Shown: positions 1-64,000 of the stretch, piece by piece
Position numbering within the stretch: position 1 is the first letter of the stretch
Layout: each line of letters starts with the position of its first letter
NCBI GenBank assembly: GCA_958496175.1
Contig: OY292275.1
Coordinates: 51,165,701 to 51,229,700, forward strand
DNA length: 64,000 bases
Direction of reading: 5' to 3'
From: Sisyra terminalis
Taxonomy: Eukaryota > Arthropoda > Insecta > Neuroptera > Sisyridae
Notes under the pieces: model-generated
The model's database searches: none
Told to the model about the DNA's origin: nothing
Seen by the model: the letters and a program-made list of their open reading frames with translations, nothing else
Program-made: the position numbers and the translations under genes

Positions 1-970
1 AGACGTTTATGGGAATGTTTCAATTCGGGGTGGGAATAAATCTTCGGCTCTTTCGAAATTGGAAAAGTTTAATTTTCGAAAATGAATTGAAATGGAGTGG
101 AGGCAACTGGTTGGCACATGGTTGAGGTGGGTTTGTAAATTCAATTACATTTTTGAGTACGTACTTAGCGAATTATATTTAAATAGAGTGCAAATTGTTA
201 GCAAACTTTCGAAACGATTGCATTGGAAAAAATTAACATGAAAAAGGTGGAGAATTAGACTTTTAGTTTAGCTCTTGAAATATTGAATATTATTTGGAAA
301 TGAAAGTTATGAATTTGATGATAAGTAGGAGGAGACTTGAAAGTTAGGTAAAACTACTTTGATGCAAAGTAATTTATAATTTCTGGATATTTTAAAATAT
401 GTACATAAGTAGATCTTTCATGTATTATGAATTTTGGTTTTTAATGTAAGTGCATGATTTAGGAATCATCCTTAAAGTTTTACATAAATTTTAAATTAAT
501 GGTTTAATCTCTCTTCTATCGCTCCACCTCTATGGGTTTGGTGATATCATTTTCCTTAGTTCCCTATCCTGTCCTAGATGTACTTGTACTTAGTTAATAA
601 GTGTCCAATCATCTTTATTTTTCTGGTGTGCCTTCATTGTGATGATATACTCGAGGAAAAATAATCTGATGATTTTTTGGCCTGTCCGATTCTATGTCGT
701 TGACATTGATGTAATAGTCGTACATCTCCCTTTAGGGCCAATTTCTAACCTCATTGACAGTTTGGAGGCTTATTCCGACTTCTGCTTGATCCTCATTAGC
801 GATAACCGTCAGTTAGCGTTGTCCGTCTTTTATCACATACAGGTGTTAACTTCCAGTACTTCCAACAAGGTTAAGAACCACTGTCTTAAAAGACGATAGT
901 ATAGTTAGTTTATACTTCCAAAAAAGACGTGTTAATAAGAATTTTTATTTATCCTTTGTGATAAAGAGTA
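1..970. other. Unassigned AT-rich non-coding DNA, probably upstream pgant2 intron
   Basis: No convincing exon. The 86-codon frame at 639-899 resembles nothing recognised. If the first pgant2 exons lie left of the window, this is intron. Confidence 0.4.
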
Positions 971-2353
971 TAGGCCGGTTTGTATGTGGTAAAAGTGCCT
1001 CCGTGACTTTTTCGATTCAAAGTCAGGGGATCGTTTTGATACTAAATAAAAAAAATTTAGCCAAATTTTTAGCTTTTAAACGCAAGTGGTTTTCTAGTAT
1101 TTCGAGTTTTTCTATTATTTTCAGATGAAATGTCGATTTTTAAGGACCGAAACAAAATTAAAATTAATTTTTTGAGTACGTTTTTGAAAAGTGTGCACCA
1201 CCCAATTTTCTCAAAAAACGTCTTTAGTACTCCTCTATACTCAGTAATTTTTTTAAATTTTTTGATTTGGTGGAACATTATGAAAAAAAAATAAATAAAA
1301 GTTGATTTTTTCCTAATCTCATGCTTAAGTAAACTTATACTTATTTTTAGTAAAGTAATATGAAGATAATTATTTTTCAACTCAAAATATATATACATTT
1401 CAATAAACAATTTAGAAAATGAAGAAATTGTCATTAAAAATTATTTTTTATGTAATAATTTTTTGAAATACATAATAATATATTTTTGTTAGCTCTAATA
1501 ATTGTAAATCGTTAATTATTCGTCTAAGGCGACTGTTGAAATGAGCCCCTCCTTATATTGCTATTTTGAAATTAATTGAAGAGCATAAATATATTAATTA
1601 GAGGTATACTAATGCAGTTTAAACCCACAAAACATAAATAAATAGTTTTAGAATAATGATAATCAACCAAACACTACAGAATACAAGAATATAAGTTCCA
1701 CATTTCTCTTTTTACAATTTTTTACAATCAGTAGAGCTAATAAAAATATATTATTATGTATTTCAAAGAATTATTGCATATAAAATAATTTTTAATGACA
1801 GTTTATTCATTTTCTAAATTGCTTATTGAAATGTATATATATTTTGAGTTGAAAAATAATTATCTTCATATTACTTTACTAAAAATAAATATAAGTGTAC
1901 TTAAGCATGAAATTAGGAAAAAATCAATTTTTATTTTTTTTCATAATGTTCCATCAAATTAAAAAATTTGAAAAAATTACTGAGTATAGAGGAGTACTAA
2001 AGACGTTTTTTAAGAAAATTTGGCGGTGGACACTTCAAAAACGCAGTCAAAAAATTAATTTTAATTTTGTTTCGGTCCTTAAAAATCGACATTCCATCTG
2101 AAAATAATAGAAAAAATATTTTTTTTACCTTTTACTCCTAAGAATGAGAAAAAAAATCGTAGGTTTTTAATTTTAAATTTTACTACTAAAAAATAAAATA
2201 AAATCGAAAAATGTTTTTTTTTCGAAATACTTGAAAACCGCTTGCAATAAAACGCTGAAAATTTGACTAATTTTTTTTATTTAGTATCAAAACGATCCCC
2301 TGACTTTGAATCGAAAAAGCCGCGGGGGCACTTTTACCATACAAACCGGCCTA
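971..2353. mobile_element. Foldback (long terminal inverted repeat) element with TA target duplication
   Basis: The element starts TAGGCCGGTTTGTATG and ends with its reverse complement CATACAAACCGGCCTA. Each end abuts TA (969-970, 2354-2355). The two arms (about 971-1500 and 1732-2353) are inverted copies over their whole length, leaving a loop of about 230 bp. The right arm has about 110 extra bases (near 2109-2230) missing on the left. The two short reading frames in the arms (1069-1434 - and 1895-2101 +) are the same sequence read from the two arms and are not considered genes. TA duplication suggests mobilisation by a Tc1/mariner-type transposase. Confidence 0.85.
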
Positions 2354-2355
2354 TA

Positions 2356-4640
2356 GGCACCTACCCTTTACAAAAAAAGCAGTAGAGAAATTTGAAATTT
2401 GCATCCAGCTTTAAGGAGTTAATGTAGATTTGAATGTAAATTTGATTGTGTGTTTGCATAAAACTCACCTATACTGGAAAAGTTTTTGGTGTAGAATTTT
2501 GCGTAATGCTAAATGGATTCGTCGCCGAAAACCCGTTGATGAAACGGAGCTTATTTTTGATCGTTCACTGAATTAATATGCCATGATTATTATGCCAATA
2601 GTAGCAAATTTGCATAGTGTGTTCAGTTGTTGGAATGCCTCGTTCTAGCAGCCGGTGCTCTTGTTATATTTTCGAACAAGACGGCGAAAATTCATCAATA
2701 ATGTATTTAGTGGCGAATGTGACGACAACGACGACGAACAATCCGAGCTGAAAGAATTCAAATGATCATTTCAGATCTGCTAGCACTTAATTATTTATCA
2801 AATTCATCCCGTTTTTCGGAAAACATGGCGAATCGGGGGATGGATGGTGGATGTGATCCCGGCCGCGGCTGTTGCGCTTTCTGTTGTTAACACGCGAATA
2901 GACGACGGAAATTTTCGCAAGTTTATTAAAATTTCGAACGAGTGTATTTTCGTCTGTCAGTGTTTACCAACATGAAAAATATAATAATATATGATTTCGA
3001 ATTTTCCGAAACGTACGTTTTTCTACAAACATGTTTATTCTCATATGATACACCTGTGACGTAGACAGCTGCCATTGCCAACAACAGGAATGTTTATATG
3101 AAAAATTATCCAGCCATTACATTTTTAAAATGCACTTATATTATTCAATAGATCACACCACTGGCGAATCGATTCCAATGCACATTTCGCCACCACCATA
3201 AATTGAACAAGTGCATTCACGTGCCATTTTGGCATTTTCAAAAAACATCCACACACATATAAGCTCAACAAAAAAAAAAAAAGAAAAATACGGGAAAATC
3301 GGGTGAAATAATCGCAAATTTTTCGCTCCTATCTCCCACATCTGTTCCGGAGAGATATAAAATTGGTAATAGTAAGCCTTTTTGAAATTGTAAAGTGTAA
3401 AGAATCTATTTGTACAATTTATGTGTGCATGATTTAGAGCTTAAACATTTTATATATTTCAAGTGCTACAAATGCATTTATATTTCGGAAAACTGCAGTT
3501 TACGTCGGGTTTCTTCAATTGCAAAGAAAACATGTTTTGTAATCAATCATGGAAACGTTAATGGTAATTCAAAGTGTAAACTTTTCAATGCTGAAACATT
3601 AAATAAATGGAGTCCCTTTTCTTTTCAAAAATTGTGTAATTTTTCAATTATTTCGAGGTGTCAATAGCATAAAATTTATTTTAATATTCATTCTATAGAG
3701 AAAATAACAAAAATATGAATAAAAAAAGCATTTGATTTTTTTATCGTTAGAGCTTTAGGCTATTGTAAGCCACTAGCACACTGAATTATCGAGCTTTCTT
3801 ATTAACCTCATCTACTTCTAAAAATAATCTTGAAATTTGCAACCCTCATTTAATCCAAAATTTTTTTTTTTAGTTTTTCAAGATTTATATTAAAAAAAAT
3901 AACATTTGTATCATTACAAGTTGCATAAAAATACAGTTTATGGGATAAGGGTTCCTACCTAAAAAAGGTAAAGTCAAAGAAGAACCTACAGGAAGTAGAA
4001 GTTTCATTCTTCTTCTGGTTTTTCTAATGAAATTTTGGTTTTCCATAACATTATTAACAAAAAAACTTTTCGACTTGAGATTTTGACCAATGTCGCTCAA
4101 TTTTTTTTAAATCGGTATTTAGATTTAATAAGAACCCGTAATCAAAAAATATCAAAAGTTTGCAAACCTACTATTTTTGGAGCTGTTAACTGGACCACTC
4201 AACCTCCAGTAGGCTTTTCCAAAAAATTGTGAAATATTATCAGATAATTCTATGATATTTAATGTAAATTTAATTACACATATAACTTTGCGTACATATT
4301 TGTAATGTAATTTGCTTATTAACAAAGACGTCTTTTTTGTAATCTAAATTCTAACTGAATAATGGAAAAATTATTAAACTTCCTGACTTTTTCCTTGGTT
4401 TAATGACATTTTCGGACTCCCAGGGAGTATACTGATATGAACTCATGAAATATTGACTTAACAAATGTTGAATTTTGAAATTATATTAATAGTAACTAAA
4501 TAAATTATTAATCAATATTAAAAATTCTTTCTCAAAAATCTTTACAATATTATTACATGAAAATTGACAGATTCATAACTCATCATTGCATTGTTTTACT
4601 ATGTCCATTATATTATTACACTTAATTGTAATAAAATTCT
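2356..4640. other. Non-coding stretch with one GC-richer unique block
   Basis: No exon or named repeat seen. About 2640-2960 is richer in G+C, without visible repeats (GACGACAACGACGACG and a GGCCGCGG block at 2861-2868). It stands out from the AT-rich background and could be an enhancer or an unrecognised first-exon area of pgant2. Confidence 0.3.
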
Positions 4641-4649
4641 CTGTTAATT

Positions 4650-5010
4650 ATTCCATTTACTTTTAATTAAAGTTAAATATTTTTTCCAATTACGAAAACT
4701 TTCTTTTAAGTATTTGCTATCTATTTTTTAAAGTTTTTTATATCTAATCCTTTAATTATAAATCATATTGGGTATATCGATAGGCACCGTATTAACGCCC
4801 GTGCACAAAACGCATATACATATTATGCGAATCCGTATTAGTATATGCATTGGCGTTGAAAGTGGGAGTGGTTTTGCTAAATTTTCAAATTTCAACAATC
4901 AAAACAAATGAACATCAATAAATCTTGGAATCTTATTGGCTAATAACCTCTTGCATTGGAGTGTGGGTTCTGTGATCATATCAGTGCATTGCTCAAAGCA
5001 TATAACATTA
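4650..5010 (+). repeat. Dispersed repeat, copy 1 (partner at 25440-25775)
   Basis: Shares with 25440-25775 an ordered series of blocks: CTTTAATTATAA, ATATCGATAG, GTGCACAAAACG, GTGGTTTTG, TTTCAACAATCAAAACAAATGAA, TATTGGCTAATA and GTGCATTGCT. Same orientation, roughly three-quarters identity by eye. No reading frame. It contains an inverted CCAAT-like ATTGGCTAAT box, so it may be a promoter-bearing fragment of a larger element. Confidence 0.7.
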
Positions 5011-6079
5011 ACAATCGTATACTTCTAAAATTATGGATAGTTATGGCAAAATACATTCCTTATTAAAATATTTTTAATAAAATCTAAGGAAACCATTATA
5101 AAATGATTATTTGTATACCAAAAATTAATTTTTTTTTTTTTGTATGTGTACTTGTCGTGCGCATTTGATAACATGAAATCTACAATATCCTTGAGCAGAA
5201 ATCGTAAAATCAAATCTTAGATAGTTAATTTATCAATTCAAAATATAATATTGATTTCTAGTTTTGACATTTGAGCAAATATGCTTTTTAAATTTAAGCT
5301 CCTAAACCTTAGCCAATGTAAAAATGAAAAAAAAACTCTTATACATTTTAATTTTAGATAGTTATAGCTGGAACTAAAAAGCTTCAACAAATATTTTCAT
5401 TTCCTTTAATATGCTGAAACTATAAATTATCTAAATAGTCTTCATTATTATAAAAAGTTGAAGATTGATTTACTCTTACCTTTCCTTTATATAAAAGAAA
5501 AACGTATTTATAATAGTTTTTTTACCTTCAAAATATATACATTTTATTTTTAGTTAAGATTTTTTTTTATATTAAACCCATATCAATCTTTTTAGTAACA
5601 AAAATGTAGTAAACTTGTGAATTTTTATTCGAACAACCTTTATTGTTATACTACAAGTATGTACTTATATAATCCTTAAAGAGACTAATATAGAAATACC
5701 GAAAGTTAAACGAAACATGATTTTATTTGAGGAATAAAAGACATTGTTAATTATTTTCACAAATTAATTTCGCTTAATATCATTGTATCTCACTTGCTTA
5801 TTTCTCTTAATTCCATTCAGTAATTGGAAAGATTTTAAAATTTTATTTTCCTCGTAAATTCCTCTAAACAATCGTAGACACATATTAAGTCCTTAACTGA
5901 ATGTTATAAAATTTCTTTGATGTTTAAATCCAGATTTTCTGTCAGTGGTTCTTAACCGTTTTAATAGTTAGTATCTCTTTAAGTTTGAGAATAAACTCTG
6001 GTGCATTAAAACATAGATATTTATTACCTCTTCCTTTCACATGTGTATAATAGGTCTTGAACCTGTAGTTTCCAAACCA

Positions 6080-6290
6080 TTGGTCCTCTAAAGATTCTTA
6101 AGTCAATGATTCAACCCATTTCTTCTGAGGTCTTCCTAGAGGTCATCGTGTCTTTGATCTACCGTTTTGCGTGATTTTTGTCAATCTTTTTCGGGTCAAT
6201 TTGGCTATGTGGCCATTCCAGGTTCTTCTGCGTTTATGTCCCTATTTGATTATATCTTCCACATACCATTTTTGCCTTATATTTTTGTTC
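6080..6290 (-). pseudogene. C-terminal fragment of a non-LTR reverse transcriptase
   Basis: On the - strand one frame reads GHKRRRTWNGHIAKL, then RLTKITQNGRSKTR, a stop, and PLGRPQKKWVE. The W-N-GHI-(R/K)...G-R...GRP-KKW pattern is the tail found after the RT domain in many insect endonuclease-reverse transcriptase retrotransposons. One internal stop and no RT core nearby: a dead 3' fragment. Confidence 0.6.
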
Positions 6291-6469
6291 ATTCTTCTTT
6301 TAGTTATAGACGAATACTTTAAGTTATTTTTTGTTAACTTAGATTAAAAGTTTACAAGTTTTACAACTATTTCAAAAAATTCTCTAATTTACTCAACTCC
6401 GGAATAAAACTCCTAGTTAGATAGTAATTACGATATTTAGAATAAGTTAAGATGCGTTTTTTAGAGTTT

Positions 6470-6740
6470 CACATTATCGAATATGAACTAGTCTCTCATT
6501 CGGCATTAAAGAGTCAATGATAAATATTGAAAATGTTTTTTGGTAACAACTTTGTGTTACTTTCTTATTCAATGAGCTTACAGTACTTAATGTGTATTCC
6601 TTTAAACATTTTTCTAGCCATTTCAATATAAATTTTTGAATAGTAACATTTTCTAATAGTTTAGAACAAGTCACTAATTATAAAAGCTTTAAGAAATAAC
6701 TCATAAGCCGATAAATGGTTATTCAATGTCTACAGGTAAT
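6470..6740. repeat. Degenerate partial mariner-family copy
   Basis: Resembles 7310-7590 in the same order (CATTCGGCATTAA/CATTTGGCATTAA; ATTGAAAATGTTTTTTGGTAAC/ATTGAAAATATTTTTAGTAAGG; AGCCGATAAATGG/AGCAGATAAATGG). It abuts the complete deleted mariner copy beginning at 6742, so the locus holds a partial plus a full copy head to tail. Confidence 0.55.
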
Positions 6741-6741
6741 A

Positions 6742-7590
6742 TTAGGTGTACCGGAAAATAATTTCGTATTTTTAATGTACAATTAAAAGACAAAATTGAG
6801 TAAAACTTTTGGTTTTAAATCAATGATATAATCAGCCTCAAGAGTATCAACGTTTTGACGTCTAATATACTAATTTTTAATGCCAAATTGATAAAAATCG
6901 ATTGATTACTAAGGAAAATACCAAAAAATTACATTTTGAACATCATTTAAGTTTTCAAATTTTTACCACTTAGTAAATTTTGTAACGATTGAAATAAATA
7001 GAAATTCGATGGAATAACTTTGAACGATTATAGTGGGTACAGCAATATCACCCCCCCTCCTTAATTTATAAGTTTTTTCCTGGGCTTTCCTTCTGCAGAG
7101 GAGTCTTGCATTACCGTGTTGCAGCATAGAATTTCCTCTGTTAACAGTTCTTGAGTACTTTTGGGTATATGGTTGATCGACCAAAATTGATTAGGAATAT
7201 TTGACAGCTCTTCAACTTTCAGCCATAAATTTGGCACCATATCTTCCCTTAAGTTCTTATTGGTTAAATTTTTTGTCATTCTACGTTGGTGCTAGTTGGG
7301 GAAATGAAAATTATCAAATTTTTACTTAAAAGAACTCATTTGGCATTAATAAGCATCTAATGCATTTAGACTAACATTGAAAATATTTTTAGTAAGGAAT
7401 TTGTATTCCTTCGGGTTTTTGGTCTTACCAATTTATTATAGATTACGGTATAAAAAATCTTTCGTTGTTTTATATGATACTAAGTCACTCTTATCATAAA
7501 ATGTCTTTAGTACCACTTTGAAATAATTTATAAGCAGATAAATGGCAATCGAATAGATTTAAAAATTAAATTTCTTTCTGGTTCACCTAA
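6742..7590 (-). mobile_element. Internally deleted mariner-like transposon, copy 1
   Basis: Ends TTAGGTGTACCGGAAAATAAT and (other side) CTGGTTCACCTAA form inverted repeats flanked by TA (6740-6741, 7591-7592). On the - strand, around 7100-7160, a frame reads TVNRGNSMLQHGNARLL, matching the mariner transposase motif V-N-R-K-x-x-L-L-Q-H-D-N-A-R-P-H with the catalytic Asp changed to Gly. At about 850 bp it is shorter than a full mariner (about 1.3 kb) and cannot make transposase. A related copy is at 55447-56320. Confidence 0.85.
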
Positions 7591-7592
7591 TA

Positions 7593-8479
7593 TTTGAATT
7601 ATCTGGTAATTCTTTTTTTGAAATAGAAAAAAAATAGAGGGTATATTTGAACATTGTGCCTTAGTACTACGTTTATCAAGGATAAAGTCTAAGAAAAACA
7701 ATCAAAAAATATTAGGTGCTTTTTATGTTTGGATATTATATCGATTCACAATATCATAAATGTTAGAAACAGTAACTATTACCTATATTTATGATTAAAT
7801 TTGATATCTTTTTATTCAAGATCATTTTCGTATAAAGTTCTTATAGTTTTCTTTTTCCATAAATGTATAAATTTTTTACATTTTCAATTGAACAAATCAT
7901 AAATGAAAATAGTTTCATTTTATCTTCGTGCCATTTATCGTTTGAAAAAGTTCAAGTTGCGTCTTCTGCAATCTTAAAAGCTCTAATAAAGCTCAGTCAT
8001 TATGTATAAAAACACCAAGATTCAATTATCCTCGTAGCTAAACCTAATTAAAGTTATTGACAATGAGCGACGGAATAGTTTTCAATTGTGTTCAAGTAAA
8101 TTTGCTTCACTTCACGTCGAAAGGAAAAAAAGGGATAAAAAAGCAACGATTCTGTTGCGATTTCTTTCAAGTTTCCAGAGTATTCGTTTCAATTATATGA
8201 AACGAGTCTTGATGTGACAAGATAAATATTTGTAAATGATACCACTATTAGTATCGCACTCAATTTCCTTGTTGGTGCTGGAAAGCGAAACATCACACAT
8301 TTAATCTAACTAATTTCGCCTGAAGGTTGCCGTGATATGTGTTTCTGGTAGGAAATTGTTGTACAGATAAAATAAATCAGCTCTCTCATTAACGAAACAT
8401 TTTCGAAATTTACCCCGAAATCCGGGTGGATTTACATGAAATTTATTATCAAAATTTTGTTATTATTTTTTTCTTCCAG
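7593..8479. other. Unassigned non-coding DNA upstream of the stem exon
   Basis: AT-rich, no repeat or exon recognised. It ends with the TTATTTTTTTCTTCCAG splice acceptor of the pgant2 stem exon. Confidence 0.5.
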
Positions 8480-8793
8480 ATTGAAAATCGTGCACTACGG
8501 TTGAAAGAGGGTGTGACGGCGGCAGTGGCGTTGCAATATAACAGCGGATTTGAAGAATCGGGAGCACCTTTGGCGCTCAATAGTGTTGTTATGCCACAAA
8601 ATCCGCAAACGTCGCATCAAGTGTTTGATGTCGTTGATGGACGTTTATCCTGGAATTACTTTGACGAGACGGGATACATTTCGCGGGGTGGGTTGCTGCC
8701 GGGCGAAGATCCCTACGTACGAAATCGTTTCAATCAACAGGCCAGCGATAATCTACCCAGTAATCGGGATATTCCTGATACGAGAAATGCAAT
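8480..8793 (+). CDS. pgant2: Polypeptide GalNAc-transferase (GALNT2/pgant2-like), internal stem exon
   Basis: Internal exon of a Golgi enzyme that starts mucin-type O-glycosylation by moving GalNAc from UDP-GalNAc to Ser/Thr. It opens in phase 0 after a TTCTTCCAG acceptor and ends two bases into a codon at a GTAAGT donor (8794), giving 104 codons plus AT. The peptide starts [11 protein letters not shown] and is a stem region followed by the motif [12 protein letters not shown], then DIPDTRNAM. In this family the DPY-RN-FNQ and IPDTR blocks lie just before the catalytic domain, and their wording is closest to GALNT2. The split Met codon (AT/G) joins exactly to the exon at 54832. The signal-anchor exons must lie upstream of the window or be unrecognised in its first 8 kb. 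Family membership is nearly certain; the GALNT2 subtype is probable. Confidence 0.93.
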
Positions 8794-9193
8794 GTAAGTC
8801 CCACATTAACTAAATCAAAATCGTAATGTTTATATACCCTATGAACAGAAGTGTTTCTGATAAAGAATATAATTTTTCACGGTTGAATTTAGAAAAAAAG
8901 ATATGCAATTTTCACCCTTTAAGAATAAAAACAAAACGGATTCATTCGAGAAAAAAAAGCACTGAATTAATTTAGAGTACATTCTTCGTTTAGATTTGAT
9001 TTAAATAAACGGAAGATCATATTTTATTCCATCGGGGTTTCTTCTCTACTGGTTTGATACTTGCTTGATTATTATTTTTAAGAGCCAAAACCTTTATGGG
9101 TTCCCGTGTTACCTAAGTAGTAACTAAAGTAATTTAAACACAATTAAACGAAAAAAAAGATAGTTTCATTTTATTGAAATATTATGAACTGTT

Positions 9194-9386
9194 ATTTATT
9201 TTTAGTAGGATAGTGGACTTAAAGGTTGTAAATCCATATACTAATTATTAATTTAGCGACGTTTCGGTCCTTTATTTGACCTTCATCAGGCAAATAACGG
9301 ACTGAAACGTCACTAAATTAATTAAGTCCACTATCCTACTAAAAATAAATAATATTTTGTAAATTATGGACACAACCAATTTATCG
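9194..9386 (-). mobile_element. Hairpin element with a hammerhead core (9.2 kb)
   Basis: Arms TTATTTTTAGTAGGATAGTGG (left) and its complement (to 9352) enclose a second inverted pair TTAATTTAGCGACGTTTCGG / CTGAAACGTCACTAAATTAA. A unique tail of about 34 bp follows the right arm. The element is bounded by ATTATGAACTGTT (9181-9193) and ATTATGAATTGTT (9387-9399), a 12/13 direct repeat read as a target duplication. No coding capacity. Same architecture as 61119-61379. Confidence 0.75.
9250..9298 (-). ncRNA. Hammerhead ribozyme core, intact consensus
   Basis: On the - strand: CTGATGA (9283-9289), stem II GGTC...GACC with an AATAAAG-type loop, GAAA (9262-9265), then CGTC, with cleavage expected after GTC (9258-9260). 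Flanks ATTTGC and GCTAAAT can form stem I with one bulge. All invariant core bases of a type I hammerhead are present. Stem III is minimal, so activity may need a dimer. Confidence 0.7.
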
Positions 9387-9800
9387 ATTATGAATTGTTT
9401 TGAATCATTTTAAAATATGAAAGTATTTTCCACCAAAGTTGAAATAGTTGAGGTGCTTCAATATCCGCCTTGATAGATCGTTTAATAAATAAAAAAATCA
9501 AACAGTAAAAAATTTACTTTCCTTAATTAAAACTTAAAAAAAAAGGATTTTAAATGATTAGAGTTTTAGGTACCAATTAATTTGAGCATTATTTAAGGAA
9601 AAAAAGCTGGATACTTTATCTTTGTTGAACTTACATTTGTTTCGTTTAATCTAAAAGAGATGTAACTTGGGTTTATTTCTGGACAATAAACTAAAAATTT
9701 TATCTTTTTAAAGAGGAATTGAAGCTGAAATAGATATGGGTATGCTACTGGGTAATTTCCAGCAATTTCTATGTATAGAAAATTCAGTGGTTTCTAACCG

Positions 9801-10640
9801 AGCTCTTAATATTACCTTTAAGATAGTCCGCTTTCCAACTTTAAGTTTGGAAATAACGTTGAAAAAATTTAATTTGTTCTTTAAAATTCCATAAAGCAGC
9901 GACAAATAAATCGAAAGTAATTAATCGCGTTATGTTCATTATAAATTTAACGCTCTACAAAAAAGAGCACTTATGATTTTGCGCTAAATCTGTTGGCTTA
10001 AGAGTTATTGGCTTATCTATTGGCTTAAGAATGCGACACTAATGGTCAATGAAAATATAATGTATTTTTTAACTGAGCGACGGAAAGATGGTAAAGTTGG
10101 TTACATAGCTAATATTGAATCTGATGACAGATAAAAGATACAAAAAATGAAAAATGAACTATTACAGCTACGTCGTGAAAAATCACAAAAATAATATTGT
10201 ATTTACTTCTTTTTGATTAAATACAAATTTTGGATAAGAAATTTGATATATTTCTTAAAAATAAATATTTACTTAATAGCTATAGTTGATTATATTAATA
10301 ATTATATAATAATTAAACTTTAAACTCCAATAACTCTTAAGCCAATAGATTTAGCGAAAAATCATAAGAGCTCTTTTTTGTAGAGTGTTAAATTTACAAT
10401 AAACATAACGTGATTAGTAACTTTCGATTAATTTGTCGCTAAGTTATGGAAATCTAAAGAACAAATTAATTTTTCCCACTTTATTTCTATAAGAAACTTA
10501 AGTTGGAAAGCGGACTATCTTAAAGTTGATATTAAAAGCTCAAATTTCCAGGGATTTTTTTTATCAATTTGGAAGCATTTGAGCCCCTGGGAGCAAATAA
10601 ATTCAAAAACACCCCTATTAAGGAACACTTAAATAGGTAC
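9801..10640. mobile_element. Foldback family 2, copy 1
   Basis: Left arm (GAGCTCTTAATATTACC... to AAGAGTTATT near 10009) and right arm (AATAACTCTTAAGCC near 10327 to AGGAACACTTAAATAGG) are inverted copies around a loop of about 320 bp. The outer end of the left arm is missing. The loop is shared with 38246-40445, which gives the family its full ends GGGTGGTCCTTAATAGG. Non-coding. Confidence 0.8.
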
Positions 10641-10699
10641 ACTTATCCAATTCTTCTGACTTCCAATATTATCAACAATTCAAATGAGAAATAAGTCTT

Positions 10700-10960
10700 A
10701 ATGTAGTAGACCAAATTTATCAATGTTATCTTTTATATATTTTAATTTGTAATGTTCCGTCGGTGTGATTCCGACTTCATCTGGCAACCCATATTCATTG
10801 AGAACGCATAGTCTCGTGATATAAATAATTTATATCACGAGACTATACGTTTTCATTGAATATTTTAAGTTTGCCTGATGAAGTCGGAATTATACCGACG
10901 AAATGTCGCAATTTGAAATAAGTATAACAAAGCACTGATAAATTGTAGTCTATTATATCC
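10700..10960. mobile_element. Hairpin element with hammerhead cores (10.8 kb)
   Basis: Arms AATGTAGTAGACC-AATTTATCA (from 10701) and TGATAAATTGTAGTCTATTA (to about 10960) are inverted copies. At the centre is a perfect 17-bp stem TAGTCTCGTGATATAAA with a 3-base loop (10809-10845). The right arm holds an intact hammerhead core; the left arm holds a decayed one (CAGATGA instead of CTGATGA, GGAA instead of GAAA, on the - strand at about 10748-10790). Confidence 0.75.
10870..10912 (+). ncRNA. Hammerhead ribozyme core, intact consensus
   Basis: CTGATGA (10875-10881), perfect 5-bp stem II GTCGG/CCGAC with a 7-base loop AATTATA, GAAA (10900-10903), then TGTC with cleavage expected after C10907. TTGC before and GCAA after can pair as stem I. 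Best stem II of the set. Confidence 0.75.
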
Positions 10961-13430
10961 AGGCTCATTTTTTATTGCAACATCTTTGTTATTTTTCTCT
11001 AATTTTTAATATTTTGATAATTATCAAAATTGAAAATATTTTTCAATATTTACTTCGTTTTTTTGATGCTCTGTGTTTATGCAAATCGAAATATTGTATA
11101 TTAAATCCAAATAATTAATATTCCCAATATAATTCAATTCATTACTAAATACACAGCATTTCCAAATAGTTACGCTTATAATTACCCAATATTATGTTTA
11201 CTAATTTCATTACCATTTTATTTCCAACCAAACCATTCAAAGTCGAACCAAAAAAAAAGCGCAGTAATATTGAATTGCTGCACTATCGTTATTTCAATAA
11301 ACGGGGAGAAATTTTCAAATTACAATTCATTTCGTGAAGAGATCACGTAAAATATTAGAGAGAACTCGAATATCGTTCGTTTTTGCTGCATCGAAGGTAT
11401 TGAATGAGGTGGAGAAATGCATAATTTATTTGAGAGATGTTTGCAACTTTTTTGCTATTTAATTTTCATCGCAATTGTTGGCGATCGTAATTGTAATACG
11501 AAATAGGTCGAATAGTTAAGCTGAAGATTTAAGGGAAGAACGTGTCATTAGCGATGAGCTTTACGGGTGCTTCGAGGGTGATTGCGGGGTGGAAAATGGG
11601 GGTTGGAGGATCTAGTTTACAACACCAAACAATCTTGTGCTTCGTTGAGCATATATAATTTTCTTTTAGAAACGTACGAGCATTGAAAACATCCTTTATA
11701 TACACCTGCCTGGGCTAACCTCGTTGTTTTCCAATTTTCTTCTTTTGCAATTTCGGCGTGAAAAGTCAACGAGATTGCAACGATAGTACGTCTTTGGCTT
11801 GTGTCCCGGAGACGTTTTTGTGGAGAAAACGTACTATTAAATTAATAAATAGTAAAGAAAAAACGTTGACACAGTGAATCTCATTTGAGATATGCTAGAT
11901 GGAGCTTTTTTTCTATTTTTCTTTCCTTTTTTTTTTGGAAAATCTTCTACGTTCTCCGACACGTACAGAACGATCTTTAATAGAAAATCGCAGTGAACAT
12001 TTTGACATAAATACTAACCGCAAAACGCATTCCTCAGATGCCACTTGGAGAAAAGAATCTCTGAATTTGGTTTTCGATATGAACTTTTTCACAGATTTTG
12101 TAATTATTTCCGACCAAGTGTCACTGAGGTATTCGCACATTTGAAAATAAACCGCTGCCGCTATTCCAACTCGGTAGAATCACTCGACCAAATCTGAATT
12201 TTCCACTTAAATATTTCATTCAAATTCGCCTCGCAAAAAAAAAACCCCCGTTGAAATCGTTGCAGCGGAAACATGCAGTGATTCGGGCCTGTTGAATTTG
12301 AATGAGCTTTATGAAATCGGGCGGTGCGAAACAATGCCGTTATTGATGCCACATTTGAGCTTTTAAGACGCTAAGTTTGGAGACGAAGACTTCTTTCTTT
12401 CGAAAGCTTTTTAACTTAGTTGAAAGCGTATTTTTCTGACGAGTGCAATTTCTATTATATTTTTTAATGTGAGTGAAGGGAACTTGGTTGAATAAAGCTA
12501 GACAAGTGAGAGCTTTGCAGCTTTGTTTTCTGAATGGCATGTCACAGAGGAAAATCTTGCCTTTTTGCAACAATGAAATTGCATTTAACTTTGAGTCTCC
12601 TTAAAATTATGCATTAAAATCGACGAAAAATAAACCAACAAACTATAATAAATTACACACCAAAAATTAAGAAAAAAATTCAACTGAAATTCGATCAATA
12701 TCATTACCATATATAATAAAAAAAAAAGTTTCAAACTTTTTTCCTCATTAAATTATTCATTCCATTCCAATTCGCTTTAAGAATTTCATAAGAGAAAAAA
12801 CATTTCTTTTCTCAATAATTCCCAAAGTCTACCTTATTTTTTATTAATAAAGAAAAGGAGCAAAAAAACCATTGGGAAATATGTGCATCATTTACTGTCC
12901 CATCTTTGTTGATCTCACTGCAGATGTAACGGGCAATTCCATTATTCCCCTTGGGAAATTTCTGATATTCACCTACGACATTAACACCATTAAGCAAAGC
13001 GTGATATCAAATGTATTCTGAGTTTCGAAAATGAAACATTCAATTGAATCTGCGTCGAATCGAAACCTTAAAAAGTTCCATTATTCTAAAAGTCTTTTTC
13101 CATTTGGAACCTTTTCCTACAAATTCAGAAAATTTGACAGGATTCTTGGTTATGGAATTTTTTGTGTAAGTTTTTTTAACTAAAACGGTATATTAACCTT
13201 TCCGTGACTTCTCTAGTTAAAAGCTCAAATTCATTCTTAAATGATTATTTAGTTTGGTTCAAATATTATCACAACTAAATTGATTGCAATTAAAAGAAAA
13301 CAAGGGTATGCCTTTGAATTTAGGGGTTTTAAAATCAATTAAAAATCGTAAATATAGAAAATGGCACTTAAACAGTGGAATGAGGGAACAAAGAAGGTAT
13401 GAGATATCATGCTATAAGAGAAAGCATAAC
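10961..13430. other. Intronic DNA without recognised genes or elements
   Basis: AT-rich, mostly unique. The parts near 11340-11840 and 12000-12330 are less AT-rich and free of visible repeats. Reading frames here (11899-12144 +, 11913-12140 -, 12161-12573 -) overlap one another on opposite strands and show no known motif, so none is called. Confidence 0.4.
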
Positions 13431-14590
13431 TTTATTTTTTTTTTCAAATAAATTGCACAATCTGCATAGGGTTGCAATAAGTGCGTTCAATCTATCGACA
13501 ATCACATGTAAGCACTAGTCCCAGTAGATTAGTGCTGTATAAGTACAAAGATTTTTAACAATCAATAGTGTCAATAACAATAATAGTAATTCTTATAGCA
13601 ATAACAACAATCATAAAAACAATTAACAGTAGCAATAACAATAATAATAATAGTCTATAATAACAATATCAATGCTAAAAATAATGTGAAACATTAATAT
13701 AGAAGTAATTTATTAAAATAAGGCTATATAATAAGAAATAATAATTTGGCAATAAATAGTTAATAGGAATATTTGTTTAGTTAGAAAATCTATCAGGCAA
13801 ATCAATTACATTCCATTTTTGTAACCTTCTTATCATCTCACTGTTGTCCAATAAGTTTATTGCGAGATAGTTGGAATGATCGTCTTGTTTTGTCAGGTAT
13901 TTTTTACTAAACCTTTGAATTTCCTCCTTTACAGATGGCATTTCTGTATCTTCATGTATTTTTTTATTGTTTACCATGGAGCACCGATTATTTATCGTAG
14001 GGTCCTTGATTGAAATCTTTGCAGGATTTCAATGTTGGAGTTGGATGCAGTACCCCACAATTGTATCCCATATGTCCATATGGGCTTGAGGATGACCTTG
14101 TACAGAAGAAGTTTGTTTTCTGTTGATAATGGTGCATTAGATGCCATTAGCCAGTACATTTTTTTGTATTTTTTATTTAAATATTCTCGAGTTTTTTTGA
14201 TTGGCACAGCCCATGTAAGTTTTTGATCTAAGTGCATTCCGAGATATTTTACCGTGCTCTTTTGCGGTAGTTCTGTGCCTTCCATTGTAACCGGTGGACA
14301 TATATTTCTGCGCAGTGTAAACATTATGTGTGTAGAATTTGCGTTGTTTATTTTTATTTTCCACTTTTTTGTCCATTTTTCTACTTTGTCCAGATTATTT
14401 TGGAGCTTTAACGAAGCTTCATTGGGTTCATCTGCTGCGGTTACGATGGCTATGTCATCAGCAAATGTTGCCACTAATGCATCTATTGTATTTGGCATAT
14501 CGGCTGTGTAAAGGGAATACAACAGAGGTCCCAGTACGCTACCTTGGCAAACCCTGGCTGTTATTTTTTTGGGAGTCATTACTTCCGATT
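13430..14590 (-). pseudogene. 5'-truncated Jockey-like non-LTR retrotransposon
   Basis: From 14579 downward the - strand encodes the second half of a Jockey-clade reverse transcriptase: QGSVLGPLLYSLYTADMPN, then ATFADDIAIV with the catalytic FADD, then KYLGMHLDQKLTW and LLYKVILKPIWTYGIQLWGT. The same frame continues through a TAA (13990) and a second TAA (13973) into KKIHEDTEMPSVKEEI and IDLPDRFSN, the conserved Jockey C-terminus, ending near 13777. An A/C/T-rich 3' UTR follows, and a run of T at 13432-13444 is the poly(A) tail read from the other strand. Truncated upstream of QGS, as is typical of target-primed insertion. Non-functional. Confidence 0.9.
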
Positions 14591-14618
14591 CGTATTTGAA
14601 ACTTTATTTTTAAAATCC

Positions 14619-14620
<2 letters not shown>

Positions 14621-14654
<34 letters not shown>
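14621..14654. repeat. (TA)n microsatellite
   Basis: About 17 TA/AT dinucleotides beside the 5' truncation point of the Jockey-like copy. Confidence 0.9.
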
Positions 14655-14656
<2 letters not shown>

Positions 14657-15035
14657 AATCAGGCTTCTTTCCAAATAACTTTATTTAACAAATAACAATA
14701 ATTCGTTATATTAAGAATGATCGTAGATTTTTTATGTATCTTTTATAAAAATGAGACTCTTATTAGAAAAATGCACAATTTTGTTAAACCTATAATTGTA
14801 TTACAGTTTTGATCATTCATATCCCACAATTTACTCTCGGGAAATAAAAGACACACTTTTTATAAATTTTGAATTCCGTAAAACGTAATTATGCGATAAC
14901 GGTTAAAAAATACTATTCGTATTTCGTGTACTTTCCTCCTTAGACCGCGGTATTGCCATCCAGCTTGAACTCTCCCCATTATTTCTTCATATTCCTTATA
15001 CCTCTTAGATATAAACATATTTAATTTAAAATAAA

Positions 15036-15296
15036 AACTCAGGTTTTTTAAGACCCCTTAGATGTTTTATTTTACAAATTGGCGGCGTTTCGTTGCTTAT
15101 CGCAACTTTATCAAGTGTCTTGGATCACAAAAACGTTTGAGTTTCAGTCCAAACTCTTCTACTAAATCTAATTTAATCTAAAATTAGATTAGTTTTTGTG
15201 ATCCAAGACTCCTAATGAAGTTGCGATAAGTAACGAAACGCCACCAATTTGGAAAATAAAACATCTAATGCGTCTTAAGAAACCTGAGATTTCTTT
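15036..15296. mobile_element. Hairpin element with decayed hammerhead cores (15.1 kb)
   Basis: Arms CTCAGGTTTTTTAAGAC (15038) and GTCTTAAGAAACCTGAG (to 15289) continue inward through matching ATGTTTTATTTT and AACATCT blocks to TTTTTGTGATCC. Each arm has a hammerhead-like block with a good stem II (GTTGC/GCAAC) and GAAA, but the core is altered: TTGATAA on the - strand (near 15105-15115), CTAATGA on the + strand (15212-15218), and CGCC replaces CGTC in both. Flanking TTTAATTTAAAATAAA (15020-15035) and TTTAATTTCATATAAA (15297-15312), 14/16, could be the target duplication, though such AT-rich matches arise easily. Confidence 0.65.
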
Positions 15297-15649
15297 TTTA
15301 ATTTCATATAAAGCTGAATTCTGAGTTTTATCTTCTAAAATAGACATATTATACCAGCATACATAATATAGAGCAGAACCAACTAATTCGATTATTTGTG
15401 ACCTCTACTGGTAATTTTATTTATTAAATGGTGGGAAGTTTTTATAATTTTGAATTTTTAGGTTTGTAGATTTATTTTGTTATTAATCTCTTCATGTTTT
15501 TGTTTAAGTACATGATCTAAGCTTTAAATTAAAACCTAAATTACTTTGGTTAGATTATATTTAACTTATAAATGACCTTTCATAAGTATACTTTTTTACT
15601 ATTGTATAGTGAAATAGTTTTCTATACTATTTTAATAGTATACGTTCTA

Positions 15650-15835
15650 GATCAGGCCTGTCCAGCAAATTATCCGCGAAAGCTCTTCATCCGGCACGTA
15701 AACTTATTAACTTTTTAGCTGCATCTATATAATATAATTATTGCTTTACCATTAGACATTTCCTTTGACCCGCTGCGGAAATAGAAATCTTAAATCTAGC
15801 CTTCCACAAAACCATGATGGGCACTCTTGTATTAG
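15650..15835. repeat. Possible hAT-type miniature element
   Basis: CAGGCCTGTCCAGC at 15655 and, inverted, CAAGAGTGCCCATC at 15831 resemble the ends of non-autonomous hAT elements, but the match is partial and no clean 8-bp duplication is visible. Confidence 0.25.
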
Positions 15836-16919
15836 TAACTTTAGAACTAACAAAAATCCGTAAATCGAAAACACTTAACCTTCGGTGAAGCTTTCTTACA
15901 TATCCGTTCTATAATATTTTAAATGAATCAAAAGAAGTAAACAATTTCTATTTCTTAAAAAAAATCTACTGAAAATTTCTTCTTAACTTTCTTAAAAATG
16001 TGAATATGAAGCCAATCATCTTTTAAAAATGTTTCGTCGAGAAAATATTTCTCGTAACATCAATGATATTTAATAAAACGATATTTGCTAATATTTGAAG
16101 CTCTCGAGCTGGTTTCTTGGTTTGAATGTCGTTTGCATCGAATTTCTCAAATGCATTACTCAAACATTGCTCTAAATACTTGAAGATTTCATCCATTTTA
16201 ATGGCAACAAACGTACACTAAATCTGTACCGAATGCCTTTTGTGCATTTCGAGGAAACCCTGAGTGCGAAAATCGCTAACATTTCCAACCTGTCTACTTC
16301 AGACACAGTACAAATTGGCTCACATAAATGGCAATATTAGCCTCAAACGTTCCCATTTCCAATTTAATAATATTGTCATATCGTATTTGTTGTTTCCATA
16401 CTTTTTACTTTATGTTAATTTTATTGTCATCATTTTTTGCAATATCTTGTTATATCTAATGTTATCTCTAATGTGACTTTTGTTGAATTTAACACGCGCT
16501 ATAATTTGTAATAAAATTCGCGTCAAATTCGAGACGAGCATGAATATAAATTTTTAGTGGCTTTGGAAAGACAGAAAGTAGACCGCGGAAATATTTTACG
16601 AGCAGAATTTGATAGTTTATCATCTTCATGTCTGTTAAACGGGTCTCTATGGCGTTCATGTCAAAGTTCAACGGCGTCTTTAGCATTGTTTTAAACTCCC
16701 TTTGTCTTTTCAATTTCAATAAACGCCTATTGGACTTGGACACTGAAATTGTACTTCAAACTCTTCTTTACTGCTTAATAATGTACAAAAATTTGTTATA
16801 TTTTAACTATTTAATAGAAATATACTAGCAGTGATAGATTTAAACCTAAACCCGTGAGTCCGGACCTAGGACGGCGCGATCTTATGGGTAGTAAAATTTT
16901 CGAAATGTTAACATTTTAG

Positions 16920-18055
16920 AGGCGAAATAATGTATTAGCAATTCAAATTTAAACATTGATTTGAACTAATTTTACTATGAATGTATGAAACATCTTCAAT
17001 AAAATATTTATTTTATGGAAGTCTTAATTAATGGTAATTTTTTAGGAACCGTGAAACTTCTTGCTAAATTCGATCCTTTGAAATACCCAATACTCGACAC
17101 AACTGACAAATGGTAAAAATCGGTCATTTATTCAATTAAGGGGGTATTCTGCTCTAGAAATTTGAAAAAATCAAAAAAAATTTTTTTTCATAATCCGCTA
17201 GTTTAGATATTCAAAAATATCCTCCTAAAAAGATTTTTCAAAATTCAAATTATTTCCGAAGTTATAGCGGTTTTGTATGAAGCTGGGATGGCTGATTAAG
17301 AGAATGTAAGTAATACATAAGTACTATTCTATCAATTACGCTGCCTGAAACTTAACGTAAAACTTTAAACGCGTTTTTCTCGAAACTGTCTTTTTCAAAA
17401 CGATACCCACGATTTCTCAGGTTCTACTGAACCGATTTACCTGAAATTTTTAGAGAGTCTTCTTTTTAGACTTGTCTGTGCCTGGAACTATCCCCATCCC
17501 CAAATTTTGATTTTTACTATTTTTAAAAAATTCGAAACAGTCAAAAAAAGTGGTACAAAAATTGTTTTTTTTTCAGGCAGTCGCCATTTCGTAAAAAATT
17601 TTTTTTCATACTTTTCCGTAGTTCCAGACATTGCGACATTATTCTAGATAAATAATCTTTTTTTTTTTTTTTGGGGTCAGATTACTAGGAGGGTTGAAAT
17701 CATGGATATGGTCACGTGCCAATTTTTTGAGACCCCTCACTTCATCAGCTGCTAATTTTTGAAATTTTTAACTTTTTTTATTTTTTTCTGTATTCTTGAA
17801 ATGTTAATAAATAACTGATAAAAAAATGGATGGTAAAAATATTAATTGGCTATTTTTATGACACTTCAAACATTACCTGAAATTCATGCCTCTAGACTAG
17901 AATACTCCCTTAAATTTAAATGACTATTGAACCCATAGCGACAATCATTCAGTTCAAATTTGAGACAATAATTGTATTTCATTCATACGTATGTGTTTAT
18001 AATATTTGTTCTCAGTCTTTGCCGACATATATGCATACATATTACATACGTTTGC
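16920..18055 (+). repeat. Diverged segment duplicated at 18525-18770
   Basis: Blocks shared in order with 18525-18770: CCGTGAAACTTC/CAGTAACTTTCC; ACACAACTGACAAATGG / ACACAACTGAGAAATGG; TTCAAATTTGA; ATACGTATGTG/ATGAATGTAT; GTCTTTGCCG; ACATACGTTTGC. The left copy is interrupted by the piggyBac-like element at 17140-17909; the right copy lacks it. The final part of both (17960-18055, 18690-18760) matches the tail of the SINE at 34637, reversed. Confidence 0.6.
17140..17909. mobile_element. piggyBac-like non-autonomous element with TTAA duplication
   Basis: Ends GGGGGTATTCTGCTCTAGA and TCTAGACTAGAATACTCCC are inverted repeats, each bounded by TTAA (17136-17139 and 17910-17913), the target always used by piggyBac-type transposases. 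770 bp, no transposase frame. The related segment at 18525-18770 preserves an uninterrupted site. Confidence 0.8.
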
Positions 18056-19761
18056 CTATTATTATTATGGAGTTTAAAAGCATTTAAAAGACAGATATTC
18101 TTTGGAAATTATTCATTGCAATAATTAAAATACTTTAAGCAAAATCGATTGATACATTATATAACATTGTATGTTTCTATATTTGAATTAAAAATTAGTT
18201 TCAATACATAGATATAAATGGGTAAATAAAATGTTCAATTACTATTGTATTAATTTAACTTTTTGGACTTTGCTATTTAGGATTGTTAATACATATCTGT
18301 ACATGATACTTAAAGGTAACACTCTACTTCTATATGGTAAATGTTTTCGAACATATGACCCGTGTTATATTGATAATCGGTTAATTCATATAAAATGCAA
18401 TATACATTTTGTATAAGTAACCAAATGTTAACATACTACCATATATATATATAGAATATATAAACAGTCAACTGTGTATACATTCAGTATTTATATATAA
18501 ATAGCCAAATTAATCTTTTATTTGAAACCCAGTAACTTTCCATGAAATATTGACAACCCAGCACTAACACAACTGAGAAATGGCTGAAATTAGCTATTCA
18601 ATGAAATCGAAATGGCAGTTGAAACTAATGACATGATAGTTCAAATTTGATATAATAATTATTACATTCTTATTCTACTCAGATGAATGTATTTACAACT
18701 TTATATTCTTTGTCCTTGTCTTTGCCGTAACACATACGTTTGCTTATTATGTATTTTGATATTGAAGGCAAGTTTTGTTTAAAGTTGTGTACCACAAACT
18801 ACTTATAACTGGTGTGCCAGTTTTGGCATTACCGAAAGAGGCTACGGTAGTGGATTGAAAACATCTTTTAAAGTATACCAAAGAAGTATAACTTCTCATG
18901 TGTGTACATAAGTACACACACCCTATTTTGTTAGAACATTTATAGTCTTATGCAAACCCTGGTAGTCGAAATACGACATATTTATTTAAATCATTACAGT
19001 ATCCTGACAATTTAGGCGATACCTTAATTGATGAATATATTCACAAATATTATCTATTTAAAGATTCAGTACAAAATAATGACGATATTCGCTTCGAACA
19101 AAATATATAGAAATATACATTGCATTCACGGTATCTTTGAAATATGTACCCTTAAATTGACATTACTTTGCGTATTTTTTTTTTGTCCAAACGACTAATT
19201 GTTTAAGAAAAAGAAATTTTTTCCACTATGGCAGGGATAAAAAGCTACTAGCGTGTAGCTATTGACCACAATAGACTTAATGCCCTGGCTTTATTATCTA
19301 TTGAAACTTAGTGCAAAAAATCGAATACGATGATATAATCAATATTTTTGCGTAAAGCAAAGCTCGGGAGAGATAGTTATTACCTAAAGTAAAGTTTGGA
19401 AAAGGCTTCAAATTGTATTAAGCTTTGAAAAAAAATATTGGAATTAATAAGCTTTATTTATATGAGTACCTATATGTATTACATGTTTTTTCATAAGAAG
19501 TTTTGTGGAAAGTTTTAAAAATTATAATAATTCATAACTTAAGTATTTGATTTGAAAATAAGAAGTTTTATCTTGATAACCTACTTGTTACGGAGCAAAA
19601 AGGGCAAAATATTGAATCGGGGCCTATGGCGGTTTCGGTTTTAAATCCACCACTGCATACTAATTGTTCTTAGTTGTAAAATATTATGATTAACTAAGAA
19701 GACAATTCAGGTTGTTTAAGATCGGTTTTTTTATTTAATATTTTTTAATATTCAAATTCGC

Positions 19762-19796
19762 TACGTTTCGTTACGTATCGTGACTTCATCAGGCTT
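19762..19796 (-). ncRNA. Hammerhead ribozyme core
   Basis: - strand: CTGATGA (19786-19792), stem II GTCACG-ATA-CGTAAC with one C-A mismatch, GAAA (19766-19769), CGTA. GTA is an allowed cleavage triplet (U followed by A, C or U). The + strand partner at 20236-20262 has TTGATGA, losing the essential first C. Confidence 0.55.
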
Positions 19797-20475
19797 CTTG
19801 AATCAAAAAAAATATAACATTTTCAATTTAAATTAAAAAAAAAATGTTATTATTTTATTATATCCTTGTAAGGATTAAAAGGATAAGGTTTAAAATATAA
19901 CTATTAATACTATTTAATTTTGGCACAACGTTTCGTTATGTTTTTAGCTTCGCCAGATACTAGAAGAAAAAGGACAAAACAATAACATTAGCTATGTCAA
20001 TGTTAATCTAATGTCCAAACTTGTTTTTGTTTACCTCAATTATTAAATACTTTTGTTAATCATAGTAGATGATAAACTTCAGCTCTCAGCTTTTATTAAA
20101 TAAGAAGACAATTCAGGTTGTTTAAGATCGGTTTTTTTATTTAATTTTTGTAATATTCAAACTAGCTAAATTAGCAAAATTAATATTTTATTGTATTTAA
20201 ATTGAAAATATTATATTTTTTGTGATTCAAGAAGCTTGATGAAGTCACGATACGTCACGAAACGTAGCTAATTTGAATATTAAATAAAAAAACCAATCTA
20301 CCAATCTTAAACAACCTGAAATGTCTTCTTATTTAATAAAAGCTGAGACCTAAAGTTTATCATCTACTATGACTAACTATAGTATTTAATAATTGAGGTT
20401 AACAAAAACAAGTTGGGACATTACATTAACATTGACATAGCTAATGTTATTGTTTTGTCCTTTTTCTTCTAGTAT

Positions 20476-20510
20476 CTGAAGAAGTTAGCGAACCTAGCGA
20501 AACGTTGTAC
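20476..20510 (+). ncRNA. Hammerhead-like ribozyme core
   Basis: CTGAAGA (20476-20482; the variable position is A, allowed), stem II GTTAG/CTAGC including a G-U pair, loop CGAAC, GAAA (20499-20502), CGTT with possible cleavage after 20506. The - strand partner (19926-19960) has CTGGCGA and is probably inactive. Confidence 0.5.
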
Positions 20511-20575
20511 AAAAATTAAATAGTATTAATAGTTATATTTTAAACCTTATCCTTTTAATAATTATAAGGGTATAA

Positions 20576-22504
20576 ATAATAATGTGAATTATCTAAACTT
20601 TACTTTCAAAGTAGGAATTAAATTGAACATTGAATATTGCTGATTTAATATTATTTTTGAAAAGCAGGCGATATTATAAGTACCAGCTATTTTGGTTGTT
20701 AAAAGTAGTTCGTTAAAATACGTTTATTAACCCGTATTTGTTGAAACTTTTATTTATCTCTTTGTGAAAATCAACCCTTATTATTCTGATCGCTAATGTT
20801 AAAAGCATTCTTTTATCTCCATTTTTTACGTTTTTCAAATTAAACAACAAAAACACATTTTCTATCCTATTACTCATTCGATTGCACGTTTCTCTGTCTC
20901 AATTCAAGATTTATTCAAATGCAAAAGATTTCCATTTATCTTTGCGCTCACGAAACCGATATCGTGTTGTTACGCATAAAAGCTTCGAATCAGATATTGC
21001 AAGAAAAATATGGAAAAAAAAATATTGACTTTCAATCATCTTCTTTCGCGCTGTATTGAATAATATCGACGATGGATGACTAGGTTTTATTGTATAAATG
21101 TATATATAGATATGGCGCTTGTCTTTAACGAAGGTTTTGCAGCTTTTCGGAGATCGTAACCCAGAACTTGGAAAATTGTGATTTGACAGCGCTATCTTCG
21201 TGAGGGCGCGAGATGGAAGCTCGAAGCTTTCGAGGAAAAGCGATCGAGTCGAGTGAGTCAGTTCTGCTTTGATAACTTGTAGATATGAATAAATTTTCCG
21301 CCGAATAACTTTTTGATATAGTTTGAAATCATGGGACTTCTGCATGGTTATCGAATTGAACTGGGAACTTTGAGTTTAATGGAGGAAAGTTTACATTTTG
21401 AAATTAGCTTTTTACTGTTTAAAAACTAAACCATTATTTTTTAATATGGTTTCACCTCTGTAATTATGGAAATCTATTATGAAAAATAAAAGTTTCATTG
21501 CCAATTCGAATGAAAAGCTAAAGTTTAAAATTCGCTCCCTGGAATGTACCGTAATATTTTACTGCATTTACTGGATTTCAAACACAGTTTTGCCAACTTT
21601 GTTGTAAAAAGATCACCTTTTGTACCTATTGGATCAAACTATAAAGAAGAATCCCTATGACAAACAAATTATCATTACCATACTAATTCCTTTTCCACAA
21701 AAAGCTTATTATTTTCCAAAGCCAAAACCGTACCCAAACTCCATATTCTAGTTCTATTCTTTCCTTGTTTAAGTCTAAAAGCACTTCATTTATTGCCTTT
21801 TTAATCTAAAATTGTTTCAAGACAATATTGTTTTTGTCAAAGCAATGCCCGATTAACGATTTTCTTCACTTCGTTTTGAAATTGTTGAAAAATTCATAAA
21901 TCTAACGGAGAAAAAAACGACTACAAATTGTTTGCTTGAACTTAACATCTTAAACATTGAAAGAAGGAAAATTTATAACGCTCAAAAAGAACGTTATCCT
22001 CGATAAAATCAGTGAAGCGAATTTTACAATCGCCACAAACGATTATTACGAACCGTATTTTCCTAGCAACTTTTCCTCAAAAAAAAAAGAGTGAAAAAAG
22101 TTGGAATTATTTAAAAATATAAATTCGATGAAAGAGTCAAACTACCGATATATTTTACGTATATTATTATATTTCCTTTTTTATCTGAGCTAATATAAAG
22201 AATAAGGGAATTTACTTAAAGTTAAGATTTAAATATTCTACTGCTCTTAGTCTATCGAAATCAACCTATCATTGAAAAGTTGCATATAAATTTAAAACAA
22301 TTTTTTAGTAAAAAACTTATAACTTTGTTAAAAAGTTTTCTTAATCACTGTTAAAAATTACGAATTACTAACAAATTAAGAATTACATATAAGATTACTT
22401 AAGCAATAAAATACTTTTTTCTTGTTTTTACTGAATAAAATTGTAAATAAATTTGTTTTATTCTATTATTCAATGAGGTTAAATACTTATAGTTATTATA
22501 ACAG
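20576..22504. other. Intronic DNA without recognised elements
   Basis: No repeat or exon seen. The 144-codon - strand frame at 20911-21345 lies in a less AT-rich, unique block but has no known motif and contains a TATATA-encoded Ile/Tyr run, so it is not called a gene. Confidence 0.4.
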
Positions 22505-22690
22505 AGGGTCCGGAAAGTAATGTCGTTTTTAACATAAAATAAAAGCGTTTGAAAGGAATTTTAATTTTAAATTAATGAGAAAATCACTCTCAATATTATC
22601 AACCTTTTGATATCTGGTTTGCAAATTTTAATGTCATATCAGTAAAAAGCTCTTTATTATTAAGAAAAATATCTGAAAATCATAGTTTGA
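22505..22690 (+). mobile_element. Mariner-type terminal fragment
   Basis: AGGGTCCGGAAAGTAATGTCG resembles a mariner 5' inverted repeat (compare TTAGGTGTACCGGAAAATAAT of the copies at 6742 and 55447), followed by similar AT-rich DNA. No opposite end or transposase found. Confidence 0.4.
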
Positions 22691-22813
22691 TTATCATTTT
22701 ATGATATAGTATAGAATATAGATACGTCAATCGTATGTGGTGAGCTCAAGGCAATTCCATACAGTTTCATTGAATAAAATTCGGATATTATTATACATGT
22801 ATCGTAATGTAAT

Positions 22814-22873
22814 AAGCATGTGAGCCCCTGGAAGCAAAAAATTCAAAAACACTTCTATTAAAGACCATCCTAA
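22814..22873 (+). repeat. Solo end fragment of foldback family 2
   Basis: AGCATGTGAGCCCCTGGAAG and the following 40 bases match the right end of 9801-10640 (AGCATTTGAGCCCCTGGGAG, then AATTCAAAAACAC and CTATTAA), without the rest of the element. It directly precedes the palindrome at 22886. Confidence 0.7.
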
Positions 22874-22885
22874 TATATATGTATA

Positions 22886-23083
22886 TGTTACGGGTAAAGT
22901 TAGATTGATGAATAAACCTAGGTTTACCCAGGTAAATGGGTGGAACGCGCTTTACCAGGGTAAAGCGCGAAATATGTCCAATTTCAGTTATATTTCGCAC
23001 TTTACCCATGTTTCTTGAGTAATCCGTAGTTTACCCGAGTAAACCTAGGTTTACTCGTCAATCTAACTTTACCCGTAACATAT
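22886..23083. mobile_element. Palindromic miniature element (GTTACGGGTAAAG ends)
   Basis: Ends GTTACGGGTAAAGTTAGATTG and its exact complement CAATCTAACTTTACCCGTAAC. Inner AACCTAGGTTTAC palindromes occur in both arms, and the core contains the stem CGCGCTTTACC/GGTAAAGCGCG. The whole 198 bp can fold into one rod. Flanks are ATAT on both sides. Non-coding; superfamily not assigned. Confidence 0.75.
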
Positions 23084-25439
23084 GTAATACGATTAACGTT
23101 ATAATTATTCGTATATGAGCATGGGATCGTGATTATCGGGAATTAAGTTTCGTAAAATTGTTAAAACTTCAAATTCGAGGTTGTGCCCTGTAGGGTAGTG
23201 GTTCTGGGAGAAATATTCATTCGGGAATTAGAGCAGTGTAAGGAAATCCTATTAATTTACAATAAACTAGAACTCTATGTTTTTGGATTTTTGATCCAAT
23301 TTCAATAACCATTAAATGATAACATCCATTTAAAATAAGAGGGATTTAAAAATATTTTTCTATTTCTCTACCTTAAGTCATATTTCAACATACAGACTTC
23401 AGCTGTAGTTGGGTTCAGCTAGTAAAATATCAAGCTTTTGATGGGTTCAATTGGTTTTCTTCTTAGGTCCTTAACCTTTTAAATGAATGTAAATTCAGTT
23501 TTCAAATCATTTTTTAAACTACTGTAAGATTTTTAAGATCTTAACCCAAAACTTGAATTCAATATTCATTGGTTTATATCTTGTAGTAAGAAATGTAAAA
23601 TATTTTTGAGACAACTTCCGTTTCACGAAAAAAAGCACTTGGATTTCATCTAAAAGGTACTCCATGACAATTTGTCTTTATTTTATTTCTACATATACAT
23701 TCTTATATAATCCACAGTCGCTGTTTGTCTTGTGCGATGTATTTCTTCGCAAACATTCCATAAATATTCGATATTCAATTTGTTATATTTAAAATGTATA
23801 TTTGAGCAAACGATAAACATTCCAGCATTCGATACGAAAATGAAAATAAGAAAAACGAAAATGGAATGAAATGACTTTACAATCAGTGTATTAGAAGAAC
23901 CGTAAAAAATCTATGTTTTTCGTTAGTTGTATTATATTTGTATTTATTTCGTACTACATAAAAAGATGAAATCATCAGACTGCGAAAAAGAGATTTTCCT
24001 TCATATTGCGGATACATGGATTTATGGAAGAGCAGGCGAGTTTAGCCCAAACGAAGCTGTTCCCCATGTTCCCTATGTTCCCCAATTCGAGGAGTTGCCG
24101 CATGGGTAGCTCCACATCGCATCGTTCCATTCTTAAAATTTATCAATGCCCTTTAGATACATAGTTGTGTTTGTAGCTCGTTCATATACCATATACCACC
24201 CATATGTACACAACTGTATACTTCAACTATGTACCAACATCGTTCTATGTATAAGCAGATACACAATATTGATATTATATTTAGTACGAATGGACAGGAC
24301 TCGTCCACTTGTTAAGATCAGAAGAGCCATCAGGCGCGGAAAAAAGCTTCAAAAGCTCGATTCTCACACTACATGGTCGTAGTAGAAGAGAACATGTACT
24401 CAAAAAGCAATTTGTTACAGAAATTCTCAGTGGCTGGCAACTTTCAATTATATATGCTGGCAAATTGCGATATAAAAACTTGTCAATATTCCCAAAAGAA
24501 ATGTTGTTTTTTCCACCACTTACAACTTCTTTTCAACAGTTTATTCCACGACATATGAAAATGTATCATCAATTTTTCCAATTAAGGAAAATTCATTATT
24601 TAAAACCAATTATTTTTATGCAATAATTTATGTGGTATTTACATTGTTTCTTGTTTAAAAATTTTTTTTTTTTTTTTTTCATGGAAAATAAATAAACAAT
24701 AATTTGCAGATTTTTTTTAAAAGGTACATTGATAATAAGAAATACATACAGACGAGGAAAAAACGATGACGCTCCAATCTCTGCACTTATTTTTTTTTTT
24801 TTTTTTGAAACATTAAGGGCATAAAATCCTAACTTTTTATATACCACAAGCATCTTCTTAAAAGAAAAGAAAATCGATCGCTGCTCATAATATGATAATT
24901 CATAAAATCAATATTAAAAAAATGGAAAACTCTACCATGGTCCTTAATAGCTCCTTCATTTGTCTTTAGGCCACTTTAAGGGGAAACATTGTTACTGTTA
25001 AAACTATCATTAAAGGGTCTTATAGGGGTTACTTTGTAAGTATGTTGGACGTAGGAAGTAATAAAATACTAAGACTGGGAGTTTCAAATATATTTCAATT
25101 AATTTAAATCGATTGATCAAAAATTTTAGTTAAAATAGGAGGTTCTCAATGCCTTTTTTATAAAAAATTAAACAATTGCATCGCTTTATGAACTATTTTT
25201 TTTTTAATTATAAAACTAATTTGGGATCAATCAATTTTGACCTGCATGATTATACATAATTTTTCTCACAATTAAGAAAATAATGTTAAGAATTTGAATA
25301 GTCCTTTTATACTGTTTTTCCACAATGTTAATATTTTAATTTGGAAAGTACTGCAGATATTTAATTTTTATTTGATTAACTTAAAGCGCATTATTGCTTT
25401 TTTTTGCAATTATCAATTCTCAGGTGATTAATTCATGTT
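23084..25439. other. Intronic DNA, no genes recognised
   Basis: Contains poly(T) runs at 24661-24679 and 24790-24806 and short overlapping reading frames at 23927-24626 without family motifs. Nothing else seen. Confidence 0.4.
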
Positions 25440-25775
25440 CCTTTAATTTTGATGAAAGTTTTTTACTACAAAAATCTTTTTAAGTTTTTGTTTTCTCTTT
25501 AAAAATATTTTTAAACGTAACCCTTTAATTATAAGTCATATATCGATAGACCCTGAGTGACGTTAGTGCACAAAACGTGTTCCATTGCATAGTACATATA
25601 CGTACTCGTATAATATGCACTTGTAATTGACTGAGGAGAGTGGTTTTGTAAATTTTTTAAAATTTCAACAATCAAAACAAATGAATATCTCTAAATCTCG
25701 CAATCCTATTGGCTAATAGCCACGTGCAATGACTTGTATGTGCTGTCATCAGATATTCGTGCATTGCTTGACGTA
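25440..25775 (+). repeat. Dispersed repeat, copy 2 (partner at 4650-5010)
   Basis: Same ordered blocks as the copy at 4650-5010, including TTTCAACAATCAAAACAAATGAA and TATTGGCTAATAGCCACGTG. Somewhat diverged, same orientation. Confidence 0.7.
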
Positions 25776-26040
25776 TTCGTAATGTATTTGTTCTTAATTA
25801 ATTAATTTCATTTGATTAAAAACCAGAAAGTGAATTCAAGTGATAATTTAATTAATACTCAATCAATCAAGATAACAATTCTTTTGTTCAAGTAAGTGAA
25901 ATATCATTTAATTCTCAAAACCAGAAATTTTAGTGCCAACAATGTTAATTTCGATCCAATAATCTAAGGTTTTTGTGAAAAATTTTTAAAACTAAATATC
26001 CTTTATATTTTTCTTATTAAATTAATAATCTTTCTTATTC

Positions 26041-27810
26041 TTATATATAAAACAAAGTCGTGTTACTTAGACTGTTTGTAACTGAAGAATGGTTGGATCG
26101 ATTTTCTTGATCTATGAATTATTGGATTCGTCTACGACTCGATTAACAGAATAACTTTTAGATAACTGGAAAATTTTGAATAAAATGCGTTTTTAAATAA
26201 ATTAGGTTTGACATATTCCGCAAATGTTTACTAAACATTATATTTTGTAATTATTGATGTCTATGGTTTGCGAAAAATGCGTTGCTAATGTTTGAGTTTA
26301 ACTTTTTTAATTATTGATTTTAAGTATTAAATTTATAATTTAATTGATATTTTGTTTGAGTGTTATTAATAAATCTTATTGTGAGAACATTACTATGAAC
26401 AATGCCGCAACATAAAAGATCTAATGTTTCCAAAACGTCAATGAAATTAAGCCAATCTTCGTGATATTTTTCGTGCTGAAATTTACAAAATTATGGCCAA
26501 ATTGGTGATAGGATTTTAGGAATCTTTTATTATATTTAGCAAATGCTTAAAAAGTGTTAAAAGTAGTGAAAGGGTAGAAATTATTTATAAAATCAGAAGT
26601 AGTAATAAAGGCTACAAGAAAATCGAAGTCACTTGTACTATTATGGGTACCAGGTCACAAAGAGGGTGACTTAAGGGTCGACATATTAATAAAAAAGAAA
26701 CAAGTTTAAACCTTCTTTTGCCATTATTAAATCTGAAAAAAGATCAACATATGTACAAAGAAATGAAGAGTATACCAAAAGAAGAGAAACTAATTTATCA
26801 AGCAACTCCTAATAGGTTATAACATATCGTACGATGGCTTAAAGACTATGGTTCACTTCAATTTTGGCACAGAAAGGATAAACATAATAACCTGAATAAG
26901 ATTGAGACTTCATTGTAGCACATTCGAGCAGCTACATTACACTAATGCAGAAAGGGGATCTATCGTTTAATACACTGTTAATACACCATACACTGTTAAT
27001 ATATAAGTGTATTAATATAGTACCTAGTTATAACAAAACATTTCACATTCGAAACAAAAAAAAAAAATCGGCAAAAAAAACCGTGGGTTAACCATCGTTG
27101 ATTTTTCAAAAAAATCGTCAAATTTAGAGTTTGTTTTTTTATGATGCCAATCGAAAGTATAAGTCTACCCGTACTTGCTGTGCAAATTTTTCCGAAAACA
27201 AACCACGTTTTAGAGATGAAACCGGCCATCAAAGTGTCAGAAGAAATCATCAAACCATCCAAACTTCAAACGCTTATAACATCATTAAATAAGGGATGAT
27301 TTTCAAACCAAGTAACAATGTGTTAAACGATAATATAGTAGTGTATTAGTTACATATACTATTTTGACCATGTACTGAAGTGTCAAATGATAAAGAAACA
27401 AGCAAATATTCGGTCGGCTTAAAAAATACCTAAGAAAACTGAAACATTCCTAGTAAGAATTCAGTCCCTGATTAAAAGTGACTTTAGGAGCAAATTGGCC
27501 ATAGGAACCATAATTTATAGGGATATTGTCAAAAATGAAATTGTGTTTAAAAAGATCTATGTTTATCTAAAAACTCATGAATAAGTGAGATTTTTTGAAT
27601 TTTTGTAGACATATGGTTGTTAATATGTTCAATGTTCTTATAGGTAGGAATTTAAATAATTAAAATAATATGTATATTTAAAAAACGCACGTAATTTGTT
27701 ATAATCAAGCATAAGTAGGTGTATTTGATCCATACTAACAATTGAAAATGTCGCAATATTACTGCTATTTATAAATTTTAGGTTGTACGAAGTTCACCGG
27801 GTCCTCTAGT
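26041..27810 (+). mobile_element. Helitron/Helentron-like element, copy 1
   Basis: Starts TTATATATAAAACAAAGTCG and soon has GGTTGGATCGATTTTCTTGA, the usual opening of insect Helentron-type elements. Ends CGAAGTTCACCGGGTCCTCT and AGT, i.e. a CTAGT terminus (27806-27810). Internally, near 26620-26700, a frame reads SLVLLWVPGHKEGDLRVD, the RNase H motif of a retrotransposon captured or inserted earlier and shared, in decayed form, with the copy at 53267. No Rep/helicase frame, so non-autonomous. Confidence 0.65.
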
Positions 27811-30389
27811 CCTCAATAAATTCATGATTTATGAGCATTTGTTGATCTTTATTTTTTGAATTAGTTTCACAACGTTTTTTTCACCACCCTTATAGCCTAG
27901 ATCTTTTTAAGCAATTATAATTGCTTAATTTTCTAGCCAATCTTTGATAAATCCTTTAATCGAGAAATATTGTAAATCTGTTCAATAAACACGTATCAAT
28001 TTTGAAGGAGCAAATTTGATCCCTCAACCACCGATATAACTTTTTAGTAGTTTAAATTCAACATATTGTTCAGTTAATTTTTGATTATTTTAAACATGGT
28101 TATAGAAACTTTTCCTAAAAACCACCCACATTTTGCCAAACAAACCAAGTACGAAATTTTTAATCAAACTAACTTCGTTTTCGTTCATTGTTGCGAGGCG
28201 TAAACTCCACATAAATAAATACAGCACCCGGACTGAATTCCAAATCAGTTTTCAAATTGACTGATTATGGAAAACACGTCAGACTAAAATAATACAATTT
28301 TTTTTTTAATTTAAAATTTCATTTTTATGTTCACGCTTACTCACGTCCGCACCTAGAAACAGAGATAAATTGCAGCACAACATTTCAAAAGGCAGACAAC
28401 GGGAAAAAAATGATTTTTTCGCGTTGAAAAAATGCACAACATGTAAACATACATAAATGTAATTATAAACTAGAACAATTGTCTTCATTTATTTGCAAAA
28501 AAAAATTGTTATTTAGTTTGAAATTAAATTCTCGACTAGAGCGCGAGAAGCTCTTGGAAATGTGGGATATTGTTCAAACGAAAATTACGTCACGCTTCAA
28601 GTCCATAACAATATTTAAAAAAAACAATTTTTGAAAAAAATGAGGTTTGCTGTTTTAGTTATAAACATCATTAAAGATATTCGAAGAATCATAATCTTAT
28701 GAATGTTATGGTCACGGCTTAACATTCCCTTGTTCTTTCTGGGTAGTTTATTTTTAAAATAACTGGGTTTTGAATGGCAAATATGTATAAATACATGCAA
28801 GAAATTCTTGGGGTAAGAAAGGTTGATCTTTACTTGTTATAAATGATAAATACGTTGGTTGGTTGTAGAGGGAAGAAATGACAAACCCCAACAACATGCA
28901 TGCCGAGGTACAAACCGTGAACTGTTTCAGAATTTTAAAGTGGAAACTTTGAAAAGTTGCCAAAACATGGCGAGAAGTTGACACTTTTCAAACTCGTTTT
29001 GTGTTTTTGGCTCATTTTTGAACCGATTTTCAAGGAAGTTGCTTTTAACTAGCAAAAAATAAACCTTAGATATATGCCAATTCTAGTTTTGAAAAGAATT
29101 GGAATAGTTAAAGTTTAATTAATTGCTAACAAGCATATTTCTTATTTAATACTTAATAACATAAAAGGAACTTTTCTCTTAAAAAACTTTTTATTACTTA
29201 AGTTTTTTTGATAAATTTTTTTTTCTTTTTCACCAAAAATTGAAAGTTGAAATTAAAGAGCTTCGCCTAGTCGTGTTACATAAGTCGAATAAGGAAACGA
29301 AAATGAAATAGAGTGGAATTGAAAAATTTCTTATAAATGGTCTATAAAAAATAAAATATAAAATAAAAGGTGACAATATACGCCCTTATTGTGTAGGTAT
29401 GTGGTCGGAAGAAAACGTGACTAGCTTTACAAAGATAATTCGATAAAAATTTTGAAAACATTGAAATCGTGTCCCGTTTTTACGTCATACAGCAATACGG
29501 AACGTACAATAAATGTGGTTTTTATTGGTCAATTGTAGAGCAAATATTTGATATTTAAATGGCAAATATCGAACGTGTAAATAAATCAGAACAGTTTTAT
29601 TAAATATTATTGATAAATACGAGGGAAAATCAGGTTGAAAAGCTCTAATTAAATTGCTTGTTTCATCTGGAGGGAAAAGCTTGCGTTGGGAGCTTTGAAC
29701 AAGATTTTTTCCAACTTTTAAGGGATTTTCTACGATTTCCTTTTGTTTCTCGGTATTTAAGTTTGTTTTTCAATTTTATTTTCCCAATAAAAAAAAAGAA
29801 GGAAAAATCAGATTTTTAAGAGGGAAGAAAAATATGGAGGGTTTACAGAGGAATTTTTTTTTATGTGTTTCTTGAATTCTTTATGCATATAGCGTCGTAT
29901 TTTATTTGACTACATCAAAGTTTGTTGTATGCAAGCCAAAATTGACTGCAAACAGAGGACAATTTGCAAGCTAGGGAATTGCAACCGAGATGCAATTTTA
30001 TTGAATTTCTTGTACCTACGTATTTGTAAATACTCACGAGACTCCAATTTGTCAATATTTTTCTCAAATAGATTCAAAAGTATGAAAGTTAGTGTTAGAC
30101 ACATACGTTGCTTTAGTAAAACGATTCAAGTTTCGGAAGAGAATCGTGAAAAAAATCGAAATTGACGTTGATATCTTAATGGTTCTTTGATTTATAACTT
30201 GACAACGATTTAAACTTCTAAACTGGTTTTCTACTGACGAAAATATACGTTTAGATTTCATTCTAGCTTTTATTTTATATACACAAATATATAAATATTA
30301 TATTTTTATCATCTTTCTAACAATATGTGGATAACATGCAAGAAAAAAATGTTCATCTTTTGAACAAAACCCATTACAATCATGGAGTT
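27811..30389. other. Intronic DNA, no genes recognised
   Basis: Short frames on both strands lack motifs. No repeat or element structure detected by eye. Confidence 0.4.
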
Positions 30390-30660
30390 ATTTTTGTAGA
30401 ACTTCGTAAGATGTGAAGCTCTGCTTAGCAAGTGTGGGTCATATTGATACAAATAAGTAATAATCTGAAGGACCAATAAGGGGAGCAGACCGCATCCGAA
30501 ATTATTTTCAAACTAAATGCCTATATCATATCCTTCATTAATTTTTCTAAGTAGCCAAAGGAATTACCGTGCAGCACTGTATTGTATTGTGTACTGTGTT
30601 GTCTTGTATTGCCTATTTTGATATTGTGACCGATTTTCACGTCAAAGCTTGGTTTTATAA
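30390..30660 (-). pseudogene. Mariner transposase remnant
   Basis: Reads in the same order as 57430-57640 (CGTAAGATGT-AAGCTCTGCTTAGCAAG; AGGACCAA; GGAATTACC; GACCGATTTTCACG). On the - strand a frame gives GPSDYYLFVSM, the mariner motif (A)PSDYHLF-SM. Heavily decayed; it abuts the Helitron-like 3' end at 30664. Confidence 0.6.
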
Positions 30661-30663
30661 TAT

Positions 30664-32919
30664 ACTAGCTGACCCAGCAAACTTCGTACTGCCTAACAGG
30701 CAAAGAATGTAGTGTTTTATGAATGAATATTTTAGCTACACTTAGTTTAAATTTTTAATAATAAAATTAAGTTCAATACTTCATTAGAATAATAAATATA
30801 TTAAAAGAAAATAAAAACTATATAAAAAAATCAATTCTTTCAATTGCAAGTCAACCAACACATTTCGTCGGCCTAAAGTGTTAAGCTGCTAAGTTCTTTT
30901 TAACAGTTTTTTCAGGGAAAGGAAAAAAAAGTGAATATAAGCTACATAAGTTACTACATAAAGCAGGTTTCCGATTCATGTTATATTTTGAGAAATTTCT
31001 ATTTTTAAAGAGATTTATCAGTTTGTCATTCGATAGAATTTTTTATTCCTTGCTATTAAAACAAAAAAAAACAACAATTTTTAAAAGTGGACTTAACAGA
31101 TTGAGACTTAAGGCTGACGATTTGCTTTATTGAAGCAAAGCTTTATTGAAGTTATGTATTTGGGTTCATGCGTTGCCCTCGGATTGATTCTCTCCATTGA
31201 AGCACCTTGCCTAATTATATTGACATACGAAGTTTGTCAAATCAGATATTTTTAATATATAAAACAAAGTAGGGGTAGTTAGACCAATTAGAACTAAAAA
31301 AAAAAATGGCTGGACCGATTGTGACGATATATGATTTGTTAGATTCGACTTCGCTCCAAATAACAGAATAACTATTAATATATCTTAACAATTCACGGAA
31401 AAAAATGAATAAAATGAGTTTTTAAATAAATTAGACTTGGCATTTTACGCAATTGGCAGTTCGCGTCACCCATACTTAAATGTTTATTTAATATTGCCAG
31501 TAATTTTTATTTAAAAACCCATATAACCATTAAAACCATTGGAAATTCGACGCAATGACTCACTATGTTTCGAAGACGCAATGATTTTACTGATTGACGA
31601 TTTCTCCTAAACATTGCCAATCATTCCAAGTTCAGATTCTGCCAATAAAATAAACTCCTGCTTAAAATCATAAAATCTGTGACATGTGAAAAAATTACAG
31701 CTGGCAACATGAGTTGCGTTGCGGAATGATTCATCTGCTGAAGAATTTTCCAAACAATTTTTGAATATCAGTAATGGCAGTGTTCTTGTCGACGAACCAA
31801 GCGTATTGACTACATTTTCTTCGAATTTTGTGTCATTCAAAAATTTTACCTAATTCCTAGCTTTTTTATAAAACAGCAGAATAACGTTTTAATCGTTTAA
31901 TTGGAATAAAAATTCAAACTAATAACACGACTATTACTGATTTTCATTCATTTCTAGGATAAATCTTCTGCAGATAGATCGTTATATAGCAATGTAATTC
32001 TTATGTTTTCTTCCAGGTGAAGTTTCTTCATATGACTCCATAAATTTGATAATTTAAGGCAAGCATTTATTTTTTAGACAGAAATCGACCCTGTATGTCT
32101 GAAGTCGTCCACTTATGCAATTTGAAAGGCAGAACGACTAATCTGGAAAAGTGTTTTTCAAACAATTTCTCGATATTGGTAATGGCAAAATTTCTGTTGA
32201 CACATCATCTGGATATATTAATTTCCCTACAAAATTTTGCCACTTTACTAAGTTAAAGACCGAATTCATCGAAATGGTGTTCCCAAACTGTGTTACAAAA
32301 ATTATATTTAGTTAAGCAAATATGTTATATTGGCTCCAAAAAACGTTGATTAGGTACAACAAAATGAGTATTCAGATTCAAAATAAGATAACTGGCGAAT
32401 TGATGATGCAACTCGGTTGATTCCATTACTAATCAAGATGATGTTGACAGTAGAATAGATTATAAATAGATTACAAATATGTATCGTCTGTTCACTAATA
32501 AACTATTGTTTTTATAAATTAAATATAAATCGTACACAATTTTGCTCGCACTGTTTTGTGATACATAATAAATGCAAAATGAAATGCCAAAATGACGCGG
32601 ACTTACAACACTCTTCCAAAATATGAATTAAATAATTATTTTAACAACAATTAAATAAATAAAATGTTAAATTCATACGTTGCTAAGCGTTTTTCAAAAT
32701 AAATCACGGGATTCAATGATTACAAATAATATATAGGCAAGTAGGCGTAAAAATTTGCGGAAGCTGTCGAGGGACTCCTTAATCTTCTAGAGGTATGACA
32801 TATACTTTACATCCGATTCTCATGCCTACCGAATAAACGTAGATAATTTTATGAAAATCGGTTCAGCCGTTTCGGAAGAGTTTGCCTACAAACACCGTGA
32901 CACGAGATTTTTATATATA
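30664..32919 (-). mobile_element. Helitron/Helentron-like element (minus strand)
   Basis: On the - strand it begins TATATATAAAAATCTCGTGT with CGAAACGGCTGAACCGATTT shortly after, and ends GAAGTTTGCTGGGTCAGCTA followed by GT. Both ends are classic for insect Helentron-type elements. Another start of the copy-1 type (ATATATAAAACAAAGTAGGG, 31255) and GGCTGGACCGATTGTGACGA lie inside on the + strand, suggesting one element nested in another. No coding frame for Rep/helicase. Confidence 0.65.
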
Positions 32920-34636
32920 AAATATGAGAATAAAATTTTATGATAACTTGGTATTAGTATTATCATAACTAAGCCTATTTTCCTACTCTCGAAATTTTAC
33001 ATTCGTCTCATTATCTTAAAGTTTACATTTTTGAAAGTTTCACTACTATTACGTGTACACTCATTATTTAACATATTTTTTATTAATTTTCATTACTTTA
33101 TAACTGGTGTGGTCTTTTAGTAGCTTTTGGGTATATGAAAAGCCTTCAACCGATATATCACAAAGATGTTCATTACGAGATACCAAGTGGTCATCTGGAC
33201 CACTTTGTCCACCAGTAAGCTGTACTGAAAAATATTGCACCTATACAATATTTTCAAAACGAAAATCATTTCAATATTCCTCAGAACGAAAATTTTCTAA
33301 ATTTCTTTTAAAAGTCATCCATTCCTTGGAAACAACCAAGTCAAACACGAAAACCCACATTCTCAACTGCAGCTATAGCACAAAAAAAATGATAAATAAA
33401 ATTACCTCGCATTTTACAGGACGTTGACAAGGATGTTTTGTGAAACTATGTTTTGTTAGGAGATATTGAAAATGTGCGACTCGAAACCAATCCAATCACG
33501 ATTGCGATTGTATGTATTCGCTCCATTCCGCCTCACCATCACATCTCCAATCCTTTGAATCTTCATATTTATTGCACACTTTTCTTTTTCCATTTTTCTC
33601 ATGATGAGATAGGATTCAGTTATGAGTGACATTGATGTATTTTCGATATTGGAAGCCAAACAAAAATCTCTAAACCGATACATTTCGCTTTACCATAAAT
33701 ATCTAACACGTATTTTTATTAAGATTGCCACAAACGTTCTCCACCCCCTAACATATCTCATTGGAATCAAAATTCCACATCCTTAAAATCACTTACTTGG
33801 AAAATTGATCTATAAACTCCAATATTTTTGTTCTTTACATTTTATTTTTAACTTTAAATATTTAAATTAAGTTTTTGCATCAACGTTCTCTTATCATTTT
33901 CATGAGGGAATTTCTACGTGACTTCACATTTATTCTTCATTATAAAATGCATTTTCGCTTCATGCACATTTAATATTCACTTCAACTTAAAACTAGAACT
34001 ACAAACTAGCTCATTCAATGCATTTTATTGGCTTACATTTTTTTAGATTGTAAAACTGATTATTTTTTTTTGGAATATAAGTAGAAGCAACAATTTATCA
34101 CGGTAGAAATTATGTGATTAAAATGATTTGTTAATGATTTGAATAATAAAACGAGTATGTAATACTTTAATGTCGCTAACCCTTCATGAATATTAATATG
34201 GCTTAGTTAAATCAGGCTCAATTCCTCTCGTAAGTCTGTAAATATTTCATGCAATTTTGCATCGGTATTTACTTGAGTAAATAATTGGGGTTTCTATTTT
34301 GGATTTCCCAAAGTTTTCAAACGACTTTAATTTAAATCCACCAAACACATTTTTAATCTTGGAGCAATTTAATAGGCTTTTATTAGTTAATTTTATGAAG
34401 CTTTTAACGTAAATATTCATAATTCATATAAGGAAATTGTACGTCTAATTTTTGAAAGAATTATGTAATGTAGGGCGAAAGTTATTGCATCAGAGGTTCT
34501 TCAGTCTACAAAAAGATTTAAATTTTTATATTATTGCTTGAACATGAAAAAAGAAGCTTATAATTATTTTACTTTCACTATAAGTCACCATTTTCAAAAA
34601 AAAATATTAGATACTTATCAATATAATCATTAATAG
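32920..34636. other. Intronic DNA, no genes recognised
   Basis: The 106-codon frame at 33107-33427 is the longest here and has no recognisable domain; it is cysteine- and serine-rich but lacks a spaced zinc-binding pattern. Not called. Confidence 0.35.
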
Positions 34637-34860
34637 CCGTCTGGTGGCCGAGTGGTCAACATGTTCGCTCCTAAAATGATAGGTGTTTGATATTTCTCGA
34701 TTTATTAATTTTTATTAATCCTGGAGTTGTTAAAGACCTTGGTAGTTGTAAAGCGACGGTAAATTATAATAATAAGTGTAATAATAGGCAAACGTGTATA
34801 TGTACGTATGTGTGTCGGCAAAGAGAAAACAAAGAATGTATTACATACGTGTGGGTAAAA
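34637..34860 (+). mobile_element. tRNA-derived SINE, copy with full tail
   Basis: Box-A-like TGGCCGAGTGGTCAAC near the start is tRNA-Leu/Ser-like; box B is decayed. The body AAAGACCTTGGTAGTTGTAA and AGCGACGGTAAATTAT is shared with 43115 (+) and 47440-47630 (-). A tail AGGCAAACGTG...TCGGCAAAGAG...TTACATACGTG recurs, reversed, at 17960-18055 and 18690-18760. Confidence 0.75.
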
Positions 34861-36400
34861 ACCAAATAACATTATCATTAAATATTACTTGACAATCACT
34901 GAAGAGGATTGCTTGGCAATCGAAATATGTACCTGGGGAATATTTGTAACAAAAAAATTTTTTACATAAATATTTAAGTTGTAAGTCAAACTTTAATTTA
35001 ATAGTGATGAGGAGTAATTTAGAAAAAGTTATTGATATTTCCTTGAAAAGACAAAGTTGAACACAAAAAATTTTATAAGAGTTACAGTTTCACAAATTAG
35101 TTCATCGAGCTTCTAACAGAGGAACGCGTATCAAAATAATGTAATTATTTTTTTTTTTATTTTTTCTATACAATTTTGTAAAATGTTGAAATTAAACTAA
35201 AAATTTCTATCAAAATTTTTTAAGGATAAATATTTATATCTAAAATTTTTGTCAAGGGAAGAGATTTAACTTGATAATAATATTCATCTCGTATAATTTG
35301 TGTAAAGGTATGCAACTCAACTCTATGGATTTATTATTTGGAAAATAATTGGCAAAGCTTACGTAAGTCTTACGTAATATGCATGCAAAATTTTCTTATA
35401 TATCAGTGTTTTGAATTTATCATTAAAACCATTACATAATTTTAATAATTATATACCCGATTATTGGAGTATATTCAATGAAGAAGTTCATATACAAATT
35501 GAGAATAATGTGAATTAAAATGAATAGGTCATATAGTATAATGTTTATCTTATGTTTATCCTTGTTAAAATTAAAAAAGACAATGGTAAAAATTATTTAT
35601 TTTCTTATTATAGTATTATTATAAAGAAATAAAATTATAGATTATTAAAGTTCAGCTTTTTCAAGATAACTACTATTTTACTTTACACTAAAGTTATTAA
35701 TTAGCTTCCCAAAGTTTTAGCGTTCGAAAAAGTCCAGAAATTTCACCCGATTTTCCAGACAAATCAATTAAGATTGGGAATAGGAATAATTGTTCAATTT
35801 ATCGAGATTCATTTACATATATAATTATAGCAAATCGAAATATTTTCTCATTAGTTACGGTCACTGAATGTCTCTACAGAACCACACCCCACCGGTTCGA
35901 AGGTCAGAATTGGCAATTAAGGGCTGCCAGGTGCTCTAAATGCGCCTTTTTGCCCTTCATTTAATGTGGAAAACAAACCGAATTTCTATTAATTTGTCTA
36001 ATTGTAAGTCAAACGGTCAAACATTTGAGCATTAAACCTTAATCCGCCATCGTCGACAGGGTAAATCCGTACAGCTTGGATCGAATCTATAATCATAACA
36101 TAAAATATTTCCATCAAAGCTCGTTACAACTTCTATCAATTGCAAAATCAAAACGCGTCGCGTTAATTAATTCAGTTGGAAGTTTTCTTAACAAGACGCG
36201 AATACTCCTTAATTAATTTGTATCAAAACAATATTTAATTAAAATTTATAAAAGTTTGCAAGTTTTTTAACGGCTGGCCAAGACTGGGAGCTTTCAAGCC
36301 TTGTTTTTACATCATTCCATATTAAATATAAGAGTTGGAAAAGTTTTTGAAAATTTTTATTTTGTTTAAAGAAAAAATGAGGAAAACTTGGAAAAATTTA
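34861..36400. other. Intronic DNA; unique GC-richer block at 35860-36060
   Basis: 35860-36060 (CCACACCCCACCGGTTCGAA, TGCCAGGTGCTC) stands out in composition and has no visible repeat. Nothing else recognised. Confidence 0.35.
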
Positions 36401-36428
36401 GGGGACACAGGGGCGGGGGGAGAGGGGG
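36401..36428 (+). promoter_or_regulatory. Potential G-quadruplex motif
   Basis: GGGG-ACACA-GGGG-C-GGGGGG-AGA-GGGGG: four G-runs of at least four with loops of 5, 1 and 3. It meets the standard G-quadruplex pattern and is conspicuous in AT-rich intron. It lies on the sense strand of pgant2, so it could also form in nascent RNA. Confidence 0.6.
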
Positions 36429-38245
36429 ACTGGGAGTGGAAAAGGATACAGTCGAATTCTTTAAGTTGGAAAAGTATTTTATTTTCAATTATGAGCAGCT
36501 GTGCCGATTATGTGGTTGGAATTTGAATAAATTTGTATCTGAAATAATTCAAAACGGTGAACGAGCTGTGAATTCTTCGTGCTTTCGTTAATTATCACGA
36601 CAAATGAGAGCCAGCAAGTGCTGAATGGAAGAAAGTATGGAATTTCTTGAATTTTTTCCGAATATTTTCCAACATTATGACAGTAACTTTGTATGACGTA
36701 AGCGAAAAGTTTTCGTTAAGATTAATGATAGATTTTTTTTCTTTTTTAAACTTAACAAATTATTTTCGGGTACATTGTATTTGTGTACATATTTTAGCAA
36801 CGTCAAATATAATTTTCTAGGATAATAAAGCACTTTGTATGCGTATCAGTGGATTATGCACTTTTATTTGAAAGTTTTATGCACTTTTATCGAACTATTT
36901 ATATTTTCAAACTGTCACTATATTTAATTTTAATTTCTCGCGTCCTATATTCCCCTGAATTTAGATCCCAATTTTTTTTTTCTCAAAAGTTCGAAAATTA
37001 TATTGCTCAGAATCTTAGGAAGCTTGAAAAAAGCAAACCCCATCTTCTTGGATATCTCAAGCAAAACCTAGAAAACTCTTTATAATTGAAAATTGAGAAT
37101 CCTTATTTTTCTTCAAAATAAGCATTTCCGCATTTCTTGAACATTGAGCTCTTTACCTTCATTATGTATTGAACAGATTGTTTATACTTGTAATAGCATC
37201 AAAAAGAGTGTCTTAATATTCCTCCATATTTCCTTTTTATGGGGATGTTAATTCAGAACCTTTTTGTTATATAATTTAATGTATATGTCACAATCTTTTA
37301 AATAGAAAATCAAAACTATTTTCTTTTATATGCATAATGTAAAGAAATTAAAAAAGAAATATTAGCCGCCAAAATTAAAATCTGTGAATGCTTGCAATCA
37401 TAGTTTTAGTCAGTTTTAGTTATCCTACTTTGAACCCATTATACCATACAATTTTACTCTAAAAAGTATACTAAAACTCTGTGTTCTAGAAAAAGATATG
37501 CATTTTGTTTCCTTCTTTTCTTGCATCGTTTTTGGACAATGGTCGTTATTTTTGTAATTCTTAAACTTTACTCGTCTTATTTAATCAATTATTTAACTCG
37601 ATTCCCTACAAAACCCATTATGTTACAATATGAGTTTATATAATATTTCATTATGACTATATTTTTGTAAGGTTCAGTATTGGAAGTAGAAAAGATGCTT
37701 AATGCACTTTTTGTAAAGACAATGTAAATTTACGTCATATAAAGTCGATTTTCTTAACTTAAATCTTCAGCTCTCATCTGATATTGTTTGAAGTTATAAA
37801 TTCTACTTTTTAACGTTTATATTGGGGTATAAATCTCTTATCATCTCTATGAGGTTAACTATGTAAAGTATCTTTATTTTTTTTACTCAATACATCAAAT
37901 AACGTTGGTAATTTGGGAATTTGGCAGCTTATGATACCTAAAGTTTTCTATGTATCAAATTGTGGTCAATTGACTTTTCTTCTGCTTTGTTTACTCGTTT
38001 TGTGCAGTTCATTAGCTTTTAATGCTTCGCCACTAGTCGTTAGACTTTAAAATTAAGAATAGAACAAAAATAGTACAAAATTTCATCAAAAACTTTCAGG
38101 TTAGTAAAAAGATATCAGATAATTGTGCAATTCTGCATCTCTTGTATTTCCTTCCTGTATTACAACTTAAGAAACAATAGTTCCAAATTTTAGATTCTAT
38201 TTACTTTTATCAAAGACTCAAACCATTTTCGAGACTTGCTTATTA
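36429..38245. other. Intronic DNA, nothing recognised
   Basis: AT-rich; short frames without motifs. Confidence 0.4.
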
Positions 38246-40445
38246 GGGTGGTCCTTCATCACGAAAATCAGCAGAAAAGGAGCACGAAAATCAAAAAATT
38301 GTAGGGAAAATATACCAGTCTTTCTTGTTACCTTCTATAAGCAATTGGGTGGTCCTTAATAGGGGTGTTTTTGAATTTCTTTGCTCCCACGAGCTCAAAT
38401 TCTTCCAAATTGATTAATAAAAATCCCTGAAAATTTGAAACCTTAATATTAATTTTAAGATGGTCCGCTTTCCAATTTAAGTTTCTTATGGCAATAACGT
38501 GGGAAAAATGTAATTTGTTCTTTAGAATTCCATAATTCAGCAACAAATAAATCGAAAGTTACTACTCGCGTTATGTTTATTGTAAATTTAACGCACTACA
38601 AATAAGATCTCTTATAATTTTTTGCTAAGTCTATTGGCTCAAGAGTTATTGGCTTATCTATTGGCATACGAATGCGGCATTAATGGTCAATGAAAATATA
38701 AAGCGTTTTTTGACTGAGCAACGGAAAGATGGTAGAGTTGGTTACATAGCTAATATTGAATTTGATGACTGAACAAGTACAATAATTGAAGGATGAACTA
38801 CTATGTATTTGCTTCTTTTTGATCATAAATACAAATTTTGCATAAGAAATTTGATATATTTGGTAAAAATAAGTATCTTATATATAAATTCACTATCTTG
38901 TTGTGCGTCCGTGCAGAATGGGCTATGCGCATGCGCTCTGTCATCCCCACTTACGCATTCAAAACGTTAGAAGGGGTACTCACTCACTAACGTATTTATT
39001 TGTAAATACGTATTTCGGATTTTCAGGTTTACAATATGTGAAAGCCGAAAAACTTAATGCTCACTTATAAACTTAACTTAACCTTTTGAGATATATCTAC
39101 TTATCAGAGTTTAAATTTTTAAGCAGACCCAAAGTTTTTGTTTCTAATAATAAATCATCTTTATTTTATACTAAGAAGTAATAACGTTTCGCTTTAAACG
39201 GACTTTGATTATTAAATTTGAAATTTCGATTGCTTATTAAACGTTATCCCTTACAAACTTTGCTACCGTTTTTCACTCTTTTAGGGGAGAAATTTTCAAA
39301 AACCCTTTCTTATTATATATCTGCATCGTATAAGGAAAACACTTTCCAAATTTCATCGACACAAATGTGCACTTAAATTATTAAATTATTTAAAAATACA
39401 ATGTAAAACAAAAAAAAAATAATGACGTTTATGTTAGTTAACATGACTAAAAAGCTATTCAATTTCGCACATTTGGACGTTATACATACAAAATTGTTGG
39501 AAATAGGTAGAAAACGTGGAAGTAAATTCGAATATTTTATTTATTTTTAATAACAATAATTGGTTTTCAAATAGTTCTAAATACCGAAAAAAATTTAGTA
39601 TCGAAGATTTGATATTTGAATTGACAGTAAAATATATGGCAAAAAAATTTTCAGCTGAATATATAATTACTACAGATCACAGCCATTGGGTTCATAAAAT
39701 AAAATTAATTGTAAAAAGTTTGATTGTTGAAAAACGAACCAAAATTTAAAATCGCCTGTTTGGTATAAGTACTATATAAGTATTAAATTTCATACTAATT
39801 TAGTGAAATGACGTTATTTAAAATGTTGTTATTAAAATTATATAAAAAAAACACTTATATTTTATTTCTTAATATAATTTTAGATACACTTTTGTTTATA
39901 TTAACAACACTGGTTATTAAATTTAAAATATCGATTATTGATTAACTTTACATTATCTCATATTAAACATTTTATTGAGATAAAACCTTTAGTTGCGAAT
40001 GCAACGGGCAACTACTAGTTAACTTAATATTAGTTGATAGTATTAATAATTATCTAATAATTAAACTTTGAGCTCGAATAACTCTTAAACCAATAGATTT
40101 AGTGAAAAATCATAAGAGCTCTTTTTTGTAGAGCGTTAAATTTACAATAAACATGACGCGATTAGTAACTTTCGATTTATTTGTCGCTAAGTTATGGAAT
40201 TATAAAGAACAATTTTTTTTTCCATGTTATTTCCATAAGAAACTTAAGTTGGAAAATGGACTATCTTAAAGTTAATATTAAGAGCTCAAATTTTCAGGAC
40301 TTTGTTTTATCAATTTGGAAGAATTTGAGTCCGTGGGAGCAATGAAATTAAAAAACAGCCTTATTAAGGACCACCCTATTGCTTATAAAAGGTAACAAGA
40401 AAGACGTATATTTTCCCTACAATTTTTTGATTTTCGTGCACCATA
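38246..40445. mobile_element. Foldback family 2, copy 2, split by a Helitron-like insertion
   Basis: Left arm (ACGAAAATCAAAAAATTGTA, then GGGTGGTCCTTAATAGG) and right arm (CTATTAAGGACCACCC variants, then TACAATTTTTTGATTTTCGT) are inverted copies of several hundred bp. AGGGTGGTCCTTCATCACG at 38247 repeats the arm start. The inner part matches 9801-10640, including CGGAAAGATGGTA and GGTTACATAGCTAATATTGAAT. Between 38877 and 40019 it carries a foreign insertion. Confidence 0.8.
38877..40019 (+). mobile_element. Helitron-like element nested in foldback family 2
   Basis: Starts TATATATAAATTCACTATC and ends AACGGGCAACTACTAGT. The intact family member at 10265-10300 reads AAATATTTACTTAATAGCTA straight through this point, whereas here AAGTATCT and TAACTTAATATTAG are separated by 1.14 kb. 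No target duplication is apparent, as expected for Helitrons. The internal TACCGTTTTTCACTCTTTTA with AGGGGAGAAATTTTCAAA recurs in modified form at 49432-49480. Confidence 0.75.
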
Positions 40446-43114
40446 AAACTTATTTAATGTTCCAACGTAATAAAATATGCGCTTCTAAAGTCCCGTTAAT
40501 ATTTAAACGCAGTTTTAATGGAAAAATATTCCTGTTTTTAACTTAAATTTTTCAAAAACTGTAATTAAAATACTTTTGCCCCATCCCTGAATCGCACTGA
40601 TGAATGTGCCTAAAACTTGGTCAAAATTTACAAACTTTTTCTCCGAAGCGTCTCATATTAAACTCACCTCCGTGTACACTAATCTTGATTTGCGTGCTTT
40701 TCCCACTTTTGTATATTATCACATACGTTATATTTTCCCAAGGAGACGAGCATCGCGGCCGCGTTAGAATCAGAACAAAAAACGGACAAGAAAAGTAAAA
40801 TTTTCCGGCCACACATATCAAAGCATTTCGTGCGAGGCAGCAAACAGAAAAAAAATAGCGAAAAGCTAAATGGAAAAGCGCAAGAAAGAGCGTTTTAATA
40901 ATAAAAGTCCGCTAGGAACGAGGGTGGAAAGTGGAGCTTTTCGTCGTTTTATCATCGCGACGAAAGCTTCATATTTTCGGCGAAGATAATCTCGCACGTC
41001 CATTATTAATCCAGTTTCTGCACACAAACTAACTATTAAGAAGTTTCTAACTTTTATGATAATCACATAAAACTCATCATGTTTGTGGCGATGTATAATT
41101 TTTTAAAAGACCAGGCGAAAACATCCCCAACAGAGTACATCCCCCGATCTCCGCCAATCCTCTGTCTTTTCCAAGAAAATTGTGAACAAGTCATCAAAAT
41201 AAACTACGTGAAAATATCACTAATGCCCGCTTCATTACATTCTCAATGGTTTTTTCATTATTAATTTTTATTAAGCTTTAAATTATATTTTTTTTAACAT
41301 TTCCACCCAAAAGCTCAACGTTTACCGTCAAGAATTGCATCGTTAAATGGATTACTTTCATCCCGTTCATTTCAGAGAACATGCTGGACGGATTTTCAGG
41401 GCTTTTTTCAATTTAAAAAAAATGTCTTAATTAAAAAGAAAACTGGAGAGATTATTTTGATATTCAATTAATTAAACCTACTGGAATTTGAAGAGAATGT
41501 ACAACCTATGTCGGATTTTAAATATAAAATTCTTTTATTTTCATATTTTAACATATAATAATTTTGGAATTTATTCATTGGTAAAATTCAAACAACCTAC
41601 TTATTAAAGCTCATTGGTAGTATAAAAAGAAATTGGTCGAATTTTTTCGTAATAATTGTAAATTTTTTAAGTTTTATTGCTTTATGAGTCCATGCATTAA
41701 TTTACCTGATGTAACAGCGCAGAATTTACGTTTTATTTTGAATTCACTTGGGAATTTTAAAAAATTGCAGAATTTCATATTTATATTTCAATTTTTGGAA
41801 TATTTTTTGTTTCGGTCAATTTATTGGCGAAACATTGTTTATATTGTTTTGTGTTGAGAGTATTATAGTAAAGGTAAAAAAGGCATTATATTTTAACCTC
41901 TAAAAGCATTAATAAGATATACATTAAATAAAAAGCAGAAGTTAAAGCTTATTTTTTTGTATTAAAGCTGTTCGGTTATAAATTGAACCGTAATATTAGT
42001 TTTTTGGAGGAATTAATTTTGATATTCATCAATTTTCTATGAAATTGTCCTCCTAAATGAGATTCTCAGAAATTTATCATTTCGGAATTATGAATTTTAA
42101 AATTGGAAAATCAAAGCACAATGTTCTTTTTTAAATAATTTACTCCAACCGACTGCACCCTACACTGGCCAATGTTCTATAACATAACTTAAATAGAAAT
42201 TTACTACTGATGATTATTAATAGTTGAATAAAATCGAAAACAAAAGGCCATAATTTTTCGATTCAAATGTGGGTTATAATCCAAATTGGTTGCCGATGAG
42301 GGGGAGAAAGGATGATCCCTTGAGATGAGAATCATAAGTTCTTTTCTTAATATAAATTTAATTTAATCCACAAATTTGGTAAATTTGGACCAATGAAATA
42401 GGAAAAGTATTCATTAATTGAAGCCTTTTGACATTCACATCTGCAACTATGGTATTTTAAAAACCAGATCTATTGGCTATTGCGTGTGTGGTAGGATGCA
42501 GTAAAATGTAGTTCCATGATTATTTAAGGATTAATTCTTTTGTATTTTTATGTACACATTAAGTTTCAGTAAATACACGTATGTATAATTTATAGCCAAT
42601 AAAATTTTTATCATATAACATTTTAAAAACAGTAAAAAAGTTACAGTTATTCTTAGTGCTCCATGCAGATTAAGTTTTCATTACATACTAAAGAATTTGT
42701 TTTCAAATATAATCAAAAATAAAGATTATATTTGTACAATATAGATTACACTTTTAGCATATCCTGGCTATTAGAGAATATGTGATTTTTGCTGTTTTAT
42801 CAAGCTCATTTTATCAGCATATTTTTCAGTGTGGTATATAGTGATTCTGTTTCCAAAGCTACTGAAAGTTCATGTTTCTAAGCTCTTCCGTATGTATTAG
42901 CACTACACCACGTTATAAGCCACAAAATCATCAATAAATCGTATACAATATTGCAGTTCATTAAAATTTTAAAACAAAAGTCTCAATAAGAAATTTTCCA
43001 AAGTTTTGATCAAAAATATGATTTATATTTTTGGTACTATAATATACTTAAAAAAAACGATAGAATATTAATAAGGAAGCATATATTGAATTTGATAGAA
43101 CTAAATAAAATAAA
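40446..43114. other. Intronic DNA with a GC-richer unique block at 40660-41170
   Basis: 40740-40990 contains GCATCGCGGCCGCG and GACGAAAGC blocks without visible repeats; a candidate enhancer or unrecognised non-coding exon. Other parts are AT-rich with nothing recognised. Confidence 0.35.
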
Positions 43115-43280
43115 ACTATGCCTACTGATGACCGAATGGTTAAGGTGGCCGCTCCAAAACTGGTAGGTTTTGGGTTCGATCCCCGTATCGAGCAAATTTT
43201 CGAGTGTTCTCGATTACGGATTTTTATTAGTCGCTAAAGAGGTTAATAGTTATAAAATGACAGTAACTAACATTTAAAAA
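43115..43280 (+). mobile_element. tRNA-derived SINE, best-preserved head
   Basis: Box A TGACCGAATGGTTAAGG and box B GGGTTCGATCCCC are spaced as in tRNA-Leu/Ser-like genes. The body GTCGCTAAAGAGGTTAATAG with TTATAAAATGACAGTAA follows. The cloverleaf is imperfect and the body is shared by other copies, so it is a SINE, not a tRNA gene. Confidence 0.8.
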
Positions 43281-43374
43281 TTAATAAATCTCTAAACAAA
43301 AAGGAGCAAAACTAAGCTAATTTGAGTAAATTAGTTTGATTATTTTCTGCATTCATTATTTTTAGTTACTCTGT

Positions 43375-43490
43375 TATCTTAGGGGGCATCCATTATTTAC
43401 ATGAGACAATTTTGGCTATTATTGAGTGAGATTTTGCTCAACTCCCCCCCCCCAAACGTCTCCCGTAATTTATGGATGCTCCCTAAGATA
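43375..43490. mobile_element. Miniature inverted-repeat element
   Basis: TATCTTAGGGGGCATCCAT and ATGGATGCTCCCTAAGATA are inverted repeats enclosing about 80 bp, with a run of C near the centre. Confidence 0.75.
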
Positions 43491-43525
43491 CTTTTTGGGT
43501 ATTATTGATACTTTTTTTAAGTTAT

Positions 43526-43701
43526 ACAGTTCTTTTTAAAAAGTATCTAAGACACCAGCTACTTTTTGCCAAAAAATGTAGGAACCAAGCTTTAGTAACT
43601 TAGACACTTGAAAATAACTACGATACTTTTTTTGAAAGTTCGTTTAAGGATACTAGTTGCTAAAATTACACAAATCTAATCAATATCTGCAAACAAAACG
43701 T
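43526..43701 (+). repeat. Direct repeat unit 1 beside the 43703-44574 element
   Basis: Begins ACAGTTCTTTTTAAAAAGTA and ends CAAATCTAATCAATATCTGC; recurs in order at 44597-44790. Confidence 0.85.
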
Positions 43702-43702
43702 A

Positions 43703-44574
43703 GGGGAGACCGGGTACAAAAGTAACGGCGGGTCGAAAGTAACAAATGCTTTCTCGGTTTATCCAATGGGTGAACTCCGCTTTGCTGCCATCAGGTGATA
43801 GCCTAGAGCACCCCCCTCAATTGCATTAAATCGACGCGTGCGCAGTGCGTTGTTAGGTTATATAATAGGACATAATGTGTTTTAACGAGCCAAAAGTAAG
43901 TTTTTTGACGTTTTCTTATTTAGTGTTTACATAGTCGTAAAAGGATCATAGCAATCCGAATGTTTGCATATCTATTCTTGATTAGATAAATTGTACATTG
44001 TTTAAATTCGTTTTTATCTAGCACATTCCGATTTAAGGTTATGTTACACGTTTTATTAAAAATGGGAATGAGTACAAAAGTAACATAGCCCTTTAGGGTA
44101 CAAAAGTAATGTGCTACTTTTGTCCTCGTAATGATTTTATTACTAACATCATATTTTTATGGATGTGTACTTCAATAGAATGGTTTTCGATTCATTTCCG
44201 TGTCGGTAGTTCTTCATGCCGTAGTTTTTAAGCGTTGTCGCGGCATGCTATTGATTCATTTCCTTAAAATAAATATTTTTTGAAATGCTGAATTTGGTTT
44301 ATATCATTAATATAAAGTCTTTAAATAAGTAATTTGTTGATTTAACTTGTACTATTGTTGTCATTAGCAACCCTTGGCAACTTTTTTGTATCTGATAATT
44401 TTTTTAACTCTATTTTATTCATATAAAACACACCATAATTTAATAAATCAAGTTTCTATTGTGAAGAACATAAACTAAATTTATATGTGGTTATATTCAT
44501 TTAATGGCAATAATTACACCCAGCCATAAATCAAGGTAAAAGTACAAATTGCTACGTTTGTACCCAGTCTCCCC
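43703..44574. mobile_element. Non-autonomous DNA element with GGGGAGACCGGGTAC ends
   Basis: GGGGAGACCGGGTACAAAAG on the left and, inverted, GTACCCAGTCTCCCC on the right, each next to TA (43701-43702, 44575-44576). The 872-bp interior has further copies of GTACAAAAGTAA (44072, 44098). No transposase. Confidence 0.75.
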
Positions 44575-44596
44575 TACTCTTTTTAAATTACAAAAT

Positions 44597-44790
44597 ACAG
44601 TTCTTTTTAAAAAGTATCTAAGACACCAGCTACTAGCTACCAGATTTTAGCTTTTTGCTAAAAAATAAAGGAATTAAGCATTAGTAACTGAGGTACTTGA
44701 AAACAACTATACTTTTTTTGAAAACTCTATTAAGGATCCTAGGTAGTTGTTAAAATTACACAAATCTAATTAATATCTGCAAAATGAACG
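44597..44790 (+). repeat. Direct repeat unit 2 beside the 43703-44574 element
   Basis: Second copy of 43526-43701 with small indels (extra CTAGCTACCAGATTTTAG, shorter elsewhere). Together the units form a tandem duplication interrupted by the DNA element. Confidence 0.85.
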
Positions 44791-46251
44791 TACCGTTCAT
44801 TTTTTCTTCTATTAATTACACCTCTGAAATACTAAATTTAATTATTTTTATCTTATTACAAATCGAAAGCTCAATTTATCAATGCTCATAAAGTGATTTT
44901 ATATTGGCGAAACTGATTCACAATTAATTTTGACATTAACGAATGAATTTCCAAAAGGTTCATCAAATATGAGTGTTTATGCTACAAACACTAGAGATAT
45001 AATATGCATTGTACCTACCAGTACCTACGTTATGTACAGTTTATCAAAGCTTGAATAAATAATTCATGTCTTTTTTGTTGTTTTGAAAATTAATCAATTA
45101 TTTTAACAGAAACATTTTCATGCAAATACCTGATGTTTTATTTTATATTTCATATTAAAGCTAACAAATTTTGATAGAAACATCCCTTATTTTTAACCCT
45201 TAGAGTCGCCGATTCAAATCAATAGAGAAGGGCGAGTAAATGTCGCATAAAAAACAATAAATTTCAAAGATATATGATTTATATCAACAAATTTATAATC
45301 GCGACAAGTTATCAACAAATTGAATTCTCTCTGATTCGTCTCGTTTGATAAATGTTTGCGGCCTCAAAAAAAATAAAAATAAAAAATAAATATATATTCC
45401 TAAAACGATATATAAAAGTCGGAAGCCGGCCAGTTCGTTTATATTGTCCACGCGGACAAAACGCGAACGGAAGAGAAGCGAGAACTGTTGGGCTTCGGCT
45501 TGATTTATCGCCTCAAAGCCCATTTTCCCTTCACAGTACTACAAACTGAGCACTTATATATATTTTTTTTTATTTTGATTTTATTTACTTTTTACGTGTG
45601 CAATTATTTAACGACCGTTCCGCTCTTTATTATAACTGAAAAGGCGAACCGTGTTCCATGGTATTAAGTGCTTAAAGCTTTCAAGTTAATTTTTCAATTA
45701 ATAAAAGCTAGCAAAAAAAAAAAAGTTTTACCAACTTAAAATGCTTAAAAATTTTCAAACTTTACTTTCACCGTTTCGTGTTAATGTTGGCTTTCTTTAA
45801 GTTTGTCGTTCACGTTGTTTGTTTTTGTTGTTGGAAATATATTTAAGTTTGTCTCCTCCGTGAAGAAGCTAATAAAGGGGATGTTATGATTTTTTTGGAG
45901 TTTATTTGCTCTTGTGTGAATTACGCGGAAATTTGCATAACAAAGATGCTCACTTGAGTCCTTTTAACACATTGCGACTGAGAATTAATTCAACACTCTC
46001 GCATTGTACCTACAAGAGAAAAAAAATTTGCATAATTGATCCACTGTTGTAACCCTTGTGTAATCTTATCCTTTGTCGATTTTTTTTTTCGAAAGGATGG
46101 AATATTTCAAAGGCGTTATTCTATTTATAGTATAAAATTTCTGCTTTTGGATGCTCTGATAAAAAAAAATAAACAAAATTACAAGTGTTATAAATAAAAC
46201 AGTGGGATTTTAACGTTAATACACCCCAAAGCAAAAAATTAATGGTACCAC
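44791..46251. other. Intronic DNA; TATA-like site and GC-rich patch at 45411-45530
   Basis: TATAAAAG at 45411 is followed by a GC-rich segment (CGGAAGCCGGCCAG, CACGCGGACAAAACGCGAAC). This could be a core promoter, but the nearest initiator-like CAGTT is only about 20 bases away, closer than usual. No reading frame of note follows. Confidence 0.25.
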
Positions 46252-47218
46252 ATATAAATCTATTATTATAAAAAGGAAAATTTTGATTGTTTGTTTGCTT
46301 TGAATAGGCTTCGAAACTACTTGACCGATTTGAAAAATTCTTTCACTGTTGGGAAGCTACACTATTTTCGGTGAACATAGGCTATATTAAATTTTCAAGA
46401 AAGTTAGGGATCCATACTAAAACTCCAATAATGTAACCAAAGGTCTAAAAAATTACCAAAAAACATTCTTTTAACGCGTGCACTGCGAAAACTATTCGTT
46501 AAAGAACAAAATAATGTAGTACAATTTTGCAGAACATATCATCATCTACAAAAAATAGAGCGACAGCATATGTCTCACTATTATAGTTAATGTCATCACT
46601 ATTAATGTCACAATAAGTTTTTTTTCAGTTTAAAAAATATATATAAATGCCACCGTTATAAAAGCTCTTTTATTTATACTTTGGGATTAATCCTTTTCAA
46701 AATAAATGACTCCATAATTAAGTTTGCTTCAATACCATTATACAACTTTTTGAGTTATTCAATTTCAACATTCCATTCGAAAGATATCACAAGTTTAAAA
46801 ATGTAAGTTATTTGAAAAATGTCGCATGGTCACTCCATTTTACTTATAATAAAGACCAACTTTATTGAACTTGTCGATATTTTTTATTTATGTATAGATG
46901 CTGATTGATTTACAGATTATATGGTCTACGGTAGGTATACCTACCGTAGCTATACGCAATAAGACATACTCTTTTTAGATAATTAAAATATTTTTTGAAA
47001 ATTAATTGGTTATTATATAGAACAATTTTATTCTTTGCAACAGTTTATTAAATGTGTCTTCTTAAAGTTGACAAAATAGTATTTTTAAGTATGATTATGT
47101 TTTCGTAAAAGAAATAAGAAAAATATAAATTTTCATATACCACTACAAAAGGCAAATTTGAAAAGAAAACATAATCTACACCTACGTTACGCAGATGAAG
47201 TTGCGGGGATCAGCTAGT
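46252..47218 (+). mobile_element. Helitron/Helentron-like element
   Basis: Opens with TATTATTATAAAAAGGAAAA and ACTTGACCGATTTGAAAAAT, and ends GAAGTTGCGGGGATCAGCTA followed by GT. These are the typical head and tail of insect Helentron-type non-autonomous elements. Confidence 0.65.
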
Positions 47219-47439
47219 AAATTATAAAACAATGCATTTATTCTTTCTTAGCAATACGATATGCACCAATTGCATTCCAAATTTTTTGTTTTGGTATATT
47301 CATTATCATTCATTATTCTAAACAATATCTGATAAATAAAAAATAATTCATGAATACAAATAAAACATGAAAACAAATATTTAATTAAGTTTAAATAAAA
47401 TCGATTTTTAAAGGCCATAAAACGATAAATATGGTGAAT

Positions 47440-47630
47440 CAGTATCAGAATTTGTTTTAATTATTATTTACCGTCGCTTTATAACTACTAAGGTCCTTTA
47501 GCGACTGGGTTAATTAAATCCGTTATCGAGAAATATTAAAAATTTGCACGATACGAGAATCGAATTCACTATCAACTAGTTTTGGAGCGGTCACCTAGAC
47601 CACTCGGCTACCAGTTGGTTCTTCAGAAAG
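47440..47630 (-). mobile_element. tRNA-derived SINE (minus strand)
   Basis: On the - strand: TGGTAGCCGAGTGGTCTAGG (box A), a weak box B AATTCGATTCTCGTATC, then the body GTCGCTAAAGGACCTTAGTA and GTTATAAAGCGACGGTAAAT. This is the clearest body sequence of the family. Confidence 0.8.
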
Positions 47631-50600
47631 TTATTTGGATCATTTTTGCTGTACTTAAGAGCTGTAATATCTAAAGTCCATTTTTCGGGTTTTAGCGCTA
47701 AGATCATCGTAACTTAAGTACAAGTGATCTCTTTAAAGCCAAACCATTAATATTTTTCTTATATTAGTAGGCAATAGCTCACTATAGTTAAACTATTTTA
47801 AGTTCTTTGTACTTTAAAAGCTAAACTATTAAAACTGCACTAAATATGAAATCTATTCATTGTAAATAACTAATTTGGACTTGTACATTAAGATATTGGC
47901 TCTTGAAACAATTTGGAGGATATGTTGCTTATGAAAAGATATATACATATTCCTCTTCTAAATTTCAGTTCTTTGTCTCTTTTTATTCATGAATAAATCA
48001 AAATATAAATGTATTACAGAGGTTTGTAAAAGCTGTATTCCGAAAAAATATTATATCTTTATAATACATAAGCTGATGCCCGCGACTTTATCTGCGTCAT
48101 GTACATAATGTTAATAAGGCTGGTATTCTCTTTTAAAATTCATATTTTAGATTTGTAAAGCGAAAAGTTTATAATCTTCCGAAAAATGTATTTATTTAAA
48201 TCTAAGTTTAACAATCGAAATTTAGTAAATGATTTTCGGTCTTATTAGTACTTAAAAATTAGTACTTATAATTCAATTTTTTTTCAATAGAAAATTGTAT
48301 TTGGCGCATTGTTAACAACAATGAAAACGCCTAGCATTAATAAATTTATGTTTGTAACATAAACTATGTCTCAGTAAAAATAAAATTTTTATTCTTGCGA
48401 TAATTCTTTACGGTTATACCTGTACAAATAAAATGTACACAAAAAAATGTAACTTTTACCGACAGCTAAACTGTTCGTACGTTGGCCGAAAGAATGATAA
48501 AAGCTTTATCAAAACTGGGTATGGATACTTCAAATTATGCCAAAAAATATAAATAAAAACCCAACATATATTTACGTTTATATCATAAGTTATATTATAA
48601 GTTATAAGATGTCATATATTTCCCGCGACTACGTTTGTCTAATTCAGAGGTGGCCAACCCGGCTTGACCATTTTTCCGATTCGTAAGATTCATCACATTT
48701 TAACATTTTTTTTTATTTCATAATGGTCAAAGTGGTAAAAATCAACATATTAAAAATGTCTGCAATGTATCTTAATCAATTTTGGAGAGTTAAAGAAAAA
48801 TGATTTTATATGTGATCTGCGGAGTTATGATGCATTTCCAAAGTGGCCTGCAGTATCATTTGACCACCCTTGGTATAAACGATTAGTATGCCGATAATAC
48901 ACCGGTTTTATGAATATTTTATCACTAAGCTTTATTTATATTACTTTTTGTTTTTCTTGAGCATTTTTTTAAAATTTATAAGCTACAACTATAAAGAAAA
49001 AAACAACAAAAATATGTGGAAATTGAACCCAAGCCTTATATTTCAACTCAATATTCATAATGGTTATGTATAAAAACGTGTATTTAAAGCAGATAAACTC
49101 TTTAAAATAGTTACCAGTGCTAATAATTAGCTAATTATGGTTATACTTATTTAAAACTTTTCCAGTCATACGACTAAGTAGACTTCTTTTTCATCCCTCG
49201 GCTATAAGTAAGGAGGGTCTTTCTTTATTATTTTTATGTAATGATATAAAACCTGCAATGAGTAGAACATTGTTTTGTATCTTAATACCATAAAAAAATT
49301 CATAAAAAATGGGTTATCTGTCTTTCATTTAAAAAAAGTTATTCATACTGTCACGAAAATTTAAAAACAGTAAATTTGGAAATTTGAAGTTCCATTTGTT
49401 GATCACGTCACGTGTTATCCCATATAAATTTTACCACCCTTTTTCACCGTATTAGGGGTGGAATTTTCAAAGATCTGTTTTTATCAGATGCCTACTTCTT
49501 ATAAAAGATATACCCTCCAAGTTTTACGATTCGACGATCTAATCAACGTTTAGGCTGTGTTTTGATAGATCATTCAATCAATCTGGATTAACGATTTTAT
49601 ATTTGTGCCGTTTATTTTGAAAGTGAGTTAAGTCCATTTCAAGAACAATCCCTATAGTGTAATTATTTTTAACCATAGGAACATAAGATATTAAGGAGGA
49701 GGGAATAATTGGCGTTTTTCTTAACAACTAAAATGAAATCAGTAATTTCTGAAAACTTAGCCGTTAAATAATTAAAATACTTTGTTCTAGTTACAAGAAG
49801 AAGAATCACCATATAAACCGTCCTTGAAATGGACTTACGCTACTTTCAAAATAAACGAGTCATTTATCGAAAAAAAAAAATACTTTCTTTTTCGATTAAT
49901 TCACAAATAAGATGATATCTTTTCAGTAACAATATGGTCTTCCAAAAAAAAAATCCTAATAATTTGGAGAACCGATTCTTCATACTTACATCCGGTTAAA
50001 GCTAAAGATACAAAGAGAATTTAATCAAAGTAATTTTTTTTAAACTTTCATTAACTCTAAATTTTGGTTGGTGAAAATTGAATTTCACCTGTAATATTTT
50101 CAATTTGGTCTCTTTTTCACTCGTGTTTATATAACATTGACACTTAAGTCTTCCATTATCAAACAAATTTTCCGCATAGTAAAATAGTTTAATTTAGATT
50201 TGCGTTGTTAAGACCTTCCATAAATTTTGGCATGTAAATATGTTGACATTAATGACGTGAACGTTGAAAGCATAACAAGTTATTAATGTTCGTTCGTGTT
50301 TGGCTAAATGTTGCCAGTTCGAGTATTAAAATCCAAGTTTTGTCAGTGAAAATCGTTTACACCACCCCCGGATTAGATCCCAAACTGACAATCGCACCCC
50401 CCCCCTAAAATGCTAGCATAACTAAAGCTCATTTTCCACGTAACTAAATAATCCCATTAAACACACCGTCACAAATGAAACGATTTATCAAAAACGGGAA
50501 AAATAATCAACCCAGTTCGGCTATATAACGTTACTCAATTTCATTAACCACGACGAGAAAAGGCTGTTGAAACTTTTAAATTAATATAATATGCAAATTT

Positions 50601-50835
50601 TATGGACAAAGTTCAGTCTTTAAGATTATAATACAAAAGATATTTCGTTATATTTTCATACTTTACTCGCCGTTAATGAAGATTTGTACGATTTTTGGTA
50701 CAGATGAAACACTATCGTAAAACAAAAAACCAGTTTTTGAAATGCAAAAGTATGCACTTGTGAGATAATGCAATGACCTGAATGAGAATTTCTGTCGATT
50801 ACCTCCAATTAAAATGCACTTACAGAATCAAATTC
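47631..50835. other. Intronic DNA with decayed element fragments
   Basis: AAGCTGATGCCCGCGACTTT at 48070 resembles the reversed tail of a Helentron-type element. 48645-48875 may be a small hAT-type element (AGAGGTGGCCAAC left; CCACCCTTG right). 49432-49480 repeats a block of the Helitron-like insertion at 38877. No coding exon seen. Confidence 0.35.
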
Positions 50836-50841
50836 TTTATT
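50836..50841 (-). terminator. Probable poly(A) signal of the SLC6-like gene
   Basis: AATAAA on the - strand (TTTATT on +) lies 27 bases past the TAA stop. This is a plausible but very short 3' UTR; in AT-rich DNA the hexamer also occurs by chance. Confidence 0.4.
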
Positions 50842-50867
50842 TTTACGTATTAACTGTAAAATACAAA

Positions 50868-52691
50868 TTATTTACGTTTTATTATAATTCTTCCTTGTCT
50901 GCGTCGTATTTCCTCCTTATCCAGCCGTCGTTGTTCCTGGAATCCGATAAAACTATCGCGCATTGCTCGCCAAATTTCATATTTCGGCCCAACACCCGGT
51001 TCTGGATTCAAAACACCGGCAAGATCTTTCTTATTCCAAAATTTTAAAATATTTTCCAACGCCTTGATTGGAATTGGCAATAAAATCATTGAGATTATCA
51101 AATATGTTACCACATCTCCCGCGGGTTCTGTATTTTTAACCTTGTAAATCCAACTAAAAATACAAATAATTGCATCGACTACGACTAAATACGTCCAAGA
51201 AAATCTACAAAAGATATTCGGACGATTATCAAGCATAAATTCCGCGTCAACCATAAACTGTGATCTGCCGTATATATGAACCGATAGAATTTCAAAAAGA
51301 CTCAAATGAACCAAAGCAAGTCCCGTAACGTCTCGCATAATATTCCTGACTACTTTAAACGTATTTTTATCGTTAATAATCATCGTCGTCAGCATGCAAA
51401 TAAAGCAAATCGCTGCCGTCCAAGTGGTTTTGTGCATCTTAAAATATTGCGCTGAATTAAAAATGATATTCCGAAAAGTTTCCAGAGGAGCAATCAAAGA
51501 GTTTATTCCTAGAATAACGATCGCAAAGAAAAACAAGAAACACCACAGTTGAGAATGTGCCCACTGATTGAAAATATGCGGGAAAAGTATGTAAAGAAAG
51601 CTTCCGTTAAACAGATCTTCTTGAATACTAGATTTATTTGGATCATGTTTATTCAAAATCGAAAAGTATGGAATCCCAATCAGCAAGTATAGTGAACTTG
51701 TGTATATCATTGAAATAATCAAAAATATCTTCGAGTCTTTATATAATCTACGGTCACGAAAGAAGGAGTTCGATCCATAGAAAATAAACTGTCCGGTCGA
51801 TGCTGACGTGCTTATCGTCGCAAATTGTACGCTTTTGATCCAAATCTCAAAGTTGAGAAACTTGTTCCAATTCAATTGGAAGATGTCTTGGTAGACAGTT
51901 GTATTAGTTTCCAGTCCCATAAACATGAAAAGAAGTAACGTCAACGTTAGAATACTCATTGGCATCGAAATTCGTAAGTAGTGAAAAGCTGATTTTTTTC
52001 CACGTAATAATATCAGGAAAGCCAACGTCCAAATAATCATAACATTAACGCCTAACATCCAATAATCCGAGAAACCCATAGATGCAGACAATTCGCTATA
52101 GTTTTTATCAAAATGACTAAACCAGTAATAAGCTGTTGGCAAGTGAGTCCCATTCTTACCCGTATCACTGCAATAGATCTGTATATGCGAGAAAGAAATA
52201 TTCGTTGTCGGACACTGGTCCCATGGAAGTTTCCTTTGAATGCAAGTGAAAAAGTAGTAAAGTCCATAAATTGAGGATAACGATAAAAAAATTGGGTAGT
52301 ACAAGCAAAAAATTGCCATTGAAGCGGACACTCCTTCAATTAACGGACAGAATTTGAACACTCCACCAGGTCCGGATGAGTAGTACTGTCCTAGAATCAT
52401 CTCCAAAACCATAATAGGGTAGTTTAGAAGCACCGTTAGCATTATATAGATGTAGTAAGCTTCAGGGCCGTATGACAGTATAAACATTGGAATTTGGAAA
52501 ACGTTGCTGCAACTCATGACAGAGGCCAAAATTGTGATTCGAAGAAATCGTTGGTTTTGTTTGACAGTTTCGAAGTCTTCTCGCATATCACCCATGGGAG
52601 TGACGCCACGAGACGGCACTGGGACGCCGGTTAACATTTCACGATTTTCAAACATATTGAGCATGGAAGTATTCGATTCGTGCTTCTTCAT
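50868..52691 (-). CDS. Divergent SLC6-family (neurotransmitter-transporter-like) membrane protein, single exon
   Basis: Complete 607-residue intronless reading frame, Met at 52691, TAA at 50868-50870. About twelve hydrophobic segments are visible between residues 48 and 550. SLC6 landmarks: LEMILGQYYSSG (96-107, helix 2), PWDQC (156-160) and C174 framing extracellular loop 2 with three N-glycosylation sites (N164, N180, N197), TSASTGQFIFYGSNSF (295-310, helix 6), and LGINSLIAPLET (394-405, helix 8). Typical transporters have G-N-V-W-R-F-P in helix 1 for Na+ and substrate binding; here residues 62-68 read SNVFQIP, so coupling or substrate use is probably altered. The C-terminus is a basic, charged tail rich in Arg/Lys/Glu. 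The gene lies antisense inside the pgant2 intron. Lack of introns suggests a retrocopy or simple loss of introns. The substrate cannot be named. Confidence 0.9.
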   Translation of the reverse strand: MKKHESNTSMLNMFENREMLTGVPVPSRGVTPMGDMREDFETVKQNQRFLRITILASVMSCSNVFQIPMFILSYGPEAYYIYIMLTVLLNYPIMVLEMILGQYYSSGPGGVFKFCPLIEGVSASMAIFCLYYPIFLSLSSIYGLYYFFTCIQRKLPWDQCPTTNISFSHIQIYCSDTGKNGTHLPTAYYWFSHFDKNYSELSASMGFSDYWMLGVNVMIIWTLAFLILLRGKKSAFHYLRISMPMSILTLTLLLFMFMGLETNTTVYQDIFQLNWNKFLNFEIWIKSVQFATISTSASTGQFIFYGSNSFFRDRRLYKDSKIFLIISMIYTSSLYLLIGIPYFSILNKHDPNKSSIQEDLFNGSFLYILFPHIFNQWAHSQLWCFLFFFAIVILGINSLIAPLETFRNIIFNSAQYFKMHKTTWTAAICFICMLTTMIINDKNTFKVVRNIMRDVTGLALVHLSLFEILSVHIYGRSQFMVDAEFMLDNRPNIFCRFSWTYLVVVDAIICIFSWIYKVKNTEPAGDVVTYLIISMILLPIPIKALENILKFWNKKDLAGVLNPEPGVGPKYEIWRAMRDSFIGFQEQRRLDKEEIRRRQGRIIIKRK

Positions 52692-52960
52692 TGTGACTAT
52701 TAATTTATTTTTTAAGTCATTTAAATAAATTGATTAAAAATTTCACAATCAAATCTACGAATATTTATGGCATCGGAAATTATTAAATGTCATATTAATG
52801 ACGTTTCCATGATAATGCAGAATCTTAAGAAAGAATGATTTCCAATCACGAAACGCTCTTACGAAAAGTATAATTTATGAACTTTATTGTCACTTTAAGA
52901 CTTTTAAGATTTGTAGCGATTGAACGTTTTTAAAACGTAAATAAGTTGAGAAAGTAATTA

Positions 52961-53174
52961 CAGTGCAATCTCACTAATCCGGCACTATTAAAAGCCAGAC
53001 GGTGCCGGATTATTGGAATGTTTGGATTACTGAATTATTGTGAAAAAGTCATGCATAAAATAAAGCATTTCATAGAGGGAATAAATGTAGAGGGGCGAGG
53101 GAGACGTGTGCAGAGGGTGCCGGATTATTGGACGTGCCGATCTATCGAAGTGCCGGATTAGTGATATTATACTA
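52961..53174. mobile_element. pogo/Tigger-type miniature element
   Basis: CAGTGCAATCTCACTAATCC with GGCAC on the left and GTGCCGGATTAGTGATATTA on the right are inverted repeats flanked by TA. GCCGGATTATTGGA also recurs inside. Ends of this wording with TA duplication are typical of pogo-like elements. It lies just upstream of the SLC6-like gene's start. Confidence 0.75.
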
Positions 53175-54029
53175 TATTTACTTCCACGATATTTGAACCA
53201 AGAACCTACATGCTGCCAAGTATACAGTTTAGTTAGAATTGATACGCAAATTTGATCAAAAAATGTCTGTATATAAAACAAAGTCTTATTAATTAGACTA
53301 TCTATAACTGAAGAATGGCTGCACTGATTTTCATGATCTATGATTTGTTGGATTCGTCTATTCTTAAGTTATCATAATAACTCTTTTTATTATTATGAAT
53401 AAAATTCGTTTTTAAATTGGGTGTAACGGTTTTTTCAATTGTTTACTCACGTCACACACGTTGTAAATACATTATTAGTAATCATTGATGCCTGTGGTTT
53501 GCGAAAAACGCAAAGCAACCGTTTGAATTTAACTTTTTTAATTATTGGTTTTTAGTATCAAATTTATCATTTAATTGATATTTTGCTAGAGTGTTATTAA
53601 TAAATCTTATTGTGAGAATATTACTATGAACAATGCCACAATCTAAAAAATCTAATGTTTCCAAAACGTCAATGAAATTAAACCAATTTTCATAATATTT
53701 TTCGTGCTGACATTTATTGAATAATGACCAAATTGGTGATAGGATTTTAGGAATCTTTTTTTTATATTTAGCAAATGCGTAAAAAGTGTTAAAAGGGTAG
53801 AAATTATTTATAAAATTAGAAACAGTATTAAGCACCTACAAAAAAAATCAAAATCTCAAATCAAAGAGGGCTACGAGAGGGTCGATGAATTAATTAAAAA
53901 GAAACTTGTTTAAACCTTCATTATTTTTTATCGAAAAATTATGTATTTTTTATTGAAAATGTTTATATATCTTGGAAGTGTTATTATTGTTTATACCAAC
54001 CGTACCGTGTCTATAAAAATGAATTATAA

Positions 54030-54213
54030 CAACGATAATTATTAACAAAGTTAAAACGATTTTTTACGAACGCCTGAGGAAGACTCAATAAAGGAGCCGA
54101 AACGTCGCATGTAATAAATAAAGTTTTAACCGATTATTTTTGATCCTAGTCCTCTGAGCATTTTATCAATCTATTATATTGTATCATCGAGGATCTGAAA
54201 TTTTACAATAATG
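54030..54213 (+). mobile_element. Single-arm hammerhead element inside the Helitron-like copy
   Basis: From ACGAACGCCTGAGG through GTAATAAATAAAGTTTTAAC and GATCCTAGTCCTCTGAGCAT to GATCTGAAATTTTACAAT it matches the right arm and tail of 61119-61379. The left inverted arm is absent, so this is a single rather than a paired insertion. The 5' boundary is uncertain. Confidence 0.7.
54066..54110 (+). ncRNA. Hammerhead ribozyme core
   Basis: CTGAGGA (54074-54080; G at the variable position), stem II GACTC/GAGCC with one A-C mismatch and loop AATAAAG, GAAA (54099-54102), CGTC with cleavage expected after 54106. Confidence 0.65.
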
Positions 54214-54831
54214 TCTACGAATGTTTAAATATCTAAATGTCTTTTATGAATCTTGGTATGCACATGGATTTTAATATGTTGAACTGTTCTTATAAGTATA
54301 ACTCTAAATATGCAAAGTAAAATATTTATTTAAAAACGCACTTAATTTAAGTATGTGTATTAAATCCATACTAATAATTGAAAATGTAGCAATATTACCG
54401 ATATTGATAAATTTTTGCAATTCAATTTTAGGTGAACGAAGTTCACCGGGTTTTACTAGTTAATTAATATTTCATGCTTTTTGAAATTAAATATTTTCGA
54501 TCTACACATTACTACTGCATTATTATCTTTATTATTTTCATATTTGTATTTATTATGAATGGTAGCTTTCATTTTTGCAAAAGTCAATTAGTTTTCTTCT
54601 GTTTCCTTTAATCATCGCCATTTTCCTAGACAAAAAAGATGTTTAATAAACATGTTTGACGGTCATAATTTTTAATTAACTTTTTTTCGTTTCCTCTGAG
54701 CTATGAAAAATTTACAGCGTCACTACTAACCCTTTTTTTTCATTGAAGATTAAAAATAATACTTATGTATCTCATATACAAAAGCTCTCCGGCTTTGTGC
54801 AGCTTTATGAAACGTTCTGTATTATTTCCAG

Positions 54832-54930
54832 GTGTCGTCAACGTCAATGGAAGTCAAACTTACCCGCCACAAGTGTGATCATAACATTCCATAATGAAGC
54901 TCGTTCAACATTATTAAGAACCGTAGTGAG
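54832..54930 (+). CDS. pgant2: GALNT2/pgant2-like exon, start of the GT-A catalytic domain
   Basis: A 99-bp exon between an ATTATTTCCAG acceptor and a GTAAGT donor. It opens with the G that completes the split Met codon, then reads [20 protein letters not shown] and [12 protein letters not shown], and ends with AG of a split Ser codon. [23 protein letters not shown] is the first beta strand and helix of the GT-A fold; the FHNEA segment helps bind UDP in this family. It is separated from the stem exon by a 46,038-bp intron holding a - strand SLC6-like gene. Phases at both ends match the neighbouring exons, which is strong evidence that the three pieces belong to one transcript. Confidence 0.95.
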
Positions 54931-55446
54931 GTAAGTTGCACTGTAAACAAAAAGAAGTTTTCAAGTTTTGAATCACATGTCTTTGGGTGGAACGAAGATA
55001 GTTTGGTATTTCGATTTCGGAATATTGAGATTATAAATCATTGTTACTGTGTTGCGACTTCTTATATTGTGATATTTGTAGTCGTAGCATGTTGTCTCAC
55101 GTTTGTTAACCGCCACGCCTCCTAGCGGCTGAATGAAGCTTTGTCGGAAAGCTCCAGCTACCATTTTTGATTTATTAACTGCTGCAACATAACAAATATT
55201 TATTTCACACTTTCATGGAAAATCAAAACATGAAATACACTAAAAAAAGTATAACTTTTCGGGTGTTTCAAAAAAAAAAAAATACCTAAAGCATTTAAGT
55301 TTAATATTAAGAGGTTGTGGATCAAAATTTTTTCTATGAGATAAACGTGACAACATTGTTTTGGTTCGCCAAAATTTTAAAGGCGAAAAAATTTAGGTTC
55401 GGAAATTTTTTTAAAATTGATTTAAATTAGTTTTTCAATGAATGTA
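54931..55446. other. Intron start, nothing recognised
   Basis: No element or exon seen before the mariner copy at 55447. Confidence 0.4.
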
Positions 55447-56320
55447 TTAGGTGTACCGGAAAATATTTTCGTTTTTAAATCTATAGCTATTCAATTGCCA
55501 TTTTTCTGCTTACAAGCTATTTCAAAGTGGAACTAAAGACATTTTATGATAACAGGGACTTATTAAATTTTAAAAAAAAATACACAAAATTTTTATTCCG
55601 AAATCTATATTGAAATGGTAAGACCAAAAATCCGAAGAAATTTCACGCGGTAGCAACGCAAATTTGTTACTAAAACATTTTCAATGTTTATCTAAGTGCA
55701 TTAGATGTTCATTAATCGCCAAATTAGTTATTTTAAGCTCAAATTCAAAAATCTGTACCTCTTCAACTGGTACCAACGAAAAATGGTAAACACTTTAACC
55801 AATTAATAGTTAAGGGAGAAAGTTGTGCCAAAAGTATGCCAGAAAGCTGAAAAGCTGTCAAATATTCCTAATCAATTTTGGTCGATCAACCAAATACCCA
55901 AAAGTACCGAAGAACTGTTAGCAGAGAAAATTCTATGCTGCAACACGGTAATGCAAGACTCCTCTGCAGAAGAAAACTCTGAGAAAAACTTATAAATTAA
56001 GGAGGCACGGTGATATTGCTGTATCCACTATAATCGTCCAAAGTTATTCCATCGAATTTCTATTTATTTCAATCGTTACAACATGTAATAAGTGGTAAAA
56101 ATTTGAAAATTTAAATAATGTTCAAAATGTGATTTTCTGATATTTTCCTTTGCAATCATTTGATTTTTACAAATTTGGTATTAAAAATTTTCATACAAGA
56201 TGTCAATACGTTGATACTATTGGAGCTGATTATATTATTGTTTTAATACCAAAAGTTACAACAAAATTTTGTGTTTTAGTTGAGTATTAAAAAATTAAAA
56301 TTAGTTTCCGGTACACCTTA
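55447..56320 (+). mobile_element. Internally deleted mariner-like transposon, copy 2
   Basis: TTAGGTGTACCGGAAAATAT and TTTCCGGTACACCTTA ends, TA on both sides (55445-55446, 56321-56322). The interior is collinear with 6742-7590 in the opposite orientation, including the transposase remnant around 55870-55990 (CTGCAACACGGTAATGCAAG, from the LQH-NAR motif). Similar size (874 against 849 bp) implies that both derive from one already deleted parent. Confidence 0.85.
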
Positions 56321-56577
56321 TACATGGAACTTCTTCAGTGAAGTATATTAATTGTTTTTTTTTTTATTGAATTTACTATGTAGTTCATCACATTACATTT
56401 TTCAATCGTTAAACCACTGACAATAAGAGGATTGCCATTTTGGAACCATTCAGAACAAATTGAACTGTATAACTTCTTGTTAAAATCTTAATCAAACTTA
56501 TTTCTTCCGAACTTTTTGAAGCATTCAAACCTCAAAACCTGCAAACCCAAAAACATATGTAATTCTTGTAAAATACA

Positions 56578-57199
56578 ACCCCTGGCCATATTATTAGACG
56601 CACTTAAGGTTTTATATATAACGTACATATTCTACTAAATTAAATTTAATAATGTTTACTTTTTACATTATTAAAAAGTTGTATTGATTTTTAAGAAGTA
56701 TATTTTCTGGGTAAGGGTAAAACCTTGTTGATTGTCTCTATTACCCTACTTTAGGATAATAGGCTTGATTTGAAACCCATTGAAAATATGTGGAAGTTGC
56801 TGAAGAAAAAAAGTAGCTAAAGAGGTGGTCACAACAGAAAAATAGCCCTTAGAAAAAATATTCACGTATGGAATCCTCTTCCACAAATACAGCAAACGAT
56901 ATTGTCCTACATAGACAGCATACTGCGTAGAATGGGAACTTAAATATCAGTAAACGGGCTTTCAATTAAATATTAAACAATTCATCTCGCCATACTTCAG
57001 AAGATGTTTAATTAATTTGATGATAAAAAATTATTTTTTAGTCAATATGATTTTTGGTCACGCTAGTTGGTAATAAGCGTAATAAATAAAAAATTTACAG
57101 GAAAGTTAATCCCAATCAAAAATATGGACCCAAAATAAAAAAGCTCTTACTTCAGGCTTTATACAAAGCCTATATTGCGTCTATTAATATGGCCAGGAA
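56578..57199 (+). mobile_element. Deleted Tc1-like transposon with transposase C-terminus
   Basis: CCTGGCCATATTATTAGACG on the left and its near complement CGTCTATTAATATGGCCAGG on the right. Between them (56764-56965) lie the Tc1 motifs LDLKPIENMWKLLKKK, then after a frameshift VAKEVVTTEK and ILSYIDSILRRMG, corresponding to PDLNPIEN-W--LK-KV and the terminal DSMPRR of Tc1 transposases. Frameshifted and missing most of the gene. Confidence 0.8.
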
Positions 57200-57239
57200 C
57201 TGTTAGTTGGTTGCTGATGTTAATACCATGTGTGTTAAT

Positions 57240-57640
57240 ATAAAACCGGGTTTTTCGGAAAAATAAGCTTTCATCTACACGGAAATATTTATTTTATTCG
57301 AATATTTCCATTGAACTATACATTTTTGCCAGCTTTCCGACAATTTGTGGATACGATGCCAAAAAAATTGTTTATCTTTTAAAGAAAATCCGTCATCTAG
57401 TTACTTTTGTAAATTTTCGCAAGATGTTAACCACTGCTCAGCAAGTTCGGGTCCCATCGATGCAAATAAGTATTAATTTAAAGGAGCCAAGTCTGGGGAA
57501 TAAGCCGCAGCGAAAGTATTTCCAAATTCAATGACTCAATCATATCTTCACTCGTTTTTCTGGGTGGCCAGGGGAATTACCTTACATCAAAATCACTTTG
57601 TATTATCTATTTCGATAATCTGGCCGATTTTCACGCTAAA
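57240..57640 (-). pseudogene. Mariner transposase C-terminal remnant
   Basis: The - strand frame reads AAAYSPDLAPLN, stop, YLFASMGPELAEQWLTSCEN, LQK, stop, LDDGFSLKDKQFFWHRIHKL, SESWQKCI. YSPDLAPSDYHLF, the K-(D/E)-QFFW-GI-KL-ERW stretch and their order are diagnostic of mariner. The last catalytic Asp position is N followed by a stop. A different family from the 6742/55447 copies; a relative is at 30390-30660. Confidence 0.8.
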
Positions 57641-59699
57641 TTTTGAATCAAAACTACTATCGGAAGAAATTGTTGCGTTTGATTATCATTTTCATCTAAC
57701 AACTCTTACAATTCAATGTTTTCAAATTTTTTCGATAGTCTTTTACGTTCTTCTTTTTCTAAGTCGATATCGTTAATTTCAATGTTTTAAAACCTCTTGA
57801 AATACTAAGATTTCCTAAGAGTATGCTCGTCGTAAACTTTAATAAGGAGTCGATGCAATTTCGCATCCGTTTTTGTTTAAATAGCAATAGAAAATGCTGT
57901 CCGGGAATTATACTTTTTATGCAAAAAATCTGATATGTTAAATGGTATTAAAAATGATGAAGTCGCAGGAAATTTACCCTTTTACGAAATGAAAATCTTT
58001 GCCAAATATCAAAATAAAATGCTTTAATGCCTAATTTGGCAGACCCATTAATCGCCACCATCATTTATTGGTAGATTCCGGTTTCATATTTGCATACCTA
58101 GTATTTATAGTTTTAGTGTTAACAGGCTTTTTTCTTACTCAAAAGAAAGGTTTAAACAGTCTGAAATTGATAAAATAATATTGAAACGTCCTAATACCCA
58201 TTTTCATGAATCATGAAATTCAATCATTCGAGTTATCAAAGTTGCATCTTGTTAATCCGATTGTATGCATTTGATTGCAATGGAGAAGAGCACCTCATTG
58301 TGAAAGCTCAAACTGGAGTATTAATTTAAGCACAGCTCTCCAAATGACAATCAATCCACCATTACAACTGCACCTCTTATGCGAATCAATTTAACTGGCA
58401 AGCATATAATGACCAAATCGGTTCCAGAATGAAATATTGAAATGAGTCGTAAAAGCTCCAACAATTGCCACTGTAAAATTCAAACGAGTTTTTTTGGCGT
58501 TACAGTGTAATTGCTATTAGTTGGAATGGATGAAATAATAATGTCCATTTGGAAAATAGACTGCTAGTTAATTACCATTTAAGTGATGTAATTGTCATAC
58601 AGCTCATCGCTTATATTACACACGTTTAGCTGCTTACGTGGCATTCGAGCGTCACGTAATCTTGCCGATGAAGCGGCACCTCCACCAACATCGACACCTC
58701 CACTGATGTCCTACTGAAAATTAACGTTGTGGGCTTTTCGATACGATCGACACTAATCAATAGGGACATAGAGATGTAGTAGGTGCTTGTGTTTTTGGTT
58801 TTAACCGATTCGAAACGATTTTAATTGGACAGCTTTTTTCCGAAACTAACAAGGTTTTCTAATAGTCCTCTAAAAATGACACAACTCACTTATTCGTAAT
58901 TCATTAGTGTGTTTTAATTAATGAAATTTTTACATCTGATAATTAAAACAGTTTTCATTAAAGGAAAACATCGTATGGCACAAATCCATTTATGTGGGTA
59001 TCTACACACAAAACTCAATTGAAAATTGTTGAAAATGTCGCTTCTTAAGTTGTAAAGTATAATATTCTATCATATCTCTTTCTCCATTATTGAAGTACTT
59101 TCTTTTATTTATCACTTTCGATCGTTAATAATTGTTCTCACTTAAGTTTCAGACGAATAATTCGATCATAACTTCCAACCTCTCGGGGTTGAGAAGTGAT
59201 CAATCGATTACGTAGATTTTTGTTTTTGATTTGTACATATGACGTCATACATACGTCGCCACCCAACAACGTCACCCAATGACGTCATTGCCAAAAATTT
59301 CGAAAAATGAGCGAATTTTCGATTTTCCTGAAATAGGATTTTGGGAATGGCTTACTTACGTCACGGAAGGCCTAAAAAACATATCCTATAGTCAATATTT
59401 TTCATTTTTTTTTTTCAAAAATTTTTCCGGTCGGAATTTTGAAAAATCCCAAAAATAGGCCAAATTTCGTGTTTTTTTTTTTTACTTTTTTCAACTTTAA
59501 CGCTGTTTCTAGCGAAAACTATGGATCGTAGGTTAACGATACTACTCATTCGATAGCGCTTGAATTACTCTATCGATGGTGTAAATTTGGTTCCGGAAAA
59601 CCTTAAGGCAAAAAACTTTTTTTTTATTATGTTCTTCTTTTTGTTTCAATTTTTCCAATTTCAACCAAATTTAGTTTTGAGAAAGAAGTTTAATCGGAG
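57641..59699. other. Intronic DNA; paired CRE-like palindromes at 59240 and 59280
   Basis: 58590-58740 is a GC-richer unique block (GGCACCTCCACCAACATC). Two perfect TGACGTCA octamers lie 40 bp apart at 59240-59247 and 59280-59287, in a stretch with more TACGTC/AACGTCAC half-sites. 59300-59660 is T-rich and looks like decayed element sequence. Confidence 0.35.
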
Positions 59700-60712
59700 A
59701 AGATTACGGCGGAATCGGTAAATACAGCTTCTGAGAGAATATAGATCAACGATCAGCTTATCAAAAACCTCAGATACGCTGACGACAGAGTCCTCATCGC
59801 ATCTACTGCGGAGGACCTACCAGTGGTTGTGGATAATAATAAGTATTTAATTCAGAAGATTATGATAGAAGCGATAAATGCAGCTACTGAGAGAATATAA
59901 ATCAATGGTCAGCTTACCAACATCCTCAGATTCCCTGACGACACAGTCCTCATTGCATCTATTGCGGATAACCTTCAAGTGCTTTTGGATAATGTTAACC
60001 GCGCAAGCTATAAGTAAGGTATAAAAATAAATAAAAAGATGACCAAGTTCATGGTAATATCCAAACGAGACCGAACCCCCTCATGTCTAAACCGAGAAAA
60101 TAATAGAAAGAATAAAGCACTTCAAATACCTCGGATGTCTTATCAACGAGAAGTGAGGTATGAAGTAGGAAATACACAGCCCCATTGAGCAAGCCAGAAA
60201 AATCTTTACAAGGATGAGAAAAATCTTTGTAAATCGAACTTTATTTCTGGAACTGCGGCTAAAAATGATCAAGTGCTATGTGTTCTCTTTTCTCTTCTTC
60301 GGAATGGAAGGATGGACGCTTACCCAGAGGCTGGAAGATAAATTAAGCACATTTGAAATGTGGGTATATCGCCGAATCCTGAAGGTAGCTTGAAGAGATC
60401 ACATGTGAAATGAAAAATTACCAAGGAAACTTAATACTACAAGAACTTTTATGATATCTATAAAGAAGAGAAAGTTATTGTTATTCGATCATATCATGTG
60501 TACCAACAAATATCACTTACTCCAGCTTATCATTCAGGGTCAAAATGAAGGAAACAGAGCTCTGAGAAGAAGGACATCCTGGCCTAACCAACCTTCGTAG
60601 GTGGTTCGGAAAAAGCACTGGAGAATTCTTCCACGCTACTGTATCAAAAATCAAAATTGCCATGATGATCGCCAATCTTCAACGTTGAAGGGGTACCAAA
60701 AAAGGAAGAAGT
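59700..60712 (+). pseudogene. RTE-like endonuclease/reverse transcriptase remnant with duplicated core
   Basis: Contains NLRYADDRVLIAS (59779 onward; YADD is the RT active site), a second diverged copy near 59935 (FPDDTVLIAS), then IKHFKYLGCLINE, LEDKLSTFEMWVYRRILKV, TFMISIKKRKLL, HLLQLIIQGQNEGN and a final AMMIANLQR-type ending before a GGAAGAAG tail. This order is that of the C-terminal half of insect RTE-like retrotransposons. Several stops and frameshifts. The two core blocks (59721-59838, 59877-59994) repeat with a 156-bp period. Confidence 0.8.
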
Positions 60713-61118
60713 TTTGAGAATCTATTATTTGCATTTGTATCTATTCTTCATTACCAAAATTTACGTATAATATAGAGTAGAATAATCCCTCCGACTGCGT
60801 AGTAGTTCTTTTCCCCAAAAACAGCGCCCAACATAAAATCGCGCAATGTAAACACTATTTTATATGAAAATGGGATGGTTAGGTTCCAATTTTAAGAAAA
60901 TATATTTAAAATTGATAGTAAAACAAAAATTAACATTGTACATATTATAATCTTAAAAAAATAAATAACATCCTTTAAAAAACGTAAATTTAAAAAACAA
61001 TATCATAAGTATGAATTTGTTTAGAATATTCTGCAGTAGAAGGAGATCAATTGTCGCTATATTTTGATGAGATATTTTTCCTTGAAAAACAACTAATTAT
61101 CTTAGAGTGTTTACTAAT
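60713..61118. other. Intronic DNA, nothing recognised
   Basis: AT-rich, ending in the left 13-bp target duplication of the hammerhead element. Confidence 0.4.
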
Positions 61119-61171
61119 ATATTGATAAAATATTCAGAGGACTAGGATCAAATATAATCGGATAAAACTTT

Positions 61172-61230
61172 ATTTATTACATGCGACGTTTCGGCTCCTT
61201 TATTGAGCTTTCCTCAGGCGTTCGTAAAAC
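61172..61230 (-). ncRNA. Hammerhead ribozyme core, left arm
   Basis: - strand: CTGAGGA (61211-61217), stem II AGCTC/GAGCC (four pairs), loop AATAAAG, GAAA (61189-61192), CGTC (cleavage expected after the C that is G61185 on the + strand). Inverted partner of the right-arm core. Confidence 0.65.
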
Positions 61231-61235
61231 ATCGT

Positions 61236-61295
61236 TTTATATACGAACGCCTGAGGAAGGCTCAATAAAGGAGCCGAAACGTCGCATGTAATAAA
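61236..61295 (+). ncRNA. Hammerhead ribozyme core, right arm
   Basis: CTGAGGA (61251-61257), perfect 5-bp stem II GGCTC/GAGCC with loop AATAAAG, GAAA (61276-61279), CGTC with cleavage expected after 61283. Stem I from ACGC and GCATGT is short and imperfect; stem III is minimal. Confidence 0.7.
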
Positions 61296-61392
61296 TAAAG
61301 TTTTAACCGATTATATTTGATCCTAGTCCTCTGAATATTTTATCAATCTATTATCATCGAGGATCTGAAATTTTACAATAGTGTTTACTAAT

Positions 61393-62464
61393 CTTTTTGT
61401 TTTTCTTGTGTAGCGCAAAATTTTAAACGTGCGGTGAAAAACCGCGCAATAAAAATCCGCGCAGACGGAAGTAAACAGAATTGTACATAGAATAAGCAAA
61501 TAAATATATCACTTACGAAACTTGAAGGTCATTTAACGTTTTTGGCGCGCTTTTTATTGTGAATAAAATTCCCTTTTTCTGCAAAAGTTTTCCCACCTTT
61601 TTTCTCATCGTTAATTTAGGCTGTACTTACAATAGAATCAACACAGTCTAGGTTTCTACTACATTAGAATTAGAATTTCACTCAAAAAATCGCTTTTACA
61701 GTTGCTGAAAAGCATTTTTCACTTTTATTCGCTTTTATATGCTTCATATACTAAAAGCAAAATTAGGATAATTTTACACGTGTATATTTTGTTCGATTCT
61801 GATATCCTCAATTCATTTTACACCCATTAAATCTTATACACATACTCGTTAGTTCACACAATCAACTGAAACCTAAATAAACCCTTATATAAGTTTCTAC
61901 TTTGAAAATATCATGTTCTTATGAAATCTTCAACCTTATGTAAATCTTTCATTATACAAATAAATTAAGTATACGTTCGATTTTTTTTTAAATTTCCAAT
62001 TATTTAATGTTTTCAAAAACCGTTACAATTCAAAATTGAACAATGGAAAATATCGGGTTCTGTTTCTCACTATGCATTTGTTTTGAACTAACCAATCAAA
62101 ATTTGCAATTTTAACGAAACGTCAGAATAAATTAAAATAATTGTTTAAGCAAAATACGTTACTTCTTTTTTTTAATTACAATCGAATTTTATAGAAACAA
62201 TCGTTTACATTTATAGTTATTTTAATCCGAAGAAAACCAATAAATCAGAGGACTTTAAACAATCAATATATTTCATAAAGTCTTCAAAGACACTATTGTT
62301 TACTCCAAAGTTACAGTAGAAGAATTGGAGAATATTATCTTCCTTAAGGACAATTGAAATTAAAAGGATAAGCAAAAAATGGTTGACCGTACGTTTATAT
62401 AGTTCTTTCATGTATAATTATTTAAACCATTACATAATTAACAAATAATCCTTTTTTCGTTAAG
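61393..62464. other. Intronic DNA upstream of the Tctex exon
   Basis: Should hold, or lie downstream of, the small first exon and promoter of the dynein light chain gene. GCGGTGAAAAACCGCGCAAT at 61432 is a short GC-rich inverted repeat. No convincing start exon seen. Confidence 0.35.
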
Positions 62465-62793
62465 ATCATCGGGAAGAAAGCATATTTATTGTTGACGATG
62501 TAAGCAGTGTGATAAAAGAAGCAATCGAATCCGTACTGTCATCCAACTCGTATAGCCAAATTAAAGTAAATCGATGGACATGTAAAATCGTCGAAGAATG
62601 TTTACAATCCCTCTCCAAGCAATCTAAACCCTTCAAGTACATTGTTTCGTGTACAATAATGCAGAAAGTCGGGGGCGGACTACACACGGCTAGTTCCTGT
62701 TATTGGGATAACGAAACCGACGGAAGTTGCACGGTTCGCTGGGAAAACAAAACCATGTACTGCATTGTATCTGTGTTTGGTCTCGCAATATAA
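62465..62793 (+). CDS. Dlc90F: Dynein light chain Tctex-type, terminal exon
   Basis: The exon encodes almost the whole of a Tctex1/DYNLT1 light chain, the small subunit that binds dynein intermediate chain and cargo. It opens with two bases finishing a split codon and reads [20 protein letters not shown] and onwards to [18 protein letters not shown], then [20 protein letters not shown], ending AI and TAA. The C-terminal stretch is nearly invariant in animals. 108 residues are visible against about 111 in the family. No ATG is present at the expected place: an in-frame TAA lies directly before, and TTTTTTCGTTAAG at 62452-62464 looks like a splice acceptor, so a tiny first exon with the start Met should lie upstream. 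That exon was not found convincingly. An unspliced 5'-truncated retrocopy is the alternative. The frame is intact and conserved, so it is probably functional. Confidence 0.88.
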
Positions 62794-62814
62794 ACCTTAA
62801 TCAATTAAATGAAT

Positions 62815-62820
62815 AATAAA
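62815..62820 (+). terminator. Poly(A) signal of the Tctex dynein light chain
   Basis: AATAAA 22 bases downstream of the TAA stop, followed by a T-rich stretch (TTTTAGTCTTCTTTTTC). Position and context are as expected for a short 3' UTR. Confidence 0.55.
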
Positions 62821-63343
62821 TAATTTTAGTCTTCTTTTTCTGGCTCGCTTTCTTATTCTTCGATTTCAATTAACTTGTAATTCGATTAGTTCAAACAAAA
62901 GCTCGCCTTGGAAAGCTCATCGATTAAAGACGTATAAACTACTATTGTGTTGCCGAAGAATAGCACGTCGGGAAAGTTTAAAGATGAATCATTTTTTAAA
63001 CAAGGATACATCAAGAAATCTCTTCATTTTGTCGATGGAGATTGTGTCTTTGTTTCGCGTTGTAGTTGATGAGCTTTCCTATTGTTTCAGACATGTCTAA
63101 TTACGGAGAGCATCGAGAAAAATAAATAAAATGCACTTTTTCATTGTCTTCAGTTGAAGAAAACTATCTGTATCAGTCGCGACTCGCGAAGCTTTGTCAA
63201 GTAATTGATTTGCTTTGACACTTATTCTATTAGACTATTAGAGCTTTCAACAGTCAATGTTTCATTTACGACAATCGTATTTATCAATGTATAGTTTTTA
63301 ATTTATTCTTTCTGTCTTATGAGCTTCTTTTTTTTTGTTTCAG
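62821..63343. other. Intron between the Tctex exon and the next pgant2 exon
   Basis: Unique AT-rich DNA ending with the polypyrimidine tract and CAG acceptor at 63341-63343. No repeat recognised. Confidence 0.5.
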
Positions 63344-63411
63344 TGTGCTAAATAGAAGTCCGGAACATTTGATCAAGGAAATTATTCTCGTCGACGATTT
63401 CAGTGATCATC
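63344..63411 (+). CDS. pgant2: GALNT2/pgant2-like exon, second part of the GT-A domain
   Basis: A 68-bp exon after a long pyrimidine tract and CAG (63341-63343), ending at a GTAAGT donor (63412). Its first T completes the Ser codon left by the exon at 54832; it then encodes [20 protein letters not shown] and DH, ending with the first base of the next codon (Pro in GALNT2 relatives). [17 protein letters not shown] is the strand leading to the first conserved acidic pair of the GT-A fold. The true metal-binding DxH, lectin domain and stop codon lie beyond 64000, so the gene is truncated by the window edge, not broken. Confidence 0.94.
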
Positions 63412-63704
63412 GTAAGTATTAAAACTCGAATCCTATAAGTTTATAACTAAACAATTTCAAATAACTGCAAGTTAAAGAAAACATACTTACGTAATATTAT
63501 GTGGAAAACATAAAAGTACTTTTTGAAAAGATATTTTTTTATATTTTTCAGGTTTATATTGCAAAATATAGATGCGCTACTAATTTCTCGCTTTTTTGAG
63601 CAGTTTTAGTCTGGCAACGTTCTTAATACTTAAAGTTTAATTTTCATTAAAAAATTAAATACTTATAAATGAAAGTATATATTCAACTTGACATGTATTC
63701 AGTG

Positions 63705-64000
63705 GCGTAGCTACCTAGGGGCTAGGCGAGGCAGTGCCCCGGGGCCCTCAAGCTCAGGGGGCCCTCGAATCCTTACCAAAAATCACGATCAAACTGAACT
63801 TTTGGAAATTCAGTTGGAAGTTCACCAATTCTCTTAGGAAATAATGAGCAAATATGGAGTACTAGAATGCGATCTAACGGAAGTATTTACAGCAATGTTA
63901 TTATTCTTTCCAATTTCTGTCACTTCTGCAGCAGCTGAAAGGTCATTTAGCAAATTAAAAATAATAAAAAATTATTTAAGAAATAATATGGGCCAAACTC
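63705..64000 (+). mobile_element. Deleted hAT transposon running off the window
   Basis: Opens CAGTGGCGTAGCTACCTAGG and has GGGGCCCTC, typical of a hAT 5' end. About 150 bp further on, the frame VFTAMLLFFPISVTSAAAER followed by SFSKLKIIKNYLRNNM is the C-terminal dimerisation domain of hAT transposases. The end therefore sits directly beside the last part of the gene: the N-terminal and catalytic parts are deleted. It continues past 64000. Confidence 0.8.

Follow-up and report, generated by a model that had tools for sequence, protein, structure and literature searches.

The window analyzed here, a 64-kb stretch of Sisyra terminalis DNA taken as a whole, contains an insert, E1, that appears from its sequence to consist of two 5'-truncated copies of a 344-nt retroelement without an open reading frame (ORF), joined head to head. 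We consider it probable that E1 arose in a single insertion event of this ORF-less retroelement, which resembles Penelope-like elements (PLEs), by two-sided priming of separate cDNAs. With its many short insertions, whose ends, starts, joints, and duplications are readable, the family allows two-sided priming and self-priming to be tested directly as modes of PLE integration.

E1 measures 261 bp (positions 61119 to 61379) and is flanked by a perfect 13-bp target duplication, AGTGTTTACTAAT, which was read directly at 61106 to 61118 on the left and at 61380 to 61392 on the right. Because the left duplication copy ends in TAAT, four bases that match the element as well, the position of the left border is uncertain by 4 nt. 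When 4000 random 40/80-nt pairs were drawn from the window, 0.05% shared a word of at least 13 bp, the length of the E1 duplication. The inverted arms (61115 to 61226 and 61242 to 61353) are 112 nt each and 97% complementary, with a 15-nt spacer between them and the palindromic AAAAC-ATC-GTTTT at the center of the insert; a 26-nt tail (61354 to 61379) is present on the right side only. In coordinates of the 344-nt unit, the left arm and center (61119 to 61241, minus strand) form a tail-less, 5'-truncated inverted copy of approximately positions 190 to 313, matched over 61116 to 61239. The right arm (61242 to 61353, plus strand) is a sense copy whose match starts at 61246, corresponding to unit position ~207, and the tail (plus strand) corresponds to unit positions 314 to 344 in the shorter of two forms of that stretch, so that the right side spans 207 to 344. 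Direct reading confirmed the anatomy proposed in the first-pass annotation (261 bp, opposed cores, near-perfect arms, a one-sided tail, and a 13-bp duplication), and the further claim of a non-autonomous insertion with a target duplication was supported. The proposed 261-bp element did not hold as the unit: the unit is 344 nt long, E1 is composed of two of its copies, both truncated and facing each other head to head, and the joint differs among most loci.

Each strand of E1 carries one hammerhead-like core. In the plus-strand core (61251 to 61283), five of five stem II pairs are formed and cleavage is predicted at 61283/61284; in the minus-strand core (61185 to 61217), four of five are formed, the core-adjacent pair being A.C, and cleavage is predicted at 61185/61184. 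The exact pattern CTGANGA-N4-30-GAAACG occurs six times in the 64-kb window, compared with a mean of 0.07 over 100 shuffles, none of which reached six. In all nine hand-segmented cores, one additional base separates CTGANGA from stem II, and stem III consists of two pairs without a loop, which supports the earlier description of PLE-like hammerheads with a minimal stem III. Rfam returned no match at gathering score across the window and no hammerhead at an E value of ≤10 within E1, and the Rfam check that had been suggested for these motifs was therefore negative; matching the cores required a home-made hammerhead model. This model was built from an alignment (A1) of six cores from other families of the window, with the E1 family excluded. 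In the window, where its E values are rough, it matched the plus core of E1 at 5.4e-7, the minus core at 8.2e-5, and a second, single-arm member of the family, copy 2, at 1.4e-5, the next match being at 0.33. Three further matches (1.2e-8, 9.3e-6, and 0.0096) fall on the partner arms of elements used for training and are hence not independent. Among the six training cores, both partners change in four of five stem II pairs and in one of two stem I pairs, and 88.1% of cells in the alignment pair, compared with 69.0% after shuffling. This covariation supports selection on the RNA fold of the hammerhead-like cores, as seen in six partly related rows only.

Several other candidates from these searches were set aside. 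A core at 34899 was dropped, as it had no model match at an E value of ≤10, and the relaxed core scan was discounted as evidence by itself, given a Markov mean of 7.1. A hammerhead-like pattern had three matches in IMG/VR, all in GC-rich contigs with model scores of ≤13.9 bits, which we took as chance, and patterns specific to the E1 family had zero matches in viral contigs and zero in prokaryote contigs. Matches of E1 to microRNA families fell below curated cutoffs and were taken as hairpin artifacts.

Five palindromic elements and a single-arm copy together account for the 12 cores that reach an E value of ≤0.01 in the window. The single-arm copy is copy 2 (53920 to 54209, plus strand), a single arm with a tail that covers unit positions 59 to 344. 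Apart from E1, the palindromic elements belong to other families. Three of them are diverged: one at 9192 to 9352 (minus strand) with a single hammerhead-like core at 9252 to 9295 (minus), one at 10683 to 10976 (plus strand) with opposed cores at 10869 to 10913 (plus) and 10745 to 10789 (minus), and one at 15017 to 15309 (plus strand) with opposed cores at 15206 to 15248 (plus) and 15078 to 15120 (minus). The fourth is a composite palindrome at 19689 to 20583 (plus strand) with cores at 19756 to 19798 (minus), 19921 to 19962 (minus; weak, E value of 0.0096), 20230 to 20272 (plus), and 20470 to 20512 (plus). A strict ungapped palindrome scan of the window recovered E1 only, the remaining palindromes being diverged, and no flanking repeats beyond 8 bp were found at the other hammerhead palindromes of the window. 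Two of these have right tails that are alike (score of 47; the 99.9% level of the null is 48) and left flanks that are unlike, which suggests that one-sided tails are not special to E1. Two other repeats were noted in the window: a 201-bp palindrome at 22883 to 23083, MITE-like in appearance, in which the model detected no hammerhead-like core, and a 156-bp unit at 59698 to 59993 that is present in two tandem copies with 82% identity.

We searched the genome (376.6 Mb, 11 contigs) with E1 and with copy 2. The E1 query gave at least 86 matches, with 40 of 1,688 first-look candidates scored, and the copy 2 query gave at least 55, with 40 of 1,901 scored. Aligned copies define the 344-nt unit, which has a recurrent 5' end and carries a single hammerhead motif; three-frame translation of one copy revealed no ORF. 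A 158-nt unit with a natural 5' end near 54052, common to copy 2 and E1, was rejected, as longer copies show 344 nt. The 5' end is complete in 5 of 7 single copies and in 10 of 26 paired arms (P = 0.20), and we claim no difference between them. In one copy (L066), the unit starts with GCAATGCCGAGCGGTTGAG, which we take to resemble the A box of a tRNA promoter; ARAGORN found no tRNA gene in this copy. Copy 2 continues with AATGTC past its tail, as other copies also do. After the tail, four places (L024, L028, L053, and L062) continue with AATGTCATCATC, where a PLE ORF could begin, although L053 and L062 have longer flanking sequence in common besides AATGTCATCATC, and no ORF was reached downstream of the tail and AATGTCATCATC in the sequence examined.

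Thirty-eight loci were fetched for the first set; one (L049) was left out as complex, and the remaining 37 were classed together with E1. Cores at an E value of ≤0.01 occur on both strands in 24 of the 29 fetched loci that were modelled, and the minimal type I hammerhead feature of PLEs is thus present in the family. Among the 38 pairs, the tail is found on one arm in 31, on both arms in four, and on neither in three. It is 31 nt long in the reference copy and 26 nt in E1, in keeping with the one-sided tails of ~30 to 40 nt of PLEs. Target duplications at a score of ≥9 flank 25 of 35 pairs, compared with 1.5% when flanks of different loci were paired as a null; they range from 9 to 20 bp, with 12 and 13 bp commonest. 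This count includes one duplication that is a poly-A run (L028), and a single duplicated locus (L025 and L026) enters twice in the tail, duplication, and arm-end tallies. The duplication count omits L021, L033, and L042, where one outer flank repeats the other in inverted orientation, an arrangement that may represent a true palindromic duplication, a snap-back product, or an assembly artifact. Another locus, L043, has an E1-type pair (371 to 483) that apparently lies between two strong cores of a different hammerhead family, at 168 to 210 (minus) and 639 to 681 (plus). The genome search suggested earlier for E1 has in this way yielded further copies with the same ends and with duplications. 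Most pairs carry their own duplication, and we rejected the reading of the right 13-bp repeat of E1 as element sequence, to which its resemblance to copy 2 (10 of 13 positions) had pointed.

A second set of 20 loci, picked by similarity to copy 2, comprised 13 head-to-head pairs and seven single copies. Duplications were found at 12, 11, and 9 of the 20 loci at scores of ≥9, ≥10, and ≥11, with null levels of 11.4%, 7.5%, and 1.8%, respectively. The inverted arrangement of the pseudo-LTR (pLTR) type and the target duplication, both PLE features, are thus present in the family, the duplication being weaker in the second set. Two of the seven single copies have a clear duplication (L064, 11 bp; L067, 13 bp), and none was found at the other five. 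As to the tandem or partial-tandem copies of PLEs, a neighboring piece in direct orientation was seen at just one of these 20 loci (L061).

The central joints vary between most of the 51 pairs in the two sets, and most palindromes therefore look to have been made afresh at each insertion; a few may not have been. That every joint is unique was rejected, given recurrences at L025/L026, the duplicated locus, at L017/L020, and at L018/L022. L017 and L020 lie 27 kb apart and have the joint and right flank in common, while the left end of the pair differs. L018 and L022 have a short joint in common (score of 0.93) between unrelated flanks. Four looser resemblances (scores of 0.78 to 0.79) all concern short joints. 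These observations bear on the reading of E1 as a MITE-like palindromic DNA transposon, which would be mobile as a whole, 261 bp long and bounded by terminal inverted repeats. Such an element would produce near-perfect inverted arms, a perfect duplication, and many copies, and would account for the few joints, L018/L022 among them, that resemble each other at unrelated places. However, a MITE would have inverted repeats at both ends abutting a duplication of fixed length, and this is not the structure of the family: the tail is at one end only in 31 of 38 pairs, duplication length varies, most joints differ, and 7 of 20 copies are single armed, including the two with duplications of their own. 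We find this reading hardly credible.

We then compared where the arms end within the unit, using BLAST ends against the 344-nt reference for the 51 pairs, 42 of which are one-tailed. In 25 of the 42, the end of the tail-less arm falls at unit position 312 or 313, with a range of 301 to 319 over all 42, and the tailed arm ends at 343 or 344 in 41 of 42, the reference itself stopping at 344. Two such narrow positions fit two preferred starts of reverse transcription, as were seen in vitro for a PLE (PMC11167929). At the opposite, 5' ends, 26 of the 42 one-tailed pairs are non-nested, meaning that the tail-less arm holds 5' sequence absent from the tailed arm, with offsets of 10 to 119 nt. Because each arm of these 26 pairs holds a part that its partner lacks, neither can have templated the other. 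In 24 of the 26, the offset is 10 to 29 nt and mostly falls in a low-complexity stretch, where the placement of BLAST ends matters and single cases may mislead. The offset of ~119 nt at L068 is plain on reading out the sequence, and that at L063 is ~45 nt by eye and 75 nt by BLAST.

Private sequence of this kind, clearest at L068, is impossible for a copied arm and bears directly on self-priming (snap-back), in which one cDNA would fold back at its 3' end and copy itself into a palindrome. The narrow stop of the tail-less arm, at 312 to 313 in 25 of 42 pairs, is likewise not the random one that snap-back would leave. Self-priming is nevertheless compatible with the 16 of 42 one-tailed pairs that are nested, and the palindromic motif at the E1 center, the inverted outer flanks at L021, L033, and L042, and the likeness of arms at the same locus speak for it. 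Average arm identity is 92.5% within a locus, compared with 88.2% between loci, and both arms carry the same four-site haplotype at 20 of 34 loci, from which it follows that the templates of a pair were alike; at 22 of 34 loci, the left arm is closer to the right arm of another locus. Taking both sides together, we regard self-priming as rather unlikely. Two-sided priming is itself weakened by the five of seven single copies without a duplication and by the recurrence of some joints.

We favor two-sided priming, while noting that the unit, the clustering of its two end positions, the duplications, the mostly varying joints, and the non-nested arms are read from the aligned copies themselves. 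For the remainder of the scheme, we infer how the steps follow one another, that the overhangs are 3', that priming takes place twice, and that a PLE enzyme is involved. Judging by the duplications, a staggered cut would leave 3' overhangs of ~13 nt. One of these would prime reverse transcription near unit position 313, and the one across the cut would prime near position 344, on a second RNA or again on the same one, which would give the one-sided tail. The two cDNAs would grow toward one another, each halting at a 5' position independent of the other's, and then be joined end to end, with the hammerhead traveling as part of the template; the outcome would be a palindrome in which the hammerheads oppose each other, flanked by a target duplication. 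Microhomology at the ends is modest, with means of 1.7 compared with 0.9 on the left and 2.2 compared with 0.8 on the right at 23 loci with duplications (a set that excludes L021, L033, L042, L026, and L028). On balance, and with less assurance than for E1 itself, we lean toward the more general view that PLE-type integration in vivo is two-sided, with a separate cDNA primed by each 3' end of a staggered cut, start positions on the RNA ~30 nt apart, and cDNAs joined wherever their 5' ends independently fall. With 13 of 20 examined copies head to head, the 344-nt family would then be a dense natural record of this process and the opposed hammerheads its by-product.

The minimal type I hammerheads of PLEs were reportedly described by Cervera and de la Pena in 2014 and by Lunse et al. 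in 2017. As described in reviews, they resemble the E1 cores in having the core, almost no stem III, and a dispersed occurrence in repeats; the reviews stress tandem motifs, whereas the E1 motifs are opposed. A close structural parallel is provided by Penelope copies of Adineta vaga, which have an inverted pLTR beside a direct one, a palindrome at the junction, a 31-bp tail on one of them, and a short target site duplication (PMC3846280). In the same paper, self-priming is the preferred reading of these palindromes, the pLTR pairs enclose an RT-EN ORF, which the E1 family lacks, and the word hammerhead is absent (PMC3846280). In vitro work on the Poseidon element PAc of Anolis found that both target strands are cut and extended, that two start sites delimit the tail, and that the hammerhead is unnecessary for insertion, with later PLE integration steps still to be validated (PMC11167929). 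PAc has two adjacent reverse transcription start sites that bound the tail, as is proposed for the E1 family, and in both the hammerhead lies ~70 to 100 nt before these sites. PAc differs in having an ORF, a tandem organization, a hammerhead that overlaps the ORF start, and initiation inside the ORF, whereas the E1-family unit is ORF-less; its start sites are also not homologous to the target, whereas slight microhomology, small in effect, is seen in the E1 family (PMC11167929).

PLEs carry an ORF with a telomerase-like reverse transcriptase, with or without a GIY-YIG endonuclease, which the translated copy of the unit lacks. We found no PLE enzyme gene, a genome search for GIY-YIG domains having given one match among 107 candidates. 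By eye, this match looks like the host nuclease SLX1, and the hammerhead model found nothing in the 3.2 kb around it. On these comparisons, the E1 family is PLE-like in anatomy, and its membership is proposed by resemblance. Among the open-access records searched, we recognized no opposed hammerheads in palindromes and no ORF-less PLE pairs, and such reports may be in print.

Metazoan retrozymes are a further comparison, and under such a reading the family would consist of non-autonomous elements spreading as small, self-cleaved circular RNAs. Like the E1 family, retrozymes are small, non-coding, hammerhead-bearing elements with many copies, and two reports state that they co-occur with PLEs and may share, or are suspected to use, their machinery (PMC7229834, PMC7761336). 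In the same sources, retrozymes are direct tandems whose type I motifs and helices are canonical, and the first also describes circular RNA, whereas the pairs of the E1 family are inverted and stem III is minimal (PMC7229834, PMC7761336). The E1-family arms also run through the predicted cleavage site and end elsewhere. We consider a retrozyme origin very improbable.

Opposed hammerheads in palindromes need not imply ribozyme activity on both strands, and if two-sided priming is true, they would be a by-product of integration. The first-pass annotation had proposed that the RNA of either strand of E1 could self-cleave, within the host intron. In its favor, the plus core is intact in sequence and in stem II, and two reviews describe minimal motifs as able to cleave as dimers (PMC7761336, PMC6466107). 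However, each E1 transcript has one core and its own antisense, so that a tandem dimer of the kind described (PMC6466107) is unavailable in cis, and the minus core is broken at its first stem II pair. Predicted folding favored the hairpin by ~70 kcal/mol on both strands: −179.5 compared with −109.6 kcal/mol for the plus-strand RNA with the plus hammerhead enforced, and −176.9 compared with −108.4 kcal/mol for the minus-strand RNA. In addition, the PAc hammerhead did not cleave in the absence of protein (PMC11167929). On these grounds, a stable hairpin rather than a self-cleaving RNA is expected. The folding models make a long hairpin the more likely form of E1 RNA and self-cleavage unlikely, and we judge cleavage of transcripts from either strand to be quite improbable.

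E1 lies in an intron of a GalNAc-transferase gene, because the exons on either side, at 54830 to 54928 (plus strand; GalNAc-T2 structures, E value of 2e-10) and at 63324 to 63407 (plus strand; GalNAc-T2 structures, E value of 6.5e-5), match adjoining segments of the same GalNAc-transferase 2 chain (residues 125 to 157 and 152 to 179). The placement in a pgant2 intron that had been proposed for E1 was supported by these matches. A dynein light chain exon reported nearby was borne out as a Tctex-1 dynein light chain frame at 62464 to 62793 (Pfam, 7.3e-33): the frame is uninterrupted and lies within the same intron as E1, and it is a better candidate for a nested gene or retrocopy than for an exon of the host gene. 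Upstream of the first GalNAc-transferase exon, an uninterrupted 621-codon frame of the sodium:neurotransmitter symporter family (4.9e-44) extends over 50868 to 52733 on the minus strand. Other matches in the window include a reverse transcriptase fragment at 13992 to 14603 (minus strand; RVT_1, 2.7e-14) and, just under the cutoff, a hAT transposase fragment at 63838 to 63999 (plus strand; 2.6e-4).
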